Below are positions 1 through 64,000 of a stretch of DNA of 64,000 nucleotides, piece after piece. The notes beneath the pieces are model-generated. The model made no database searches. It was not told the DNA's origin and worked only from the letters and a program-made list of their open reading frames with translations. How positions within the stretch are numbered: position 1 is the stretch's first letter; each line of letters begins with the position of its first letter. A program made the translations under genes and the position numbers. This DNA comes from Ferrovibrio terrae (lineage in GTDB: Bacteria; Pseudomonadota; Alphaproteobacteria; Ferrovibrionales; Ferrovibrionaceae), in assembly GCF_007197755.1 (NCBI RefSeq), contig NZ_CP041636.1, positions 620,001-684,000 on the forward strand, written 5' to 3'.

Positions 1-917
1 CGCGGCACTACGCGTACTTAAAGATTTCCGAAGGCTGCAACCACAGCTGCAGCTTCTGCATCATCCCGTCCATGCGCGGCAAGCTGAAAAGCCGACAGGC
101 CAATGACGTGCTGTTCGAGGCCGAGCGGCTGGTGAAAGCCGGTGTCAAGGAATTGCTGGTGATCTCGCAGGACACCTCGGCCTATGGCGTCGATATCAAG
201 CACGCCGAGAGCCAGTGGCGCGAGCGCAAGGTGAAGGCACGTCTGACCGAACTGGCCGATGCCATGGGTAGCCTGGGCGCCTGGATCCGCCTGCATTACG
301 TCTATCCCTATCCGCACGTGGATGAGATCATTCCGCTGATGTCGGAGGGCAAGATTCTTCCCTATCTCGATATCCCCTTCCAGCATGCCGAGCCGCGCGT
401 GCTGAAGTCCATGCGCCGCCCCGGCAACCAGGAAAAGGTATTGCAGCGAATCCGCAGCTGGCGCGACATCTGCCCCGACCTCGCCATCCGTTCGACCTTC
501 ATTGTTGGCTTCCCCGGCGAGACCGATGCCGATTTCGAGTTCCTGCTGCAGTGGCTCGAGGAAGCCCAGCTCGATCGTGTCGGCTGCTTCAAATACGAAA
601 ATGTCGAAGGCGCGCGTGCCAATGACCTGCCAGACCAGGTGCCAGACGAGGTCAAGCAGGAACGCTGGGAACGCTTCATGGCAGCTCAGCAGAAGATCAG
701 TGCAAAGCGGCTGAAGCGCTTTGTCGGCCGAACGCTAGATATCCTCGTGGACGAGGTTAAGCGCACGACGGCAGTGGGACGTAGCTACGCCGATGCACCA
801 GAGATCGACGGTATCGTGAAGCTGAAGAATGCCGGCGCCGTCCAGGTCGGCAGTATTGTGAAGGCGAAGATCGACAAGTCGAGCCAGTATGATCTGACGG
901 CCACGGTCGTTGACTAA
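1..917 (+). CDS. rimO: Ribosomal protein S12 methylthiotransferase RimO (5' end missing)
   Basis: This is a radical-SAM enzyme that adds a methylthio group to the beta-carbon of a conserved aspartate of ribosomal protein S12. The visible 304 residues are in frame from base 3, and the start codon lies before the window. The radical-SAM cluster motif CNHSCSFC (CxxxCxxC) is at once followed by [12 protein letters not shown], and [11 protein letters not shown] follows, both typical of RimO rather than MiaB. The C-terminal part (about the last 65 residues) fits the TRAM domain that binds the substrate. The N-terminal UPF0004 domain with its own iron-sulfur cluster must lie upstream. This is the only clear housekeeping gene in the window and marks the edge of the glycan locus; it runs convergently into the next gene with 13 bp between them. 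Confidence 0.96.
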
Positions 918-930
918 GTCGGCCGGCGGT

Positions 931-2823
931 TCAGCACCACCGCCTGAGCCAAGCCTGCAGCATCAATACCGTCCATAGCCGGTAGCCCCAGTTTCCTCGC
1001 CCGGCCTTGTGCTCACGCCATGCAGCGGAAACCGGGGCAGCGGCGAAAAGACCGTGTCGCAGCGAGTCTTCCGTCAGAAGGTCGTCCGCCCAGGTCCGCA
1101 GCGGGCCCCGCAGCCAATCGCCCAGCGGAATGCCGAAGCCCATCTTCGGCCGCTCGATCAAGTTAGCCGGCACATATCGCTGAAGGATTCTGCGCAGGAC
1201 AACCTTGCCCTGCCTTCCATTCATCAGCATGGCCCCACCCAGCGACCATCCGGCCTCAACGACACGATGATCGAGTAGTGGAACGCGCGCCTCCAGCGCG
1301 ACAGCCATGCTGGCGCGATCTAGCTTGACGAGGATGTCATCGGGGAGATAGCCGCGCATGTCGAGATAGCGCATACGGGAGATATCATCCCATCGCGCAT
1401 CGAAATGGTCGTTTGTCTCCCGACTAAAACGCGAATGTGTCGGCGCCCATTGCTGCAGCCAGCGCTGATAGGCAGCCTCGAAACTAGATTCACCGTAAAA
1501 TTCCAGTGCCTTCGACATCCGGGTCCGCAGATACTGCGGGTTGTCTGAAACTCCAGCCAAGGCGACATTCGGCAGCCTGTGAAGCATTTTCCCCGCCGCA
1601 GCAGCGACAAATCCGCGAAGCGGAGCAGGAATATGCGAGAAGCGACGATATTGAGCCGCAACCTGCGGGTATCGCGTATATCCCGCGAAGACCTCGTCGC
1701 CGCCATCACCCGACAAGGCAACTGTCACGCTTTGTCGAGCCAGTCGGGAAACCAGCAAGGTCGGTATCTGGGAGGAATCAGCGAATGGTTCGTCGAAGAT
1801 CGATGCCAAATCGGGCACGGTTGCCAATGCATCGGCTGACGTGACGATCATTTCCGTATGGTCAGTGCCAAGATGCCTAGCAACTGCTTTGGCGTAGCCG
1901 GCTTCGTTATATGACTCTTCCTGAAAGCCAATCGAGAAGGTCTTCACTGGCCGGCCGGATTGTGCCTGCATCAAAGCCGTGACGATGGAAGAATCGACGC
2001 CACCGGATAGCAGACTGCCAAGGGGGACATCCGCAATCATGCGGCGCCCTACGGCATCATAGAGCAGTTCATGCAAGGTAGCCTCGACTTCGGCTTCCGG
2101 CATTTGCTGCCGCTTTGAGAGGCCCAATTGCGCGACCTGCCGGAGATCCCAGAAGCAAGACTCCCGCTGGCCTGCCTCATCCACCTGAATGATATGGCCC
2201 GGCAGAAGCTTCCGAACCCCCTTGAAGATCGACAGCGGCGCAGGGACATATGAAAGCTGCAAGTAACTATCGACGGCCTGCTGGTCGATATCCGCCGCAC
2301 CAAGCCCGAACAGGCCCGTCATGGCCTTGAGTTCGGAGGCAAAAGCAAAAATACCGCCGCGGCTGCCGTAATACAGCGGTTTGATACCTAACCGGTCACG
2401 ACCCATATAGAGCCGCCGGTTGTTACGGTCCCACAACGCGAAGGCAAACATGCCGATGAAGCGCTGTACGGCGTTCTCCACGCCCCAGGCTGCACAGGCT
2501 TCCAGCAGCACCTCGGTATCCGAGTGGCCACGCCAGGCGATCCCCGGTAAATCCCGCGCAACTTCGCGGCTGTTGTAGATTTCACCGTTATACGCAATCA
2601 CCCAGCGCCCGCAGGCACTGATCATCGGTTGCGCACCCGCGGCAGAAAGGTCGACGACGGCAAGCCGCGTATGCGCGAGCACGAGGCCGGCAGGCACATC
2701 CACCCACCATGCCATCGCGTCCGGACCGCGATGGGCGAGGCTGGCCGTCAGACTGCGACCAATCCCGTCCAGATGATCCGGGCTTGCTTCCCGGAAACCG
2801 ACCATGCCTGCAACGCCACACAT
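931..2823 (-). CDS. asnB: Asparagine synthase (glutamine-hydrolysing) family amidotransferase, copy 1
   Basis: The 630-residue protein has the class II glutamine amidotransferase layout. Cys2 of MCGVAG is the nucleophile after removal of Met1, a glutaminase domain covers roughly residues 2-220, and a synthetase domain follows with the ATP-pyrophosphatase motif SGGVDSS. The family uses glutamine and ATP to turn a carboxylate into an amide. Paralogues inside polysaccharide loci are thought to amidate uronic or nonulosonic acids, although free asparagine synthesis cannot be excluded. An AGGAG box lies nine bases before the ATG. It is the last gene of the long minus-strand train, 14 bp after a GT4 gene. 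A second, diverged copy sits at 12053-13846, so the two probably have different substrates. Confidence 0.9.
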   Translation of the reverse strand: MCGVAGMVGFREASPDHLDGIGRSLTASLAHRGPDAMAWWVDVPAGLVLAHTRLAVVDLSAAGAQPMISACGRWVIAYNGEIYNSREVARDLPGIAWRGHSDTEVLLEACAAWGVENAVQRFIGMFAFALWDRNNRRLYMGRDRLGIKPLYYGSRGGIFAFASELKAMTGLFGLGAADIDQQAVDSYLQLSYVPAPLSIFKGVRKLLPGHIIQVDEAGQRESCFWDLRQVAQLGLSKRQQMPEAEVEATLHELLYDAVGRRMIADVPLGSLLSGGVDSSIVTALMQAQSGRPVKTFSIGFQEESYNEAGYAKAVARHLGTDHTEMIVTSADALATVPDLASIFDEPFADSSQIPTLLVSRLARQSVTVALSGDGGDEVFAGYTRYPQVAAQYRRFSHIPAPLRGFVAAAAGKMLHRLPNVALAGVSDNPQYLRTRMSKALEFYGESSFEAAYQRWLQQWAPTHSRFSRETNDHFDARWDDISRMRYLDMRGYLPDDILVKLDRASMAVALEARVPLLDHRVVEAGWSLGGAMLMNGRQGKVVLRRILQRYVPANLIERPKMGFGIPLGDWLRGPLRTWADDLLTEDSLRHGLFAAAPVSAAWREHKAGRGNWGYRLWTVLMLQAWLRRWC

Positions 2824-2837
2824 TCCAGCCAGTCTCC

Positions 2838-4013
2838 TTACGCGTTGCCCAAGGGTCGGCTCGACAGAATGTTCTGGTACATGCCGTCATAATCCTCCAC
2901 ACAGCGCCGGAGCGAAAAATGCCGCTCCACCCGCTGCCGTCCAGCCGCGCCCATCATTCGCCTTGCCTCGGGATCCTCGATCAGTCGACGGATCGCGATG
3001 CCAAGTTGTGCCGGCGATTTCGCCGGCACAACAAGGCCGGTTTCCTGATTCAGCACGGCTTCGGCATTGCCGCCGACATCGGTGACCACCATGGGGAGGC
3101 CGAAAGCCATGGATTCCAGAATTGCGTTGGAAAACCCCTCTTCATGTGAGGGCAGAATTCCGATATCGGCCGCCGCCAGATACCGGCCGACGTCGGCCTG
3201 TCCACCTACCATATGAACTTTATCCGCTATGCCGAGGCGATCTGCCGTCGCCGCGAGCGCAGGCATGATGCCGCTCGCGTCGCGCCCCAGCACGATCAGG
3301 CGCCAGGGCTGGTTGAGTGGTAGCTGGGCGCAGGCCTCGAAAAGATCGGCGTGGCCTTTGTACGGGAACAGGTTGGCGACGACGATCATGACAATCTCGC
3401 CCTCCGACACATCTAAAGCAACTCGCGCCGCCTCCCGAATCTGCGTTGACAGCTCCGGCAGGGCAACGCCGTTGTAGATCAGCTGCGTGCGATCGGTAGG
3501 CGCATGTTCTTCCTCGATCAACTGCCGGATGACCGCGTTCGAATTCCCTGACAACGCCTTCATTCTACCGTGCAGAAACAGTTCAAGCCGGTTCACCCAT
3601 GCCGGGCGATGCTTCATGTAGTAATTGAGGCTTCGGCGGCTCATCACGAGATTTCGCCTGCCAAGCAAGAGCGCAACCGTTCCGCCATGCAGGTAACTCG
3701 ACGGCAGAAAGAAGTGAACGATGTCCGGCCTCTCCTTCAGGAGGCAGACGGTGAATTGAAATGTGCTCACCAGCATCCGGACAAGCCGGGATGCGAGACC
3801 GGGGTTTTCCACCTCCATCTCGTACCAGGGCGCAAAAACCTTGACGTGTCTGGGCATCTCCTCGAAAGCAGCACCGCGCATCCGGAACAGGAAAACTGCA
3901 ATGTCGTAATGCTCCGGATTCAACATCGGAGCAACTCTGAGACAGTGCAGTTCCGCGCCTCCCCGTCCAAGACTACTGATCACGAAAAGAATCTTCCGGC
4001 GCTTCATGGTCAC
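2838..4013 (-). CDS. Glycosyltransferase family 4 (GT-B fold)
   Basis: The 391-residue protein opens with KILFVISSLGRGGAELH, the usual N-terminal GGAE loop of GT4 enzymes. Its C-terminal half carries EEGFSNAILE, the E-x7-E signature that binds the nucleotide-sugar donor. These retaining enzymes transfer a sugar from an NDP-sugar to a growing glycan on the cytoplasmic side. Three such genes lie in a row here (2838, 4017, 5969), which suggests consecutive linkages of one repeat unit. It is separated by three bases from the upstream gene. Translation may start at Met1 or Met3. Donor and acceptor cannot be read from the sequence. Confidence 0.9.
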   Translation of the reverse strand: MTMKRRKILFVISSLGRGGAELHCLRVAPMLNPEHYDIAVFLFRMRGAAFEEMPRHVKVFAPWYEMEVENPGLASRLVRMLVSTFQFTVCLLKERPDIVHFFLPSSYLHGGTVALLLGRRNLVMSRRSLNYYMKHRPAWVNRLELFLHGRMKALSGNSNAVIRQLIEEEHAPTDRTQLIYNGVALPELSTQIREAARVALDVSEGEIVMIVVANLFPYKGHADLFEACAQLPLNQPWRLIVLGRDASGIMPALAATADRLGIADKVHMVGGQADVGRYLAAADIGILPSHEEGFSNAILESMAFGLPMVVTDVGGNAEAVLNQETGLVVPAKSPAQLGIAIRRLIEDPEARRMMGAAGRQRVERHFSLRRCVEDYDGMYQNILSSRPLGNA

Positions 4014-4016
4014 AAC

Positions 4017-5096
4017 TCAGCCATTCCTGAAAACACGAATCCAGCGCGCGGCGATGTCGGCGACATTGAATGCATCGACTGCGCGGGCAGCAATGGCCTG
4101 GAAATGGCGTCTTGTTTCTTCAGAGGCCATTGCAGCGGCAAGCTGCTGACGGAGATCGGCCACATCATCCATCTTCGCCAGAAATCCGTAGGTACCTTCG
4201 GCCAGTAATTCGGCCATCGCACCTGGAGCATCTGAGGCTATCACGCAGCACCCATTCGCCAGCGCCTCGGCCAAGGCATTCGGAAAGCCTTCATATCTGG
4301 CAGGATGGCAGTAAATCTCGGCGGATCTGAGATGGCTTTCACTATCCGCCACCAGCCCCATCAAAGTGATCCTGTCCGCCATGCCAGCGGCCCTGATCTG
4401 CTCATCAAGAACAACACGCGCACTACCCTCGCCAAGAATTTCCACCTGCCAGTCAGGATACTGCGGCGCCAGCGGGGCAAAGGCCTCGATCAGAAGATCG
4501 AAACCTTTCTGATGCTCGAGCCGTCCCATGGCAACTATCACGCGACGGCGCGGGCTTTCAGATTCTCGAGTGTCCGGAGCAACCGCCTGGCGCACCGGGT
4601 TCGGAATCACAGCCACTTCAGCCTGCAGGTGCTGCCGACACCACGCGGCGATAGCTTCTGTCTGCACGACCAACGCTTTCGCTCGGGGATATACCAGCCG
4701 ACGCAACAACGCATGCACGGTGCTGATAGCATGAAAGCCGGGGTGAACCCGTTCGCTGACCACGACCGGAAAACGAAATCCCGTCGTGGCAACGATGCCG
4801 GTGACGTTGGCCTCGGTGAGGAAACACACCAAAACATCTGGCTCAATACCACCAAGCCGTTTGCGGATTGCTAGAATCCGGCCCATGCTCCGCAGCAGGA
4901 AACCGGCCGATTCCAGCGGCGATGCCACCTTGTGCCAGTGAATGCCGGGTGCAAGCTCGTAAGCCGGATTGCCTTTTTCAGCATAGGTGATCAGGTGAAT
5001 GTCGTGCCCCTGCCTGCACCACTCGCTGCACAGTATAGTGGCGACGCGCTCTGCGCCGCCTGGACTCAGGGTCGGGATGACGAAAGCAATTTTCAT
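4017..5096 (-). CDS. Glycosyltransferase family 4 (GT-B fold)
   Basis: The 359-residue protein begins with IAFVIPTLSPGGAERVA and has the C-terminal EGFPNALAEALANG segment, both hallmarks of GT4 retaining glycosyltransferases. A predicted Rossmann strand with RLEHQKGFDLLIEAF is also typical. It resembles the WaaG/WbdN-like enzymes of lipopolysaccharide and capsule assembly. It lies between a GT4 gene and a SAM-fold gene in the same transcription unit, 27 bp after the latter. Specificity is unknown. Confidence 0.9.
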   Translation of the reverse strand: MKIAFVIPTLSPGGAERVATILCSEWCRQGHDIHLITYAEKGNPAYELAPGIHWHKVASPLESAGFLLRSMGRILAIRKRLGGIEPDVLVCFLTEANVTGIVATTGFRFPVVVSERVHPGFHAISTVHALLRRLVYPRAKALVVQTEAIAAWCRQHLQAEVAVIPNPVRQAVAPDTRESESPRRRVIVAMGRLEHQKGFDLLIEAFAPLAPQYPDWQVEILGEGSARVVLDEQIRAAGMADRITLMGLVADSESHLRSAEIYCHPARYEGFPNALAEALANGCCVIASDAPGAMAELLAEGTYGFLAKMDDVADLRQQLAAAMASEETRRHFQAIAARAVDAFNVADIAARWIRVFRNG

Positions 5097-5123
5097 GACG
5101 AAGAGGGCTGCCCGGTTTCGCGA

Positions 5124-5954
5124 TCAGCCCGGTAGAAGTTCGAAGACCGTATTGTTCTGGCCCGCATCGGGTGTTGCGCGCCACATCCGCTGGAAATTGC
5201 CCGCGAGGAACATGCTGTTCGGCTGCCGGCCATCGACCAGGATCGTGCAGCCCGGCTTCAGACGGGCCTCCATTTTGAGCGGATCGGTGACAATCGCGGG
5301 CAAAGACCTCCCATTGGTGGCGCGATAGCCCTGCGCATCGTCCGGCGCCGGTCCGTCGAGATAGATGAAATCCGGTACCATATTTTCCAGCTCGGGATAG
5401 GCGAGCGTCAGCACACCCATCCGCAGCGGCCTCGGATCGCCGGGATACCAGACAAACTGTCGCCGGCGCGGCCGCACCTCACCCCACGAAATCTCGGTGG
5501 CCGGCAGCATGTAGCGCAAGTCGACAAAACGGGAGAGGTCAGGGCCGAGCTTCCCTGCAGTGTGGTCGCGCCAATGCGGATTGCTCTCGATCGACACCAT
5601 AGTCGCGGAATGTCCGCTCTTTTCCAAGGCTTGTAATGCGGCAGCGATCACCACGGTCGAACACCCGCTGCCATATTCCAGGACCAGCCCCGGCTTCTTT
5701 GCCAGCACCAGCCGATACAACGTGCTCAAATCATCCCAGTGCGGCGGCAGCGCGCCACCCTTCAGGTCAACCAGCCGCTCGGCCAAACCGAGATCCTGGA
5801 AAAGCCGTTTGCCTGCGGTTACTTCGTCGGCGTTGCGGCGAATCGCCAGATAACGCCCCACAGTCTCAACGGCATGAAGAAGGATATCAGCTCCGCGTTG
5901 CAGACCGGCGATCACGCGATCAGCGAAATGGCGTTCAGCGAACTTGACCGGCAT
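5124..5954 (-). CDS. SAM-fold (methyltransferase-like) protein of unknown substrate
   Basis: This 276-residue protein has a Rossmann-like methyltransferase core. LEYGSGCSTVVIA (about residues 92-104) corresponds to the SAM-binding glycine-rich loop, SIESNPHW (121-128) holds the acidic residue expected to bind the ribose, and FIYLDGPAPDD (197-207) and ILVDGR (239-243) are the later strands. The GSGxST form and the acidic YLDGP strand resemble proteins annotated only as hypothetical in glycan loci. A paralogue with the same pattern (ELGSGRTS, YVDAPY, ILVDGR) lies at 26406-27173. It probably modifies a sugar or its acceptor, but neither methyl transfer nor substrate is proven. Confidence 0.72.
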   Translation of the reverse strand: MPVKFAERHFADRVIAGLQRGADILLHAVETVGRYLAIRRNADEVTAGKRLFQDLGLAERLVDLKGGALPPHWDDLSTLYRLVLAKKPGLVLEYGSGCSTVVIAAALQALEKSGHSATMVSIESNPHWRDHTAGKLGPDLSRFVDLRYMLPATEISWGEVRPRRRQFVWYPGDPRPLRMGVLTLAYPELENMVPDFIYLDGPAPDDAQGYRATNGRSLPAIVTDPLKMEARLKPGCTILVDGRQPNSMFLAGNFQRMWRATPDAGQNNTVFELLPG

Positions 5955-5968
5955 TGCATATCCTCTGG

Positions 5969-7102
5969 TTATCGCCCGGCGGCGAATTCAATGATCGATT
6001 CGGCGCGGCGGGCCCAGGTGTATTTCGCATGGAACTCCCGGTGCGCTTCATGGCCCAGCGTGTCACGCAATCCGCGGTCTGCCAGAAGCAACCGCAGAGC
6101 CGACTCCCATGCCGCAATGTCTGCAGGCGGCACCAGCAGGCAGTTTCTACGATCCGACAGCACTTCATGTAGTACCGGCAGATCGGAAACGATGAATGCC
6201 TTCCCGGCGGCCATGTATTCAAAGATTTTCAACGGCGACATCCATTCGGTCGTGACATGGCCGCCAGGCACCGAGGCATCAGCCTGGTAGGGCGCTAGCA
6301 GAATATCGCAGCCCAGCCGTATGGCGGCAGCTTCCACCGGCGGCATGAAGCCGGTCAACGTAACATTTGGCAGATCCGCCGCGACACAGCGCCAATGCGC
6401 GACATCCTTCGGTGTTCCGCCGATCAGGTGGAAATCCGCTTCGGGGATACGCTGCGCCAGTGCGAAAATCACCTCGACACCGCGCCCGGCATAGAGATGA
6501 CCAACATAGCCGATCTGCGGGCGATCCACAGGCCCGAGCCGCCTCGGCACGAGATCATCGACCGAGCTAGCGGCGTCATGAGCGATCAGGATGGCTGTCT
6601 TTTTCGCATCCACCTCGGCACGCAGATATCCAGCCAGAGGTTTTGAGATCGTGACAAGGCGGCGCAGAACTCGTCGTTTCAGTGCCGCGTCAATGAACAA
6701 ACGGTCTGTCGACGGATACAGGCGCAGCGGCTGATGACTCTCGAATGCCACCGGCAATCCCAGCAGCGCCGCCGCGCTGCAGGCCTTCGGATGACGCCCG
6801 ATCACCAGATCGACGCTTTGCACCCGGCAGGCGATGGCTGCGGCAATACTGCCGATGCTGTTACTGCCCGGGATCCCTGGCTGGGCGTAATACCGTAACC
6901 CGAAGCCTGAGCGCACGCCAAAATGCGCGGCCACACCGGCGGCATCGTCAGCCTCGCTCCACGGCGTTGGGCCGGTACCGCGATAGACCCACAAGGTCAC
7001 GTCATGCCCCAGGTCGCTCAGGGCAGCGGCCATGTTCACGACATGGACGCTGTTCGCCTGGTCAGACGGGATACGCGAGTTGGAGAGATAAGCAATGCGC
7101 AT
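5969..7102 (-). CDS. Glycosyltransferase family 4 (GT-B fold)
   Basis: The 377-residue protein starts with MRIAYLSNSRIPSDQANSVH, a common GT4 opening in which the acceptor-side loop follows the first strand. The C-terminal domain shows IGYVGHLYAGRG and EWMSPLKIFEYMAAGK, which contain the donor-binding E-x7-E pattern. It is the most upstream of three GT4 genes at the end of the operon. It lies three bases after the frameshifted surface-carbohydrate gene, so translational coupling may be disturbed by that lesion. Donor and acceptor are unknown. Confidence 0.88.
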   Translation of the reverse strand: MRIAYLSNSRIPSDQANSVHVVNMAAALSDLGHDVTLWVYRGTGPTPWSEADDAAGVAAHFGVRSGFGLRYYAQPGIPGSNSIGSIAAAIACRVQSVDLVIGRHPKACSAAALLGLPVAFESHQPLRLYPSTDRLFIDAALKRRVLRRLVTISKPLAGYLRAEVDAKKTAILIAHDAASSVDDLVPRRLGPVDRPQIGYVGHLYAGRGVEVIFALAQRIPEADFHLIGGTPKDVAHWRCVAADLPNVTLTGFMPPVEAAAIRLGCDILLAPYQADASVPGGHVTTEWMSPLKIFEYMAAGKAFIVSDLPVLHEVLSDRRNCLLVPPADIAAWESALRLLLADRGLRDTLGHEAHREFHAKYTWARRAESIIEFAAGR

Positions 7103-7105
7103 CGA

Positions 7106-8430
7106 TCAGGATGCCGGTGTAACCCGGTACAGATGCGGGTGAAGCGCCGTAAACGCGGTCGGGTTTCCGGCCGGCATAGCTCCAACAATCGTCTTGTAGC
7201 GTTCGCCCACAATCGACGGCTTGAGTTCCTGTAGCTTGTTCCGGTTCAGTGGTGAGAGGATTTCTCGGCCAAGTAACTGCTGCTTCCAATAACTGAGACG
7301 ACGACGCCAGACCAGTGGCGTCAACGAGCCCGAAGCGCCCTCATGCAGGCGGCGGCCAGCAAGCTCGGAAATAGCGTCGATGACCTGCGGGGTGGCATCG
7401 CGATCATACGAGAAGAAATCATGAAGGATGCCGGCAAGTGACGGCGGGGGCTGTTGCCAGTCCCTGTTGGCCACGAAGGCTACAGCCTCGTCTTCGTGCT
7501 CTACTCTGTGACTGCAGGCAATTGGAATCCAAGGGCAGAAATTCTCTTCCGTCGGGATCGGAGTATAGGCAAGCGACGCATGCCCGAGCATCGCGGCTTC
7601 AAGCCCGGTGGTCGAATGATTGTGAATCATCAATTCTGCCGCAAGAATCCAGTAATGTGCGGAATCCTCGTAGACCGCGTGAACATTCGGCATGTCGGCG
7701 AATGTGCGGCGGTAGACCTCGATATTCTCCTCGGGATGCGGTCGCACCACCACAGTTTTCTCGATTTCGGTCGCAAGCCGCCGGATCAGGGCGATATTTA
7801 GGGCCAGCCGCTGATCGTCATAGGCCAGACGCTCGTCAAGCCCGCGCACCGGGAGCCGTAGTTGCGGATCACGGCTTCGCGGCCGTTGATGTTGTTCGAG
7901 TATTTGGAATTCGTGTTGAACAGGATGAATTCGCCATATTTGCGACGAATGCCATCCACCTTCTCGTGGTACAACGAATGATAATATGGCTTCAGCAGGT
8001 CGAAACGCGGATGTCCGGTGATGCGGATACGATCCGGATTATACTGCTTGCGTTTGGCGCGCAGATGGGCGTCCTGCGCCACTCCCCACAACAAGATCAG
8101 ATCCATCTGCGGCAGGAAGTCGTCCGGCATCCGGTTGTCCAGCATGTGGAAGTCGCGGAAATCAACGCCGTTCTCTTCATCAAGGCTGACCACAAGACAG
8201 CCGGCCTGCTTAAGCTGCCGGTATACCGGCTCGGATGTGCCGCGATGGAAGCCCTTGTCGAGATAGATGACATTACCCATCCGGACCGAGGCATCCAGGA
8301 TAAAATCCTTGGTTCCGAAATAAACGGTAAAGCCTTTTCGCGCCAGCGCCGTCGACAGCATCAGCTTGGAATTCAGCTCTCTGGCTGTGGTTTCCAGCGG
8401 AATAGCGACGTTGGTGAACTGTCTTTGCAT
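7106..8430 (-). pseudogene. Surface carbohydrate biosynthesis protein, split by a frameshift
   Basis: Two overlapping minus-strand reading frames (8430-7798 and 7849-7106) together match the whole length of the intact neighbour at 9708-11087. The first holds the N-terminal part (REFNSK-like region, here RELNSKL, and ITGHPRFDLL). The second starts inside the conserved middle and holds VVVRPHPEEN and IHNHSTTGLEAAMLG, which parallel VIRPHPSES and IHNGCTTAIEAALLG in the intact protein. The reading frame changes near 7850-7856, where NYGSR should run into RGLDERLAYDDQR; adding one base there restores a single ~440-residue protein. It could be a true pseudogene, a sequencing error or, less likely, two translated pieces, since a GTG at 7849 could start the second. 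Confidence 0.75.
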
Positions 8431-8440
8431 TCTCAATTCT

Positions 8441-9712
8441 CTATGCTCTGGTCGAATCCTGAATGGTCATTAACGCGATCTGCCGATATCCGGCATGCGC
8501 TGTGTCGACGGCAATCATGTCGCCCGCAGGTGACCAGCGCGGATGCAGGTCGCAGCGCGTCTCGCCGGAAAGGCCGGGCGGACTATAGAAAGCTGCCAGC
8601 TGTCTGATTGTCCTGTCCTGAAGATCGCCGATGAGGAGGCGTCGCTCGGAAACGTGGTCCGGCAGCGTATCGGTGACCAGCCAGCGACCATTCTTGGCGA
8701 TACTGGGATGGCCGTCCTCATGCGGGAGGAAGTCGCCCCAGAAGGCAACCGGCGGCGTCTCATGTGCGTCGCGATGCAGATAATATCCTTCCGGACGATC
8801 AATCGGCGTGCCGTAGAGCAGGAGATGATCGTCGTCGGCCCACCAGTAGTGCGAAACATGACGGCTGTTGCTGACCGCGCGGATATCGCCGGAAGTATCC
8901 AAGGTCAGGGCCCGGCTGTGGCGACGGCCATTGCTATCCCGCCAGAGATGGAAGACCAGAAAACGGCTACCCGTGGGATTCCATTTCACATGATTGAAGT
9001 AATGTTCAGCGTTCCGCATCGAGTCGTGCGGAGCGAAGTGTACGGCTTGCGCCAGCGAAAACAAAAGACGGTCCTGGCCGCTCGCCATATCGATGATCCA
9101 GAGGCCATCTGCTTCCGGAGCCGGCTGGCCGGCGGTCGGGTCCGCCTCGGGTTGATAGCCATAGCCGGGACGCAAGCGCTGCAGGCGCGAGAAATTCAGC
9201 GCAATCCCGATGCGGCCATCCTGCGTGATATCGTAGACTGGCCGTGCCATCTGCTGCTGCACGCTGCCGTTTGCGCCATCCAGCACCAGGCCACGCTGGA
9301 TATTGCCGCTGATGCCGTTGCAGAACACCAGACCATCCTGGCCCGGCAGCCATTGTAGCCTGCTGCCCTGCTGCCAGCACCAGGTCGCCGTCTTTCCGAG
9401 CCGGACGAAGTCTGCTGCGCTGCCGGTGTCGAGGCGGAAATAGCCGATTTCAGCCTCAACACGGGCTGGCACTGCACCGAGCGGAACCGCATGCGCCAGA
9501 AGTTTTTGCTGCGTCTGGTCAAAGGGGCACAGATCGTAATATCCGAAAAAACTGTGCTTATGCGGTATGCCGCACAGATGCAGCGCGGCTGCCGCATCCG
9601 CGTTCACGCGTTGGCGACGCCGCGCATTGCGTCGCAGGGCCAGCCTTGCACCCTGAAGCCGCCGCAGGGCCGGCGCCGGAAGAGCGGCAGCGATGATCTG
9701 CCTGATACTAAT
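8441..9712 (-). CDS. TolB/WD40-like beta-propeller protein of a glycan locus
   Basis: The ~423-residue protein shows repeated beta-rich blade-like segments, for example WNPTGSRFLVFHLW, WWADDDHLLLYG and RWSPAGDMIAVDT, as in TolB-type or oligogalacturonide-lyase-like propellers. An early motif HKHSFFGYYDLCPFD is striking. No signal peptide is apparent. The frame stays open to 9886, but that stretch lies inside the upstream gene and has low-complexity, shadow-like composition. The most attractive start is an ATT at 9710-9712: it overlaps the upstream TAG stop (ATTAG) and has AGGAG six bases before it. An ATG at 9773-9775 is the alternative. It may be a carbohydrate-binding or lyase-like accessory protein; the activity is unknown. 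Confidence 0.7.
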   Translation of the reverse strand: MSIRQIIAAALPAPALRRLQGARLALRRNARRRQRVNADAAAALHLCGIPHKHSFFGYYDLCPFDQTQQKLLAHAVPLGAVPARVEAEIGYFRLDTGSAADFVRLGKTATWCWQQGSRLQWLPGQDGLVFCNGISGNIQRGLVLDGANGSVQQQMARPVYDITQDGRIGIALNFSRLQRLRPGYGYQPEADPTAGQPAPEADGLWIIDMASGQDRLLFSLAQAVHFAPHDSMRNAEHYFNHVKWNPTGSRFLVFHLWRDSNGRRHSRALTLDTSGDIRAVSNSRHVSHYWWADDDHLLLYGTPIDRPEGYYLHRDAHETPPVAFWGDFLPHEDGHPSIAKNGRWLVTDTLPDHVSERRLLIGDLQDRTIRQLAAFYSPPGLSGETRCDLHPRWSPAGDMIAVDTAHAGYRQIALMTIQDSTRA

Positions 9713-11087
9713 GACCCGCTCCTGTCGGCGTGGTGATACGCAGCCATTGATTGCCGAGGTCGGCCACGTCGGCATCGGCTGCACCGAAGATCCGCAACGC
9801 CGCTTGCGCCTCACCGGCATCGACGCCGGCAAATTTCTCCAGCGCATAGCTGTCGAGTAGGGCGGCAGCATCCAGCCCCTCGCCATTCGCCTGCGATGCT
9901 TTCCGGCGTTTGCACCAGTAGTCGAGGCGATATTTGACCGAGAACAGCATGTCCTTGGCTGATCTGTCCGGCCAGGCCGTTACACCCTGCAGCACATCCA
10001 GCACGATCGCGGTGGCATTGGCGCTGCCACCCATCGCCGGGCCAATCAGCCCCTCCAGCCGCTTGCGGGCCGCGGCTGAGTTGGCCTGCATCTCGGCAGC
10101 GCCTGGGCGGGACATTCCGCGCACCACCGAAATCAGCTGCTCGACCTCTTCGGTCTGTACGCTGACCTGATTTGGCAACCTCACATCGTACAGATCGGAG
10201 CGCACCGGGCAGTAGGCGACGATATTGCACCCCAGCAGCGCTGCCTCGATCGCCGTGGTGCAGCCGTTATGGATCGTAGCGTCCGCCACCATCGACCAGG
10301 CCGTCGCAGTATGGCTTTTCGACACCATGACGTTGCTATGCCTGGCTGCCATGGCATCCCACGGGTCCGGACTTTCCGACGGATGCGGCCGAATGACGAT
10401 CTGGTGATCAGGGAAAGCATCCGGCAGCCGCTCGACCATGGCGTGGAAGCTTTCGTACAGCCGGTCGGTGTGATCCATATACCCGACCTTGAAGTCCAGC
10501 GCCTTGCCGGTCAGGTTGGAACGTCGCAGCAGTCCATCGCGAAACGACTGGCGGTCCATATGATACGGGTTCGAATGGCTGAAGCGCGAATTCACCAAGA
10601 TGATGCGTCGGCCGACATCGATATCCTGAATCTGGTGTATCGCACGGTATTCCGGCGCCAGGATGTCGATACGAGGATTGCCTGCTGGAATCAGATGGCC
10701 ATCGAGATCGGGGTATCGCCGAAGCAACGATGCGCGATCGCCCTCGCCGCGCGTGAAGAAGCGATAGCATTCCTTGATGTGCGAATACGGAACACGCTCG
10801 TCGACATAGAAATCATCATTCTTCACTACCAGGGCTTCTTCATCCCATGCCGTGACGGCGAAGCCCAAGCGGCGCGCCACCGGCAGGATTGATCCCATGC
10901 CCTTGCCCACGTCATTCTCGATCAGGATGCCGCGAGGGAAAAGCGGCATATTCTCGTGGAAATATTTCGCGAATCCGATCCAGACCTCGTAGCCGCGACG
11001 AATCGCCTGGCTAGCGAAGTATAGCTTAGCATTGAACTCGCGGCTTTTGATCTCGATGGGGAGAAGTATGATGTTCTTCTGAATCAT
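9708..11087 (-). CDS. Surface carbohydrate biosynthesis protein (GT-B-like)
   Basis: From the ATG at 11087 the protein has 459 residues. It resembles the family described as surface carbohydrate biosynthesis proteins, found in O-antigen and capsule loci: the start IILLPIEIKSREFNAKLYFA, the middle IPAGNPRIDIL, and the late VIRPHPSES plus HNGCTTAIEAALLGC. The last two resemble the sugar-nucleotide-binding part of GT-B enzymes such as capsule polymerases and CDP-glycerol transferases. Its ATG overlaps the TGA of the upstream dehydrogenase (ATGA), indicating coupled translation. The frameshifted homologue at 7106-8430 shows that a duplication existed. The catalysed step is not known. Confidence 0.82.
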   Translation of the reverse strand: MIQKNIILLPIEIKSREFNAKLYFASQAIRRGYEVWIGFAKYFHENMPLFPRGILIENDVGKGMGSILPVARRLGFAVTAWDEEALVVKNDDFYVDERVPYSHIKECYRFFTRGEGDRASLLRRYPDLDGHLIPAGNPRIDILAPEYRAIHQIQDIDVGRRIILVNSRFSHSNPYHMDRQSFRDGLLRRSNLTGKALDFKVGYMDHTDRLYESFHAMVERLPDAFPDHQIVIRPHPSESPDPWDAMAARHSNVMVSKSHTATAWSMVADATIHNGCTTAIEAALLGCNIVAYCPVRSDLYDVRLPNQVSVQTEEVEQLISVVRGMSRPGAAEMQANSAAARKRLEGLIGPAMGGSANATAIVLDVLQGVTAWPDRSAKDMLFSVKYRLDYWCKRRKASQANGEGLDAAALLDSYALEKFAGVDAGEAQAALRIFGAADADVADLGNQWLRITTPTGAGH

Positions 11088-12052
11088 CCGCCAACCATGT
11101 TCTGCGCGGACCGCCACCAGGCGATGGCCTTGTCCGCCATGAATGCTTCCGCGCGCGGCATTGCATCCGTCGCGCCACCGATATGAGGCGTGATCAGCAC
11201 CGGATAGCCCGCCTCCGCCTGCGCCCGCAGGCGGCGCGAGGCCTCCTGCTGTCCACCTGTTTCCTCGTTGAGAACATCTAGACCGACGCCACCGATTCGC
11301 CTTTGCTCTATCAGGTGGGCAAGTGCGGCTTCATCGACTACGTCGCCTCGCGCGGTATTGATCAGGATCGCGTCTGGCAGCATGCGGCCGAGCAGATCCT
11401 TACCAATCAGGCCACGGGTTTCGCCTGTAGCGGGCAGATGAATCGAAATGATGTCGCAGCTGGCAAAGATATCGGCCAGTGTCTTGCGCTCGATGCCATC
11501 GGGCAGAGGCTGATCACGGATATCGTTGGCCCAAACCGACATGCCGAAGGCAAGGCCGTAGCGCCCCATGATCTCACCCAGCCGGCCATATCCCACAATG
11601 CCAAGCCGCCGCCCCCGCATTTCGCGACCGAGGAAACGATAGCGATCCCACTCTCCGCGATTGACGCTGGCCGCCGCCGGTGGAATGTGCCGCATCAGGC
11701 TGATCGCCAGGCCCCAGGCCAGTTCGGCGGTGGAATGAATACTGCGCAGAAATGCCTCCTCGCCTTTCAGTGAGAGAATGGCTATATCGCGGCGCTGCGC
11801 AGCTTCAAGGTCAATATGGGTCAGTCCGGTCGTAGAGGTAGCGACGAAACGCAGTTGCGTCGTTCTGGCCAGTAAATCTGCATCGATCCTGTGATGCAGC
11901 CGGATCAGCAGGCCGACGGCATCCGCCGCCGCATCGGCCAGTGCATCAGCTGATGCCAATTTCTGCACCAGAAAATGCTCCGACAGCCGTGCCTCCGCAT
12001 CGGCGGGGAAACCGTCGGGCTCGGTGATCAGCAGCTTGGGCTGGTTCTCCAT
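11084..12052 (-). CDS. D-isomer-specific 2-hydroxyacid dehydrogenase, copy 1
   Basis: The 322-residue protein belongs to the phosphoglycerate dehydrogenase family, which oxidises or reduces 2-hydroxy/2-keto acids with NAD(P). The dinucleotide motif GYGRLG lies at 154-159, followed by the acidic strand WANDI. The catalytic set is visible as Arg235 (NTARGD), Glu264 (LNEE) and His290 (PHIGGAT). In this setting it may act on a sugar-acid or lactate-type substituent, since a second family member sits at 27177-28160 next to methyltransferases. A role in serine synthesis is less likely because no ACT domain follows and the context is entirely glycan-related. Confidence 0.88.
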   Translation of the reverse strand: MENQPKLLITEPDGFPADAEARLSEHFLVQKLASADALADAAADAVGLLIRLHHRIDADLLARTTQLRFVATSTTGLTHIDLEAAQRRDIAILSLKGEEAFLRSIHSTAELAWGLAISLMRHIPPAAASVNRGEWDRYRFLGREMRGRRLGIVGYGRLGEIMGRYGLAFGMSVWANDIRDQPLPDGIERKTLADIFASCDIISIHLPATGETRGLIGKDLLGRMLPDAILINTARGDVVDEAALAHLIEQRRIGGVGLDVLNEETGGQQEASRRLRAQAEAGYPVLITPHIGGATDAMPRAEAFMADKAIAWWRSAQNMVGG

Positions 12053-13846
12053 CTACACCATGCCATGCGCCTGGGTCCGGACCGCATGATCCCTCCAGGC
12101 GCCGCCGACAAACAATTCGCACCACAGGGCGACATTCACCCATTGCCAGACGAAGAAGCTGTTGTTGGCGCCATTCTGGACGAAAACGCGGAAACGATCC
12201 CGCAACCGGTCAACATCGAACAATCCGCTGTCGAGCAGCCAGGGACTTTCCAGACAATCTTCGACGAAACCCGCGCCGGCCCCCCGCAGCCAGCCGGTCT
12301 GCGGCGCGACCACGGCGCGTTTCTCGGACCAGATCGAGGTCATCGAGGGGTGGCGGCGCTGGGCAATATCGCGCAGCGGACGTTTCGACATGCCGCCGGC
12401 GATCTTGGCGAGGCCGGGAATGCGGAATGCCGCTTCCACAAGGCGGTGATCGAGGAACGGCACGCGCAGCTCGATGCTATGCGCCATAGAGAGGCGATCA
12501 TTCATCCGCAGAACGCGCGGCAGCTTGCGCTGGGTGATGTCGACGAACAGGGCCTGGTTCACCGCATCATCCAACGCCGGCACCCGCCAATGCCAGGCTT
12601 GCCCGGCATCGCGCAGGGATTGCGACAGCACATCCCGAGCCAGCGGCGAAGTGCCATCTTGATACAACCCCTCCGACAGCCAGCCCTGCAGTGACTGGCT
12701 GCCATCCGTCAGGCCGCGGTAATAGGCATAGCCGGCAAACATTTCATCTAGGCCTTGCCCTTCCAACTGCACGGTCAGGCCCGCCGCCCGGATTTTTTCG
12801 TGCAGATTGTGATAGGCTAGCGTCGCGATGCCGCCGATCGGTGCCTCCTGGTGACTGAGCGCCACGCGTGCCGTACTGCGCAGCATATCCGGCCCTTCGG
12901 CCGTCTCGAGTGGCAACCAGCGCGTGCCGGATATCACCTCGCGCGCATAGCCACGTTCGTCATATCGTGAATCACTGAAGCCCGCGGTGGCCGCATGCAA
13001 CTTCTGTCCTGGAGCAGCAAGCTGGTCGACCATACTGGCGAGCAGCAGGGAATCGAGGCCACCTGAAATATTGACGCCGAGCGGCACGTCAGAGCGCAGA
13101 CGATAGCGCACCGCGTCGACCATCAGAGCCTCGAGCTCATCACTCTCGAGCGGCGCGGCACCAGCCGTTTCGACGATCTGCTTGAGATCCCAGAATGCGT
13201 TGATACTGCTGGTACCGTCCGGGCGGCAATACATGTAGCAGCCGGCCGGCAGCTGTCGGATTCCCCGGAAGAATGTGCGATCATGCTGCTCGTAGATGCC
13301 ATAGGCCAGATAGTCGGACCAGGTTTCCGCATCTGGCGTGACGGCATGTCCGGCCGTCAGGATGGCCTTGATCTCGCTGGCAAAAACCAGAGTGCCGTCA
13401 ACATATCCGTAATTGAGCGGCTTGATGCCAAGACGGTCGCGCGCCAGCAGCAGTTCCTGCCGCTCGCCGTCCCAGAGGGCAAACGAGAACATCCCGATAA
13501 ACCGCTCCAGGCACGCAACGCCCCAACGCGCATAAGCGGCGAGAATGACCTCGGTATCGCTGGAAGAGCGGAATGAATAATCGCCGAGTTCCCGCCGGAG
13601 CTCGCGGTAATTGTAGATTTCGCCGTTGAAAACGATCCAGTTACGGCCGTCGGCCGAGGCCATCGGCTGGTGCCCCAGTGCGGAAACATCAATGATGGCC
13701 AGACGGTTGTGGCCCAGGCAAAGTGGTCCCTCGGCAATCTCGACCCAGCCCGTATCGTCCGGTCCGCGATGCTGCTGCACCGCCAGGGCACGCCTGGTGG
13801 TCTGCAGGCTCGCCTGCCGTCCCAACATGCCGAAAATGCCACACAT
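12053..13846 (-). CDS. asnB: Asparagine synthase (glutamine-hydrolysing) family amidotransferase, copy 2
   Basis: This 597-residue protein has the same two-domain plan as the copy at the operon end: MCGIFG with the catalytic Cys2, conserved GRNWIVFNGEIYNYREL and DTEVILAAY in the glutaminase domain, and the ATP-pyrophosphatase motif ISGGLDS in the synthetase domain. The synthetase half differs from copy 1 (NISGGLDSLLLASM versus LSGGVDSSIVTAL), so the acceptor probably differs. It directly follows the neuC-type gene and precedes the 2-hydroxyacid dehydrogenase. I infer that it may amidate a carboxylate of a nonulosonic or uronic acid. True asparagine synthesis remains possible. Confidence 0.88.
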   Translation of the reverse strand: MCGIFGMLGRQASLQTTRRALAVQQHRGPDDTGWVEIAEGPLCLGHNRLAIIDVSALGHQPMASADGRNWIVFNGEIYNYRELRRELGDYSFRSSSDTEVILAAYARWGVACLERFIGMFSFALWDGERQELLLARDRLGIKPLNYGYVDGTLVFASEIKAILTAGHAVTPDAETWSDYLAYGIYEQHDRTFFRGIRQLPAGCYMYCRPDGTSSINAFWDLKQIVETAGAAPLESDELEALMVDAVRYRLRSDVPLGVNISGGLDSLLLASMVDQLAAPGQKLHAATAGFSDSRYDERGYAREVISGTRWLPLETAEGPDMLRSTARVALSHQEAPIGGIATLAYHNLHEKIRAAGLTVQLEGQGLDEMFAGYAYYRGLTDGSQSLQGWLSEGLYQDGTSPLARDVLSQSLRDAGQAWHWRVPALDDAVNQALFVDITQRKLPRVLRMNDRLSMAHSIELRVPFLDHRLVEAAFRIPGLAKIAGGMSKRPLRDIAQRRHPSMTSIWSEKRAVVAPQTGWLRGAGAGFVEDCLESPWLLDSGLFDVDRLRDRFRVFVQNGANNSFFVWQWVNVALWCELFVGGAWRDHAVRTQAHGMV

Positions 13847-13858
13847 GTCTATATCGGC

Positions 13859-15013
13859 TCAGTTTGGATAGTGGAGGCGTTTCTGCACGGATATTTTACA
13901 GGTCGCCAGAATGTCGGCGATCTGACGGCCGGCAGTGCCGTCGCCGAACAGCTCGTCCGGCACATACTTCCCATGCGTGATTTGCGCCCGCGCGGCAGCC
14001 TCGATGGCGACCGCATTATAATCGGCATGCATTACATTGGCGCCGTGCTCTCGCGTCTGCTGGCGCGATCCGACATTGACCACAGGTACGCCCAGCAACG
14101 ACCCCTCGCGTAGAGCGGATGAGGAATTTCCGATCATGCAGACAGAGTTATCGATCAGGCGGATGAAGTCCTCCGACGAGAAGTTCTTGTAGAAGGTAAC
14201 TTTCTCGCCACCCTGGTTCTCATGGAAAACGCGCAGGCGCTTGGATATGGCATCCGAACCGGCGTCGATATTCGGCCACATCCATATCGTGCGCATGCCT
14301 AGGGCACGCACCGCGTGCAGAGTTTCATCAATCTGCTTGTTGGCCTCGGTATTCTCGGTCGTCACCGGATGCTGCAGCACCACGATATAAGGTTCGCTCC
14401 ACCCATTCTGATAGCCGACGCCGGCATTGCGCGCCCAGAAGGTCTGATCGATGCTGCGATCTTTCATGCCGGTCACGAGATCCAGCGCAGGGCAGCCGGT
14501 CATGTAAATCGTGGCGGGATCCTCGCCCATTCGGATCAGGTTTTCGCGCGCCTTGTCGGTGGCCGGGAAATGGATATGCGCCAGCTTGGTGATGGCGTGA
14601 CGCACACTCTCGTCAATCGAGCCTGTCGTCTCGCCACCCTGTGTATGAGCCAGTGGAATATTCATGTAGCTGGCCGTCACGGCGGTGGCCAAAGTCTCGT
14701 AGCGGTCGGCGACGGTCAGAACGATATCTGGCGTGATATGCATGAACAGGCTCGACAGTTCGATCATGCCCAGCGCGGTCGACTTGACCATATTAGCCGT
14801 GGTGTCGCCTTCCAGTGCCATGTACACGACAGCTTCCTCGCGGAAGCCATCGGCGCGGATCAGGTCGATCACCCGACCAAACCGCTCCAGCAATGCGGAG
14901 GCGCCGACAACCAGCTGCAACTGCAAATCAGGATGCTCACGAACCGCCGTCAGCACGGATTTGATGCGAGCGTAATTCGCTCGGCTGTTGACGACAATAC
15001 AGACCTTTCTCAC
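13859..15013 (-). CDS. neuC: NeuC-type hydrolysing UDP-sugar 2-epimerase, copy 1
   Basis: The 384-residue protein starts with KVCIVVNSRANYARIKSV, the NeuC/LegG form of the UDP-GlcNAc 2-epimerase fold. These enzymes release UDP and invert C2, giving ManNAc or 2,4-diacetamido mannose as a precursor of sialic or legionaminic acid. GGETTGSIDESVRHAITKLAH is the strongly conserved active-site region, and IGNSSSALREG is the late nucleotide-binding segment. Its GTG start overlaps the neuB-type stop (GTGA), so the two are translationally coupled. A second copy lies at 18356-19513. Whether the substrate is UDP-GlcNAc or a bacillosamine derivative cannot be decided here. Confidence 0.88.
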   Translation of the reverse strand: MRKVCIVVNSRANYARIKSVLTAVREHPDLQLQLVVGASALLERFGRVIDLIRADGFREEAVVYMALEGDTTANMVKSTALGMIELSSLFMHITPDIVLTVADRYETLATAVTASYMNIPLAHTQGGETTGSIDESVRHAITKLAHIHFPATDKARENLIRMGEDPATIYMTGCPALDLVTGMKDRSIDQTFWARNAGVGYQNGWSEPYIVVLQHPVTTENTEANKQIDETLHAVRALGMRTIWMWPNIDAGSDAISKRLRVFHENQGGEKVTFYKNFSSEDFIRLIDNSVCMIGNSSSALREGSLLGVPVVNVGSRQQTREHGANVMHADYNAVAIEAAARAQITHGKYVPDELFGDGTAGRQIADILATCKISVQKRLHYPN

Positions 15014-16086
15014 GCGCTTGCTCCGGGTTCATCAGCGTGTGCCTCGATCTGGTTCCATCGAAGCAGATAGCGGCTATCGGCATCCGTGAGCAGCCGGCAA
15101 CCTACGATTTTGTCGATGGCATCCGGTGCGATACCGGTGCCAGGCTTCTTTAAAGTCAGCATATCACGACGCAGTACTGTGCCAGCCGGCTGATCGGCTT
15201 TCAGCGCGAGACTCTTGCCGAAAATCTCTCGTGTCGGCCGCATCTGTGCGGCCAGGGCGTCCTTATCGACCGGATTGGCGTCCATTTCCACCAAGCAATC
15301 CCGGAAAGTGACGATCCGGGCGAAATCAGCAAAAGTAACGGATGCCACGGTATCGGGACCGAAACTGCGATGGTCAAATGTGACGTGTAGCTCGACCAGA
15401 TCCGCGCCGCGCGCGATCGCCGCCATTGCCGGCTCCGGCCGCCCGGAATGATCCGACAGGCCGATCGGGCAAGGAAATGCCGATTTCATCCGCGCCAACA
15501 CGTTGAGGCCGACATCGGGCATCGCCGTGGGGTATTTCGTCGTGCACTGGAAGAGTGCGATCGCATTACCACGGCTGCTCCAGCGCTCATGAACTGCCGT
15601 GATCTCCTCATAACCGCTCATGCCCGTGGAGATCAGCATGGGCTTGCCCGTCCCGCTCATGCGTTCGAGCAGGTCATTGGTCACAATCTCGCCCGACCCT
15701 ATTTTCCATGCCGGCACGCCAAGACCTTCCAGCAGGTCGACGGCCTCTACCGAGAAGGCGGAGGACAGAAATACCAACTTCCTATCGCGCGCGTGCTGCG
15801 CCAGTCCTCGCCATTGTTCCGGGGTGAATTCCATGCGGCGCCAGTAGTCATAACGCGTGACGTCCTGGCGAGAGAATTTCAGTCGGAAGGGCTCGTCCAG
15901 CGTCGATTCCGCCGCCGCGATATGGGTCTGGAATTTGATCGCATCAGCACCGACATCGGATGCCGCATCGATGAAGGCATGCGCGGCACCCAGTGAACCA
16001 TCATGTGCCTGCGCCACCTCGGCAATCAGGAAAGCGCGGCCTCCACCGATTTCGCGCTTATCGATATGAAAGCGTTTAGCTGTCAT
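15010..16086 (-). CDS. neuB: NeuB-type nonulosonate synthase, copy 1
   Basis: The 358-residue protein condenses phosphoenolpyruvate with a C6 sugar to a C9 nonulosonic acid. It shows the NeuB barrel motifs IKFQTH, KIGSGEIVTNDLL and ISTGM, and the segment GPDTVASVTF near the catalytic centre. A C-terminal SAF (antifreeze-like) domain follows, with KKPGTGIAP. It is odd in one place: where the family normally has EKH before the substrate loop, it has ELH, while copy 2 keeps EKH. GGAAAGG lies before the ATG. Together with neuC copy 1 it forms a coupled pair. The exact product (Neu5Ac, legionaminic or pseudaminic type) is not determined. Confidence 0.87.
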   Translation of the reverse strand: MTAKRFHIDKREIGGGRAFLIAEVAQAHDGSLGAAHAFIDAASDVGADAIKFQTHIAAAESTLDEPFRLKFSRQDVTRYDYWRRMEFTPEQWRGLAQHARDRKLVFLSSAFSVEAVDLLEGLGVPAWKIGSGEIVTNDLLERMSGTGKPMLISTGMSGYEEITAVHERWSSRGNAIALFQCTTKYPTAMPDVGLNVLARMKSAFPCPIGLSDHSGRPEPAMAAIARGADLVELHVTFDHRSFGPDTVASVTFADFARIVTFRDCLVEMDANPVDKDALAAQMRPTREIFGKSLALKADQPAGTVLRRDMLTLKKPGTGIAPDAIDKIVGCRLLTDADSRYLLRWNQIEAHADEPGASA

Positions 16087-16097
16087 TTCTACCTTTC

Positions 16098-17534
16098 CTA
16101 GCCGGCATGAATGAGTTCGACCAGTTTGTCTGCCATGGCCTTCGCGGCATCGCCCCGGTTCACCGAAAGCTCCTGCGCCACCAGTGCGCGGCGCCGGTCG
16201 CGGCGGCCGTCATCTTCACGCTGCACGAGATCCGCTAGGGTATCGACCAGATCCTGCCGGCTGTTCACGCGGTTCGCCGCATCAGCTGAACCCACTCTGC
16301 GTAGATGGGTCAGATCGAGATCGGAGATATCGAGATCGAAATACTTGTTATGCCAGCGTCCGAAGGCGACATCGATCACCATGCAATCGAAAATCGCCGC
16401 CTCAATCATCTGCGTGGATGATGCCTGCACACAGATCGTGCTGTGGCGAAAAATATTGGCAAGCTTCTGACCGTCCTTGTCATCCAGGAAATAGCTGTTG
16501 CCGCCCCCGGAGGGTATATCGACATGCCAGCGATCCGACGGCAGGTAGCGCTCGAAGACCCGCATCAGGTCACGTCGTTCGGCCTCGAATTCGAAATATA
16601 CAGGATGCAGGCGGAACAGTAGGGCGGTTCCTGCCGGCAGGTCGCCTCTGGTCAATGCATCCAGCAGCGTTTCCGTGATGGCAAGGTTGCCCTCATGGTG
16701 CGCAGGGTATCCGATCGAGACATAGACCACTGACCGCGTGTCGGCCGCCAGATCGAACTCCCGCAGGAACTGGGCGCGCTCGATACCAGGATCCCTGAAA
16801 TAATGGTCCCAGACCGGTGCGCCGACGATATGCACCTGATCCGGCCGCATATCGAGATAAGCCACGGCCTCTTCGGCAGTACGATCACTCCACACCAGCA
16901 TATGGGCCGGCGCCACCGGCGGATATCCCTTGGTCGAGGTCTTGTCCCAGCTCTGCACCACAACAGCAGTCGGGCAGCCCTGCGCCGCCGCTTCGGCCAT
17001 CACCATTCCGTCCACGCCGAGCCCGGCCGACGCAGTGACCAGCAGCACCGGCTGCGTCTCGCTATAGAGGTCTGCATGCGGCCGGAAAGGGCAAGTCCAG
17101 AGCCACATCTGCTGCAGCAAGCGCCGGAGAGTGCGGCTGCGGCAGGCCAGGTTGGCGATCGCCCAGACCGCCAGCATATGCGGGCGGTTGGCGCGACGCA
17201 GGTATTCCGCCCTGACCAGCACACCGGATTCGTTTGCGCCACCGCGGTTGCCATAGGTCAGTTCCGCGATTGCGGCCAAACGGTCGCGCAGATAGCCGCG
17301 CCAACCGCCGGTGAAGCCAACATACAGATCATCCGACCGCACCTTGCTGGTCGGGAACCGCAACGCCTCAACGCGCACCGTACCCGACACGCGCTGCCGC
17401 AATTCCGTCAAATAAACCTTCGGCACCAACAGGATGATGTCGGCCGCTTCCGCAATCCGCTCGACAATGCCGGTGGCTACCATCAGCCGGATATCCAGCG
17501 GCCTATACAGGCTGAGGATCACAGACTTGCGCAA
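16098..17534 (-). CDS. GT-B-like glycan transferase of unknown family
   Basis: The 478-residue protein lies between the CMP-sugar synthetase gene and neuB copy 1. It has features of CDP-glycerol/capsule-type GT-B enzymes: GVDGMVMAEAAAQGCPTAVVVQSWDK in the middle, VHIVGAPVWDHYF, then SIGYPAHHEGN and a late segment QASSTQMIEAAIF corresponding to the donor-binding helix. Because it sits directly after the neuA-like gene, I infer that it could transfer the CMP-activated nonulosonic acid, but it does not show recognisable GT29, GT42, GT52 or GT80 sialyltransferase motifs. The start is TTG at 17534, 28 bp after the upstream stop; a GTG four codons later is an alternative. Confidence 0.7.
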   Translation of the reverse strand: MRKSVILSLYRPLDIRLMVATGIVERIAEAADIILLVPKVYLTELRQRVSGTVRVEALRFPTSKVRSDDLYVGFTGGWRGYLRDRLAAIAELTYGNRGGANESGVLVRAEYLRRANRPHMLAVWAIANLACRSRTLRRLLQQMWLWTCPFRPHADLYSETQPVLLVTASAGLGVDGMVMAEAAAQGCPTAVVVQSWDKTSTKGYPPVAPAHMLVWSDRTAEEAVAYLDMRPDQVHIVGAPVWDHYFRDPGIERAQFLREFDLAADTRSVVYVSIGYPAHHEGNLAITETLLDALTRGDLPAGTALLFRLHPVYFEFEAERRDLMRVFERYLPSDRWHVDIPSGGGNSYFLDDKDGQKLANIFRHSTICVQASSTQMIEAAIFDCMVIDVAFGRWHNKYFDLDISDLDLTHLRRVGSADAANRVNSRQDLVDTLADLVQREDDGRRDRRRALVAQELSVNRGDAAKAMADKLVELIHAG

Positions 17535-17562
17535 GCCGTAGTCCCACTCAGGTCGGTTAGCG

Positions 17563-18294
17563 TCAAATCACCACGACCTTCTTTTTCTCGATCAGGAATT
17601 CCGCGTATTCGAAATCTTCCGGTCCATCCACGTCATGCGCATAGGCGGAATCCACGACAAAGCTGCCGCAGTTCGGGCCAAAGCATGGGGTGCCTGCCAT
17701 CAGGGATTCCGAGCGGAATGCCAGTATATTGCCGTAGCGATAATGCATCGGCTTGAGCTGCTTGTTGTAGGCGAGCTTGCGCTCTTCCCAGAATCGGAAA
17801 TAAACCCGGCCCTCCTTGATGATCCGCTGATTTAGCGCATGCATGTTATGCGGCAGATGGGCCAGCGACTGCGCCGTATCAAGCGTCGGATCATCCAGCA
17901 GAATACGCACGATTTCGTTGATATGCTCGGGCAGAACGAATGGCGACGTCGGCTGCAAAAGCACAACGATCTCTGGCATCGCACCATCGGCATCGGCGAT
18001 CGTCTGCAGCACATGCCGCACGGCATCATCGGTCGGGGCCGCGTCGGTGGCAATTTCCGACGGGCGGTCGATTACCTCAACAGATCGGGACAGGCAGAAA
18101 TCCTTGATTGCAGGATGATCGGTCGAACAGACCAGGCGGTGTACGGTTTTCGGCATTACGGCCTGAGCAACAGCGATACAGTAATCTATCAGCGGCCGAC
18201 CGGCGAGCGGTGCGAGATTCTTCAGCGGGACGGATTTCGAGCCTCCGCGCGCCGGGATCACGCCAAGCACACCACCCTGTATAATCTTGTTCAT
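17563..18294 (-). CDS. neuA: CMP-nonulosonate (acylneuraminate) cytidylyltransferase
   Basis: The 243-residue enzyme activates a nonulosonic acid with CTP. GVIPARGGSKSVPLKNL is the classic P-loop-like CMP-sugar synthetase motif, and VVLLQPTSPF and DVDGPEDFEYAEFLI are further conserved parts. I chose the ATG at 18294 because GGAAGG lies six bases before it. The earlier ATG at 18300 directly abuts that box, and the frame continues to 18348 without a better site. It is the only CMP-sugar synthetase in the window although two NeuB/NeuC pairs are present. LegF, PseF and NeuA cannot be told apart by eye. Confidence 0.88.
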   Translation of the reverse strand: MNKIIQGGVLGVIPARGGSKSVPLKNLAPLAGRPLIDYCIAVAQAVMPKTVHRLVCSTDHPAIKDFCLSRSVEVIDRPSEIATDAAPTDDAVRHVLQTIADADGAMPEIVVLLQPTSPFVLPEHINEIVRILLDDPTLDTAQSLAHLPHNMHALNQRIIKEGRVYFRFWEERKLAYNKQLKPMHYRYGNILAFRSESLMAGTPCFGPNCGSFVVDSAYAHDVDGPEDFEYAEFLIEKKKVVVI

Positions 18295-18355
18295 CGTCAT
18301 CCTTCCCGCATCGCCAGGATCACCCGAGCGCGGCATCATGTCCGGCAACCTTCGC

Positions 18356-19513
18356 TCAATAGCAGATCGCCTTTTGCGGCGAGAAATCGTAACTCACCAG
18401 CACTGGCACGATCTTGCCCGACGCCGCACCATCACCGTACAGGCCATCAGACTCGTAGCGGCCATGCGCCATTTGCTGGCGGACAGCCTGCTCGATCTCG
18501 GCCGCGTCGTATCCGACATCAACGACATTGCGTCCGCGGGCGCGGCCAGTCTGGCGCGAGCCGATATTGACGCAAGGCGTACCCAGATAGGCCGCTTCGC
18601 GAATTCCGCTCGACGAATTGCCGACAATGCAGGCGGCGTTCTTCAGCAGGGGGCCAAACAGTTCAATCGGCAGGCTTTTGAAAAAATGCGCATATTTGGG
18701 TTGGTATTTTTCGCGATAAACGCGGATGCCTTTCGATATACCGTCCGAGCCGGCATCCATATTGGGCCAAATCCAGAAGGTAGGAATCTGCAGGCTGTGC
18801 ATTGCCTTCACCGTCTCGCCGATATGCGCAAGGTTATCGGCATATTCGGTCGTCACCGGATGCTGGATCACGATAGCATATTTACCGGGCTCGACCGAGA
18901 TCGTGCCGCCCGCTCCGGCAATACCCTGATAGGCGACAACGGAGCTTAGGTCGTCCAGATCGATCTCGGCCAGGACGTCGAAACTTGTCGAACCGACGGT
19001 GTAGACTGCTTCCGGCCGCTCACCCATGCGAACGATACGTTCCGCCGCCTCTTCTGAGGCCGGAAAATGCAAATGCGCCATCTTGGTGATGGCATGGCGG
19101 ATCGACTCATCAATCGAGCCACTCACTTCACCGCCCTCGATATGCGCAACCGGGATGTTCATATAGGTCGCGGCCATGGTGATGGCGAGGCACTCGTAGC
19201 GGTCGGCAATGACAAGCACGACATCCGGCCGCAGGTTATCGAAGGCATTGGCGAATTCCGTAACGGCCAGGCCGGCTGATTTCGCCATCGTCAGCGGCGT
19301 CTCGCCCTCGATCAGGAAATGGATCACATGGTCGACATTGAAGTCATCGACATAGTCCGTCTCCAGAATGCGGCCATATTTTTCAAGAATAATGCTACCT
19401 CCCAGAATCACCTGCAGTTCAAGACCGGGGTGTTTTTTGATTTCGCGCATGACGTGCTTCATTTTGGCGTAATTGCCACGCGCCGTGATGACTACACAGA
19501 TTTTTCTGGTCAT
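18356..19513 (-). CDS. neuC: NeuC-type hydrolysing UDP-sugar 2-epimerase, copy 2
   Basis: The 385-residue protein starts with MTRKICVVITARGNYAKMKH and carries GGEVSGSIDESIRHAITKMAH and IVGNSSSGIREA, the same conserved blocks as copy 1. It is therefore a paralogue with probably related chemistry (2-epimerisation and release of UDP). The ATG at 19513 overlaps the stop of neuB copy 2 (ATGA); the frame extends six codons further but would run into that gene. The pair neuB2-neuC2 thus mirrors neuB1-neuC1, which points to duplication of a two-gene cassette followed by divergence. Confidence 0.88.
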   Translation of the reverse strand: MTRKICVVITARGNYAKMKHVMREIKKHPGLELQVILGGSIILEKYGRILETDYVDDFNVDHVIHFLIEGETPLTMAKSAGLAVTEFANAFDNLRPDVVLVIADRYECLAITMAATYMNIPVAHIEGGEVSGSIDESIRHAITKMAHLHFPASEEAAERIVRMGERPEAVYTVGSTSFDVLAEIDLDDLSSVVAYQGIAGAGGTISVEPGKYAIVIQHPVTTEYADNLAHIGETVKAMHSLQIPTFWIWPNMDAGSDGISKGIRVYREKYQPKYAHFFKSLPIELFGPLLKNAACIVGNSSSGIREAAYLGTPCVNIGSRQTGRARGRNVVDVGYDAAEIEQAVRQQMAHGRYESDGLYGDGAASGKIVPVLVSYDFSPQKAICY

Positions 19514-20532
19514 GCTCTCAAATCCACCCACTGCAAAACCGCATCCTCGTCGATATCGCGGCTGGCGACCTTGCCTATCACCGTCTCTACTTGATCAGGC
19601 GCGATCCCGGTGCCCGGGCGCTTCGCCGCCAGCATCTCCGGCGTGATGGTCTCACCAGCACGGATCGGCCGCGCGGCTACCAGCGACTTCCGAGCCCATT
19701 CGATGCTCGCCTGTTCGCCAGGTGTTACGGTCTTGCGGGCAGCGCCCAGCGCCGCCTCAACCGCACGCAGCTGCGTGATGAAGTCGGCGAGATCATGCGG
19801 CCCGCAGGATACTTTCCAGTCCTGCGCGTTCGGGACATTGAAGTCGATCGAGATATGCTTCTCGATGATCTTGGCACCACGCGCCACCGCAGCCAGCGGA
19901 ATATGGAAACCAGCGGTATGGTCAGAATACCCGATCACACCACCCAAGGTCTCACGATAAAGATCCAGCACCTTCAGATTCACGAATTCCGGCGGCGTGG
20001 GATATTGCGTCACGCAATGCAGGACCGCGATTTCCGAATTTCCGGTCTGCGTCATCACGCGCAACGAGGCCTCTACATCCTCCATCGTATGCATGCCGGT
20101 CGAGAAGATGACCGGTTTACCATAAGATGCGATCTTCCGCAGGTAACCCCAATTGCGCAATTCGCCGGAGCCAATCTTGAAGACTGCCGGATTCAGGCCG
20201 GCAAGATATTCAAGACTCGGCTCGTCATGCGCCGTGGAGAAGAAGATGATGCCCTTCTCGTCGCAATAGTCGCGCAGCCGGCGGAAATCCTCCCATTTTA
20301 GGGCACGCGGGCTCAGGCGGTCGCGCCACTCCTGACTGGCCTTGGAGATCATCGCCTCGGGATTGAATATCTGGAACTTCACGGCATCGGCTTTTGCCTC
20401 AGCCGCCAGATCGATCAGCTGTAGCGCCTTTTCATAATTCCCGAAATGGGCGACACCGGCCTCGGCGATGACGAAACAGGGTGCGTCACCGCCAACCTGG
20501 CGAGAATCGATCTTGAATTGGCTGGCGATCAT
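19510..20532 (-). CDS. neuB: NeuB-type nonulosonate synthase, copy 2
   Basis: The 340-residue protein has VKFQIF, KIGSGELRNWGYL and FSTGMHTMED, the usual NeuB strands, an intact EKH motif followed by NAQDWKVSCGP in the substrate loop, and a C-terminal SAF domain with AKRPGTGIAPDQV. The loop NAQDWKVSC differs from the GPDxxAS loop of copy 1, so the two enzymes belong to different subfamilies and probably use different six-carbon acceptors. It lies three bases after the SqdB-like gene and overlaps neuC copy 2. Expected reaction: PEP plus an N-acyl-mannosamine derivative to a nonulosonic acid. Confidence 0.87.
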   Translation of the reverse strand: MIASQFKIDSRQVGGDAPCFVIAEAGVAHFGNYEKALQLIDLAAEAKADAVKFQIFNPEAMISKASQEWRDRLSPRALKWEDFRRLRDYCDEKGIIFFSTAHDEPSLEYLAGLNPAVFKIGSGELRNWGYLRKIASYGKPVIFSTGMHTMEDVEASLRVMTQTGNSEIAVLHCVTQYPTPPEFVNLKVLDLYRETLGGVIGYSDHTAGFHIPLAAVARGAKIIEKHISIDFNVPNAQDWKVSCGPHDLADFITQLRAVEAALGAARKTVTPGEQASIEWARKSLVAARPIRAGETITPEMLAAKRPGTGIAPDQVETVIGKVASRDIDEDAVLQWVDLRA

Positions 20533-20535
20533 CGA

Positions 20536-21684
20536 TTACTTCCAGGTCGTTTTCGGCATGATGATGTCATGCCGGATATCGGACTTGTAATTGACAATCT
20601 GCTCCAGAATGCGCGCCAGCACATCCTGCGTCAGCAGGTTAGGCTGCAGCCCAAGCTCGCGCAGACCGCGATGGGCGGGATTGTAATAATGCTCTTCTTT
20701 TTCCACTCGTGGATTCGGTACATGGGCGATCTCAGCCTTGATGCCGACCGCCGCCGCCGCATCCCGCACCATATTGGCGAGGTCGTTCACAGCAAAGGTT
20801 TCGGTGAACTGGTTGAACACCCGCATCTCGCCTCTGGCTGCCGGCGTCTCGACCGCCAGGGTGACACATTGCATGGTGTCCTTGATATTCAGGTAGCCGC
20901 GCTTCTGGCCGCCCTGACCGTAGACGGTCATCGGAATGCCGGCCACGGCCTGCACCAGGAAACGGTTGAGTACCGTTCCAAAGATTTCGTCGTAATTCAG
21001 GAAAGTCGTCAGCCGGGCATCATCGCCCATCTCGTCCGTGAAGAGACCGTAAACTGGACCCTGCATTAGGTCGGTGACACGCAGGCCCCAAACCCGGACG
21101 TAGAAGTACAGCAGGTCGGTATCCTGAATCTTGGTGGTGTGATACAGCGACCCGGCTTGGCGCGGGAACAGCAGGCGGTCTTTGCGGCCCTTGTGTTCAA
21201 TATCGATGAAACCTTCCTCGATATCGATATTGGGCGTGCCGTATTCGCCCATAGTGCCGAGCTTGACGATATGAATGTCAGGATTGGTCTCGCGCACCAC
21301 ATAGGCGAGGTTGAGCGTGCCGCTCAGGTTGTTCTGCAGCGTGAACAGCGCCTCCTTCTGGCCGAGCATCGAATAGGGCGCCGATGGCTGCTCGGCATAA
21401 TGAACAACCGAGTCCGGGGCAAACGCCTCGAAACAGCCCTTTAGGAAACCGTAGTCGCAAATATCGCCCTCGCACACCTTGATCTGACGCCCGCTGCGCT
21501 CATGCCAGGCCTTGGCGCGCTGATGCATATTCTGCGTCTGGAACAGGGGCGGAATGTCCTGCCGGATGCAGGCCGTACGACGAAAATAGTTGTCGATGAT
21601 CATGACCTCATGGCCACGCTGCGACAGCGCCATAGCAGTGGGCCAGCCGAGAAAGCCGTCGCCGCCAAGAATGATGACACGCAT
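20536..21684 (-). CDS. sqdB: SqdB/SQD1-like UDP-sulfoquinovose synthase
   Basis: The 382-residue protein matches plant SQD1 and bacterial SqdB over its full length. The NAD loop is GGDGFLGW, followed by DNYFRR, FAPDSVVHYAEQPSAPYSM and KLGTMGEYGTPNIDIEEG. Thr144, Tyr181 and Lys185 line up with the catalytic Thr, Tyr and Lys of SQD1. The sequence NPRVEKEEHYYNPAH and the end MPKTTW are also characteristic. The family converts UDP-glucose and sulfite to UDP-sulfoquinovose. No other recognisable sulfolipid gene (sqdX, sqdC, sqdD) is in the window, so the sulfonated sugar may be used in the surface glycan. A related epimerase with another substrate remains possible. Confidence 0.85.
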   Translation of the reverse strand: MRVIILGGDGFLGWPTAMALSQRGHEVMIIDNYFRRTACIRQDIPPLFQTQNMHQRAKAWHERSGRQIKVCEGDICDYGFLKGCFEAFAPDSVVHYAEQPSAPYSMLGQKEALFTLQNNLSGTLNLAYVVRETNPDIHIVKLGTMGEYGTPNIDIEEGFIDIEHKGRKDRLLFPRQAGSLYHTTKIQDTDLLYFYVRVWGLRVTDLMQGPVYGLFTDEMGDDARLTTFLNYDEIFGTVLNRFLVQAVAGIPMTVYGQGGQKRGYLNIKDTMQCVTLAVETPAARGEMRVFNQFTETFAVNDLANMVRDAAAAVGIKAEIAHVPNPRVEKEEHYYNPAHRGLRELGLQPNLLTQDVLARILEQIVNYKSDIRHDIIMPKTTWK

Positions 21685-21727
21685 ATCAAAAACCCCTTTG
21701 CATTCGGCAATTACAGTCGTGCGGACA

Positions 21728-22750
21728 TCAGTCGAGCAGTCGGTACCGTTTGAAATAGTCCACGATGTCCCGCACGCTCATGCAGGTTTCCTCGTCAGAA
21801 CGGTAGGCGTGTGGCGTCTTGGCCACCTCTTTGACCTGCGGCGTCGCAGTGATCGCCGGCCGGATCACGAAGAAATCGTCGTTCTCCCTGACGCGCGACC
21901 CCTCTTCCGAGCTGAGCAGCTCTTCAAACAGCTTTTCACCGGGGCGCTTGCCCGTGATCTTGACTGTGACCGAGCCGGGATCGCGGCCCAGCTGCGGGGC
22001 ATAGATCTCGATGATACCCTGGATCATGTCCCGGATTGCCATGACCGGCATCTTGGTGACGAAGACTTCGCCACCTGTGGCCTGCTCAGCCGCCCGGATC
22101 AGCAGATCCACCGCTTCCACCGGGGTCATCACGAAGCGCGTCATGCCTTCGTCGGTGAGTGTGATCGGCTGGCTGGTGCGAATCTGGTTCATAAATGTGG
22201 GTACGGCAGAGCCGCTCGAACCCAGCACATTTCCAAAGCGCGTTGAGCAGAAGACCGGCTTGGTTTGCCCACCGTAATTCGCCGCAGAGATCAGGCGCTC
22301 CCCCATCAGCTTCGAGGTGCCCATCACATTGGTGGGATTGACCGCCTTATCCGAGCTCATGAAAACCACGCGCCTGACACCACAGGCGCGCGCCGCGTAA
22401 ATCACGTTCTGCACGCCGACGATATTGGTGGCGACTATTTCATCGGGTGCTGCCTCGCCGAGATTGACATGCTTCAGAGCAGCACCGTGGAACACGACAT
22501 CGACATCGCGAAAAGCCTGCAGCAGGCAGTCGCGGCTGCGTACATCGCCCAGCACCGGCAGAATCCGATCCAGCGCCGGCGAGAACTGGCCGAGTTCGTA
22601 GATTTTGCTTTCCGCATTGTCGAGCGCGATGATCCGCCCCACGCCCTTGGCCAGCAGGCGAGGCATCATCGCCTGCCCCACCGTGCCGCAGGCGCCGGTG
22701 ATCAGAACAGTCTTTCCGGTCCAGATGTCCGGTGTGGCAGGGCTTTTCAT
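21728..22750 (-). CDS. CapD/PseB/LegB-type nucleotide-sugar 4,6-dehydratase
   Basis: From the ATG at 22750 the protein has 340 residues. It is a short-chain dehydrogenase of the polysaccharide biosynthesis (CapD) family: VLITGACGTVGQ is the NAD loop, then HGAALKHVNL, and FMSSDKAVNPTNVMGTSK contains the catalytic region of the UDP-GlcNAc 4,6-dehydratases. In nonulosonate pathways such an enzyme makes the 4-keto-6-deoxy intermediate that leads to pseudaminic or legionaminic acid, but the matching aminotransferase and acetyltransferase were not found nearby. It is the first gene of the ~22 kb operon behind the promoter at 22857-22885. A GTG at 22792 is an alternative start. Confidence 0.87.
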   Translation of the reverse strand: MKSPATPDIWTGKTVLITGACGTVGQAMMPRLLAKGVGRIIALDNAESKIYELGQFSPALDRILPVLGDVRSRDCLLQAFRDVDVVFHGAALKHVNLGEAAPDEIVATNIVGVQNVIYAARACGVRRVVFMSSDKAVNPTNVMGTSKLMGERLISAANYGGQTKPVFCSTRFGNVLGSSGSAVPTFMNQIRTSQPITLTDEGMTRFVMTPVEAVDLLIRAAEQATGGEVFVTKMPVMAIRDMIQGIIEIYAPQLGRDPGSVTVKITGKRPGEKLFEELLSSEEGSRVRENDDFFVIRPAITATPQVKEVAKTPHAYRSDEETCMSVRDIVDYFKRYRLLD

Positions 22751-22856
22751 ACGTTTTTTCCATGCTACCGCAGGCCCGGTGAGCTTCCCCACCAGTCTTG
22801 CGAATCACGCTTCGATGTTACGATGCAAAATATTGAAAAATATAGTGTTTTTTGAA

Positions 22857-22885
22857 ATTATACATGTTCACACCATGAACGTCAA
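22857..22885 (-). promoter_or_regulatory. Near-consensus sigma-70 promoter of the nonulosonate operon
   Basis: On the minus strand TTGACG (22880-22885) is followed after exactly 17 bases by TATAAT (22857-22862), matching 11 of 12 consensus positions. An A/T-rich leader of about 100 bases runs to the ATG at 22750. It lies only ~35 bp after the stop of the upstream ABC transporter gene, so the operon can be transcribed independently of that gene. Confidence 0.75.
22866..22880. promoter_or_regulatory. Inverted repeat in the promoter spacer (possible operator)
   Basis: GTTCA and TGAAC flank a five-base centre (CACCA), forming a symmetric 15-base element that fills the spacer of the promoter above and touches its -35 box. 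Such a placement would suit a repressor or activator site. The arms are short, so chance cannot be excluded. Confidence 0.35.
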
Positions 22886-22921
22886 CCGATGGTTCAGACC
22901 ACAAACACGGCCAGAGGCGGG

Positions 22922-24682
22922 TCATGCCGGATCGGCCAGATTGATCAGCAGCTGCTCCGCCGCCGGGGCCACATCGTCATAGCCGCCCGTCGCCGTGACC
23001 ACACCATCCTGCAGCAGATGGACAAGGTCGGTATCCCGCGCACTGCTCAGCCGGTGCGTGATCAGCACGATGCTGATATCGGGCCTGGCCTTGCGCAACG
23101 CGACGAAGATCGACTTTTCCAGACTTTCCTCAAAGGTGGTCGTTGCCTCGTCAAGTACCAGGATTCCGGGCTCATTGACCAAGGCACGGGCGATGGCGAT
23201 GCGCTTGGCCTGCCCTCCGGACAAGACCGAGCCAAGTCGGCCAACCGGCGTGTCCCAGCCCTCCGATGCCTGGGCCACGATGTCGCTCATGCCGGTGATC
23301 GCCGCTAGTTCATTCATCTTCGCTTCGTCGAAACTGGCGCGGTTCACCAGCACGTTTGAGCGGAGGGTACCCTCGAAGACCGAGGAATGCTGAGCGACAT
23401 AGCCGATCTTCCTGCGCCACTGCGCCAAGTCGAACTGATTGATCGGCATCCCGTCGAATGTGATACGCCCTTCCCAAGGTTCGTACAGGCGAACCAACAG
23501 ATCGATCAGCGTACTCTTGCCGGCGCCCGAGCCGCCGATGATGCAGGTAATCTTTCCTTTCGGGATACGCAGCGACAGATCGCGGATCACCGGGCGACTG
23601 GCGAAGCCGAAACTGACGCCTTCGAAGGTAATATCACCGGCACCCGCCGGGACCGGCTTGTCGCCGGCCGGCTGAGCGCGCGCCGCCAATTCAGCTTCGC
23701 CTAGCAATGCCGTAACACGCGCCATGGCAGCAGCCTTGTCGGCGATCTCGACGAGCTTGGTGGAAATCTGTTGTGCGGCCGCCAAGCAGCGCGAAAGCGC
23801 CAACGCGAAGAAAATGAAGACCGGAACGAGCGGACGCACCTCATCCGGGCCGACGATCAGGGAGTAGACGAACAGTCCGCTGACCGCCATCAGGATCAGC
23901 AACTGCGTCATCACAGAAGGAACCGTGCGCAGCAACTGCAGACGCAGATGCGCGTCATAGAATTGTTGGAGCAGCTTTTTCGCCTGGCGCAGGCGGGACA
24001 GGCCGATACCCAGAATCCGGTATTCCTTGATGGAGTGCGACAACTCCGAGAAGCGGCCGGTCATTTCTTCCTGCAGCTTGCGACGCTCCTTACCCAGCCG
24101 GCGTGCGCGCGGATCCAGGAACATGCGATTGGTCAGCATGAAGAAGCCACCGCCGATCACGAACAGGAACAGCAGCTTCCAATCTGCGAGCATCATAAAA
24201 ACCAGGATGACGGCAGCATTCAGGATCGAAATCAAAATTTCGATGGCATAGCTGATCAGCCTTGCACAGGCCACGATCTCGGCACCCAGCGTATTCTGCA
24301 CTGCACCGCGAGTGTAGGAACCGATGCTGGTCATGTCGTCTTCCAGTAGCCGCTTATAAATGCGCTCAGTCCATTCCGCGCGCAACCGGCCAACGAACAC
24401 GGTTTCGATGGCGACCAACCCGACCGTACTGGCGGTACCCCCCAGGAAAACCACGACGAAAAAGGTGATGAAGTAGCGCGGATCCAGGCCACTGAAGAAG
24501 GCGAAAAACGAATTCGCCGGCAGACCTTCATTGGAGTCCGTCAGGATGGAACTGAGCAACGGAATCAATGCGGCAAGGCTGAGACCGCCGAGCAACGAAT
24601 TGACCAGCATCAACGCGCCGAGCAATCCCGTGAGAGCCGGATGCCGTCGGGCGAAGTCGATGATAGGTGCGTATAGCTTCAA
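22922..24682 (-). CDS. ABC half-transporter (MsbA/PglK-like, fused membrane and ATPase domains)
   Basis: The 586-residue protein has an N-terminal membrane domain with about six helices (residues 15-310) and a C-terminal ATPase domain. Walker A is GGSGAGKS (383-390), the signature is LSGGQ (487-491), Walker B is ILVLDEA (507-513) and the switch histidine is His543 (ITHRLS), all intact. Homodimers of this type flip lipid-linked oligosaccharides or lipid A (PglK, MsbA). Next to methyltransferases and ahead of the nonulosonate operon, flipping of a lipid-linked glycan is plausible. Multidrug export is the alternative. It is the last gene of its own minus-strand train, 42 bp after a methyltransferase gene. 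Confidence 0.88.
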   Translation of the reverse strand: MKLYAPIIDFARRHPALTGLLGALMLVNSLLGGLSLAALIPLLSSILTDSNEGLPANSFFAFFSGLDPRYFITFFVVVFLGGTASTVGLVAIETVFVGRLRAEWTERIYKRLLEDDMTSIGSYTRGAVQNTLGAEIVACARLISYAIEILISILNAAVILVFMMLADWKLLFLFVIGGGFFMLTNRMFLDPRARRLGKERRKLQEEMTGRFSELSHSIKEYRILGIGLSRLRQAKKLLQQFYDAHLRLQLLRTVPSVMTQLLILMAVSGLFVYSLIVGPDEVRPLVPVFIFFALALSRCLAAAQQISTKLVEIADKAAAMARVTALLGEAELAARAQPAGDKPVPAGAGDITFEGVSFGFASRPVIRDLSLRIPKGKITCIIGGSGAGKSTLIDLLVRLYEPWEGRITFDGMPINQFDLAQWRRKIGYVAQHSSVFEGTLRSNVLVNRASFDEAKMNELAAITGMSDIVAQASEGWDTPVGRLGSVLSGGQAKRIAIARALVNEPGILVLDEATTTFEESLEKSIFVALRKARPDISIVLITHRLSSARDTDLVHLLQDGVVTATGGYDDVAPAAEQLLINLADPA

Positions 24683-24724
24683 AACAGCCTCGATCAGACC
24701 GCCGTATCAGCCGGCGAGCAGGTT

Positions 24725-25360
24725 TTAGGACTTCTTCTCCACCAGGAAAAGATAGCGGAACTCCTCCGTCGGCGGTTTTTCCTTCTTTTTCCCGATCAGC
24801 CTGACCGTGCAATCGCTCGCCGGCTGGAACAGACCGGCGACATACTGCTCGACAGCTTCCTGACTGTTGCCAAGATCGACTGACAGATCACCTCGGAATT
24901 TTCCCAGTTTGCTGGGAATCTGGAAAAACATCTGCTTGCTGAACTTACCAGCCAGGTCCAGCACCATTTGCCGACCGGCCGCTTCCCCATACATACGGCA
25001 GAAGTGGTGATAGACGGACAGGCAAAGGATGACATCGAATTGCGGCAGCAGACGCGTGTTCTGCGGATCCAGACTCAGTCTGGAAAAGGCAACCCTGTCC
25101 TGGATCGACGGATCGACCAGGGTTCTTGCCTTGCTTATGGCCGGTTCGTTGATATCGACCCCGATGGAGAAAATCCCTTTGGTCGCCGCATTGCGCGTGT
25201 AGTAACCAATATCACAGGCGATATCGAGAAGATTACGGGAATCGGCGGCGAGATGAGACTCGATCATCTGCCAGTTCTGCAGATTCTCGCGTTTCTCCTG
25301 ATAGAAAGAGATTTTCTTACCCTGCAGGGCACTCTTGATTTTCTTGATGATGGCTTTCAC
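24725..25360 (-). CDS. Class I SAM-dependent methyltransferase
   Basis: The 211-residue protein has the SAM-binding motif LLDIACDIGYYTRNAA (about residues 44-59), where the usual GxGxG is replaced by ACDIGYY. It is followed by GVDINEPAI (acidic ribose contact) and FDVILCLSVYHHF (motif around the fourth strand). The N-terminal 25 residues are rich in lysine. Genes on both sides (kinase-like and ABC transporter) are on the same strand. It probably methylates a glycan or lipid-linked intermediate; the substrate is unknown. Confidence 0.75.
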   Translation of the reverse strand: MKAIIKKIKSALQGKKISFYQEKRENLQNWQMIESHLAADSRNLLDIACDIGYYTRNAATKGIFSIGVDINEPAISKARTLVDPSIQDRVAFSRLSLDPQNTRLLPQFDVILCLSVYHHFCRMYGEAAGRQMVLDLAGKFSKQMFFQIPSKLGKFRGDLSVDLGNSQEAVEQYVAGLFQPASDCTVRLIGKKKEKPPTEEFRYLFLVEKKS

Positions 25361-25396
25361 CTAAATCTCCGTGATTATCCTATCGATCCGCTTCGC

Positions 25397-26401
25397 CTAC
25401 CAGCCGAGAATGGACGGCCGCTCCGCCCAGTCAATCTGGCTCCGTTGCAGCCGAAGCAGAAATTCGAGCGCAAGCTGCTCGGAAAGCGACATGACGCGGT
25501 CTCGCTGCTGCGCCGACAATGCCTCGATATCCGGGCGCATGATATCTTCGATTCCGGCGAGTAAATCCGGACAGCGCAACAGAACCTTGAAAAAGTCGAC
25601 GCAGACCGGGCCTAGGTGGCTGAGTTCCCAGTCGACAATATAGTTGTTGCCGTCGCATATGATGATATTACCGATCGAAAAGTCGCCGTGTACCAGCGAG
25701 ACCGGCAGCAGCTTGTCCGACAACGCCAGCAGGATCGCCGCCTGATGAATGCCGGCTCCGGTCAGCATTGCCGAAATCGCCGGTAGATCGATGCCGAGTT
25801 CGGCCGGAGTCTTCCAGGTCAGTCCGATGACGCGATACAATCCCCACAGCTTCGACAATGTATTGTGCATTATCGCAGGGGTGCGTTCATCCCCCCATGC
25901 CAGACCGATCCCTTCGATCAGGCGATCCGCCAGATAGTATGGTGGGCGATCCAGGTTTGCGCATAACAGCGGCGGCACGAAATCGACCCCAAGCGCCTCA
26001 AGGCGGCGGCGCGTGCTGTATTCGTTGCGCAACCCTTCCAGATTGCGCACGCCCTGTTCCATCAGCAGCTTCGCGCGGATACCGCGATCGACATAAAACA
26101 GGCTGACATTGTTGCGAATGGTGATCGCCTCCGCCGAAGCGCTGATGTCGTAGGATTTCGCCTGCAGACGGATCAACTGCCGCAGCTGGGTTTTCACCGC
26201 CTGCACGAATCTTCCCCGGCGCAGAAGCGCGAGCGTCGAGCGGCGCGCCGAACTGGCGAGGCGGTCGCGCCTGACCAGCCGCAGTTTTTCCGTCTCGACA
26301 TAGGTCGACTGGCCGGCCTGGCCAAGGAGTTCCTGCTCGACAGCCGAGATCGAGCGGTTGAGATCCTCGATTGCGAAATACTTCAGCAGGGCACCGGCCA
26401 T
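25397..26401 (-). CDS. Aminoglycoside/choline-kinase-like phosphotransferase
   Basis: From the ATG at 26401 the protein has 334 residues. The kinase-fold signatures are in the C-terminal half: LVHGDFSIGNIII is the Brenner motif with the catalytic Asp and following Asn, and YIVDWELSHLGPVCVDFF supplies the metal-binding Asp. The family phosphorylates small hydroxyl compounds such as choline, aminoglycosides or sugars. Within this locus a sugar, lipid or ethanolamine/choline substituent is possible, or it could act like a lipopolysaccharide core kinase. Upstream frame continuation to 26434 would overlap the preceding gene, so the internal start is preferred. Confidence 0.78.
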   Translation of the reverse strand: MAGALLKYFAIEDLNRSISAVEQELLGQAGQSTYVETEKLRLVRRDRLASSARRSTLALLRRGRFVQAVKTQLRQLIRLQAKSYDISASAEAITIRNNVSLFYVDRGIRAKLLMEQGVRNLEGLRNEYSTRRRLEALGVDFVPPLLCANLDRPPYYLADRLIEGIGLAWGDERTPAIMHNTLSKLWGLYRVIGLTWKTPAELGIDLPAISAMLTGAGIHQAAILLALSDKLLPVSLVHGDFSIGNIIICDGNNYIVDWELSHLGPVCVDFFKVLLRCPDLLAGIEDIMRPDIEALSAQQRDRVMSLSEQLALEFLLRLQRSQIDWAERPSILGW

Positions 26402-26405
26402 ACGC

Positions 26406-27173
26406 CTACTCTCGTGCCCTAGCGGCAGAGCCATTCAAGGTAAAGACCGAGTGCCGTGCCAGGCGGATCGCATGAAGAGCATTACCCCGCTGGATGGCCC
26501 AACTGTATTCACCTATAAAGCTGTACTGACCCGAGGGAATTGCAGCACGAATTTCATCCACCGTATCGGTCCGGCCATCAACCAAAATCAGCCTGGGGCG
26601 GAAACCAGCCTGCAGGTGCCGCGATACATCCAGATAGGCAGGCTTGCCGGTGAATGTGGAGAATTTGCGATTCTTAGGCACATAAGGCGCATCGACATAG
26701 ATGCATTCGGTGACGGCCAGAATCGGTTCGACGAAAGCGCCGCCGCGCTCCGCCTCCTCCACCTTGACCGGGCGCACTGCGCCGGCCGGGCCGATATGCG
26801 CTAGCGCCGCATTGACCGAGGCAACCCAGCGTTCATCCTGCTCATAGGATGTGTAACTTGCGCCGCTGCGCATGGCGTAGGCCGCGAAGGCGCAGCTGGT
26901 GCGTCCCGAGCCGAGCTCGATGATTGATTTCGGTCTATGCCGCTCAAGCAGGGCGATCAGGTCCTGCAGTTTCCAGTAATAACCGCTCCCGCCGCCCTGT
27001 GCGGCATCAAGCGTCTGCAGCGCCACAGCCATCCCCGGATGGTATGCCTCCACGACAGGACGGCATGCAAGTTCACGCCGTAGTGCTTTCGCGCCATGCA
27101 GTCGCCCGAGCAGCGAACGCAGCAGCGAAGGCCGGTTTTTTGGCGAAACACCCTGTGAGGCAGTCCGCGACAT
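26406..27173 (-). CDS. SAM-fold (methyltransferase-like) protein, paralogue of 5124-5954
   Basis: The 255-residue protein has SIIELGSGRTSCAFAAYA (about residues 83-100) as the glycine-rich loop, YTSYEQDERW as the ribose-binding strand, CIYVDAPYVPKNRK and LILVDGRTDTVDEI as the later strands. The same order ELGSG / YVDAP / ILVDGR occurs in the protein at 5124-5954, which marks them as members of one family with a conserved acidic residue in the fourth strand. It lies four bases from both neighbours in a tight operon. Function unknown; a methyltransferase-like role in glycan modification is the simplest guess. Confidence 0.7.
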   Translation of the reverse strand: MSRTASQGVSPKNRPSLLRSLLGRLHGAKALRRELACRPVVEAYHPGMAVALQTLDAAQGGGSGYYWKLQDLIALLERHRPKSIIELGSGRTSCAFAAYAMRSGASYTSYEQDERWVASVNAALAHIGPAGAVRPVKVEEAERGGAFVEPILAVTECIYVDAPYVPKNRKFSTFTGKPAYLDVSRHLQAGFRPRLILVDGRTDTVDEIRAAIPSGQYSFIGEYSWAIQRGNALHAIRLARHSVFTLNGSAARARE

Positions 27174-27176
27174 GCC

Positions 27177-28160
27177 TTATCCTCCGGCCCTTGCAGCGAT
27201 GGCATTACGTGCCATTTCAATGGTTTTGATTTCAGTTTCGCGCCAGGCATCGATCGTGGAACCACCGATATGCGGCGTCAGCAAGACATTGTCATGCGAC
27301 CTCGCATAAGCCAGGAACGGATGCCCGGGATATTTCTGCGTGAAACCAGGCTCGAACTCGCCCTCAAAAACATCGCAGGCCGCCCCAGCCAGATGGCCGC
27401 TCTGCAATGCCTCGAGCAACGCCTGCCATTCCACCAGCTCGCCACGAGCGGTGTTCACCAGATAGCTGCCGGGACGCATTGCCCCGATCACCTGGTAGCC
27501 GATCAGACCTTCGGTTTCTTTTTCATGCGGCACATGAATACTGAGCACGTCGCACCACTGCGCTAGCGCCATCAAATCGGTGGCGCGTTCGTAAACCGGT
27601 GAAACGACAAACGGATCGTAGTAGCGAACCTGCATCCCGAAAGCCGCGCCGTAGCCGGCAACCCGTCCGCCCAAGCGCCCCAGGCCGACAACACCGAGCC
27701 GCATGCGCGACAGCATGGCCGGGGCACCGAAGGGGCGGCGATCCCATGTGCCGGCAAGAGCGCCCTTGTGCGCGGCCAGCATGTTGCGCGTCAAAACGAT
27801 GATCATGCCGAAAGTGAGTTCCGCCGTTGGTGTGATCCGGTCGAGGAAGTCCTGCGCGAATTTCAGGCAGGCCACCGCGACCGAGCGCGAACGGCAGTAT
27901 TCGACATCGATATGGGGATGACCCGTGGTATTCGAAGCGACAACCTTCAACTGCGGACAGGCATCGATTTTCTCCCTGTCGACCTGAAAGCCGAGCGGCG
28001 CGAATAAAACCTCGGTCCGAGCAAGAACCGCTGCCGTGTCATGCGCCGGAGACTCCAGTACAGTGACATCAAAACAGCGATGCAAAAGATCCAGGGATTC
28101 CGGCTGGTACTTCAGGATCGAGTAATACAGGCCTCGTGGTTTGGCGCTACGGTCCGACAT
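27177..28160 (-). CDS. D-isomer-specific 2-hydroxyacid dehydrogenase, copy 2
   Basis: The 327-residue protein carries the NAD motif LGVVGLGRLG, the catalytic arginine in NTARGELVE, the acidic residue in DVFEGEFEPG and the histidine in PHIGGST. It is about as diverged from copy 1 (11084-12052) as is usual for different functions in the family. Its neighbours are SAM-fold and methyltransferase genes at spacings of three bases, so it belongs to the same modification unit. Substrate candidates are a 3-deoxy sugar acid, a glyceric or lactic acid substituent, or a formyl/glycerate derivative. None can be chosen from sequence alone. Confidence 0.87.
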   Translation of the reverse strand: MSDRSAKPRGLYYSILKYQPESLDLLHRCFDVTVLESPAHDTAAVLARTEVLFAPLGFQVDREKIDACPQLKVVASNTTGHPHIDVEYCRSRSVAVACLKFAQDFLDRITPTAELTFGMIIVLTRNMLAAHKGALAGTWDRRPFGAPAMLSRMRLGVVGLGRLGGRVAGYGAAFGMQVRYYDPFVVSPVYERATDLMALAQWCDVLSIHVPHEKETEGLIGYQVIGAMRPGSYLVNTARGELVEWQALLEALQSGHLAGAACDVFEGEFEPGFTQKYPGHPFLAYARSHDNVLLTPHIGGSTIDAWRETEIKTIEMARNAIAARAGG

Positions 28161-28163
28161 GCA

Positions 28164-29111
28164 TCACGTCTTAATCGCAATGGCCTGTATATCGGCACCG
28201 TCAACCATGATTGCGCCGTAGATCGCGTAGGGCGCGCGCATGTAGATCGACCAGCTACCTTCGCGCAGCCTGTCCCACAATTCGCGCCGGCCAGGAATGC
28301 GGAAACCATGCTTCTCAAGTAGGGTCTGCAGATTCCGGCGGTTCATCAAGTTGAGATGGGAGATTGGATGGGTCAGCTTGTAGCGGCCGCGCCTCTGTTC
28401 GATCGGCACTGTCTGCGGCGTCAAGCCATTGCAGATGAAAATGCCGCCCTTGTCGAGCGCACCGGCAATGTCCTGCAGATAGCGGTTCAGATCGTTCACA
28501 TGCTCGATGACTGACTGCGAGATTACGATATCGAACTTGCTGTCGAGGATTTCTTCGCGACTGCCAACCTTGAGTCCCATGCTGCGGCACAGATCGATAC
28601 GGCTCTGCGACAGCTCTACACCGGCAGCTTCCAGCCCGAAGGTACGCGCCAGCTGCAGCATGTAACCATGGCCGCTGCCATAATCCAGCATCCGGATCGG
28701 GCCGTCCGTGCGGCGCGCCCCGGTCACCCGCCGGCCGCAAAGGGCGATGGCCAGCTGCAGGTCGCGAAACGTGCGGATCATCTTCGACGTGCGATGCGCC
28801 GACGACACCGTCGAACCCGGCGAACCGAGTTCGGTCGAGATATTGTCTGTGTAGGGTGCCTTGAAGCTGTTGTAGAAAGTCTCGTTCGCCGACGAGGTCA
28901 GCCGCGGATTAGTGGTGACGAAGCTGCAACTTGCACATTCGGAATAGTCGAACACGGTATCCGGGGTACAGCCGATCAGCTTCAGGTTTACCTTGCTGAG
29001 ATCCGAAGCGAATTCCGAAAAGCGCAGGCGAAAGCGCGGCGAAAAGGATGTACCGCCGCAGACCGGACAAGCGATCGTTTCCCAGAATGCTGCAGCTGAG
29101 GTGCTCGTCAT
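28164..29111 (-). CDS. Methyltransferase with N-terminal zinc-ribbon-like motif
   Basis: From the ATG at 29111, which has GGAG four bases before it, the protein has 315 residues. Two cysteine pairs near the N-terminus (CPVCGG and ECASCSF) form the zinc-knuckle typical of sugar methyltransferases such as those acting on NDP-sugars. MLDYGSGHGYMLQLA is the SAM-binding loop and SQSVIEHVNDLNRYLQ the following helix. The frame continues to 29159 without a better ribosome-binding site. It is transcribed with the methyltransferase upstream and the dehydrogenase downstream. Expected role: O- or C-methylation of a sugar nucleotide or glycan terminus. Confidence 0.83.
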   Translation of the reverse strand: MTSTSAAAFWETIACPVCGGTSFSPRFRLRFSEFASDLSKVNLKLIGCTPDTVFDYSECASCSFVTTNPRLTSSANETFYNSFKAPYTDNISTELGSPGSTVSSAHRTSKMIRTFRDLQLAIALCGRRVTGARRTDGPIRMLDYGSGHGYMLQLARTFGLEAAGVELSQSRIDLCRSMGLKVGSREEILDSKFDIVISQSVIEHVNDLNRYLQDIAGALDKGGIFICNGLTPQTVPIEQRRGRYKLTHPISHLNLMNRRNLQTLLEKHGFRIPGRRELWDRLREGSWSIYMRAPYAIYGAIMVDGADIQAIAIKT

Positions 29112-29162
29112 TGTCACTCCGGTCGGGCGGGCGCTGGCCGCGCAGTCCGCATCACACATTAA

Positions 29163-30101
29163 TCAGGCGGGCGCTTTTTCAGCCACGACCCGATGGTTCC
29201 CTTGGCCGATCACGATCTCTCGCACCGACTCGGCCGACAGGCTGGCATCGATCATGGCCCGCTTGGCGGTATCGACATAAAGTTGCGCTGTGTCCTTCGC
29301 AAGCCTGCCGAGATAGCGATCCCGGTCACTGCCAGCAAGCGTCTCGCAGGAAGCCGCGATAGCCAGGAGCTTTACCAGGTCCTCGAGTTGGGCATCTGGG
29401 CTCTGTTCTTGGTCGAATGTATTCCCGGTCCAACGCATGATGTTGCACAAGTTATGGCCGTGCAGCTTGGGTAGGAAAGTTTGCCAGTCCGTCAGCAGCT
29501 GAACCGGGACAAAGAGATCATCCATGAAATGCTTGCGGTTGTTGGCCGGGAGACCGGCTGCCTGGATCGCGGCATCGACAAAAGCGGCACCCAGATCTGC
29601 CACTATCGGCCGCAATGCCTTGATCGCTTTCCAGCGCAGACCGCCAGCACCATAGACCAGCAGGAAGAGTTTACCGCCCGGCCGGAGCACGCGCACCAAT
29701 TCGCCAAGCGCCCTATCAAAATCGGCCGTATGATGGATCACGCCGGCAGACCAGACGAAATCAAAGCTGGCATCGGCGAACGGCAACTGCAGGACTGACG
29801 CCTGCTGAAAAGAGATTTGCGGGAAGTCACGGGCGCGACGACGCGCTTCCGCCAGGCCGGAATCCGAAACATCGACCGCGGTGATCGCGCCAGCCCCATG
29901 CAGCGCCATCGCAACAGAGTAACGCCCGCTGCCGCAGCCGGCATCGAGACAGGTCTTGCCCTTCAGCCAATCGAGGTCGAAGTCGTTGGCCTGGGCCCGC
30001 TTTACGAAGAGTTCGACCGAAGCGCGATACTGCTCGTCCGACAGGCCCGCCCAAAGCGGACCGAACAGAGCCCCCGTCTCTCTTTCCAACTGGCTAACCA
30101 C
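29163..30101 (-). CDS. Class I SAM-dependent methyltransferase (Methyltransf_11 type)
   Basis: From a GTG at 30101 with GAGGCG just upstream, the protein has 312 residues; a GTG at 30170 is an alternative. It has CLDAGCGSGRYSVAMA as motif I, AVDVSDSGL as the acidic strand, and FDFVWSAGVIHHTADFDRAL followed by RVLRPGGKLFLLVYG, the classic order of this family. It is the first gene of the 22922-30101 unit, behind an A/T-rich region at 30311-30348. The C-terminal 120 residues are helical-looking and unassigned. The substrate is probably a glycan or lipid-linked sugar. Confidence 0.82.
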   Translation of the reverse strand: MVSQLERETGALFGPLWAGLSDEQYRASVELFVKRAQANDFDLDWLKGKTCLDAGCGSGRYSVAMALHGAGAITAVDVSDSGLAEARRRARDFPQISFQQASVLQLPFADASFDFVWSAGVIHHTADFDRALGELVRVLRPGGKLFLLVYGAGGLRWKAIKALRPIVADLGAAFVDAAIQAAGLPANNRKHFMDDLFVPVQLLTDWQTFLPKLHGHNLCNIMRWTGNTFDQEQSPDAQLEDLVKLLAIAASCETLAGSDRDRYLGRLAKDTAQLYVDTAKRAMIDASLSAESVREIVIGQGNHRVVAEKAPA

Positions 30102-30170
30102 GAACGCCTCACGAACAAAAAATGTTATCGGGGCCGGATGATAGGGATCGGCTGGACAGAGGGCAAGCAC

Positions 30171-30649
30171 GCGACATTCCCCCTTCCAACCATCGACGGA
30201 GCGGATTCAGAACAACGGAACAACTGAACCACCAAAATTTCGAATGCGGTATCTTGAGGAGTTTCCGGTAGCTTGGAGTTTTCGGGAAATCGCAGGAAAC
30301 CCGACTTCAGATATATTATTATATATATTTATCAATAGCTTATATAAAGCTCGGCGATTCAGCGCAACAATACTCATCCGATCAACGCAAGCAACAGCTG
30401 TCGACAACTGCGTACCAGCGTTTCCAAAACTCCCGCTGAATTGGCGTCCGGGCTGTTGCTTGCCCCGCCGTTCGAATACTGGCTGGTTACGGTGCTTGCC
30501 TGCGCCATCGGCGTCTACGACAACATTCGTCAACTGTCGCTACAGACACAAAAGCTCCACGCCCTGCTGATTCGGGCCAGTTGTGACGCGGTCGGCCTCC
30601 GTAGCTGGCGCCGATTCTAGCGGCCATGGCGGCAACAGCGACTGACTTC
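30171..30649. other. Intergenic region with A/T-rich promoter-like block
   Basis: This ~480 bp stretch separates two minus-strand units. Bases 30311-30348 are almost pure A/T in an otherwise GC-rich window, which suits a promoter for the methyltransferase train, but I could not pick a convincing -35/-10 pair; TTGATA at 30330-30335 (minus) with a weak -10 is the best. The part from about 30440 to 30620 keeps a coding-like composition on the plus strand and is listed separately. Confidence 0.5.
30441..30620 (+). CDS. Possible small membrane protein or gene remnant
   Basis: A 59-residue frame runs from a TTG to a TAG. It contains a hydrophobic stretch EYWLVTVLACAIGVYD followed by an amphipathic QLSLQTQKLHALL segment and a basic tail, and its third codon positions look GC-biased as in real genes here. 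No ribosome-binding site precedes the TTG, and the frame stays open upstream to about 30346 without a usual start. It may be a tiny membrane protein or the 3' remnant of a lost gene. I do not recognise it. Confidence 0.25.
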   Translation: MASGLLLAPPFEYWLVTVLACAIGVYDNIRQLSLQTQKLHALLIRASCDAVGLRSWRRF

Positions 30650-31612
30650 TTAGTCAAACCTCCGCTGCAGCCAACGCTTCACACTGCGCGGCAAGTCGGT
30701 CGGCAGGGTAATGACTGCGATCATCAAGAACCGCGCCCATAGCAAGATCGATATCCCAGACAGCGTCCACCGCGGGTAGGAATTCTGGAAATGCTTCACG
30801 AAATAGTAGCTTGTACTGCGGGCCTTATGCCACTCAATGAATATTCGCGACACGTCGCTGGTACTCAGATGGTGCGTGATCGGCACATGGCCGGCATACC
30901 AGACTTGGCCGCCATGCTGGCCAACACGGATGCTGAGATCGAGATCGTCGGAGTGCAGGAACATATTGTCGTCCATACCGCCGAGCTGCTCGTAATGCGC
31001 ACGGGCGATCATCATGAAAGCGCCGCTGACCGTGGGCACCTCGACAGGATGATTGACCGGCTCGCTCTCATGGCTGTTCAGGCGGGTGAAATACGGATGG
31101 TTCGGGAACAGCCGATCCAGCCGCAACAGCTCCACAAAGGCGCGCCAGGGCGACAGGATTTCACGGCGACCGCCGCGTTGTTCCCGACCATCGGGATGCT
31201 GCAGGCGGCCGCCAATCAGCCATGCCCGCGGCTGTGCGTCGAATACCTCCAGGATGGCGCCAAATGTGCCGGGTGCGAGCACGCAATCCGGATTGACGAA
31301 AGCCAGGCGATCCGCCGTCGCAACGGCCGCACCACGATTGCAGCCCGCGGCAAATCCGATATTGCGCAGGCTTTCGAGCAGGCGGATACGGGGCTCGGTG
31401 CCGGCCAGCTCGCGCAATCGCTGCCGCGAGGCCGCATCGATGCCGTTCACCACCAGGATGAGCTCGACCAGTTCCGGCTGGAGCAGCAGGCTCTCGATGC
31501 AGGCCCACAGGACCGGGCCAGTATAATAGACCACCGTGATCGACGAGACACTGCGGCCCATACGCAGTCTGCTAGGGGTGGGCTCAGCCGAAGAGGTGTC
31601 GGTCTTTTCCAT
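30650..31612 (-). CDS. Glycosyltransferase family 2 (rhamnosyltransferase-like)
   Basis: The 320-residue protein shows the GT-A features VSSITVVYYTG, SLRNIGFAAGCNRGA and FVNPDCVLAPG (DxD-like donor site), and a late motif FMMIARAHYEQLGGMDDNMFLHSDDLDLSIRVGQHG, all typical of rhamnosyltransferase-like GT2 enzymes. A hydrophobic segment near the C-terminus (ISILLWARFLMIAVITL) could anchor it to the membrane. It is the last gene of the unit that also encodes the beta-barrel, the lipoprotein and the polymerase/ligase-like protein. Acceptor unknown. Confidence 0.9.
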   Translation of the reverse strand: MEKTDTSSAEPTPSRLRMGRSVSSITVVYYTGPVLWACIESLLLQPELVELILVVNGIDAASRQRLRELAGTEPRIRLLESLRNIGFAAGCNRGAAVATADRLAFVNPDCVLAPGTFGAILEVFDAQPRAWLIGGRLQHPDGREQRGGRREILSPWRAFVELLRLDRLFPNHPYFTRLNSHESEPVNHPVEVPTVSGAFMMIARAHYEQLGGMDDNMFLHSDDLDLSIRVGQHGGQVWYAGHVPITHHLSTSDVSRIFIEWHKARSTSYYFVKHFQNSYPRWTLSGISILLWARFLMIAVITLPTDLPRSVKRWLQRRFD

Positions 31613-31653
31613 GGCAGGTCAATAAGTCATTCGATACGGAAAGTCGATCTGGC

Positions 31654-33600
31654 TCAGCCGGCCGCATCGCGGATCTGGGCCTTGAGGTCTTCTGTCAGGG
31701 GAATCAGGCGCTCGATCCCGTTGTCGAGCGCACGACGCAGCAACGCCAATCCCTGACGTTTGACCTGCGGATCGGGCTGGCGGACATAGACGCCGCCCTC
31801 GAAATATAGACCCACAGGATCGTCAGGGTTGCGGTTACGCAGACGTTTTGCCCAGAGCAGCACGTCGCGCAGGTCGCCGGCATTGAAGCGCCAGGTCAGG
31901 TAGGCAATCGGCAGATCGCTGCGCTCGGGCGCCAGTGTCATCGCCAGATCCAGCCAGCGCGGCCAATGGCCCAGCGCCGCTTGGGCTTTTGGCTGCAATG
32001 GCGCGAAATCGGGATTCAGTGCGATTTGGCTGAGTACATTGCTGCCGGTGATCGGCACGACCGGATTGCGCGTCACTCCCATCCTGCTTTCCAGCGTCGC
32101 AAGCATCCAGGCAAGCCGCCGGTTTTCAGGCTCCATGCCTTCCGGAAATCCCGCGGCAGCGCGATCCTTCATCAGATTGAGTGCGGGATTTACAGTCGTC
32201 ACCAGGATGCCGTCATTGCCGCGGAGATCGATTGTCTGCGGCGGTGCCCCCTGCGGCGCTTTCAGCCAGGCGCGCAGGCGATCGACACTGGCCATCTGCA
32301 GCCCGAGCGCCACAGTGGCGATGCAGAGCAATCCGGCCACCCCCGCGAAAGCAGCGCCGCCAGCATACTGCCATCGCGATGCCGGCGCGGCAGCGGGTCG
32401 CTTTTCATCGTGGCACAGCGCCACCATGGCAAGGGCGAACAGCGGCAACACGTAAGCCAGCTCCATCCAGACGCCAAGCGCTGCCAGCCATGCGGAACTG
32501 AAGACTGTGGCATAGGGGCGTTTCTCTGCCGGCGCGAGCCAGATGGCGATGGCGGGGATGGCCACTGCCAGCACGATACCCGGCAGGCCCGCAGCCAGTG
32601 CCGCCTCAGTCAGCAGATTGTGGCTATGGAAGAAATCGCGGTGAAGAAAATCCCAGCCCACCTCATCCCATAGCGGCGCCTGCACCTCGTTGACATACCG
32701 GGCAAAGGCCTCATCAATGCGGCCCCAACCAAGGCCGAAGACCCAGGTGTCCCAGCTCTCCTGCAGGCGCGCCATCACCATCTGCACGGTCAGCACGCGC
32801 GATCGCATCGAAGCGCCAAGCCCGCCCGCCAGGCCGGAGGCGATCAGGGCGAAAGGCAGCAGGGCAGCAATCAGCACGGCACCAAGGCCCAACCACCGCG
32901 AACGCAGCCAGGGCAGGCGATCGCCCCAGCGCCAGACGATGCCACACAGGATCGCTGAAGACGCAAAAATGAAGATAAAGGTCAGGCTGCGCGCGGCGAC
33001 GAGAGAAACCACTGCGGCACCCAACACCAGCGCCACGCGCCACGTCCAGTATCGCCCACCGCGATGCGCCAGCAGCATCCAGGGCAGCGCCAGTGCCGGC
33101 CATGAGGTGGTGATGAAAAGAAAGGGGGTATGGCCACTGAACTGGCCGACCGACAGTAATGCAAAGCACAGATATATCACCGCGCAGGCTTCGATCAGCC
33201 GCCGCCACCAGAAAGCCGATTCCGCCACTATGCCGGCCAGGATCATCCAGAGCGCCAGATCGACATACCACAACACGCCGAGCCCGGATTGCGGCGTGCC
33301 GAACAGCGCGGTCAGCGGCACGCCGCGCGCAAAGCCCACGGCAAGCGACCACACCGCCATGGCGATGGCTGGCGCTGCCAGCCACAGCAGGCGGACAGCA
33401 GGCGGACGGCCGGCAATGGTGCACAATGCGAGGACTGCAGCCGCCAGCGCGGCGAAAGCATGCGCCCCCAGGATAATGGGCTCTGCCCGTTCCGAGACGC
33501 CGGACTCGAATACCGACAGCATGGCATAGGGCAGCAGCAGGGCCGGCACGAAAGCAACGGCGGGCAGAGCGCGCAACAGTTGGCTGTCCCTCAACAACAT
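31654..33600 (-). CDS. O-antigen ligase/polymerase-like membrane protein
   Basis: From the ATG at 33600 the protein has 648 residues. About ten to twelve hydrophobic helices fill the first ~430 residues, and the large periplasmic loop contains FGLGWGRIDEAF and HSHNLLTEAALAAGLPG, the conserved histidine-containing loop of Wzy_C proteins (WaaL, Wzy, PglL). A soluble ~180-residue C-terminal part follows, with a late helical region GIERLIPLTEDLK like that of O-oligosaccharyltransferases. It could ligate the glycan to lipid A core, polymerise repeat units, or glycosylate proteins. The start follows the TGA of the lipoprotein gene directly (TGATCATG). Confidence 0.8.
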   Translation of the reverse strand: MLLRDSQLLRALPAVAFVPALLLPYAMLSVFESGVSERAEPIILGAHAFAALAAAVLALCTIAGRPPAVRLLWLAAPAIAMAVWSLAVGFARGVPLTALFGTPQSGLGVLWYVDLALWMILAGIVAESAFWWRRLIEACAVIYLCFALLSVGQFSGHTPFLFITTSWPALALPWMLLAHRGGRYWTWRVALVLGAAVVSLVAARSLTFIFIFASSAILCGIVWRWGDRLPWLRSRWLGLGAVLIAALLPFALIASGLAGGLGASMRSRVLTVQMVMARLQESWDTWVFGLGWGRIDEAFARYVNEVQAPLWDEVGWDFLHRDFFHSHNLLTEAALAAGLPGIVLAVAIPAIAIWLAPAEKRPYATVFSSAWLAALGVWMELAYVLPLFALAMVALCHDEKRPAAAPASRWQYAGGAAFAGVAGLLCIATVALGLQMASVDRLRAWLKAPQGAPPQTIDLRGNDGILVTTVNPALNLMKDRAAAGFPEGMEPENRRLAWMLATLESRMGVTRNPVVPITGSNVLSQIALNPDFAPLQPKAQAALGHWPRWLDLAMTLAPERSDLPIAYLTWRFNAGDLRDVLLWAKRLRNRNPDDPVGLYFEGGVYVRQPDPQVKRQGLALLRRALDNGIERLIPLTEDLKAQIRDAAG

Positions 33601-33602
33601 GA

Positions 33603-34478
33603 TCAGGAGCCGGGCGGTACCGCCAGCGGCTGGCGCGCCAGATCGGGCCACAGGTCCGCCCAGCAGCAGGTATGGTCGGCACGCGGCACGACGCTTACCG
33701 CACCATCGTTCAGCCCGGCCCGACGCGCATAGGCCTGGGTCAGGGTGGGTGGCACTATGGTGTCGCGCTGGCCGACAAAATGCCGCTGCGGGATAGCGCG
33801 GAGGGCCGCCATGCTGTCGGCTGGATTCAGCGAATAGCGCAAAGGAGAGTCACCAAAGTGGCTGGTCCAGGCGCGATGATCCAGCACGCCGGCCACCGTC
33901 ACAAAACCGGCGACATCCTGGCGCCGTGCTGCCAGCAGTGCCGCCATGGTGCCGCCACCGGAATAACCGTACAGAATGACACTTCGCAGCCCGCGCGCCG
34001 CCATGAACTGGTTGATCGCCATATCCATCGCGCCCACCGCCTCTGGAGCGAATCGCGCCGAGGTCCAGTAAGCCGGCTCGCAACCTCGCCCCTTGTAGCC
34101 GCCGGTATACTGGCAGGGTCGCGCCAGATACAGCACGTTGGATGCCGGATGCTTCACCGCCATCTGCAGGGCGACCGGATGCTCCGGCGTCGGATCAGGT
34201 GAGATTTCGGTGCGGGTGATATAGGAGACGCCATCGCCCTCGATGAAAACGGCCAAGGACGGATCGGCCGGATTGCCGATACGGGCGTAACCAGCCAGGT
34301 CGAAGCGGTCGGTGCGGAAACCCAGCTTCTGCCAGCCGGCCGCGATCCCATCGGCATAGGCCCCGCGACTGACGAAAGGGTTCAGATCCGGCGCACACCC
34401 CGCCAGTACCAGCCCAAAAAGTAAGAGGGCCAGGCTTTGCAGCCCGACCCTCTCGTTACGCGAAGACTGTACTTGCAA
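33603..34478 (-). CDS. Lipoprotein alpha/beta hydrolase
   Basis: The 291-residue protein has a signal segment ending in the lipobox LAGC (Cys28), so it should be a membrane-anchored lipoprotein. The alpha/beta-hydrolase triad is visible: GYSGGG holds the nucleophile serine, GQRDTIVPP the acid and ADHTCCW the histidine. It could be an esterase or peptidase that acts on envelope glycan substituents. The start is a TTG at 34478, eight bases after the barrel gene, without a clear ribosome-binding site, so translation may depend on coupling. No close family assignment is possible by eye. Confidence 0.78.
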   Translation of the reverse strand: MQVQSSRNERVGLQSLALLLFGLVLAGCAPDLNPFVSRGAYADGIAAGWQKLGFRTDRFDLAGYARIGNPADPSLAVFIEGDGVSYITRTEISPDPTPEHPVALQMAVKHPASNVLYLARPCQYTGGYKGRGCEPAYWTSARFAPEAVGAMDMAINQFMAARGLRSVILYGYSGGGTMAALLAARRQDVAGFVTVAGVLDHRAWTSHFGDSPLRYSLNPADSMAALRAIPQRHFVGQRDTIVPPTLTQAYARRAGLNDGAVSVVPRADHTCCWADLWPDLARQPLAVPPGS

Positions 34479-34486
34479 GCGCTTGC

Positions 34487-35569
34487 TTAGAAGCGCATGC
34501 GCACGCGACCCGAGATGGTCCAGACGTCGAGGTCGGTGCGACCCAGCGAGTCATAGGTGCCTTCGAGATTGCCGCTGAACGGGCCGGCCGAGAAGAAGTC
34601 CACGCCCAGACCGACCTTGCCGCCGGTATCGTCGTCGTTGGTGAAGGTGCCGTTGCCGATGGCGAGCGCATCCGGATGCTCGAAGTCGTATTCGCCGATC
34701 AGCTTGAAGTACGGCATCATCGTGCCCATCGCGTAGCCGACCTTACCACCGGCATAGAGGCGACCCAGCTTGATGGTGTTGCTGGCATTCACCTGGCCAT
34801 TCGACTCGGTGAAGGCATCAGCCTCTTCCTCGAGATACATCACGCCGACCTGCGGCATCATGACGATCTTGCCCGAGGTATAGGTACCGTTCAGCGAGCC
34901 ATTCAGCATCCAGCGGGTGGCATCGTAGCTGCCCGAGACGGTGTTGTTGGTGCGCTTCGCGTCGTAGCTCAGCCAGCTATAGGCGCCGCTCAGGCTGGCG
35001 CTCCACCGGTTGGTCAGCTGGAAGCCCAGGTAGGGCGCGATGCCGAAACCTTCGCTCTGCACATTGCCGCGACCGGTCAGCGTATTGGTATCGACATCGA
35101 CATTCTCGTAGATGCCACCCACGCCGATGACCAAGCGGTCGCTCAGCTTGTAGTCCAGGCCGAGCACGGTGTTGATCGCAGTGCCATCCGCGGCAGCGCC
35201 GACCTGGCCGTTGTCGATCGTGCTGTAGGCGCCCTGCAGCCAGACGCCGAACGGCTTGTCCGCCGCGCCGGCGTTGCGGCCGGTATCGCGCGAATTCAGG
35301 TAGGTAGTCTGGTTCGGCGCGCGATTGCCGCTGTCAGTCAGACTGAAAGTGCTGCCGCTCGGAGAGAAACCACCAATGCCACCGCTCAGGGCGCCGCCGA
35401 TGGCGCCGCTGATCAGGCTGGCGGTCTGCGCCGAGGCGATCGGCGCGGCGATCGCGGTCACGACCTGGGCCGAGCCCGAACCCGAATTGCTGACGTCGCT
35501 GGCTGCAAAGGCAGAGCCCGACACCATCATCCCGAGGCCCATCAGGCCCAGTGTAATTTTACGCAGCAT
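34487..35569 (-). CDS. Outer-membrane autotransporter-type beta-barrel protein
   Basis: The 360-residue protein has a clear signal peptide (MLRKITLGLMGLGMMVSGSA, cleavage expected after AFA) and ends in the aromatic residue Phe of RVRMRF, as outer-membrane barrels do. From about residue 105 it shows alternating hydrophobic/polar strands (FGVWLQGAYS, LGLDYKLSDRLVIGVGG, WSASLSGAYSWLSYD) like the autotransporter barrel domain. The short ~80-residue Gly/Ser-rich segment before it is too small for a usual passenger. AGGAGCTCTGC precedes the ATG, a strong ribosome-binding site. It may be a surface porin-like or adhesion protein co-transcribed with glycan genes. Confidence 0.82.
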   Translation of the reverse strand: MLRKITLGLMGLGMMVSGSAFAASDVSNSGSGSAQVVTAIAAPIASAQTASLISGAIGGALSGGIGGFSPSGSTFSLTDSGNRAPNQTTYLNSRDTGRNAGAADKPFGVWLQGAYSTIDNGQVGAAADGTAINTVLGLDYKLSDRLVIGVGGIYENVDVDTNTLTGRGNVQSEGFGIAPYLGFQLTNRWSASLSGAYSWLSYDAKRTNNTVSGSYDATRWMLNGSLNGTYTSGKIVMMPQVGVMYLEEEADAFTESNGQVNASNTIKLGRLYAGGKVGYAMGTMMPYFKLIGEYDFEHPDALAIGNGTFTNDDDTGGKVGLGVDFFSAGPFSGNLEGTYDSLGRTDLDVWTISGRVRMRF

Positions 35570-35879
35570 GCAGAGCTCCTGCCACTAATTATGTTTAGCG
35601 CCCCCCCAAGGAACCCCTGGTGGCAATTTCAACCATATTTCTCCGGGAGCGGGCCAAGTTTGTCAATCCGTTTCGCTAGTTCCGAGGAAGCGGTCGACAA
35701 CTCCCAGGGTGTGTTACCCGGAAGCCACAGTCGGCCCCAGACCCGCATACAAGTGCACTTTGAAACCATCAAAATATATACACTTTATTAATGTATTACA
35801 TATTGCCAGCCCTTCGGTTGACCGCACACCGGCAGCCGCTTACTACGGCGTCCCGCCACCACTGGCTGGATAGGGCCCG
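35570..35879. other. Divergent intergenic region
   Basis: This 310 bp gap holds the control regions of the minus-strand barrel unit and the plus-strand ABC unit. It contains a run of seven C at 35601-35607, a perfect TTGACA on the minus strand at 35661-35666 without a good -10, and a strongly A/T-rich part at 35771-35803. No open reading frame with coding character was seen. Confidence 0.5.
35760..35789 (+). promoter_or_regulatory. Candidate promoter of the ABC export unit
   Basis: TTGAAA (35760-35765) and TTTATT (35784-35789) are 18 bases apart and match 9 of 12 sigma-70 consensus positions. They lie in the A/T-rich part of the gap, about 90 bp before the permease ATG, which has AGGG at a suitable distance. 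The assignment is by pattern only. Confidence 0.4.
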
Positions 35880-36653
35880 ATGCACTCCCCGACGCTGCGA
35901 GACATGACGCGTTTTGCTGCCTATGCCGCTTTCGCGGATGTGGACGCCAGCATCCGCCGCACTCTGCTCGGACCGCTCTGGTCGACTATGGGCCTCGCCC
36001 TGGTCATCCTCTGCCTGGGCCTGTTCTTTGGTACCGTGCTGAAGCAGCAGTTGCCCGATTTCGAAATCTATATCCCTTTCCTGGCGGCCGGCCTGATCGC
36101 CTGGACCTTCCTGGCCCAGTGCCTGCACCAGAGCGCCAGCCTGGTGTGGAGCTTCCTGAACACGTTACGCCATAACCGGATTCCCCTGCTCGTTCCGGTC
36201 CTGCGGGTCATCCTCCGGAATGTCCTGGTCCTGGCGCTCAATATCGTGACGGCGCTGATTGCCGCCTGGATATATTCCGGCAGTGTCGCGGTGCAGGCTT
36301 GGCCGCTGGCCCTGGGATTGATCCTGTTCGTCGCCAATACCTTCTGGATCAGCTACCTGGCGGCGTTGGCCAGCGCGCGCTTCCGCGACCTGCCCCAACT
36401 GATCGCCTGGGCCATCCACCTCGCGTTCTTCCTGACGCCGATCCTGTGGGTCGAATACAATCTCGGCCGCTTCGAATACTTAGTATCTTTCAATCCCTTC
36501 GCCTGGTTGATTGCGTTGGTGCGCCAACCACTGCTGGGTCAGCCGGTCACCGTGGATGTCTGGCTCGCAGCAACGGCTCTGGCGGCAGTTGGCAGCGCAG
36601 TCTGTCTATGGCTGACTCATCGCACCGCCAAACGGCTGCCGTACTGGATCTAG
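35880..36653 (+). CDS. wzm: ABC-2 type polysaccharide export permease
   Basis: The 257-residue protein has six hydrophobic segments and the typical N-terminal amphipathic start (YAAFADVDASIRRTLLGPLWSTM) of the ABC-2 permeases that export capsule or O-antigen chains (Wzm, KpsM). LTPILWVEYNLGRF and FNPFAWLIALVRQPLLG are the usual late motifs. It is followed after three bases by an ATPase gene, as expected. The symbol reflects the family and not a proven substrate. A second permease of this family is at 49090-49881. Confidence 0.87.
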   Translation: MHSPTLRDMTRFAAYAAFADVDASIRRTLLGPLWSTMGLALVILCLGLFFGTVLKQQLPDFEIYIPFLAAGLIAWTFLAQCLHQSASLVWSFLNTLRHNRIPLLVPVLRVILRNVLVLALNIVTALIAAWIYSGSVAVQAWPLALGLILFVANTFWISYLAALASARFRDLPQLIAWAIHLAFFLTPILWVEYNLGRFEYLVSFNPFAWLIALVRQPLLGQPVTVDVWLAATALAAVGSAVCLWLTHRTAKRLPYWI

Positions 36654-36656
36654 AGG

Positions 36657-37400
36657 ATGGCCGAACTCCTTCTGCACGGTGTCAGCGTCGACTTCCCGCT
36701 CTTCTTTGCGGGCGACCGGTCCTTCAAATGGAACCTCTTCAGCTGGATGTCCCGCCGCACTGCCGACCGGCATCGTTCCACCGTGACGGCGCTGACCGAT
36801 ATCTCGCTCAGAGTGAGCGGTGGCATGCGGCTGGCGCTGCTGGGCGGTAATGCGGCTGGCAAAACCACGCTCCTCAGGGTTATGGGCGGTCTGCTAACGC
36901 CCTCCAGAGGGGAGTTGGCGCTGACTGGCCGCCCGATCAGCGTGCTGGGGACCGGCATTGGCATCGATCCCGGCTTCACTGCCCGGCAAACCCTGATCGG
37001 TCAGGGCCTTCTCATGGGCTTTTCGCCAGCCGATTGTCGCAGCCGTATGGAACGAGCCACCGAATTCGGCGAATTGGCCGACATCCTCGACCAGCCCCTG
37101 CATACCCTGGCGCAGGGGCACCAGGTCCGGCTCGGCCTGAGCATCGCCGTCGCCTACGACGCGGAAATTCTGCTGATCGATGAAATGCTGGAACATTTGC
37201 CGCCCGCAGTGGTCGAGCGGCTTTGCCACTACATCGATCACGGCATGTCGCCCGGGTCGATCGTCGTGCTGGCCGAAAGGTCCAAACCGTTGCTCGAACG
37301 TATCTGCACAACAGCCCTTGTTCTGCATCAGGGCCGCCTTATCGACCAGGGACCGCTGACCGAGATTGCCGCACGGCACCAGGCGCAGATGATCGGCTGA
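36657..37400 (+). CDS. ABC exporter ATP-binding protein with eroded motifs
   Basis: The 247-residue protein has a good Walker A (GGNAAGKT, 63-70) and Walker B with the catalytic glutamate (ILLIDE, 171-176). Its signature region reads LAQGH (151-155), not the YSSGM form of polysaccharide exporters, and the switch histidine is replaced by glutamate (VVLAERS, Glu207). It also lacks the C-terminal carbohydrate-binding domain of long Wzt proteins. It is expected to drive the permease encoded just upstream, but the missing histidine and odd signature suggest reduced or altered ATP hydrolysis. It might act with another ATPase subunit or with a regulatory function. Confidence 0.8.
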   Translation: MAELLLHGVSVDFPLFFAGDRSFKWNLFSWMSRRTADRHRSTVTALTDISLRVSGGMRLALLGGNAAGKTTLLRVMGGLLTPSRGELALTGRPISVLGTGIGIDPGFTARQTLIGQGLLMGFSPADCRSRMERATEFGELADILDQPLHTLAQGHQVRLGLSIAVAYDAEILLIDEMLEHLPPAVVERLCHYIDHGMSPGSIVVLAERSKPLLERICTTALVLHQGRLIDQGPLTEIAARHQAQMIG

Positions 37401-37465
37401 GCGGCGCGTTGCTGGCATGTCGGCCAGGTGATACTTTCTGGTGCGCCTCACATGGATGAACCCAC

Positions 37466-38497
37466 TTGCCGCCAGCCGTGACCGCAGACCAGACGATCGA
37501 CGCGGCGGATCCAGCCGTTACAGTGGTGATCGTCAACTTCAACGCAGGCCCGCATCTGACGGCCGTGCTGACCGGCCTGCGCAATCAGAGCTATCCGGCA
37601 TTCCGAGCCATCATCGTCGACAACGCATCCTCCGACGGTTCCATCGCCGCGGCGCGCCCTGCCGTGCGGGATGATGCACGTTTCGACTTCATCGAATCCA
37701 GGAGCAACATCGGTTTTGCAGCAGCCAACAATCTGGCCGCGAACGGGACCGATACGCCCTGGCTGGCGCTGCTCAATCCCGATGCGGTCCCGACCACCGA
37801 TTGGCTTGAACAACTGATGGCGGCCACAGACCGTCATCCCGATGCGGTGATGTTCGGTTCGACACAGCTCAACATGGCCAATCCCGAGATACTGGACGGG
37901 GCGGGTGATCGCTACTTTGCGGCAGGCATTCCATGGCGCGGAGGCTATGGCTGGCCGCGCACTGCCCTCCCGCCTGAAGGCGAAGTCTTTTCGCCCTGCG
38001 CTGCTGCGGCCCTGTACCGCACTGACATTTTCCGTGCCGCCAGCGGATTCGAAGAGAGCTTCTTCTGTTACATCGAAGACGTTGACCTGGCCTTTCGCCT
38101 CCGGTTGCGTGGCCATCGCTGCATCCAGGTGCCCGCTGCGATCGTCCATCATGCCGGCAGCGCAACAAGCGGTGGCGCAAACTCGGCTTTCGCGCGCTAT
38201 CACGGCACGCGAAATATGATCTGGTGCTTTGTCCGCAACATGCCAGCACCTCTGTTCTACCCGCTGCTGCCGTTCCATATCGGCACCCTGTTGGTCTTGT
38301 GGTTGCGGGCATGCTGGAGCGGCATGAACCAGCCGGTCGGGCGCGGCATCATCGATGCCGTTCGCGGACTCGCCGTAGCCTTGGCCCAGCGGAGCCGCAT
38401 TCAGACCGCGCGGAAAGCCAGCACGGCACAGATCGCAGGATGGCTGACCTGGAACCCGGCCATCTATCTGCGGCGATCGCCGGCCAGCCTGCGCTAA
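37466..38497 (+). CDS. Glycosyltransferase family 2 (rhamnosyltransferase-like)
   Basis: The 343-residue protein has VTVVIVNFNAG at the N-terminus, DNASSDGS and RSNIGFAAANNLAA, then LLNPDAVPTTDWL (donor/metal site) and the late ESFFCYIEDVDLAFRLRLRGH, the standard order of rhamnosyltransferase-like GT2 enzymes. A C-terminal hydrophobic stretch (LFYPLLPFHIGTLLVLWLRA) suggests membrane association. The start is a TTG at 37466 or a GTG four codons later. Its TAA shares three bases with the TAG of the convergent gene (38494-38497). Confidence 0.88.
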   Translation: MPPAVTADQTIDAADPAVTVVIVNFNAGPHLTAVLTGLRNQSYPAFRAIIVDNASSDGSIAAARPAVRDDARFDFIESRSNIGFAAANNLAANGTDTPWLALLNPDAVPTTDWLEQLMAATDRHPDAVMFGSTQLNMANPEILDGAGDRYFAAGIPWRGGYGWPRTALPPEGEVFSPCAAAALYRTDIFRAASGFEESFFCYIEDVDLAFRLRLRGHRCIQVPAAIVHHAGSATSGGANSAFARYHGTRNMIWCFVRNMPAPLFYPLLPFHIGTLLVLWLRACWSGMNQPVGRGIIDAVRGLAVALAQRSRIQTARKASTAQIAGWLTWNPAIYLRRSPASLR

Positions 38498-39453
38498 ACG
38501 CGATTCACGTCCAGGAAAGTCAGATAATCCTGATAGGCACGCGCCAGTCCGTCACGCAGCGTGACTCGCGGCTCCCACCCCATGGCCGCGATACGGCTGG
38601 CATCCATCACCTTGCGCGGCATGCCATCAGGCTTGTCGAGATTGTGGGCGAACCTGCCAGTCCACCCTACCACTTCGGCCACCAGCTGTGACAGTTCTAG
38701 AATGCTGGTCTCGATACCAGTACCAACATTGATATGTTCGTAATCGGAATAACGGCGCGTCAGAAATACCACGGCATCGGCCATATCATCGACGTCAAGG
38801 AATTCCCGCACCGGCTTGCCAGTTCCCCAGATCTCTACCGTCTCTGCGCGATCGATCTTCGCCTTGTGGAATTTCGCCAGCAGCGCTGCAACTACATGAC
38901 CCTGCAGCGGATCGTAATTATCGCCACGGCCATAAAGGTTGTTCGGTGCCACGCTGATAAAGTCCGCACCATACTGCTTGCGATAGGCTTGGCAGAGTTT
39001 AATTCCGGCAATCTTGGCCAGCGCATACCATTCATTCGTGGGCTCGAGCGGGCCCGTCATAAGCTGGTCTTCAGTGATCGGTTGTGCGGCTAGACGTGGG
39101 TAGATACAGGATGATGCCAAGAAGACCAGCTTTTCGACATCGGCGCGATACGCAGCTTCGACTATATTCGTTTCAATCGCCATGTTGTTGTAGATGAATT
39201 CCGCTGGCCGCGTTGAATTCGCGTGAATGCCGCCGACCGTAGCCGCGGCAATGAACACCACCTGCGGCTTCGTGTTCCCAAGCCAGCGCTCGACGGCCTC
39301 CTGACGCCGAAGGTCGACCTGCTGCCGATCGACGGTCAGAATCTCGCAGTTCTCGGAAGCCAGCCGTCTGCACAGCGCCGAACCCGCCATGCCGCGATGG
39401 CCAGCGACCCAGATACGCTTACCTGCAAGTTCGAAAATCTCTGGCGATGTCAT
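38494..39453 (-). CDS. fcl: GDP-L-fucose synthase-like epimerase/reductase
   Basis: From the ATG at 39453 the protein has 319 residues. It matches GDP-4-keto-6-deoxymannose 3,5-epimerase/4-reductase (Fcl/WcaG): the NADP loop AGHRGMAGSAL, AAATVGGIHANST, LASSCIYPRLAAQPITE with the catalytic serine, and the YxxxK pair in NEWYALAKIAG. Normally gmd (GDP-mannose 4,6-dehydratase) is adjacent, but it is not in this window. Because HddA/HddC are two genes upstream, a GDP-heptose derivative is a possible substrate, as for the related heptose reductases of Campylobacter and Yersinia. It ends the 38494-47876 unit. Confidence 0.87.
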   Translation of the reverse strand: MTSPEIFELAGKRIWVAGHRGMAGSALCRRLASENCEILTVDRQQVDLRRQEAVERWLGNTKPQVVFIAAATVGGIHANSTRPAEFIYNNMAIETNIVEAAYRADVEKLVFLASSCIYPRLAAQPITEDQLMTGPLEPTNEWYALAKIAGIKLCQAYRKQYGADFISVAPNNLYGRGDNYDPLQGHVVAALLAKFHKAKIDRAETVEIWGTGKPVREFLDVDDMADAVVFLTRRYSDYEHINVGTGIETSILELSQLVAEVVGWTGRFAHNLDKPDGMPRKVMDASRIAAMGWEPRVTLRDGLARAYQDYLTFLDVNRV

Positions 39454-39473
39454 GACCGATTTCAAACCCTGCC

Positions 39474-40292
39474 CTAATAACCTTGGCGAAGCCGCCGCCA
39501 TATCCGGCCAACGCTATCCCGAAAGCCGGTTATCTCGTCGAGATGATCCCTGATATATGCGTCCAAAATCTGGAACTCTCCGAAACGGAACGTTACATCC
39601 GTCATGCCATGCTTGCCGGCTAAATAGGCGTGGGCGGCAAGATGCAAGACAGCGCGGTCCGCCTGTTCACGCTGGCTGGCCGCCTTGCGATAGCGTGACG
39701 TCGTTTCAGTCACAGCCGCGAAATCGCCCTTGCGGCTGAGCCGCAGCCACAAATCCCAATCTTCCAGCGCATCAAGGCGCTCATCAAACGGCCTGTCCTG
39801 ACCCAGCGCTGATCGGCGGAACAGCACTGACTGAATCGGCAGGTAGTTCCGCATCCAAAGCGCGGCGCGCGAGAAGGGCACCACGCCACGCTGGCGAATC
39901 GAGACATCCCGAGCCGCATCATCGGCGCCGCGCACTCTGATCTCCTCCCAGAAACCATAGGCCGCGACGGTCTCAGGCGCCGCCGTCAGCGCGGCCTGTA
40001 GTTGCGCCACATGCTCCGGCAGAAGTTCGTCATCATCGTCCAGGAAACCCAGGAAAGGCGTTTCGATTGCCGCATAGCCGGCATTCCCGGTCGCCGAGCG
40101 CCCAGCTTTCGGCTGCACCAGGATGCGCAGCCGGCGATCAGCAAAGCTGGTCAACTGCGGCGATGGATCGACACCGTCACCCACAACGATCGCCTGCGCA
40201 TCACCGGCGGACTGGTTAAGCACCGAGGCAACGGCCCTCTGCAAACCACGCGGCCGTGCACCCGTAGTCCGGATGACAATGCTGGCGCTCAT
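39474..40292 (-). CDS. Glycosyltransferase family 2
   Basis: The 272-residue protein has the GT-A start SIVIRTTGARPRGLQRAV, a nucleotide-binding region IVVGDGVDPSPQ and the metal-binding acidic cluster FLGFLDDDDELLPEH. WDLWLRLSRKGDF is the typical later helix. It lies between the heptokinase-like gene and the fcl-like gene, so it may transfer the sugar that this unit makes. Substrates cannot be read from sequence. Confidence 0.86.
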   Translation of the reverse strand: MSASIVIRTTGARPRGLQRAVASVLNQSAGDAQAIVVGDGVDPSPQLTSFADRRLRILVQPKAGRSATGNAGYAAIETPFLGFLDDDDELLPEHVAQLQAALTAAPETVAAYGFWEEIRVRGADDAARDVSIRQRGVVPFSRAALWMRNYLPIQSVLFRRSALGQDRPFDERLDALEDWDLWLRLSRKGDFAAVTETTSRYRKAASQREQADRAVLHLAAHAYLAGKHGMTDVTFRFGEFQILDAYIRDHLDEITGFRDSVGRIWRRLRQGY

Positions 40293-40305
40293 CCCGGTTG
40301 CCGCA

Positions 40306-41307
40306 TCATCGGTTCTGCAGGCCCTCCGGCTCGTACACCACGATCCGGCTGCCCGCTGTATCGATACCGAATTTGACTTCGATCAGCTTTGGCAATGCCT
40401 GCCGCACCGCCTCCTGCCGGCCCGGCGGCACATAGAACAGCATGAAGCCGCCCCCGCCGGCGCCCAGCAGCTTGCCGCCGAGTGCACCAGCCGCCATACC
40501 GGCGTCGTAAATCTGATCGAGATCACGATTGGTGATACTGTCGGCTAAACCCCGTTTCAATTGCCATGATTGATGCAGAAGCCGGCCGATATCGTCGAAA
40601 TCGCTCTGGCTGGCCAGAATCCCAACCGCCTGATCGACCAACTCAACCATCTGCCGCACCTGTGCCGCCTTCGCATCAAGGGACGCAATTTTCTTCGCAG
40701 CTACCTCGGAGGCGATGCGCGAAAATCCGGTGAAGAACAGCATTAGACTTCCGAGCAGTTCATCACGGCGATCCCGCGTCATCACGAGGGGAAGCACGCT
40801 GAAGCTTTCGTCAGGTGCAAAATTGATCCTGCCAAAACCACCGAAAGCAGCCCAAACCTGATCCTGCGAACCGACATTCTCCTGAATGACATTCTGCTCG
40901 ATGCGAATAGCTTCCTGCGCCAGATGGCTCTTGGAAATGATTCGACCAGACAGCGCATAAAGTGCGTTCAGTAACCCGACGGTGAAAGACGAACTCGATC
41001 CCAGGCCTGATCGCGCCGGCAGATCGCCGTCATGATGTATTTCCATGCCACGTTCGATCCCCATGTCCAGCAAGACATTGCGCACGGCTGGGTGCTGGAT
41101 TTCATTGACCTCATGAACTGTCTCGACTTTCGAATAAACCACGCGGTGCCGATGCTCGAAGAAAGGGGGCAGTTCGCGCAGCGAAATATAGCAATATTTA
41201 TCGATAGCAAATCCCAGCACGCTGCCGCCATGCTGACGATACCAATGTGGATAATCGGACCCGCCGCCAAAAAGCGAGATTCGGAATGGCGTACGGCTAA
41301 TAATCAC
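40306..41307 (-). CDS. hddA: D-glycero-D-manno-heptose 7-phosphate kinase (GHMP family)
   Basis: The 333-residue protein starts with MIISRTPFRISLFGGGSDYP, the HddA-specific opening of the GHMP kinases, and has PARSGLGSSSSFTVGLL as the ATP-binding loop. The family phosphorylates heptose 7-phosphate at C1 on the way to GDP-D-glycero-alpha-D-manno-heptose. The next gene upstream encodes a matching nucleotidyltransferase whose end overlaps it by four bases. GmhA (sedoheptulose 7-phosphate isomerase) and GmhB (phosphatase) are not in the window and may lie elsewhere. Similar fucose kinases of the same fold are the main alternative. Confidence 0.87.
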   Translation of the reverse strand: MIISRTPFRISLFGGGSDYPHWYRQHGGSVLGFAIDKYCYISLRELPPFFEHRHRVVYSKVETVHEVNEIQHPAVRNVLLDMGIERGMEIHHDGDLPARSGLGSSSSFTVGLLNALYALSGRIISKSHLAQEAIRIEQNVIQENVGSQDQVWAAFGGFGRINFAPDESFSVLPLVMTRDRRDELLGSLMLFFTGFSRIASEVAAKKIASLDAKAAQVRQMVELVDQAVGILASQSDFDDIGRLLHQSWQLKRGLADSITNRDLDQIYDAGMAAGALGGKLLGAGGGGFMLFYVPPGRQEAVRQALPKLIEVKFGIDTAGSRIVVYEPEGLQNR

Positions 41308-42050
41308 ACTGCTCTCCCAAACATGGCCTGTCTGACAACGCTTCCGGCGATCGCAAGGCTTTCAGGCGTGCCGATATCTATGAACGGCCCTGACGCACGA
41401 AACGCGTGCAGAGTCCGGGGGGGGAGTTTCTCGAGAAAATCTCTCTCCAGCGAAATCGCCGTGCCGGCCGACAGTTGGTCCAGCAATTGATCAGACAGCA
41501 GATACACCCCGCCGTTCACCATCCCACCGCCATGATGCGTCGCGTCTTTCTCAAGAAAGGCCGTGATGCGCTCTTCGTGGTTAATGTCTAACCGACCGTA
41601 ACGACCAGCATCGTCTACTTCGACATAGACCAGCGTTCCCGCCATAACTTGCGGGTCGAAGGAAGCGGCCAGCCGCGGCAGGTCGAAGCCCAACCAGGTA
41701 TCGCCATTGACGACAAGAAGGCGGTCCCCGCGTAGCCGGGATCGGGCATAACGCAGAGCTCCACCGGTTCCGAGCGGATGCGGCTCAACAATGCAGTCCA
41801 CCGAGAGCGCTGGCTTGCAGACCTTCAGATGTGACAGGACGCTATCCGCCATATGACCGAGACAGAGCAGAACCCGTTCCACTCCGGCCAGCGCAAATGC
41901 ATCAAGCAGATGATCAAGAAAAGCCCGGCCAGCGACAGGGGCGAGTATCTTCGGCCGGTCATCAAGCACACCACGCAGCCGGGTTCCCAATCCGCCGGCC
42001 AGTACAGCGACATTGAGGCCGGCCAGCACGGCCGGCTTGACTGCAGACAT
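41304..42050 (-). CDS. hddC: Sugar-1-phosphate nucleotidyltransferase (HddC-like)
   Basis: The 248-residue protein carries the nucleotidyltransferase motif AVLAGGLGTRLRGVLDDRPKIL, with ADSVLSHL and LLVVNGDTWLGFDL (metal-binding aspartate) following. With HddA next to it, GTP-dependent activation of heptose 1-phosphate to GDP-heptose is the best assignment. A different sugar-phosphate (for example mannose 1-phosphate) cannot be excluded because the nucleotide base is not predictable from sequence. Its start shares one base with the stop of the upstream radical-SAM gene. Confidence 0.84.
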   Translation of the reverse strand: MSAVKPAVLAGLNVAVLAGGLGTRLRGVLDDRPKILAPVAGRAFLDHLLDAFALAGVERVLLCLGHMADSVLSHLKVCKPALSVDCIVEPHPLGTGGALRYARSRLRGDRLLVVNGDTWLGFDLPRLAASFDPQVMAGTLVYVEVDDAGRYGRLDINHEERITAFLEKDATHHGGGMVNGGVYLLSDQLLDQLSAGTAISLERDFLEKLPPRTLHAFRASGPFIDIGTPESLAIAGSVVRQAMFGRAV

Positions 42051-43576
42051 CAGGCTGCCTTCTCCACACCCTCAAGCAGTTTGCGGCGCAGGCGATGGCT
42101 CGCCATTTCTTCAATATGATGTCGGGTATCCCAGCCGAAGCGCTGTGTTACCATGTCGAGATAACGGGGATGTGCAAAGTAGGCATGGAAGGCCTCATCG
42201 CGAAAATGCAGCACCTCTGCCGCGGAGACCTTCTCGGTAGGCAGCGGCTGGCAGTCGTAGGAATGCTGCGAGAAACCTGACCAGTTTTCCGGCAACGCCC
42301 AACCGTTCGTCACCGCCTGGTGATAGAGCTGGGAACCAGGATAGGCCATAGCCGAATAGAAGTTGGCGAATTCGCAATTCAACTCTTGGGCCAGTTCAAG
42401 CGTTTCGCGCATCGTGGCCACATCATCATCGGGAAGGCCGAAGATAAAGTTGCCGATGACACTAATGCCGGCCGACTGGATCTGTCGCACGATGTTGATG
42501 ATGTCCTCATGGCGCAACGCCTTCTGCGCGCCATCGCGCACATGCTTTGAGCCGGACTCTATGCCCAGCGCCAGCCAGCGGAAACCTGCCTTGCGCAGCT
42601 TTTCCAGCATATGCGGCTTGACGGTATCGACACGGGCATAAGCCCAGATGTTCAGCTCGAACTTGCGCTCGATCAGCAGATCGCAGATTGCCGTCACATG
42701 ACGTTCATTCAGCACGAACATCTCGTCGACGAATTTATAGGTCTTCACGCCGTAAGTGTCATGCAGATGTGCAATTTCGGCAACCACGTGCTCCGGCTTG
42801 CGCATGCGGTACCGGTTGGTATCGAAAGGTGCATTGATGCAGCAGAAGGTGCATTTATAGGGGCAGCCTAGCGAGGTGTAGATCGAGGCATAGGGCTTGC
42901 GCGACTCCAGGTCACCAAAGCACTGCCAGTTATGCGCCCGGTATTTCTCCATCGGCAGCATGTCCCAGACATTGCCGTGCAGATCGGCGTCCAGATCCTT
43001 GATCAGTTCCGCCGGCTTGTTGATCATGATCTTGTCGTCCGAATACCAGACTAGGCCAGGAACAGTGGAAAGATCTGCTTCATCACCGAGCTTGAGCTGT
43101 TCGATCAGGGCCACCACCGTATCCGGCCCCTCGCCCTTGCAGACGTAGTCAACCGGCTCTTCGGCCAATGTCCGCTCGGGCAAAGCGGAGACATGGCCGC
43201 CAACGATCAGGATCGGCATATCCGGAACAATCACCTTGATCGCTTCGCAGGCATCCCGCGCGCCCACCATCTGCTGGGTCGAGGCCGATGGCTGATGGCC
43301 GAACACCACCATGCAGGTAAGGCGAGGATTCAGTTCACGCACCTGCTCAGCCACCCGCTCCGGCCCCATCTCTTCTGCCTCAGAATCCAGAATGCGGATG
43401 GCATAGCCGCGATCACGGGCATAACCGGCAATCAGGCGGCACCACAGGGGCGGCTCGATGGCCGTCAGGGTGCCTCCCAGATTCTGGTAAATCTTGTCAC
43501 GCCCGCCGGGATTGATCAGAAGCAGATCAAGATGTTCGGACGGAGCCGTATTCGCCAATGCCATTGTCTTTTCCAT
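42050..43576 (-). CDS. Cobalamin-binding-domain radical-SAM protein
   Basis: The 508-residue protein has an N-terminal cobalamin-binding-like domain (about residues 15-165, with LLLINPGG, VVFGHQPSA and LIVGGHVSALPE) and a radical-SAM domain with CxxxCxxC at Cys238, Cys242 and Cys245 (GCPYKCTFC). The canonical DxHxxG cobalamin ligand is not seen, as in several B12 radical-SAM methylases. Such enzymes methylate unactivated carbons or phosphorus or rearrange carbon skeletons. It lies between the nucleotidyltransferase gene and the epimerase gene of the heptose/deoxy-sugar unit, so C-methylation of a sugar is an attractive idea. The start may be 43576 or 43564. Confidence 0.82.
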   Translation of the reverse strand: MEKTMALANTAPSEHLDLLLINPGGRDKIYQNLGGTLTAIEPPLWCRLIAGYARDRGYAIRILDSEAEEMGPERVAEQVRELNPRLTCMVVFGHQPSASTQQMVGARDACEAIKVIVPDMPILIVGGHVSALPERTLAEEPVDYVCKGEGPDTVVALIEQLKLGDEADLSTVPGLVWYSDDKIMINKPAELIKDLDADLHGNVWDMLPMEKYRAHNWQCFGDLESRKPYASIYTSLGCPYKCTFCCINAPFDTNRYRMRKPEHVVAEIAHLHDTYGVKTYKFVDEMFVLNERHVTAICDLLIERKFELNIWAYARVDTVKPHMLEKLRKAGFRWLALGIESGSKHVRDGAQKALRHEDIINIVRQIQSAGISVIGNFIFGLPDDDVATMRETLELAQELNCEFANFYSAMAYPGSQLYHQAVTNGWALPENWSGFSQHSYDCQPLPTEKVSAAEVLHFRDEAFHAYFAHPRYLDMVTQRFGWDTRHHIEEMASHRLRRKLLEGVEKAA

Positions 43577-43675
43577 ATTACCGCGAGGGTACAGCCCTCA
43601 ACGCCACACGCGGACGTATATACTAGCGCCCGCCCCCGGAGCCGACAATCCCGGTTTTGGCCGTCGCGAAATACC

Positions 43676-44617
43676 TTAAACGTTGCCGTACAGGCTGTTG
43701 CGGATCATGCGATAGCCCTTGATCAGCTCCTGAATCCCGGCATCCAGGCTGAAAGCGGGCTGGAAGCCAGTGGCCTCGATCTTGGCATTCGAAACGATAT
43801 AATCGCGCTTGTCCGGGTCTTCGCCGACGGGTGCCTCGGGGAAGACGAAGGCCGGCAGATGCCGCTTGATGCGCTCGCACAGCTCCTGCTTGGACAGATT
43901 GGCGTCGGACAGACCGACGTTATAAGCCTGATCGCGCATCGTCTCGAAATTGCTCATGCCGTGCAGGAAGGCGCGGGTGACATCGCGCACATGGATGAAA
44001 TTCCGCTTGAAATGCGGCTCGAACAGAACCACGGCACGGTCGAAAACGGCGCGATAGACGAAATCATTGACCAGCAGGTCCAGGCGCAGGCGCGGCGCCA
44101 TACCGAACACAGTCGCCAGCCGGAAGCTGATGGCATTGCCGCGCTCCAGTGCTGCCTGTTCGGCCTCGACCTTAGTGCGGCCATAGAGTGAGATTGGCCG
44201 CAATGGCGTCTCTTCGGTGCAGAACTTGTCCTTCTCGCCGATGCCGTAGCCCGAATTGGTGATCGGCATCAGGATACGCTGATCCTTCGACAGGTTGCGC
44301 GTCAGCGTCACCACGGCGTCGCGATTGATACCGATAGCGCCGGGCTGATCTATACTGCACAGCGGAGCGCCGACCAACGCAGCCAGAGGAATCACGTAGT
44401 CCGCGTTCTTGATCAAAGGCCTGAGCACGGCTTCGTCGCGCGCATCGCCGCGCTGCACATCGAAATCGGGGTTGACGCACAGGTGATTCAGCGGCGACTG
44501 CCTGAACATGAAGTTGTCCAAAACGGTGACGCGATAGCCCGCATTCAGCAGTTCGGGCACCATGATGGAGCCGAGATATCCGGCACCACCGGTAACGAGG
44601 ACAGAAGGTTTTGCCAT
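43676..44617 (-). CDS. NAD-dependent epimerase/dehydratase (SDR) of the deoxy-sugar unit
   Basis: The 313-residue protein begins with VLVTGGAGYLGS (NAD loop). ITNSGYGIGEKDKF contains the residue equivalent to the catalytic serine/threonine, and SLYGRTKVEAE supplies the YxxxK pair. FKRNFIHVRDVTRAFLHG is the late conserved block of extended SDR sugar epimerases. It is placed between the radical-SAM gene and the ColD-like gene, so it could be the reductase or epimerase acting on the 4-keto sugar (the role of ColC or YerF in known pathways). Its exact reaction is unknown. Confidence 0.84.
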   Translation of the reverse strand: MAKPSVLVTGGAGYLGSIMVPELLNAGYRVTVLDNFMFRQSPLNHLCVNPDFDVQRGDARDEAVLRPLIKNADYVIPLAALVGAPLCSIDQPGAIGINRDAVVTLTRNLSKDQRILMPITNSGYGIGEKDKFCTEETPLRPISLYGRTKVEAEQAALERGNAISFRLATVFGMAPRLRLDLLVNDFVYRAVFDRAVVLFEPHFKRNFIHVRDVTRAFLHGMSNFETMRDQAYNVGLSDANLSKQELCERIKRHLPAFVFPEAPVGEDPDKRDYIVSNAKIEATGFQPAFSLDAGIQELIKGYRMIRNSLYGNV

Positions 44618-44635
44618 GGAGGTATACCCCGATGA

Positions 44636-45802
44636 TCAGGCGATGTTGTGCAGAGCGCTGTGCAAGCGCTCCAACTGCTGCGTCAAATCCTGCGGATGAT
44701 TGCCGACGAAGAAGCCACGATTATGAGCGATATCGGCGTTCGTCACATCACCGACGATCTCGTAGTCGTAATACTTCATCACGCTGTGCCGCAGGAAATT
44801 GCCGCCGGTGATGATGCGATAGCCGATATCGGCATCACGTAGCGCGCCGAACACCCGTTCGCGATCCGCATTGTGGGCCGGATTGAGAATTAGCGTGAAA
44901 GAGAAGGCCGAGCTCTTGCCGTTCTCGCGCTGGATGATGAACCGCTCATCCTTGCCGAACAGCTCCTGGAACAAAGCCCAGTTCTTGCGGCGCTGCGCGG
45001 TCATCGCCGGCAATTTCTTGATCTGCTCGCGACCGATGGCGCCAGACAGTTCCAGCGGGCGTACATTGTAGCCCGGCAGGATGAAGTTATATGCCTCGTA
45101 GAACTCACTGCCCTTGCGGTCGAAAATTTTCGTGTCCGGCGGCAGATCACGGGTCCAGCCATGCGCACGGATCGACCGGCACAGATGCGCCAGCTCCGTG
45201 TCGTCGGTCAGGATCATCCCACCTTCCATCGTGGAGATATGGTGGGAGAAGAAGAAGCTAAAGGTATTCAGATGGCCGAAGGTGCCGGTGAACTTGCCGT
45301 TCAGCGTTGCATCCATAGACTCACAGTTGTCTTCCAGCAGATAGAGGCCATGCGCATCGGCAAAGGCCCGCATGACGTCCAGCGCAGCGGGATTACCCAG
45401 GATGCTGACGGCAACGATAGCGCGGGTGCGCGGCGTCAAAGCCTGCTCCAGCTTGCTGACATCGACATTCAGTGTCTGTAAGTCAATGTCGATGAAACGC
45501 AACTTCAAGCCATACTGCTGCAACGGATGGTATGTGGTCGCCCAGGAAATCGCCGGCACAATCACTTCATCGCCACGCTGCAATGGGCGGTCCTGCTTGT
45601 AGAACAGGGCGGCGGTAGAAACCAGATTCGCGGAGGAGCCGGAATTCACCATGACACCGTGCTTCATGCCGAAATAATCGGCGAATTCACGCTCCAGCGC
45701 TCTCACATTCTCGCCCATCGTGAAATAGCCGCTGGCGATAACGCGCTGCATCGCATCGAGTTCTTCCTGACCCCAGGACGATGCCGCCAATTCGTAAAAC
45801 AT
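44636..45802 (-). CDS. colD: ColD-like PLP-dependent sugar 3-dehydratase
   Basis: The 388-residue protein has the DegT/DnrJ aminotransferase fold, but the usual PLP-binding lysine is replaced by histidine: FSFFFSHHISTMEGG puts His188 at that place. GDP-4-keto-6-deoxymannose 3-dehydratase (ColD) has the same length and His188, and RfbH/E1 enzymes have the equivalent histidine. These enzymes remove the C3 hydroxyl, using glutamate to form PMP, instead of transferring an amino group. SGSSANLVSTAAL (PLP phosphate site) and LLEDNCESMDA (aspartate to the pyridine) are present. It should make a 3-deoxy-4-keto sugar nucleotide, probably GDP-linked given hddC and the fcl-like gene. Confidence 0.88.
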   Translation of the reverse strand: MFYELAASSWGQEELDAMQRVIASGYFTMGENVRALEREFADYFGMKHGVMVNSGSSANLVSTAALFYKQDRPLQRGDEVIVPAISWATTYHPLQQYGLKLRFIDIDLQTLNVDVSKLEQALTPRTRAIVAVSILGNPAALDVMRAFADAHGLYLLEDNCESMDATLNGKFTGTFGHLNTFSFFFSHHISTMEGGMILTDDTELAHLCRSIRAHGWTRDLPPDTKIFDRKGSEFYEAYNFILPGYNVRPLELSGAIGREQIKKLPAMTAQRRKNWALFQELFGKDERFIIQRENGKSSAFSFTLILNPAHNADRERVFGALRDADIGYRIITGGNFLRHSVMKYYDYEIVGDVTNADIAHNRGFFVGNHPQDLTQQLERLHSALHNIA

Positions 45803-45829
45803 ATGAAGTTGTATCCTGTTCTTGGAAGA

Positions 45830-46888
45830 TCAGAAGGGGCCGCGGAACTGCACTTGGTAGGCCAGCCTGGCCAATTCGGGCGACGGCTCCCATGCAGCAG
45901 CATCCGGACGAACCATGGCATGTGCCGCCGATGCGATCGTTGCCGGATTCGGATAGAAAAGCTGTTCCAGCGTCGGCGACGTCGGGCAGGTGGTCGGCGC
46001 AAACCCCATACGCTGCACGATGGCACCACGGGTCGCGCGCGCTTCGGCAACCCGCGCCAGGATTTCTGCACTGGCACCGCACATGGTCCAGCCGTTGTCG
46101 ACGACCAGCAGCCTGCCGGTACGCGCCACCGACTGGACGACGGTCTCGCTATCCAACGGCGAAAGTGTAATCGGGTCGATCACTTCGGCATGGATGCCCT
46201 GCTCCTTCAGCAGTTCCTGTGCACGCAGACATTCCACCAGCATGTTTGAAATGCCGACGATGGTCAGGTCAGTGCCGGTCTGCACCACGCGCGCTTTGCC
46301 CAGCTCGACCGTATACGGTTGCTCCGGCACATAGGCCTCCAGCCCGTAGAGCAGACGGTGTTCCATGAAGATCACGGGGTTGTCGTCACGGATCGCTGCG
46401 ATCAGACAGCCTTTCGCGTCATGGGCGTTGCTCGGAGCAACAACCTTGAGACCAGGCACATGCATAAACATCGCATGCAAGCCCTGACTATGCTGCGCAC
46501 CCTGCCCCCAGGACTTACCAATCATGCAACGCACCACTAGCGGCACCTTCACAGCTCCGCCGTACATATAATGTGATTTTGCCGCCATATTGACGAGCTG
46601 GTTCATGCCCAGCATCAGAAAGTCCATACGGATATGCACATGGATCGGCCGCATGCCGGCCATCGCCGCACCGATTGCGACGCCGGTCATGGCATCTTCC
46701 GACAGCGGCGTAGTGAATACCCGGTCGGCACCAAAGCGCTGCAGGAGGCCGCGCGTAGAGCCCTGGATTGCCTTGTGGTCGTCGACGTCCAGTCCCATCA
46801 CGAAGACAGATGGATCGCGATCCATCTCCAGCGCGACCGCTTCGGCGAGCGCATCGACATATCGCAGCAGGCGTTCAGGCGTAGACAT
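45830..46888 (-). CDS. TPP-dependent 2-oxoacid dehydrogenase E1 component, beta subunit-like
   Basis: From the ATG at 46888, which overlaps the alpha gene by 14 bases, the protein has 352 residues. It matches E1-beta/transketolase pyrimidine-binding domains: VFTTPLSEDAMTGVAIGAAMAGMRP contains the glutamate that activates thiamine, and VKVVAPSN-like (here LKVVAPSNAHDAKG) plus LLVVDNGWTMCGASAEI follow. Together with the alpha subunit it should form an alpha2beta2 carboligase/decarboxylase. No E2 or E3 gene with lipoyl or FAD motifs lies nearby, so it may not be a classic dehydrogenase complex. Its position directly beside a 3-dehydratase points to sugar branching. Confidence 0.85.
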   Translation of the reverse strand: MSTPERLLRYVDALAEAVALEMDRDPSVFVMGLDVDDHKAIQGSTRGLLQRFGADRVFTTPLSEDAMTGVAIGAAMAGMRPIHVHIRMDFLMLGMNQLVNMAAKSHYMYGGAVKVPLVVRCMIGKSWGQGAQHSQGLHAMFMHVPGLKVVAPSNAHDAKGCLIAAIRDDNPVIFMEHRLLYGLEAYVPEQPYTVELGKARVVQTGTDLTIVGISNMLVECLRAQELLKEQGIHAEVIDPITLSPLDSETVVQSVARTGRLLVVDNGWTMCGASAEILARVAEARATRGAIVQRMGFAPTTCPTSPTLEQLFYPNPATIASAAHAMVRPDAAAWEPSPELARLAYQVQFRGPF

Positions 46889-47876
46889 TGGCGTATAGCT
46901 CTTCAGCAGGCGGGAAAGCGGAGCTTTCAGCAAAATCGACGGCATCAGCGATCACGGCTTCGACTTCGGCATCGATGCCGGCCCGCTCGGCAGCCGGCAG
47001 CATGTTGCCGACACGCGCAACCTGATCATTGGCCATCCACGCCTCGGCTTCCGAACGCGGACGATAGCCCTGGTCGAAATCCTCGGCGGGGCCGACATGT
47101 TCGCGCCAGCGATAAAGCTTGCACTCGATAAAGGTCGGCCCTTCGCCGCGCCGCATACGTTCCACCGCCTGGGCAGCGGCCTCGCGCATGGCAAAAACAT
47201 CACCATCGGGAATCTGCACCACCGGCATGCCGAAAGCCGCCACACGGGCGCAGATGTCTTCGCTGGACCAGCGCTTCGACAGCGGCTCATGAATGGCATA
47301 GCCGTTGTTTTCGCAGACAAACAGCACCGGCAGGCGATGCAACATTGCGAAGTTCAGGCTTTCGTAGAAACAGCCCTCTTCGGTGGCGCCATCTCCGAAG
47401 AAGACGGCACAGACCCGGCCCTTGCCTTCACGCTTGAGCATCAGGCCCTGACCGGTCGCGATCGGGATATTGGTCCCGACCACAGCCGAAGAACCCAGCA
47501 CATTGGCTTCGGGTGAGATGATATGCATCGAGCCGCCCTTGCCGCGGCAGCACCCCGTCACCTTGCCATACATCTCCGCCATCATCGCGGCGACGTTGCC
47601 GCCCTTAGCGAGATAGACCGCGTGGCTGCGATAGGTTCCGGAGGCGACATCTTCAGGCTTCAGTACGTCACAGACGGCGGCAGAGCTTGCTTCCTGGCCG
47701 ATGGCCAGATGAACGGGACTCTTGATCTTGTCCGAAGGATAGATGCGCGCCGTCTCTTCTTCGACGCGGCGAATGAGACGCAGCTTGCGATACAGGGCAG
47801 CGAGTTGGGATGACGACAAGCCATGCCCGGCATGCTCATGCTCGGGCGATGCTGTGTTACGCGGATCAGCCGCCAT
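46875..47876 (-). CDS. TPP-dependent 2-oxoacid dehydrogenase E1 component, alpha subunit-like
   Basis: The 333-residue protein is the alpha partner. The TPP/magnesium motif GDGATEEGCFYESLNFA ... ENNGYAI (GDG followed by NN after about 26 residues) is intact, and CRGKGGSMHI and SSAVVGTNIPIATG are the usual E1-alpha blocks. The family decarboxylates pyruvate or another 2-oxoacid to an enamine that attacks an acceptor. Here it heads the 47876-38494 minus-strand unit and its end overlaps the beta gene by 14 bases. An AGGA box is nine bases before the ATG. The gene for the plus-strand GT2 starts in the opposite direction ~85 bp away. Confidence 0.86.
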   Translation of the reverse strand: MAADPRNTASPEHEHAGHGLSSSQLAALYRKLRLIRRVEEETARIYPSDKIKSPVHLAIGQEASSAAVCDVLKPEDVASGTYRSHAVYLAKGGNVAAMMAEMYGKVTGCCRGKGGSMHIISPEANVLGSSAVVGTNIPIATGQGLMLKREGKGRVCAVFFGDGATEEGCFYESLNFAMLHRLPVLFVCENNGYAIHEPLSKRWSSEDICARVAAFGMPVVQIPDGDVFAMREAAAQAVERMRRGEGPTFIECKLYRWREHVGPAEDFDQGYRPRSEAEAWMANDQVARVGNMLPAAERAGIDAEVEAVIADAVDFAESSAFPPAEELYANVYA

Positions 47877-47959
47877 CGAAGTTATTCCTATCGCCTCAAA
47901 AAACGAGTAATACGCAATTTTCTTTCACCTCGGGTAGATGGCGTGATAAAGACTCGTCG

Positions 47960-49054
47960 GTGCAGTCGCAAGCCTTTCAATCCATTCTCTCCGTGCCCAA
48001 TATCCGCATCTGCAGCGGTCCGCTGACCGCGGCAGATGGGTTGGCCACTCTTCCGTCCTCGACCGCGACCTGGCCGAGAATCACCCTGATTACCCCGACG
48101 CTGAATCGCCTGTCATTCCTTAGAGACCTTATAAAGAACATACAGGATCAGGGCTACAGCAACCTGGAACATATCGTGGTTGACGGAGGCTCGACCGACG
48201 GCACTGCCGAATACGTGGCGCAGCAAGGCCATATCACTTTCATTCCAGGACCGGACCGCAACTCCCACCATGCCATGAACAAGGGCATTGCGGCAGCGAC
48301 AGGGGAAGTGGTGGGTTTTGCCAATACTGATGACCGGCTGCCGCCAGGCGCTCTGGCCAATGTCGGCGCCTATTTCGCCATGCCGCAGGCAAGCGATGTG
48401 CTGAATGGCCGCTGCTTCCTGGTCCCGCTGGAGAATCCGCAGGACAGTCAGTCACCCGCTTTCGAGCTACAGCATATGTCAGGCGAGCGCGGCCTGTTCG
48501 ACGAACTTATGTTCGGTGCCCCAGGCTTCAATTCGTGGTTTTTCCGCCGCAGCCTGCTGACGCGTGACGACCTGATGGCCGGTCCGGGCCAGACTTTCGA
48601 TGAAAGCCTGATCATTGCGGCTGACCGGGCATGGCTGCTCCGGCTGTTCCTTACCGGCCACCGGCCACACCGGCTGATGGTGCCCACCTATATTTACCAG
48701 CTGCACAGCGCCTCGGCGACACTGGATCCTGCCGCGCAGCAGGCGGATGGCATCCTGACCGAACACCGGCGTCTGGCTATCCATCTTCTGCCTCTAGCTC
48801 GCCGCCAGCCCCCCGGCCACGCACATGCCCTATCGGACTGGATCGCCCACGAATCCTGGCAACTGCTGCGTCGCCATCTGCGCAGCGGCCGTGTGGCCGC
48901 TGCGATCGACCTGCTGATTCGGTCCATCGGGCAGAACCCGGCCTTTCCGCTCTCCCTACTGCGCGCCCGCCGCCGCCGCCGCCGGCTGGCCGCCCTTGCC
49001 GCCGCCCTGCCGGAGAGCGGCAGCAACGTGGACAGCCAAGCCGCAGCTGCCTAA
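47960..49054 (+). CDS. Glycosyltransferase family 2
   Basis: The protein shows RITLITPTLNRLSFLRDLI, HIVVDGGSTDGTAEYV (nucleotide-binding aspartate) and VVGFANTDDRLPPGALA (DxD-like metal site), characteristic of GT2 enzymes that take glycan acceptors. The start is uncertain. An ATG at 47810 would overlap the divergent E1-alpha gene by 67 bp, so the GTG at 47960 is preferred (364 residues). The C-terminal end is rich in arginine (RARRRRRRLAAL). It opens the plus-strand unit that continues with the Wzm/Wzt-type exporter. Confidence 0.82.
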   Translation: MQSQAFQSILSVPNIRICSGPLTAADGLATLPSSTATWPRITLITPTLNRLSFLRDLIKNIQDQGYSNLEHIVVDGGSTDGTAEYVAQQGHITFIPGPDRNSHHAMNKGIAAATGEVVGFANTDDRLPPGALANVGAYFAMPQASDVLNGRCFLVPLENPQDSQSPAFELQHMSGERGLFDELMFGAPGFNSWFFRRSLLTRDDLMAGPGQTFDESLIIAADRAWLLRLFLTGHRPHRLMVPTYIYQLHSASATLDPAAQQADGILTEHRRLAIHLLPLARRQPPGHAHALSDWIAHESWQLLRRHLRSGRVAAAIDLLIRSIGQNPAFPLSLLRARRRRRRLAALAAALPESGSNVDSQAAAA

Positions 49055-49089
49055 TTTGGTCACTGACCATAACTGCCGGATTCGCAGGC

Positions 49090-49881
49090 ATGTTTTCTTA
49101 TAGTCGGACTATTCTGCATTCCCGTCGGGTAATCCTGGCGCTGGCGCGACAGGCCCTCCTGTCCCGCTTCGCCGGTACCGGTGCCGGCATGCTGTGGACA
49201 GTGTTTCAGCCTCTGGCCATGGTGGCTGCCTACTGGCTGGTTTTCACCTATGGCTTCCGTGTCACCGCACCGGACGGCCAGCCGTTTGCCGTCTATTTCG
49301 TCACCGGCCTGCTGCCTTGGACCTTCCTGTCAGAGGCGCTGGCGGCTGCGACTGGCACGGTCACCCGCAACAGTTTCCTGGTGCGCAAAATTCAGTTCCC
49401 CAGCGAAGTCCTGCCGCTGGTCGAAATCCTCGGCGCCAGTTTCCCGCATGTGATTTTCTTCGTGCTGACGCTGTTGGTGCTGCTGGGACATGGCATCCTG
49501 CCCGGCATCTGGATCTGGCAACTGCTCTATGCATATTTCGCACTGGCCGCCTTCGCCCTGGGGCTTGGCCTGGCTCTGAGTGCGTTCAATGTTTTCCATC
49601 GCGACGTGGCCCAATCCATCACGCCGGTCCTGAACGTGTGGTTCTGGCTTACCCCCATCGTATGGAGCCTGGACATGCTGCCGCCGACATGGCGCAGTCT
49701 GGCAGCCCTCAACCCGATGACGCATATTGTGGAGGCCTACCGCGCGGCGCTGCTTTACGGCCATCCCGTCTGGCAGCCTACGTTGCATGTCATTGCTTTC
49801 TGGCTGATCACCCTGACACTGCTTTTCTGTGGATATCGCAGCTTCATGCGCCTGAAGAGCGAGTTCGCCGATGTTGTGTGA
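49090..49881 (+). CDS. wzm: ABC-2 type polysaccharide export permease (Wzm-like)
   Basis: From the ATG at 49090 the protein has 263 residues with six membrane spans. QALLSRFAGTGAGMLWTVFQPLAM is the N-terminal amphipathic motif, FLVRKIQFPSEVLPLVEIL the cytoplasmic loop, and WLTPIVWSLDMLPP and LNPMTHIVEAYRAALLYG the late conserved parts of Wzm/KpsM permeases. The open frame extends upstream to 48631 but runs inside the preceding GT2 gene and is low-complexity. It is followed after nine bases by the ATPase gene, so the pair should form one exporter. The substrate is probably a polymer or lipid-linked glycan with a terminal modification read by the partner ATPase. Confidence 0.88.
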   Translation: MFSYSRTILHSRRVILALARQALLSRFAGTGAGMLWTVFQPLAMVAAYWLVFTYGFRVTAPDGQPFAVYFVTGLLPWTFLSEALAAATGTVTRNSFLVRKIQFPSEVLPLVEILGASFPHVIFFVLTLLVLLGHGILPGIWIWQLLYAYFALAAFALGLGLALSAFNVFHRDVAQSITPVLNVWFWLTPIVWSLDMLPPTWRSLAALNPMTHIVEAYRAALLYGHPVWQPTLHVIAFWLITLTLLFCGYRSFMRLKSEFADVV

Positions 49882-49890
49882 CGGCATCCG

Positions 49891-51225
49891 ATGAGCAATC
49901 CCGCGATCCAGATTCGGAACCTGGCCAAGAAATTCCGGCTTTACGACACGCCGGGCCAGCGTCTGCGCGAGGCGCTGCATCCGTTCCGTCGCACGCTACA
50001 TCGCGAATTCTGGGCCTTGCGGGACGTTTCCTTCGAAGTGGAAAAAGGCACCACGCTGGGAATCCTGGGCCGCAACGGTTCAGGTAAGTCAACCCTGCTG
50101 AAGGTCATCGCCGGCGTCATGCAGCCCAGCCAGGGCGAGGTACTCACTCATGGTCGCGTCGCCGCACTGCTGGAGCTCGGCGCTGGCTTCAACCCGGATC
50201 TGACCGGTCGTCAGAATGCCGTCTTGCAGCTGCAGATCGCCAACGAGGATTCGGCGCGGATAGCCACCAAGCTGGAGGAGATCGAGCAGTTCGCCGATAT
50301 CGGTGACTTCTTCGACCAACCCGTGCGGGTCTATTCCTCGGGCATGTTCGTCCGCGTCGCCTTTGCCGCCGCCATCAGCGTCGAGCCAGACATCCTGATC
50401 GTCGACGAGGCTCTGGCCGTCGGTGACGCGAAGTTTCAGCAGAAATGTTATGAGCGGCTCAGGGCCATGCGTGATCACGGCATGACTATATTAATTGCAT
50501 CGCATGACACACAGTCGATCATACGCATGTGCGATCGCGCCATTGTTCTCGAGGGCAGCCGTCTGTACACCATCGGGACACCGCGCGCCGCCGCCGATGA
50601 GTATTTCGCACTGATGTTCGGCCGCAAGAACATCACGGTGGTGCAAAAGGAAGCCGCCGGTCGCAATACGACAACGGAAGCGTACGACTTTCAGAGTTTT
50701 GCGGAAGCTTCCTCACACTCTACGGGCGTCGAGGACAGGCCACACTACAATAAAGATGAATTCCGTTACGGCCCTCGCACTGTAGAGGTGATCGACTATC
50801 TGCTGACCGCAGATGGCATATCCTATCCACCCAGCATCAATGACGGCGCCACTGCTTCGCTCGCGATCAAACTAAGATCTACGGCCGATATAAGCGATCT
50901 CATGTGCGGGATCGGCATCAAGACACTCGACGGCACGTTGCTTTATGGCATCAACTCATCCATGCAGGACGGGCATTACTTCAGCCTGATGGCAGGCGAG
51001 GTCACAACCGTCCGCTTCGACTTGCATTTCGCACTAAATTCAGGCGAATATTTCATTGATATCGGCTGTGGTCAGAGGACATCCCAGGGAGTAGAGGCTC
51101 TGGACCGCAGAAATGCTGCAATCCATATCAAGGTAATCAGTTCGCAGAGATTCGACGGCTCGGTGAATCTCAGGGGCAGCTCGCACCAAATTACTCATCC
51201 CGCACCCAGAACGATTCCCGAGTAA
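49891..51225 (+). CDS. wzt: Wzt-like ABC ATPase with C-terminal carbohydrate-binding domain
   Basis: The 444-residue protein has all ATPase motifs intact: Walker A GRNGSGKS (60-67), the signature YSSGM (148-152) typical of polysaccharide exporters, Walker B ILIVDEA (168-174) and switch histidine His205. Beyond residue ~240 it continues with a ~200-residue beta-rich segment (RYGPRTVEVIDYLLTADG ... IDIGCGQRT) matching Wzt_C. That domain, in O9a-type systems, binds the terminal modification of the O-polysaccharide before export. A sulfotransferase and a radical-SAM gene follow directly, so they may make the structure it recognises. Confidence 0.9.
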   Translation: MSNPAIQIRNLAKKFRLYDTPGQRLREALHPFRRTLHREFWALRDVSFEVEKGTTLGILGRNGSGKSTLLKVIAGVMQPSQGEVLTHGRVAALLELGAGFNPDLTGRQNAVLQLQIANEDSARIATKLEEIEQFADIGDFFDQPVRVYSSGMFVRVAFAAAISVEPDILIVDEALAVGDAKFQQKCYERLRAMRDHGMTILIASHDTQSIIRMCDRAIVLEGSRLYTIGTPRAAADEYFALMFGRKNITVVQKEAAGRNTTTEAYDFQSFAEASSHSTGVEDRPHYNKDEFRYGPRTVEVIDYLLTADGISYPPSINDGATASLAIKLRSTADISDLMCGIGIKTLDGTLLYGINSSMQDGHYFSLMAGEVTTVRFDLHFALNSGEYFIDIGCGQRTSQGVEALDRRNAAIHIKVISSQRFDGSVNLRGSSHQITHPAPRTIPE

Positions 51226-51239
51226 AGGACAGGCCTTCC

Positions 51240-53369
51240 ATGACCGGGGCTCGCCTAGAATTCTTTGATACTGACGATGATCTGACAGCCAAGGCCGCAG
51301 CCCAATGGCCCGCGGGTTGCGAAATCCTTCTTGATGGCAGCGACGCCGAGAAGGCAATCACATTGGCAGGCCTGCTGCAGGCCAGGCACTATACTGTCGC
51401 CGTCACACCTGCCCTCGCCGCGCACGGTGCCGGCAGTATCGGCAAGGCCCGGTCGCCGCACGCCAGCGATCACGTGATTGTTGTTGCGGCAAGCGGCACT
51501 GCTGTAACGCACGCGCTCTGGGCCTATCGCGAACTTTCTGACCTGAAGGTTTTTGCGCCGCGATCCGACCACTTTTGGGACCGCCGCTTCTTCTTCGTCA
51601 TCTGCCCGCCCAAGACCGGCGGCCATATGCTGATGAATTTCCTTGGCCGCATCGGTTTCAAACCCCATCTGCCGATCTCGGGAATGCTTTCGGACGGTCG
51701 TATATATTATGCCAACGGCATCGACCAGCATGCTGAATTTTCCCTCGACCCCTATCATGCACCTGATTACCGGATGCAGGCCTTGGCAAGTACCGTATGC
51801 CTGTTTCTTGTACGGGATCCGCGTGACGTCGCCGTCTCACTCGCACATTTCCTGCACGCCCCGCCGCAGCAGTTCCACGACAATAAGAATCTTCCTCCGC
51901 TGTACAGTTCGTGGCACCCATATTTTTCCACCATGCCGGACCAGTATGAACGCCTTCTGCGCGTCATAGAAGGTGGCGACGGGTGGCCGGACTTGAAACA
52001 CTTCCTGGCCCCGTTCGAACCTTGGTCCAGTCAGCCCAACACCGTCATGCTTCGTTATGAAGATCTTGTCGGGGAAGCTGGTGGCGGTACCACCGAACGC
52101 CAGCAGATGGCTGTCTGGCAGTTCCAACTCGCCTGCCACTTCCCGGGCACCACAGCCTCTCTCTGTCAGAAGCTCTACGATACCGGTTCCGCCACATACC
52201 GGGCCGGACGGATCGGGTCCCATCTCGAAGAGTTCCAGCAAGCACATATAGATGCCTATCGAAAACTTGCTCCTTCGCCATTTACCGCGGATGGTTACGG
52301 GCGGAAGGCAACGCTGCTGAAGCCATTCCGCCTTGCATTGCCTTCGTATGCCTTTGCAATGCGCCTGACGAATGCCGTCCGGACCCGGCTAGCCTTGGAT
52401 GTCGCAGGTGACGTTGTCTGTGACATTGATGGCGATATCGCCGTCATCTGCCAGATGGCTGGGGATTCATCAAAGAGAATTGAAGTTGCTTCACCGTCGC
52501 CCATACAGGCTGCCCACAACAGTCTACCAAAGGCGGTTGAGCAGATCACAACCTTCCTTGAAGAAAATGGTTTCCTGCTTTATTCACAGACGAAAACAGC
52601 CAGACAGGAAACAATAGTTCTGTCTGCACCGACTGCAGCGGTGCAATACGCGAGACCAACGCCGATTTCCCGGAACGATGAATATAATATTATCGGCTAT
52701 GGCAACGCGTATCTGGCCATTGCGGCTTCACTGGGCGATATCGATATCACGGCACTGGGGACAGGATATTTCCGCAAGCTTATCGGCAGCCGGCTGATCG
52801 TTCAGGCTGACAGCCTCAATACTCTGTTATCCGAACTGCGGATCGACCTTCCCGTCGCACATCCGGAACGGGAAGCACCAAAGCAATTGGAAGTTCCCAA
52901 GGTCATTGAGAGTGACACTTTCGGCTTCAACCTGGTTTCATATAATGAAAAGATTCTTGCCGTCGCGTTGCGGGCTGGTGACATCGACCTGCGCGACCTC
53001 GGCGTGCGTCAGAAACTGACCCGAGATTCCCTTCTGTTCAGCTTCAGTAGCCTTTCCGAAGCCCGGGAAATCCTGCGACTGCGCCACCAGGTAGATCGGC
53101 TCACCGCCGTCATGAACCATCTTGTCGCAGCAACAACCGATACACTGCCGCCGCATGCCAATGCACCCAAGCTCCTTATAGAAAACTACAAAGGCTTCAA
53201 TCTGGTGGCCCTGGGGCAAGAAGTCTTTGCCGTATCGACGGCGGCCGGGCCGACCAATCTGACGGATCAGGCGGAACGGACAGCCCTGCAGGCCAGCAAA
53301 CGGCTGTTTACCGCCCCCAATCTTTCTGCCGCTTTCAGTGCTGTAGATCGCGCAACAACCAAACTATAA
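51240..53369 (+). CDS. Sulfotransferase with C-terminal repeat modules
   Basis: The 709-residue protein has a PAPS-dependent sulfotransferase domain at about residues 115-345: CPPKTGGHML (122-131) is the 5'-phosphosulfate loop, LVRDPRDVAVSLAHF (190-204) the 3'-phosphate motif and LRYEDL (271-276) the usual third block. After it come three copies of a ~55-residue module (480-530, 557-612, 647-702) with the core N-[LI]-[VI]-x6-[FIL]-x-A-[VI]...G-[DP]-x-[DN]-[LI], plus a degenerate copy near 387-440. It likely sulfates a glycan in the cytoplasm, and the repeats may dock it to the exporter, the glycan or its neighbours. The first ~115 residues are unassigned. Confidence 0.8.
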   Translation: MTGARLEFFDTDDDLTAKAAAQWPAGCEILLDGSDAEKAITLAGLLQARHYTVAVTPALAAHGAGSIGKARSPHASDHVIVVAASGTAVTHALWAYRELSDLKVFAPRSDHFWDRRFFFVICPPKTGGHMLMNFLGRIGFKPHLPISGMLSDGRIYYANGIDQHAEFSLDPYHAPDYRMQALASTVCLFLVRDPRDVAVSLAHFLHAPPQQFHDNKNLPPLYSSWHPYFSTMPDQYERLLRVIEGGDGWPDLKHFLAPFEPWSSQPNTVMLRYEDLVGEAGGGTTERQQMAVWQFQLACHFPGTTASLCQKLYDTGSATYRAGRIGSHLEEFQQAHIDAYRKLAPSPFTADGYGRKATLLKPFRLALPSYAFAMRLTNAVRTRLALDVAGDVVCDIDGDIAVICQMAGDSSKRIEVASPSPIQAAHNSLPKAVEQITTFLEENGFLLYSQTKTARQETIVLSAPTAAVQYARPTPISRNDEYNIIGYGNAYLAIAASLGDIDITALGTGYFRKLIGSRLIVQADSLNTLLSELRIDLPVAHPEREAPKQLEVPKVIESDTFGFNLVSYNEKILAVALRAGDIDLRDLGVRQKLTRDSLLFSFSSLSEAREILRLRHQVDRLTAVMNHLVAATTDTLPPHANAPKLLIENYKGFNLVALGQEVFAVSTAAGPTNLTDQAERTALQASKRLFTAPNLSAAFSAVDRATTKL
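52677..53345 (+). repeat. Three tandem ~55-residue protein modules
   Basis: The encoded copies at residues 480-530 (EYNIIGYGNAYLAIAASLGDI), 557-612 (FGFNLVSYNEKILAVALRAGD) and 647-702 (KGFNLVALGQEVFAVSTAAGP) share the same order of conserved residues and end in a SLxEA-like helix. Two further copies are encoded in the next gene near 53485-53637 and 54985-55155. The DNA has diverged, so this is an old protein-level repeat. Confidence 0.75.
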
Positions 53370-53382
53370 ACTACGGCCAGTT

Positions 53383-55200
53383 GTGAAATTTACTGCCCCT
53401 ACCGGCCCGATGGATTACAGTCGCGTCATGCAGCAATCTGCCAGCCCCATCGCGATGCAGGACTTGCCAGAGCTTGTTGGCGACCACCGGTCGTACAACC
53501 TCGTCCGGCTTGGCAGCCGCTTTGCCGCCGTGCCGCAGGCTTTGGGCCCGGTCGACCTGGCCGAACCGACGGCGCGCATCAACCCGTATGTATTGTGGGC
53601 AGACGATGAAGCCTCGGCACGCCAGGCCATTGATCGCGATGGTGCCTGGAAGCATTTCGATCCGCTGTACTCAGTCACCCCTCTGGATGCCTTCGGGATT
53701 CCCGAGGTTATCGAAATCGAGCCGATCCACACCTGCAACCTGCGCTGCATCATGTGCCATGTCAGCTATGAGCGGATCACCAAGAAACGACTGGATATCG
53801 GCTTCCTGAAGAACCTTCAGGGCCTGCAGGGAAAATGGGCAAAGCTCGGCCATCTTTATGAACCTGTCGCCCATCCCCAGTTTGCCGAAATCGTCCATGG
53901 CCTGACCGATCTGGGCATGGACATCGACTTGGTGACCAACGGCACCTTGTTCACCGATGCCCTGATCGAGAAAATTTCCGACTGCAATTTCCGGAACGTG
54001 ACCATCTCATTTGACGGGGCCCGCGCCACCACTTACGAGCGGATCAGGCAACGCGGAAACTTCCGGCAGGCCGTCGACCGCATTCTGGCATTCAAAAAAG
54101 CCATCCTGGCGCGCCGGCCGGATACCTATTTCCAGATCAACTACACCGTTCTCCGATCGAATATCGATGAAATCGTCGAAGCAATGGAATTCTGGGACGC
54201 ACATGGTTTCGACCATATCGGTTTCATCAACATGGTGATCCGCGACGAGGCCGAGATCCTGAAACAGGAAGCGGTTCAGCCGGCACTGGATTCCCTCGAG
54301 GCCGCTCTGGATGCAGCAACGCGTCTGGTGATCGACGAAAAGCGGCGCATCACGCTGTCCGCACCCTATTTCCGGCACAGCCATCTGCGTACGGAATTCG
54401 CCGGTAACTTTCCGCAGCCCGGCGTGGTGATGTCGGATAATCCGCATGCACGTCTGCCCGTCACTCCATCCACACATTTTCAGAACGGCCCGTATCCTGG
54501 AATGCAGGTTGACTGCCGCTCGCCCTTCAAATTTGCTCGCATAAATTATGATGGCGATGTGCTGCTCTGCCATCAGTTCTCGGTCGGGAATATCCTGAAG
54601 GCACCTCTGCTCGAACTCTGGCAGAATGCGACCGCCGATTACGTGCGCAGCATGGTAAAGGGTGACGTTTCCGTCTGTGAGGCCTGCGAGTATTTCCGCT
54701 TCTGCATCCAGGCCAACGATGTCGATTCCCGACGTGACTTCGTGTCGAACAATGCCATCCGGATTCTGAAGGAAAGCTGGCCCTACAATTTCCTTACCTG
54801 GAGCGGCCAGTATTATGCCGCGCCCCAATGGCTACGCCTGACGGCCACGGATCTGGCTGATCGCCAACGGCATGGCACACTCGGCATCGTTCTCGCAGAC
54901 AGTCAGGAAGATGCCGAGGCAGCGGTGGCTGATGTCTTTCCGCCACTTGACCACAGTCCACCACCTTTCTGGAAAATAGAAGAATATCGCGACCACAATC
55001 TTTTCGCCTGCCATGACCGGCTCGTTGCCATCCCCGTATCGCTCGGGCCACTCAATGTCCGGAAAATGTACGGATTCACCCTCGATTTCCGCTACTGGCC
55101 GTATCAGCGCCATGCGATTATCGGATCGTCGATCGTGAAGGTGAAACGCCTGATCGACAAAAAGGCGAAGCTCGGACTGCCAGCACCGCGCTGGCGTTGA
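53383..55200 (+). CDS. SPASM-type radical-SAM protein with flanking repeat modules
   Basis: The 605-residue protein (GTG start at 53383; ATGs at 53410 and 53428 are alternatives) has a radical-SAM cluster at Cys118, Cys122 and Cys125 (HTCNLRCIMCH), and a C-terminal SPASM-like cysteine cluster (DCRSPF, LLCHQFSVGNI, CEACEYFRFC). Repeat modules like those of the sulfotransferase lie at each end (about 35-85, SYNLVRLGSRFAAVPQALGP, and 535-591, HNLFACHDRLVAIPVSLGP). The shared modules and adjacency suggest that the two work together on one substrate. Family members modify peptides, glycans or lipids; the substrate here is unknown. Confidence 0.83.
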   Translation: MKFTAPTGPMDYSRVMQQSASPIAMQDLPELVGDHRSYNLVRLGSRFAAVPQALGPVDLAEPTARINPYVLWADDEASARQAIDRDGAWKHFDPLYSVTPLDAFGIPEVIEIEPIHTCNLRCIMCHVSYERITKKRLDIGFLKNLQGLQGKWAKLGHLYEPVAHPQFAEIVHGLTDLGMDIDLVTNGTLFTDALIEKISDCNFRNVTISFDGARATTYERIRQRGNFRQAVDRILAFKKAILARRPDTYFQINYTVLRSNIDEIVEAMEFWDAHGFDHIGFINMVIRDEAEILKQEAVQPALDSLEAALDAATRLVIDEKRRITLSAPYFRHSHLRTEFAGNFPQPGVVMSDNPHARLPVTPSTHFQNGPYPGMQVDCRSPFKFARINYDGDVLLCHQFSVGNILKAPLLELWQNATADYVRSMVKGDVSVCEACEYFRFCIQANDVDSRRDFVSNNAIRILKESWPYNFLTWSGQYYAAPQWLRLTATDLADRQRHGTLGIVLADSQEDAEAAVADVFPPLDHSPPPFWKIEEYRDHNLFACHDRLVAIPVSLGPLNVRKMYGFTLDFRYWPYQRHAIIGSSIVKVKRLIDKKAKLGLPAPRWR

Positions 55201-55207
55201 AACCGGT

Positions 55208-58200
55208 TCAGCGCTTCGTCATGCCCGGCCTACAAAACCGCACACGCAGATACGGGCGCACATATTCAAAGCGCACGAAGCCAAGCTGCATGGCCAATTC
55301 GCCCGGCGCCACGTCGCCGCGTTTCAGGTAACGCCGATAGATGCTCCGCGCTATGCGATAGGCAAGCGAATCCCGGCCGAAATTCATCCCCCCGTCATTG
55401 TCAGCCCCGGCCAGCACGACAGGCGCCGCCAGCTGTGACTGAGCCGTCTCGATGACGTCTTGGAAGGGAGCGGGAGGGCCAGAAAATGCAGAGGCCTCCG
55501 CAATGAACCGGTTCCAGTTCGGCGAAACTAGTGAAAGAACGAGTGCCTCGTCCGGTGAAACATAGTCGGACAGTTCAAGCAGCGGGTCGTTTTTGTCCAG
55601 ATAGTAGAGGCTGCCGGTTTCTTCCTCGGCAAAATAGAAGGCTGCTGCAGAGGCGCGCAACTGATGCGCCAAGATCGGCAAGGTGAGGCTCGCAGCCTGC
55701 AGCATACCAGTCGATTGCGGCAACGACGCTATCCGCAGCATCTCGACTGGCGCACCAACCGCGAGGAGCTCTCTCTGTGCACCGCCTGCCGGAGCCTTGC
55801 TCTCCAGCAGGATTGGCCGTCGATCATACGTAACAATGTCGGTTTCGTGTCGGCCAGGCTTTGCCAGGCGTTTGACCAGGGCAGCGACGGACGAGATATC
55901 CGCCATGTCCGGCTCTGCCACAACGACGAACTTCGACTGAAGTTGCGGGATGACGTTCCCGATTGCCATCGAACTGTAGGCCATGATGCCTGCCTGCGGT
56001 ACCGTCAGCAGCAGACTGGCCAGACCGGTCAAAGGCGAGGAGCGGCAATCCAGCACCGTATCGACGACCACAATCTCGACCTCGGGACAGGTTTGCCTAA
56101 GGTCGGCAAGCGAGCGGTAAATCTGTTCGCTGGCACTGATGCCGGCACCACACACTATCAGCGCTATCTTTGAGACCTGCGAACTGAGCTGCCGCAGCCC
56201 GAAGAAGCGCTCACCTGTCATTGTGAGGCAGCGGGACAGTGCATACCGCTCACGGCGCGCCAGTTCGCCTTCAATATCGAAGAACTGGACATGCCGCCTG
56301 GAAGACGCCGGTGCATCTCCCATTACATGCAGAAGCGTACCCAGTATCGGCGTCCACGCCTTCTCATTGGCGATGTTCCGGAGCATCGCCAATGCCGCCT
56401 TATGCCGTAACGGCTGCGTCGACAGGAGATACTGTGCATATCCGATACGGAAATGGATATTGCCTTCATCCAGTGCCAGGGCTGCGTCAAAATCGGCTTC
56501 GGCCGCAGGATCGTTCCCGAGAGCCCGCGCCCTGTAATAATGCAGCGACGCAATGATCAGGTCGCGAACCGCATCCAGGGCTTTCAGCGAACCTCCGAAA
56601 GCTTCCAGCCGCAAATCGTTACAAACCTGGCCATTAAAGTGGGAAGGATGGAAGTCATACGGCAGCAGATCGTCCTCAGCCTTGAGGTACAGCGTACCCG
56701 CCTGACGCAGCGCCAGCGTGGTTTCCAGCAGACGCCCGGCCTGCTGCCGCTCCGCCGTCGCCCCGAAATGATAAAGCGCACGAATGAGATTGAACCGCGG
56801 CGCCAGCGCTTCGGGCTGCATGGCAATGGCGCGGCCCCATGCCTCGATCGCCGCCTGCAGCAGGGCCGGCTGTGTGTTGCCGGCATTGATTAACCTGGCA
56901 TATTCGATCAGATTCTCGCGGCCGGCATCGTTGAAACCGCCATAATCATCGATATTCGCGGCCAGTTTCAGATTGCTCTCAAGCAGTGTGGCGAGAGTTT
57001 CCGGATCACCATCGGCCGGTAGCCAGCCCTTCACGACGCATCCGCGCTTCTGCATCTGCGGCGCGGCGGTGCGGACCTGTCGCCCACTCATGCCGATAGC
57101 CGATTTTATTGCCGGCAGGGCGGCACAGAAGCGCATATACTGCGAACTCACGCGCGCGGGAGCAAAGGCCTCGCATACGGCGCGGCGTGTCAGCGCGGCG
57201 CGTCCGACGTAGTCTTCGGGATGTTTGGCGCAGTGGCGAAGGAAAGACGCCAGCTCGCTAGCCAGGCCGGACCAATCACCGAAATTGTATTTCAGCAGGG
57301 CCGCATTCTCGGGCAGATAAAGATGCACGGCCGAATCAGCCTGCACCAGACTCCAGGTTCCGAGACTAAGAGATTCCAGTGCACGCGTCGGCATCGTGCC
57401 GGAATGGCGAACAAAGCTCAGCGTCAGCTTGCTCCGGCGCGTCAGACTCTCGTATTCCGCAGGGCTGACGAAACCGTTGAGCAACATGCATTTCAGCTCG
57501 CCCTGCGCGGTAAGGCGCGTGATCAATTCGTTCTTGTCGTTGTGATAGTCCGACAAGACCGTGCCGGTCATCAGGATATCAATCGGACGCTCTGCGTAAC
57601 CGGGAATATCCGACGCCCTGTCGAAAATGGTGAAAGCCTTTGGATAGGTGAGCACCTGGCTATCAGGAATTGCTCTGCGCAACCGCGCCCATTCCGTATG
57701 ATCCAGTGTGAGAACCGTGTCGAACTGCCGGAGCCAGGGGATGACTTCCTGGCCATGAATGTCGAAATCGGAAGTATGCGCGATCTTGTGGAAGGGGGCC
57801 TCGGCAAGATTACGGGGCAGAACGTGCCACTCCGCCATTTCACTGACCAGGAAATCCGGTTTTGCCACGCGACGATAGAAATGATGGATGCTGGCATCGA
57901 CACGGTTGGCGATGCCGTCGCCGCGCGGTGCATGGAACCAGACATTCGAAATCTCGAACCGCGGATCGGCGCTTGCACCGGCGAAGAGGCAGTGCGGCCC
58001 TCCACGATGATGCGGCAGAAAGCCAAGGACGCGTATCCGATCCTTTTCTAGTATCGCAGCCAGCTTGCTTGCGGCATCTGAAGCGGGCGCCTGCTGCAGC
58101 ATCCGCGCAGCTTCATCGTCCTGCCCGTCGATCCAGAGCGCCAGAGCATGAAACAGCCGCGCCTCCGGCGCGTCCACGGCAGCCAGAGCCTGAAGTGCGG

Positions 58201-58309
58201 CAGCTCCGCCGCCAATCAGGCCGAATGCAGCTGCATCATAAAGATCACGTCCGGAAGACCGTGCTGCGGCAACAAGATTGCCGCCCGCAATATCGCGCGC
58301 GAATGACAT
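55208..58309 (-). CDS. Large glycosyltransferase/TPR-like protein of unknown function
   Basis: The 1033-residue protein has an N-terminal helical segment, then a GT-B-like region (about residues 90-410) with ILMTGTVLSDYHNDKNELI and ALESLSLGTWSLVQ, like CgeB-type glycosyltransferases. A helical TPR-like middle follows (roughly 470-680, for example FDAALALDEGNIHFRIGYAQYLL), and the last third has strands such as VEIVVVDTVLDCRSSP. Similar multidomain proteins occur in flagellin- and surface-glycosylation loci, but I do not recognise this one. The gene faces the preceding plus-strand unit tail to tail. A candidate promoter lies at 58363-58391. Confidence 0.72.
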   Translation of the reverse strand: MSFARDIAGGNLVAAARSSGRDLYDAAAFGLIGGGAAALQALAAVDAPEARLFHALALWIDGQDDEAARMLQQAPASDAASKLAAILEKDRIRVLGFLPHHRGGPHCLFAGASADPRFEISNVWFHAPRGDGIANRVDASIHHFYRRVAKPDFLVSEMAEWHVLPRNLAEAPFHKIAHTSDFDIHGQEVIPWLRQFDTVLTLDHTEWARLRRAIPDSQVLTYPKAFTIFDRASDIPGYAERPIDILMTGTVLSDYHNDKNELITRLTAQGELKCMLLNGFVSPAEYESLTRRSKLTLSFVRHSGTMPTRALESLSLGTWSLVQADSAVHLYLPENAALLKYNFGDWSGLASELASFLRHCAKHPEDYVGRAALTRRAVCEAFAPARVSSQYMRFCAALPAIKSAIGMSGRQVRTAAPQMQKRGCVVKGWLPADGDPETLATLLESNLKLAANIDDYGGFNDAGRENLIEYARLINAGNTQPALLQAAIEAWGRAIAMQPEALAPRFNLIRALYHFGATAERQQAGRLLETTLALRQAGTLYLKAEDDLLPYDFHPSHFNGQVCNDLRLEAFGGSLKALDAVRDLIIASLHYYRARALGNDPAAEADFDAALALDEGNIHFRIGYAQYLLSTQPLRHKAALAMLRNIANEKAWTPILGTLLHVMGDAPASSRRHVQFFDIEGELARRERYALSRCLTMTGERFFGLRQLSSQVSKIALIVCGAGISASEQIYRSLADLRQTCPEVEIVVVDTVLDCRSSPLTGLASLLLTVPQAGIMAYSSMAIGNVIPQLQSKFVVVAEPDMADISSVAALVKRLAKPGRHETDIVTYDRRPILLESKAPAGGAQRELLAVGAPVEMLRIASLPQSTGMLQAASLTLPILAHQLRASAAAFYFAEEETGSLYYLDKNDPLLELSDYVSPDEALVLSLVSPNWNRFIAEASAFSGPPAPFQDVIETAQSQLAAPVVLAGADNDGGMNFGRDSLAYRIARSIYRRYLKRGDVAPGELAMQLGFVRFEYVRPYLRVRFCRPGMTKR

Positions 58310-58362
58310 CGCTGCCTGCCCCCACAGCAGAATGCTGAAACTAACCCCTATGTACTATTTAG

Positions 58363-58391
58363 AATTTATATAACTTGTACATATCCATCAA
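58363..58391 (-). promoter_or_regulatory. Candidate sigma-70 promoter of the 1033-residue protein gene
   Basis: On the minus strand TTGATG (58386-58391) is followed after 17 bases by TAAATT (58363-58368), matching 8 of 12 consensus positions, within an A/T-rich stretch about 55 bp before the ATG at 58309. Confidence 0.42.
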
Positions 58392-58447
58392 TGGCTAACA
58401 ACTTCAATTGGCACTACTTCCGATTTCAGTTTCCCACTTCGGACTGA

Positions 58448-58501
58448 CGCTTTTGCGGCATCACTGTTAGGCGCCAAAAAACGACCAGAGCCGCAAAAGC
58501 G
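58448..58501. repeat. Perfect 12-base inverted repeat (stem-loop)
   Basis: CGCTTTTGCGGC at 58448-58459 pairs with GCCGCAAAAGCG at 58490-58501 across a 30-base loop. It lies downstream of the GT2 gene and could stop or protect its transcript. A run of T after the stem is missing, so it is not a standard intrinsic terminator. Confidence 0.5.
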
Positions 58502-58616
58502 CCTTGAACAGGGCTGTGTAATAAAGGCCACGCCCGTCAAACCGGCTGACATATTCAGTGACATTCGTCAGCAGTACAAAAATAGTCGGAGTGAAGGCCG
58601 TCAGGATTGCTCGCCA
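58467..58616 (-). pseudogene. Short coding-like frame behind the GT2 gene, possibly frameshifted small gene
   Basis: After the GT2 TGA the same frame stays open for 49 codons (ILTAFTPTIFVLLTNVTEY ... LYYTALFKALLRLWSFFGA), with a hydrophobic segment and a basic amphipathic end. It lacks a normal start. An ATG that overlaps the GT2 stop (TGATG) begins a frame that ends early, but deletion of one A at its fourth codon would join it to the open frame and give a ~48-residue membrane peptide. This fits a frameshifted small gene or a chance frame; no family was recognised. Confidence 0.25.
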
Positions 58617-59630
58617 TCAAGACATCCGCCGCGCTCTGGTATCTTCAAGCAGTTGAATATTCACGGAGCGCTGCACGATATATTTCGGCCGGTGCTTAAC
58701 CTCTTCATAAATCCGTCCGACATACTGACCGATCACACCAACCGATATGAGTTGTACGCCGCCGAGGAACAAGATCGAGATCAGAATGCTGGGTGTGCCG
58801 AGCGGGAAATCCTGTCCGAACACCGTCAACGCCGCAAGAACATACACCACGCCGAGGAAAGCGATCAGACTGATCGCCAATCCCAGGATCAGCGTCAGAT
58901 CGAGCAAGAAGGTAGAGAAGCCGATCAGGCCGTTGAAGCCGATTTTCAGCGAGCCGATATAGCGATTATAGTGTCCCGCGCCATGTGCGCGGGCGTCGCG
59001 ATCATACTCCACGAAAGCCTGGGAAAACCCGACGAATGCGACCAGGCCGCGGAGGAAGCCGTGCACCTCCTTGAGACCGCGCAGCTCTTCCACCACGCGC
59101 CGGCTCATGATCCGGAAATCACCCGTGTTGCGCGGGATACGGACATCGCCGACGGCGTTTAGCACCTTGTAGCCCAACCACGCCACCAGCAGCTTCAGGG
59201 CCGTTTCACCGTTCCGCTTCCTGCGCTTCGCATAAACCACATCGTAACCCTCCTGCATCTTGGCATGGAGGTCGGCGATCAGTTCGGGCGGATCCTGCAG
59301 GTCAACATCGATCACGGTGCAGGTATCGCCGGAACAGAGCTCGATACCAGCAGCCACCGCAGCAGGCTGGCCGAAACGGCGGCTGAACACCAGAAGTCGA
59401 ATATTGGGGTTTTCGGCGATGGCTTGGGCAATCACGTCTTCCGTACGATCCGGCGATGGATCAAGACAGAAAAGAATCTCGTAAGTGCCGATTTTTTCCA
59501 GCACCGGCACTACCCGCTCCAAGAAGGGACGAATGTTGCCTTCTTCCTTGTAGACGGGCACGACGACGCTAATCGCAGGCCCTGCCGTGCCGGGGATTCT
59601 GGTCTGGGGGGTGGCCATCGTCGTTTCCAT
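58617..59630 (-). CDS. GtrB/DPM1-like glycosyltransferase family 2 with membrane anchor
   Basis: From the ATG at 59630 the protein has 337 residues. ISVVVPVYKEEGNIRPFL is the GT2 start, VIDVDLQDPPELI the DxD metal site, and RRFGQPAAVAAGIE plus NRYIGSLKIGFNGLIGFS are typical of undecaprenyl-phosphate glucosyl/mannosyltransferases (GtrB, ArnC, DPM1). Two C-terminal membrane helices follow (LILGLAISLIAFLGVVYVL and ILISILFLGGVQLISVGVI). The enzyme should attach a sugar to polyprenyl phosphate. It follows the transaldolase gene closely, and no GtrA flippase or GtrC transferase gene is recognised nearby. Confidence 0.88.
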   Translation of the reverse strand: METTMATPQTRIPGTAGPAISVVVPVYKEEGNIRPFLERVVPVLEKIGTYEILFCLDPSPDRTEDVIAQAIAENPNIRLLVFSRRFGQPAAVAAGIELCSGDTCTVIDVDLQDPPELIADLHAKMQEGYDVVYAKRRKRNGETALKLLVAWLGYKVLNAVGDVRIPRNTGDFRIMSRRVVEELRGLKEVHGFLRGLVAFVGFSQAFVEYDRDARAHGAGHYNRYIGSLKIGFNGLIGFSTFLLDLTLILGLAISLIAFLGVVYVLAALTVFGQDFPLGTPSILISILFLGGVQLISVGVIGQYVGRIYEEVKHRPKYIVQRSVNIQLLEDTRARRMS

Positions 59631-59634
59631 CGTG

Positions 59635-60348
59635 TCAGGCCAGCTTGTAACCGGCGGCCGTGGCATCCCGATAGAACATCGCCACCGTCTCTTGCGAATA
59701 CTGGGTCAGGTCTTTTCCGACCAGCGCCAGCTTGGCGATAATATCCGAAGTTGCAGTGATGATATGGCATCCACAGGCATCGGCCTGAAACAAATTCAGC
59801 AGCTCGCGCGGGCTGGCCCAGAGAAGTTCGGCATTTGGATTGGACTTCAGGATAGCGACCGCTTCCGTCATCAGCGGCACCGGATCCACGCCGGTATCGG
59901 CAACGCGGCCGGCAAAAACCGAAACGATGGTGCGCGCTTTTGGGCTGACGGCCTCGGCAACGGCCCGCACCTGATCAAGTGGCATCATGGCCGTAACGTT
60001 CAGCGAGAAGCCTTCCGTCGAAAGTTTCCGGATCAGCGGCACGGTCGACTCGCCCTTGGTGTTCATGATCGGAATCTTGATATAGGTATCCCCTCCCCAG
60101 GCCGCGATGATGCGCGCTTCACGCTCCATGCCGGCGAGGTCGTCGGAAAATACCTCGAAGGAAATCGGCAGGTCGGGGATAGCTGCTATGGCTTCCCGGG
60201 CAAAGGCTTCATAATCGGCAATGCCTGCCTTCCGCATCAGCGTGGGGTTGGTGGTGAAACCGCTGACCCGCTTCTCCTGATAGGCCTGTCGCATTGGACC
60301 GATCTCGGCGCCATCCATGAAAAGCTTGATCTTGAATTTCTTGAGCAT
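59635..60348 (-). CDS. Transaldolase-like protein (TalC/FSA type)
   Basis: The 237-residue protein has the short transaldolase/fructose-6-phosphate aldolase barrel: IKLFMDGAEIGP opens it, GFTTNPTLMRKAG is the typical strand-loop, and YIKIPIMNTKGE contains the Schiff-base lysine. SLNVTAMMPLDQV and GRVADTG are the later conserved parts. Transaldolases make sedoheptulose 7-phosphate, the precursor of heptose, so this gene may feed the hddA/hddC pathway about 18 kb away. FSA-type aldol condensations are the alternative. Presence in a glycan locus is unusual. Confidence 0.85.
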   Translation of the reverse strand: MLKKFKIKLFMDGAEIGPMRQAYQEKRVSGFTTNPTLMRKAGIADYEAFAREAIAAIPDLPISFEVFSDDLAGMEREARIIAAWGGDTYIKIPIMNTKGESTVPLIRKLSTEGFSLNVTAMMPLDQVRAVAEAVSPKARTIVSVFAGRVADTGVDPVPLMTEAVAILKSNPNAELLWASPRELLNLFQADACGCHIITATSDIIAKLALVGKDLTQYSQETVAMFYRDATAAGYKLA

Positions 60349-60375
60349 GTGTCTATCCGTGGATGAATCGTGTGG

Positions 60376-60984
60376 TCAGGCCGGCCGCGGCCGTGCCCGG
60401 AACGAGGCGAATGTGTGAAGGGAAAACGGGAACCTGTCCTGCCGGATATCCTGAAAATCCCGCAGCAGTTTTTCATACCCGTCCGCAGGTCGGATAAAAT
60501 TGCCACGATCATGACGCAGGAAGAAACTACTAAGTGGCTTACCATCGGAGAAAATAGGTTCCGCAACCAGTAACTGGCCGGTAGGCTTCAGCACGCGCCG
60601 CACGCTGGCCAGGCAATCCATGGCAAGTTGGTCATCCATATGATGAAGAACGCCGACAAAGGTGGCGACATCGAAGCTGTGATCTGGAAACGGCAATGAG
60701 CGGGCATCATGGGCTATGTACTTGCCATGCGGATAATGCGCCGCAGCCCAGTTGATATACTGGGGAACAATATCGACGCCGGTATAGGCGTTGCGCTTCA
60801 TGTCGATAAAGTTCGCGCCGCAAGTGCCTGTGCCGCAGCCGACATCCAGAATTGACAAGCCTCCCCCTGCCAACTCCGGAGCAAAATGCGTGCGTAGAGT
60901 GGAAAAGGTATTGCCGATTTTTTGCTGAAGCACAAAAACTGCAGGAATATCGAGTATTTTACTGATTTTTCTAGTAATACCCAT
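60376..60984 (-). CDS. Class I SAM-dependent methyltransferase
   Basis: From the ATG at 60984 (60990 is an alternative) the protein has about 202 residues. SILDVGCGTGTCGANFI is motif I, YTGVDIVPQYI the acidic strand, and FDVATFVGVLHHMDD with RRVLKPTGQLLVAEP the later motifs, a standard Methyltransf_11 type. The frame continues upstream to 61059 without good support. It heads a short minus-strand group with transaldolase and GT2, and is divergent to the desaturase gene. Substrate unknown. Confidence 0.82.
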   Translation of the reverse strand: MGITRKISKILDIPAVFVLQQKIGNTFSTLRTHFAPELAGGGLSILDVGCGTGTCGANFIDMKRNAYTGVDIVPQYINWAAAHYPHGKYIAHDARSLPFPDHSFDVATFVGVLHHMDDQLAMDCLASVRRVLKPTGQLLVAEPIFSDGKPLSSFFLRHDRGNFIRPADGYEKLLRDFQDIRQDRFPFSLHTFASFRARPRPA

Positions 60985-61209
60985 CGCCATTGGCCGTAAG
61001 ACCCCTTCCCCGTGACCGGGAATTTCTACCCGTTTCCCGTACCTCACGCAAACAGCCATCGTCCGTCATTCGCCCCGGGAAAGATCCGGTGCGTTTGCTT
61101 TAATCGCCGTGCCTCAAAAGCCAGTTCACCACAAAGCAGGCACATATTCACCCTTGCGGCCCACTATACAGCAAAATACGGTAGCCTCTGGAATCCCGAG
61201 GACAGGACC

Positions 61210-62175
61210 ATGAACAGCGAGGCACCGCCGCAGCGTTTTGCGAGAGCAGAGTTGTTGCCTATTGTAAGGCGTTTGCCCCGCCTCCCGCTGCGGAATGCTC
61301 TGCTGACAACGGCCCACCTTCTTGCTGTGACCGCAGTCGTCGCCCTTGCGATTCAGACCCCGGCGTTATCCTGGCAAGCTCCCCTGATAATCATCCTGGT
61401 TGGCACGGCACAATACTGGCTGCTGGTCGCCGTTCACGAGGCCATTCATCAAGGCCTCCTCCCCTGGCGCGGCGCGAACAATCTCCTTGGCCGCATTTGC
61501 GGCGCTCTGATCACCTTCAATTTTGCAGCCATGCGGCGCAGCCACTTGATTCATCACCAGTCCGTCGGCACGGCAAGCGATCCGGATGCTTATCTGTTCG
61601 AGGATGCGGCAATCCTGGAAAAAGCCGGTGGATCGGTCTGGTTGTGGTGCCTGCTGGCGCCAATCGACTCTGTCCGACGCAGCCTTGGCCGAACCGTGGC
61701 GGCCGATGCCGGAGCATTTCAGGTTCCACTTTGGGACAAATTCGAATTCCTGATCCTGTTAGCTCTCACACAGAGCTGCGTTCTCGGCTTTTTTATATGG
61801 AATGAGAACTGGTCGGGTTATTTCGCATTCTGGATCCTGCCCCTGGTTGTCATTCCCGGCATTCTCAATCGAACTCGGTCAGTCGGCGAGCATGGCGGCC
61901 TGATCGATGCCGGCAGGTCCGAAGCGGAGTTCTCTCGAACGAATGCAGGCGGAATATTCAACATCTTTGAACGTGCTTTCCTTGCCCCTTTCAATTTCAA
62001 TTATCACCACGAGCATCATCTCTTCCCACAGGTGCCGTATTACCTTCTTCCCTCGCTTCACCGTGAATTTATGGCTAATTCTCATTATGAAACGCGCGAA
62101 AATGCATTATCGCCATCCTATATGGAATCGCTCGCAGGACTGCAAAAACAACTAAGAAGCGGAGCAACACGCTGA
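61210..62175 (+). CDS. Fatty acid desaturase family membrane protein
   Basis: From the ATG at 61210 (AGGACAGGACC before it) the protein has 321 residues with several hydrophobic spans. The three histidine boxes of membrane di-iron desaturases/hydroxylases are present: HEAIH (76-80), HLIHH (112-116) and NYHHEHH near the C-terminus. It may desaturate or hydroxylate an acyl chain or a carotenoid-like or lipid carrier. Its TGA overlaps the proposed CTG start of the following methyltransferase gene. In the glycan context it could modify lipid A or lipid-anchor chains; this is inference. Confidence 0.86.
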   Translation: MNSEAPPQRFARAELLPIVRRLPRLPLRNALLTTAHLLAVTAVVALAIQTPALSWQAPLIIILVGTAQYWLLVAVHEAIHQGLLPWRGANNLLGRICGALITFNFAAMRRSHLIHHQSVGTASDPDAYLFEDAAILEKAGGSVWLWCLLAPIDSVRRSLGRTVAADAGAFQVPLWDKFEFLILLALTQSCVLGFFIWNENWSGYFAFWILPLVVIPGILNRTRSVGEHGGLIDAGRSEAEFSRTNAGGIFNIFERAFLAPFNFNYHHEHHLFPQVPYYLLPSLHREFMANSHYETRENALSPSYMESLAGLQKQLRSGATR

Positions 62176-63209
62176 ACACTACAGTAGAGAAAGCTCAACA
62201 GGTCGCCGCCCGTGAAAGCTTCCAACTTGAGCATGACAACCTTTGTGTGATTTGCGGCCAGCGCAGCCATGTTAATGTGATTGGCGCCGTCAAAGAACAT
62301 GAATACGAAAATACGACGGCGATCGCCTTTCCAGTAATTCAGTGTCAATGCGGGCACGTCTACCTGTTCCCCCGCCCTTCAATATCCGAACTGGGGCGCA
62401 TCTATCCGCCGACCTACTATGCCTTTGGCGATGACAGCGAAGAGCCGGACTCCTGGGTTTTGAGAGCTGTAGCCCGCGGCAGAGTCAAGGCGCTGGAAAC
62501 GCGCCTTGTACCATTTCTGCCGCAAGTCGCAGGCCGTCCTTTGCGAATCCTGGATATTGGGTGTGGTGAAGGAAAATTCCTCGACGCCATTAAAACCCTC
62601 ATCCCTGAAGCGCAGACATACGGGCTTGATAGTTCGTCATCCGCCCTGTCACGCGCCGAACGCAAGGGGCACAAGATAATCCACGGCTTTATCGGAGAAG
62701 TAGAGATTGAGCCGCAATTTTTCGATGCCGTCATCTGCCTCCATGTCATCGAGCATGTTGCCAGACCCGATCAGTTTCTCAATGAATGCCGCAACCTGTT
62801 GCAGCCGGCCGGTGTGATGCTTTTCGAGACCCCGACCATCGATACGCTGGCGTTTCGCGTCTTTCGTTCCGGTGTCTGGGGTGGATACCACGCGCCCAGA
62901 CACTGGCATCTCTTCAGTGCCAGCAGCTTCGCACGTCTGGCAGGCAAAGCCGGCTTGGACGTGAAGCATAACGAAACATACCCAATTGGCACTTTCTGGG
63001 TGTGGACGTTTCATGTCCTTGCAATGAAGTGGCTCCCAAGAAGTATTGCGGATACCATCTTCCCGCCCAAAGTAATCGTCGGACGCCGCTTCTATGATTT
63101 TGCGCTTCTCGCTGCCACATCGATTCTGGACAGCCTGATAAAGCTGAGCTCCAAGGCCGCCGGAGGCATGTGGATCATCATGACCCACCGCTCAGCCCCT
63201 CCCCAATAA
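62172..63209 (+). CDS. Zinc-knuckle methyltransferase with non-AUG start
   Basis: The 345-residue protein has cysteine pairs near the N-terminus (CVICGQ and CQCGHVYLF) that form the zinc knuckle of NDP-sugar or glycan methyltransferases, and ILDIGCGEGKFLDAIK as the SAM loop followed by ICLHVIEHVARPDQF. A start at the GTG 62245-62247 would cut the first cysteine pair in two, so translation must begin earlier. No ATG, GTG or TTG exists in frame; a CTG at 62172 overlaps the desaturase TGA (CTGA) and has GGAG seven bases upstream, which makes it the best start. The fold resembles the methyltransferase at 28164-29111. Confidence 0.82.
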   Translation: MNTTVEKAQQVAARESFQLEHDNLCVICGQRSHVNVIGAVKEHEYENTTAIAFPVIQCQCGHVYLFPRPSISELGRIYPPTYYAFGDDSEEPDSWVLRAVARGRVKALETRLVPFLPQVAGRPLRILDIGCGEGKFLDAIKTLIPEAQTYGLDSSSSALSRAERKGHKIIHGFIGEVEIEPQFFDAVICLHVIEHVARPDQFLNECRNLLQPAGVMLFETPTIDTLAFRVFRSGVWGGYHAPRHWHLFSASSFARLAGKAGLDVKHNETYPIGTFWVWTFHVLAMKWLPRSIADTIFPPKVIVGRRFYDFALLAATSILDSLIKLSSKAAGGMWIIMTHRSAPPQ

Positions 63210-63216
63210 CTCCTCG

Positions 63217-64000
63217 TCAACCTATCGATACCGCAACCCCCTTCTTCGGCCGGATAAAGAAAAACAACCCCGCGACCGTCAGGATGAGCAGCAAGAAACC
63301 GACAAGAGTTATGCGAAGCCCCATCTTAAAATATGGTGGCGTGAACAACCATTCGACCTCATGGCGGCCTGCCGGAACAGGAATGGCCATAAAGGCGTGA
63401 TTTGCGCGAACCACCGGCACTTCCTGCCCGTTCACGAAAGCGCGCCAGCCGCGATTATACCCATCGCCAAAGAACAACATGCCGGCCTGCGGCGCCTCTA
63501 TAGTCATCGTCAACTCATGATGGCGCTTCTCTTCGTATTCGACTTTTCCTCCGCGGCCCGGTGAGGCAGGAAAATCCGGCCGGTAGCCCATGAGGAGCAG
63601 GCCATTCCGGGCTACAAAGTCAGGTGCCGCGATGCGATCCAGAACCTGATTACCATTTTGGTACACTTCGAAATTTGAGAAGAACATAAAGCGCGACAGA
63701 GCCGTAGGACGGATCTCCCGTCCCTGACGATAATTCGGGTCATAGCCGTTCCCAACAAGATCGTTCAGTACGGGTGAGGCGGCTTGACTGTAAAAGCCGG
63801 CCGCATTGAAATTTTCCGGTTCCAGGCGCCGGATTATCTCGCCCAGCAAAGCCGGAACATCGGAATTCAATCCGCCATATGACCGCAGGCCATATACCGA
63901 CGGAATGTTGGATTGTAGTTCGCTTCCGCTCAGTTGAAGAAAAATATGAGGATAATTTACGCGGTAGTTTACGAGCTCGGGATCAAGCGGCTGCATCCAT
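63217..64000 (-). CDS. YfhO-like membrane protein, C-terminal part (start beyond the window)
   Basis: The visible 261 residues are the C-terminus of a larger minus-strand gene that runs off the right edge. The beta-rich region RGWRAFVNGQEVPVVRANHAFMAIPVPAGRHEVEWLFTPP is typical of the periplasmic end of YfhO-family membrane proteins, and a final hydrophobic helix ITLVGFLLLILTVAGLFFFI is followed by a short basic tail. YfhO proteins have a GT-C-like fold and are linked to transfer of sugars from polyprenyl phosphate, which would fit the GtrB-type GT2 at 58617-59630. Confidence 0.8.
   Translation of the reverse strand, partial: WMQPLDPELVNYRVNYPHIFLQLSGSELQSNIPSVYGLRSYGGLNSDVPALLGEIIRRLEPENFNAAGFYSQAASPVLNDLVGNGYDPNYRQGREIRPTALSRFMFFSNFEVYQNGNQVLDRIAAPDFVARNGLLLMGYRPDFPASPGRGGKVEYEEKRHHELTMTIEAPQAGMLFFGDGYNRGWRAFVNGQEVPVVRANHAFMAIPVPAGRHEVEWLFTPPYFKMGLRITLVGFLLLILTVAGLFFFIRPKKGVAVSIG

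Follow-up and report, generated by a model that had tools for sequence, protein, structure and literature searches.

A small repeated domain shared by sulfotransferases, radical-SAM proteins and exporter ATPases at glycan loci, with a putative role in enzyme targeting

Known carbohydrate-binding modules, whose folds and ligands have been described, act for the most part on hydrolases outside the cell. Here, we describe a module family: its predicted fold, how it is appended to its carriers and repeated within them, which proteins carry it, and how it is linked to one sugar cassette. Like carbohydrate-binding modules, it is small, predicted to fold independently, often repeated, and appended to catalytic domains of differing chemistry. 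It differs from them in that none of its 34 copies has a Pfam match better than chance, and glycan binding is putative.

Polysaccharide-exporter-type ATPases elsewhere bear a glycan-binding domain (PMC9445017). Similarly to our module, Wzt_C (PF14524; PMC9445017) is non-catalytic, belongs to cytosolic glycan assembly with ABC-transporter-dependent export, and is fused to the exporter ATPase. However, Wzt_C is a jelly roll of ~140 residues at the C-terminus of Wzt, whereas the module spans ~57 residues, has a predicted beta-beta-beta-helix-beta-helix order, is N-terminal on the ATPase, and, unlike Wzt_C, is also found on many enzymes. A second point of comparison is the assembly of Klebsiella O-polysaccharides, which is carried out by multiprotein complexes with variably distributed modules (PMC11231755). 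In the WbdD/WbdA-type and Klebsiella O4 and O7 complexes (PMC3482155, PMC11231755), the enzymes for extension, modification, and capping of a lipid-linked chain are kept together at the membrane ahead of ABC export, as we propose here. The interactions described there involve polymerase components and a coiled-coil ruler that is part of the terminator, whereas the present module is a small globular domain dispersed over many enzymes.

A repeated module in two adjacent proteins

We analyzed a stretch of 64,000 nucleotides from Ferrovibrio terrae (hereafter, the window), in which the module occurs three times in the sulfotransferase ST1 (51240–53369, forward strand) and three times in the neighboring radical-SAM/SPASM protein RSAM (53383–55200, forward strand). 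A preliminary description had postulated a repeat shared by ST1 and the next protein, and this repeat is real: in leave-one-protein-out tests, the best copy of the other proteins scored above all 9000 shuffled controls in nearly every pair. The lone exception was the RSAM-only profile against the second sulfotransferase (8.9 bits, a score also reached by 1 of 9000 shuffles). Whole-genome profile matches reached E-values down to 1e-21. A chance or convergent likeness of low-complexity hairpins would fit the pairwise identities of only about 20–30% between copies, but its probability is negligible in view of these E-values, the high-confidence predicted fold, and the leave-one-protein-out test, which rules out chance similarity. 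Tandem copies are frequent (up to four) and are joined by short linkers of variable length (7–29 residues). The conserved positions of the profile are aromatic or hydrophobic residues, Asn, Gly, Pro, and Asp; we saw in it no conserved His, Cys, or Glu that might serve catalysis, nor does it contain a glycine-rich loop or a conserved basic residue for phosphate binding.

ST1 comprises an N-terminal Rossmann-like region, a core at about aa 115–355, and a C-terminal module array. Its match to Pfam Sulfotransfer_1 falls below the curated cut-off (E 0.0035; 17.2 bits versus 22), which is a limit set by the database and not a biochemical trait. The translation includes the motifs PKTGGHML, RDPRDVAVSLAHF, and GRIGSH, the first two being the 5'-phosphosulfate loop and 3'-phosphate motifs, which align with sister sequences. 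A model of aa 115–357 matched mouse SULT7A1 (Z 12.5, rmsd 3.5, 204 residues aligned), and all of the best 50 structural matches listed for the ST1 model were sulfotransferase-fold enzymes. Judged by its predicted fold and motifs, and despite the sub-threshold Pfam score, ST1 is a PAPS-dependent sulfotransferase of a divergent subfamily.

The first module copy of ST1 (52656–52841, aa 473–534; profile 45–49 bits) has its strands at 474–478, 482–487, and 490–495 in the full-length model, and in the second (52896–53078, aa 553–613; 40–48 bits), the elements are ordered as in the isolated module. The third (53166–53351, aa 643–704; 38–46 bits) was poorly modeled in the full-length run; with the RSAM-only profile of the leave-one-protein-out test it scored 15.2 bits (0 of 9000 shuffles). 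Three copies had been counted in the preliminary description, "perhaps four"; the three stand, while a fourth is unsupported, as the region ahead of them, aa 371–474, has no match to the 34-copy profile and is modeled with low confidence. Because sister sulfotransferases have a module immediately behind the catalytic domain, a decayed copy may lie in this region.

RSAM matches PF04055 (E 6.5e-12; 46.4 bits versus a cut-off of 29.5) and SPASM (E 2.9e-9; 37.5 bits versus 21.5), and its translation contains the CxxxCxxC motif as CNLRCIMC. Both ends are occupied by modules, as had been suggested, but with one copy at the N-terminus and two side by side at the C-terminus rather than one per end. 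The N-terminal module (53467–53637, aa 29–85; 70–74 bits) is the best copy. Using profiles A3 and A4, which were built without either C-terminal copy of RSAM, the first C-terminal module (54763–54936, about aa 462–516) scored 19–20 bits, compared with 67 bits for a profile that includes it, and the second (54964–55158, aa 528–592) scored 22–27 bits. The latter is divergent in its C-terminal half (leave-one-out 8.9–9.4 bits, 0–1 of 9000 shuffles).

Predicted fold and distribution of the module

When modeled alone, from an alignment of 30 rows (five rows from plasmid records were left out), the N-terminal module of RSAM is predicted to be compact, with the beta-beta-beta-helix-beta-helix order (pLDDT 94.2, pTM 0.80). 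Modules lie at terminal positions in ST1, ST2, and RSAM, and the module is predicted to be an independently folding domain appended to catalytic domains. Since the tested copy folds well and two ST1 copies repeat the order of its elements, the copies do not appear to have unrelated folds, the outcome that the preliminary description had named as speaking against a common domain.

No family in Pfam-A, NCBIfam, or PHROGs was matched by more than one of the 34 copies, and we took the single-copy matches (LSM14, PRE_C2HC, YmfL, and others, each matched by one copy at most) as chance. The best match among PDB sequences had an E-value of 0.043. Foldseek searches with the module model gave no match at E <= 0.001; the E-values were > 1 against PDB and > 0.3 against viral models. 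The best VIA structural match was MmoD, the inhibitory subunit of methane monooxygenase (PDB 6d7k_H; Z 4.0, 52 residues, rmsd 3.8). We do not propose it as a relative: it has 12% identity, its Z is what unrelated small folds would give, and it shares no context with the module. Neither Foldseek nor VIA found a fold relative with a known ligand, and our searches of the literature turned up no account of a comparable module. We regard the module as a new domain family whose putative role is of a familiar type.

The module is rare and patchy, being found in 3 of 385 sampled Alphaproteobacteria, on Azospirillum plasmids, and in one genome of another class. A profile search did not detect it in the genus relatives G001–G009, and a contig scan with RSAM peptide patterns yielded a single locus, on what is apparently the MAG contig G016:C12, the lengths being identical at 49428 bases. 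The sharing across enzymes of different chemistry noticed at the outset extends to further classes: carriers include two sulfotransferase types, SPASM and B12 radical-SAM proteins, glycosyltransferases, a methyltransferase, a sulfotransferase-like/APS-kinase fusion, and, in two species with related genomes (L075 and L109), an exporter-type ATPase with an N-terminal module. Within the ST1 family, copy number ranges from one to four, and the first module mostly sits at the same place after the core. The glycan and exporter context was likewise borne out, through matches at glycan loci and the fusion to the exporter ATPase itself. As the profile matches glycan loci, aside from one marginal match that we took as chance (G409, E 3.7e-4, with an in-frame TGA), it does not hit random proteins.

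The exporter and the linked sugar cassette

Upstream of ST1, the window encodes a Wzm-like exporter membrane subunit (49051–49881, forward strand; roughly the last 276 codons of the open frame 48631–49881) and the exporter ATPase Wzt (49891–51225, forward strand), which carries the Wzt_C glycan-binding domain and no module (ABC_tran E 2.1e-23, Wzt_C E 1.2e-23). The Wzm-like subunit shows a 28% match to the ABC-2 permease adjoining the module-bearing ATPase in L075. Downstream of RSAM lies P0003 (55208–58309, reverse strand; Glyco_trans_1_2, sub-threshold), a large glycosyltransferase-like protein whose relatives, about 32% identical, adjoin module carriers on Azospirillum plasmids. Our profile search found no module in P0003 or the other window proteins. 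About 20 kb downstream of ST1, the same genome encodes a third carrier, a sulfotransferase containing four copies, and the three carriers fall within about 26 kb.

The window also contains the sugar cassette linked to the module (40306–47876, reverse strand), with genes for a GHMP kinase, a nucleotidyltransferase, a B12 radical-SAM protein, an epimerase, a DegT aminotransferase, E1-beta, and E1-alpha. The first four were assigned by Pfam, and all seven are homologous to the L109 cassette. The B12 radical-SAM sugar gene was present in 10/10 module-positive genomes or records versus 4/32 module-negative ones (Fisher p 7e-7), a comparison in which the module-negative genomes outside the order were hand-picked, the Azospirillum records were found via the module, and related genomes are not independent. 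Within the order alone, the figures were 4/4 versus 2/14 (p 0.005), and in 8 of the 10 carrier genomes or records the gene lay <10 kb from a module. The same-genus genome G003 has the cassette at 83–89% identity with no detected module, so the cassette's sugar does not require the module.

Across genomes, module likeness tracked enzyme type (p 0.016) and not the other enzymes of the same genome (p 0.29), and homogenization of modules within a genome was not seen. This similarity by host enzyme argues mildly against a matched docking set within one cell.

Candidate roles of the module

We infer that the module targets enzymes, with a glycan as its ligand. The reading we find most plausible, if tentatively, is that of a non-catalytic domain through which cytosolic glycan-modifying enzymes and the exporter would be brought together on one lipid-linked glycan. 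Such a module would concentrate the enzymes on that polysaccharide before export and, in some species, would also bring the exporter ATPase to it. In the window, ST1 with its three beads and RSAM with one N-terminal and two C-terminal beads would stay on a shared chain beside the Wzm/Wzt exporter, for sulfation or other modification. The mode of action would be direct binding of a glycan feature, as for carbohydrate-binding modules on other enzymes, the ligand perhaps being the unusual sugar from the neighboring cassette or a polymer containing it. In favor of this reading are the appending of one domain to unrelated catalytic chemistries, the fusion to exporter-type ATPases, the tandem copies on short linkers, the predicted independent fold, the lack of an apparent catalytic residue, the clustering of carriers, the link to the B12 radical-SAM gene, and the likeness of modules by enzyme type; the G003 cassette without a detected module, the lack of a fold relative with a known ligand in our searches, and the window's Wzt, which has Wzt_C and no module, argue against it. 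Binding of a sulfated glycan through general positive charge is disfavored, since the modules are acidic on average (mean net charge -2.3) and thus not generic binders of a sulfated chain.

A doubtful but serious alternative is protein–protein docking, in which modules bind a common partner (the exporter, a glycosyltransferase, or each other) and form a membrane modification complex that leaves the glycan uncontacted. Adjacent carrier genes, tandem copies, and the fusion to the exporter ATPase would all suit it, as would the Klebsiella precedent of O-polysaccharide multiprotein complexes (PMC11231755). However, a common partner predicts co-evolution within a genome, at odds with the genome and enzyme effects above (p 0.29 versus 0.016), and no conserved module-free neighbor common to all loci was identified as that partner. 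We favor glycan binding over docking. It is unlikely that each module instead packs on its own catalytic domain, as a substrate lid or for dimerization or stability, and was shared by old shuffling of a small stable domain within clusters, with no recruitment. While similarity does follow host enzyme and position, and the first module mostly keeps its place after the sulfotransferase core, such packing is hard to match with RSAM modules at opposite ends, one to four copies in one sulfotransferase family, variable linkers, and carriers as different as an ABC ATPase. Regulatory sensing of a pathway small molecule or nucleotide (PAPS, SAM, or a nucleotide sugar) is very improbable: the domain is a small beta-alpha one, and carriers include enzymes using each of these compounds, but the profile lacks the phosphate-binding features noted above and no single cofactor is common to all carriers.

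Extending the targeting reading, and with less assurance, the module might be a portable address code. Enzymes and exporter alike would have picked up one type of bead, with each copy adapted to the step of its own enzyme, such that sulfation, radical-SAM modification, methylation, and export would be coordinated on a single growing chain, built with an unusual sugar that the conserved E1/DegT/B12-radical-SAM cassette makes.

Through the module, sulfotransferases and radical-SAM proteins are connected with a conserved sugar cassette, both in environmental bacteria that have received little study and on Azospirillum plasmids. If it does target enzymes to one polymer, its sequence could be used to find further enzymes acting on that glycan, and the module itself could serve to bring new modifying enzymes to a chosen polysaccharide. 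In that case, it would also hint at how modification in the cytosol and ABC export are coordinated in systems other than the known capping ones.

A repeated domain in two adjoining enzymes

The sulfotransferase ST1 (51240-53369, plus strand, 709 aa) and the radical-SAM/SPASM protein RSAM (53383-55200, plus strand, 605 aa) are complete reading frames that adjoin each other, and a preliminary description proposed that they share a repeated module. We excised and aligned its ~57-residue copies, built profiles, and ran those made from one protein on other proteins and on 9000 shuffled sequences. The RSAM-only profile scored 15.2 bits against ST1 copy 3 (top of the 9000 shuffles, 9.3 bits), and the ST1-only profile 14.6 bits against the RSAM N-terminal copy (top of the 9000, 6.4 bits). 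Since these cross-protein scores exceed the best shuffled scores, the similarity goes beyond chance. Where three, perhaps four, copies had been proposed for ST1, three gave profile matches (aa 473-534, 553-613, and 643-704) and the fourth gave none in a profile search of the protein. RSAM had been credited with one copy at each end; the N-terminal one was recovered (aa 29-85), but the C-terminus holds two side by side (about aa 462-516 and 528-592, the second half of the latter being divergent).

The enzyme identities and the exporter context agreed with the initial reading. ST1 matched Pfam Sulfotransfer_1 weakly, its model resembled cytosolic sulfotransferases (Z 12.5 across 204 residues), and PAPS motifs were present; RSAM passed both the Radical_SAM and SPASM cut-offs. 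The exporter ATPase upstream of ST1 (49891-51225, plus strand) is Wzt, with a Wzt_C domain.

The consensus of 34 copies begins P-x-L-[VIL]-x(5)-[YFH]-N-[IL]-V-x-[YF]-x-G-x-[FY]-[YF]-[AG]-[VIL]-P-x-x-L-G-P-[VI]-D-L and continues, beyond a variable loop, with P-G-[VL]-[IL]-x-A-x-[ST]-x(3)-[VL]-x(3)-[IL]; it shows no obvious conserved group of catalytic residues. The structure prediction suggested for a single copy yielded a folded domain: the RSAM N-terminal copy (AlphaFold2, 30-row alignment; mean pLDDT 94.2, pTM 0.80) is modeled with strands at 4-9, 12-17, and 20-25, a short helix at 36-39, a strand at 45-47, and a helix at 50-60. The order of elements is the same in ST1 copy 2 and nearly so in copy 1, both taken from a full-length model that, with just five rows in its alignment, has low overall confidence. 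The module is absent from the family libraries searched (Pfam, NCBIfam, PHROG), and with PDB sequences included, no family was matched beyond an isolated module copy. Neither Foldseek in the PDB (E above 1) nor VIA (best Z 4.0, to MmoD) gave a convincing structural match, a result that does not prove a new fold.

Carriers and their neighborhoods

Searching for other carriers and their neighbors, as had been suggested, revealed more carriers, more enzyme types, and glycan loci, making the module more widespread and varied than could be seen initially. Within the window's own genome, the carriers are ST1, RSAM, and a second sulfotransferase with four copies ~20 kb downstream of ST1; the profile search found no others at E <= 0.001. 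Beyond it, the module was detected in 4 of 18 genomes of the order (one family), 3 of 385 evenly sampled genomes of the class, 3 of 398 in the phylum sample, and plasmids of Azospirillum lipoferum, A. ramasamyi, and A. argentinense. Assigned by Pfam or homology, the carriers include two sulfotransferase types, SPASM radical-SAM proteins, glycosyltransferase-like proteins, one class I methyltransferase, large B12-binding radical-SAM proteins with three copies apiece, and an APS kinase that is sulfotransferase-like, by motifs, in its N-terminal half. The last (L039, 14213-16831, A. lipoferum 4B plasmid AZO_p6) has at least two modules and a C-terminal APS kinase, and as judged from its domains would combine sulfate activation and transfer in a single chain.

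Carriers are often neighbors: three lie within 7.6 kb in G012, three are consecutive in G013, two adjoin in each of G375 and G958, and two adjoin or almost adjoin on the Azospirillum plasmids. In G375 (L033, 4758-8032), a PAPS-reductase-domain gene and a CysN/APS-kinase gene directly adjoin two module-bearing sulfotransferases, a set predicted to activate sulfate on the spot. The window gene P0003 (55208-58309, minus strand) encodes a module-free, glycosyltransferase-like protein of 1033 aa with a TPR-like middle; relatives about 32% identical adjoin carriers on three Azospirillum plasmids, and it is likely a component of the same system. Elsewhere in the window, an ABC ATPase gene (36657-37400) lies just after a frame with no Pfam match (35880-36653), together a probable second exporter pair (35880-37400).

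Association with a sugar cassette

The cassette (40306-47876, minus strand) encodes a GHMP kinase, nucleotidyltransferase, B12 radical SAM, epimerase, DegT aminotransferase, E1-beta, and E1-alpha, and probably makes a nucleotide sugar of an unusual kind, branched or C-methylated. Its genes follow the module-ATPase in G013 (48-79% identity), where their relative order is kept and one epimerase is added, and most of them flank the carriers on the Azospirillum plasmids. The B12 radical-SAM gene was found in 10 of 10 module-positive genomes or records versus 4 of 32 module-negative genomes (p 7e-7; inside the order alone, p 0.005), in a comparison of mutually related genomes in which those outside the order were hand-picked and the Azospirillum records were found via the module. 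In 8 of the 10 it lies within 10 kb of a module; the G551 gene, a 37% identical copy, is at a distance of 31 kb, and the G012 gene is on a different contig. G003, of the same genus, has the cassette at 83-89% identity and no module detected anywhere in its genome, which makes the module an optional layer on the cassette pathway.

Glycan recognition or docking

Small self-folding repeated domains on the ends of chemically differing enzymes that share a pathway normally target a common substrate or complex, and the module would likewise deliver its enzymes to one or the other. An ABC exporter ATPase is a carrier in two species (L075, 5753-7078; L109, 7073-8176, in G013), with one or two modules N-terminal to the ATPase and no Wzt_C match. 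An ABC-2 permease directly follows in L075; in L109 that position is occupied by a frame with no Pfam match. These ATPases are possibly an alternative route by which an exporter recognizes its glycan.

Docking, in which modules would deliver enzymes through protein-protein binding within a complex, is a serious rival, since it is well established that multiprotein complexes assemble export-ready glycans (PMC11231755). However, among 34 short sequences, module similarity tracks the host enzyme (p 0.016) and not the genome (p 0.29), and a genome signal would be expected if the carriers of one cell shared a partner. The ATPase fusions, moreover, put the module on a type of protein in which the known accessory domain is a binder of the glycan cap (PMC9445017). 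On these two grounds, both indirect, our analysis favors glycan recognition over docking as the mode of action. The mean net charge of the modules is negative, which speaks against their simply being attracted to a sulfated chain.

The module family is real, and its genes keep to a single kind of glycan locus. An accessory-targeting function is of a familiar kind; the domain family itself, and its spread across enzymes and an exporter, appear to be new.
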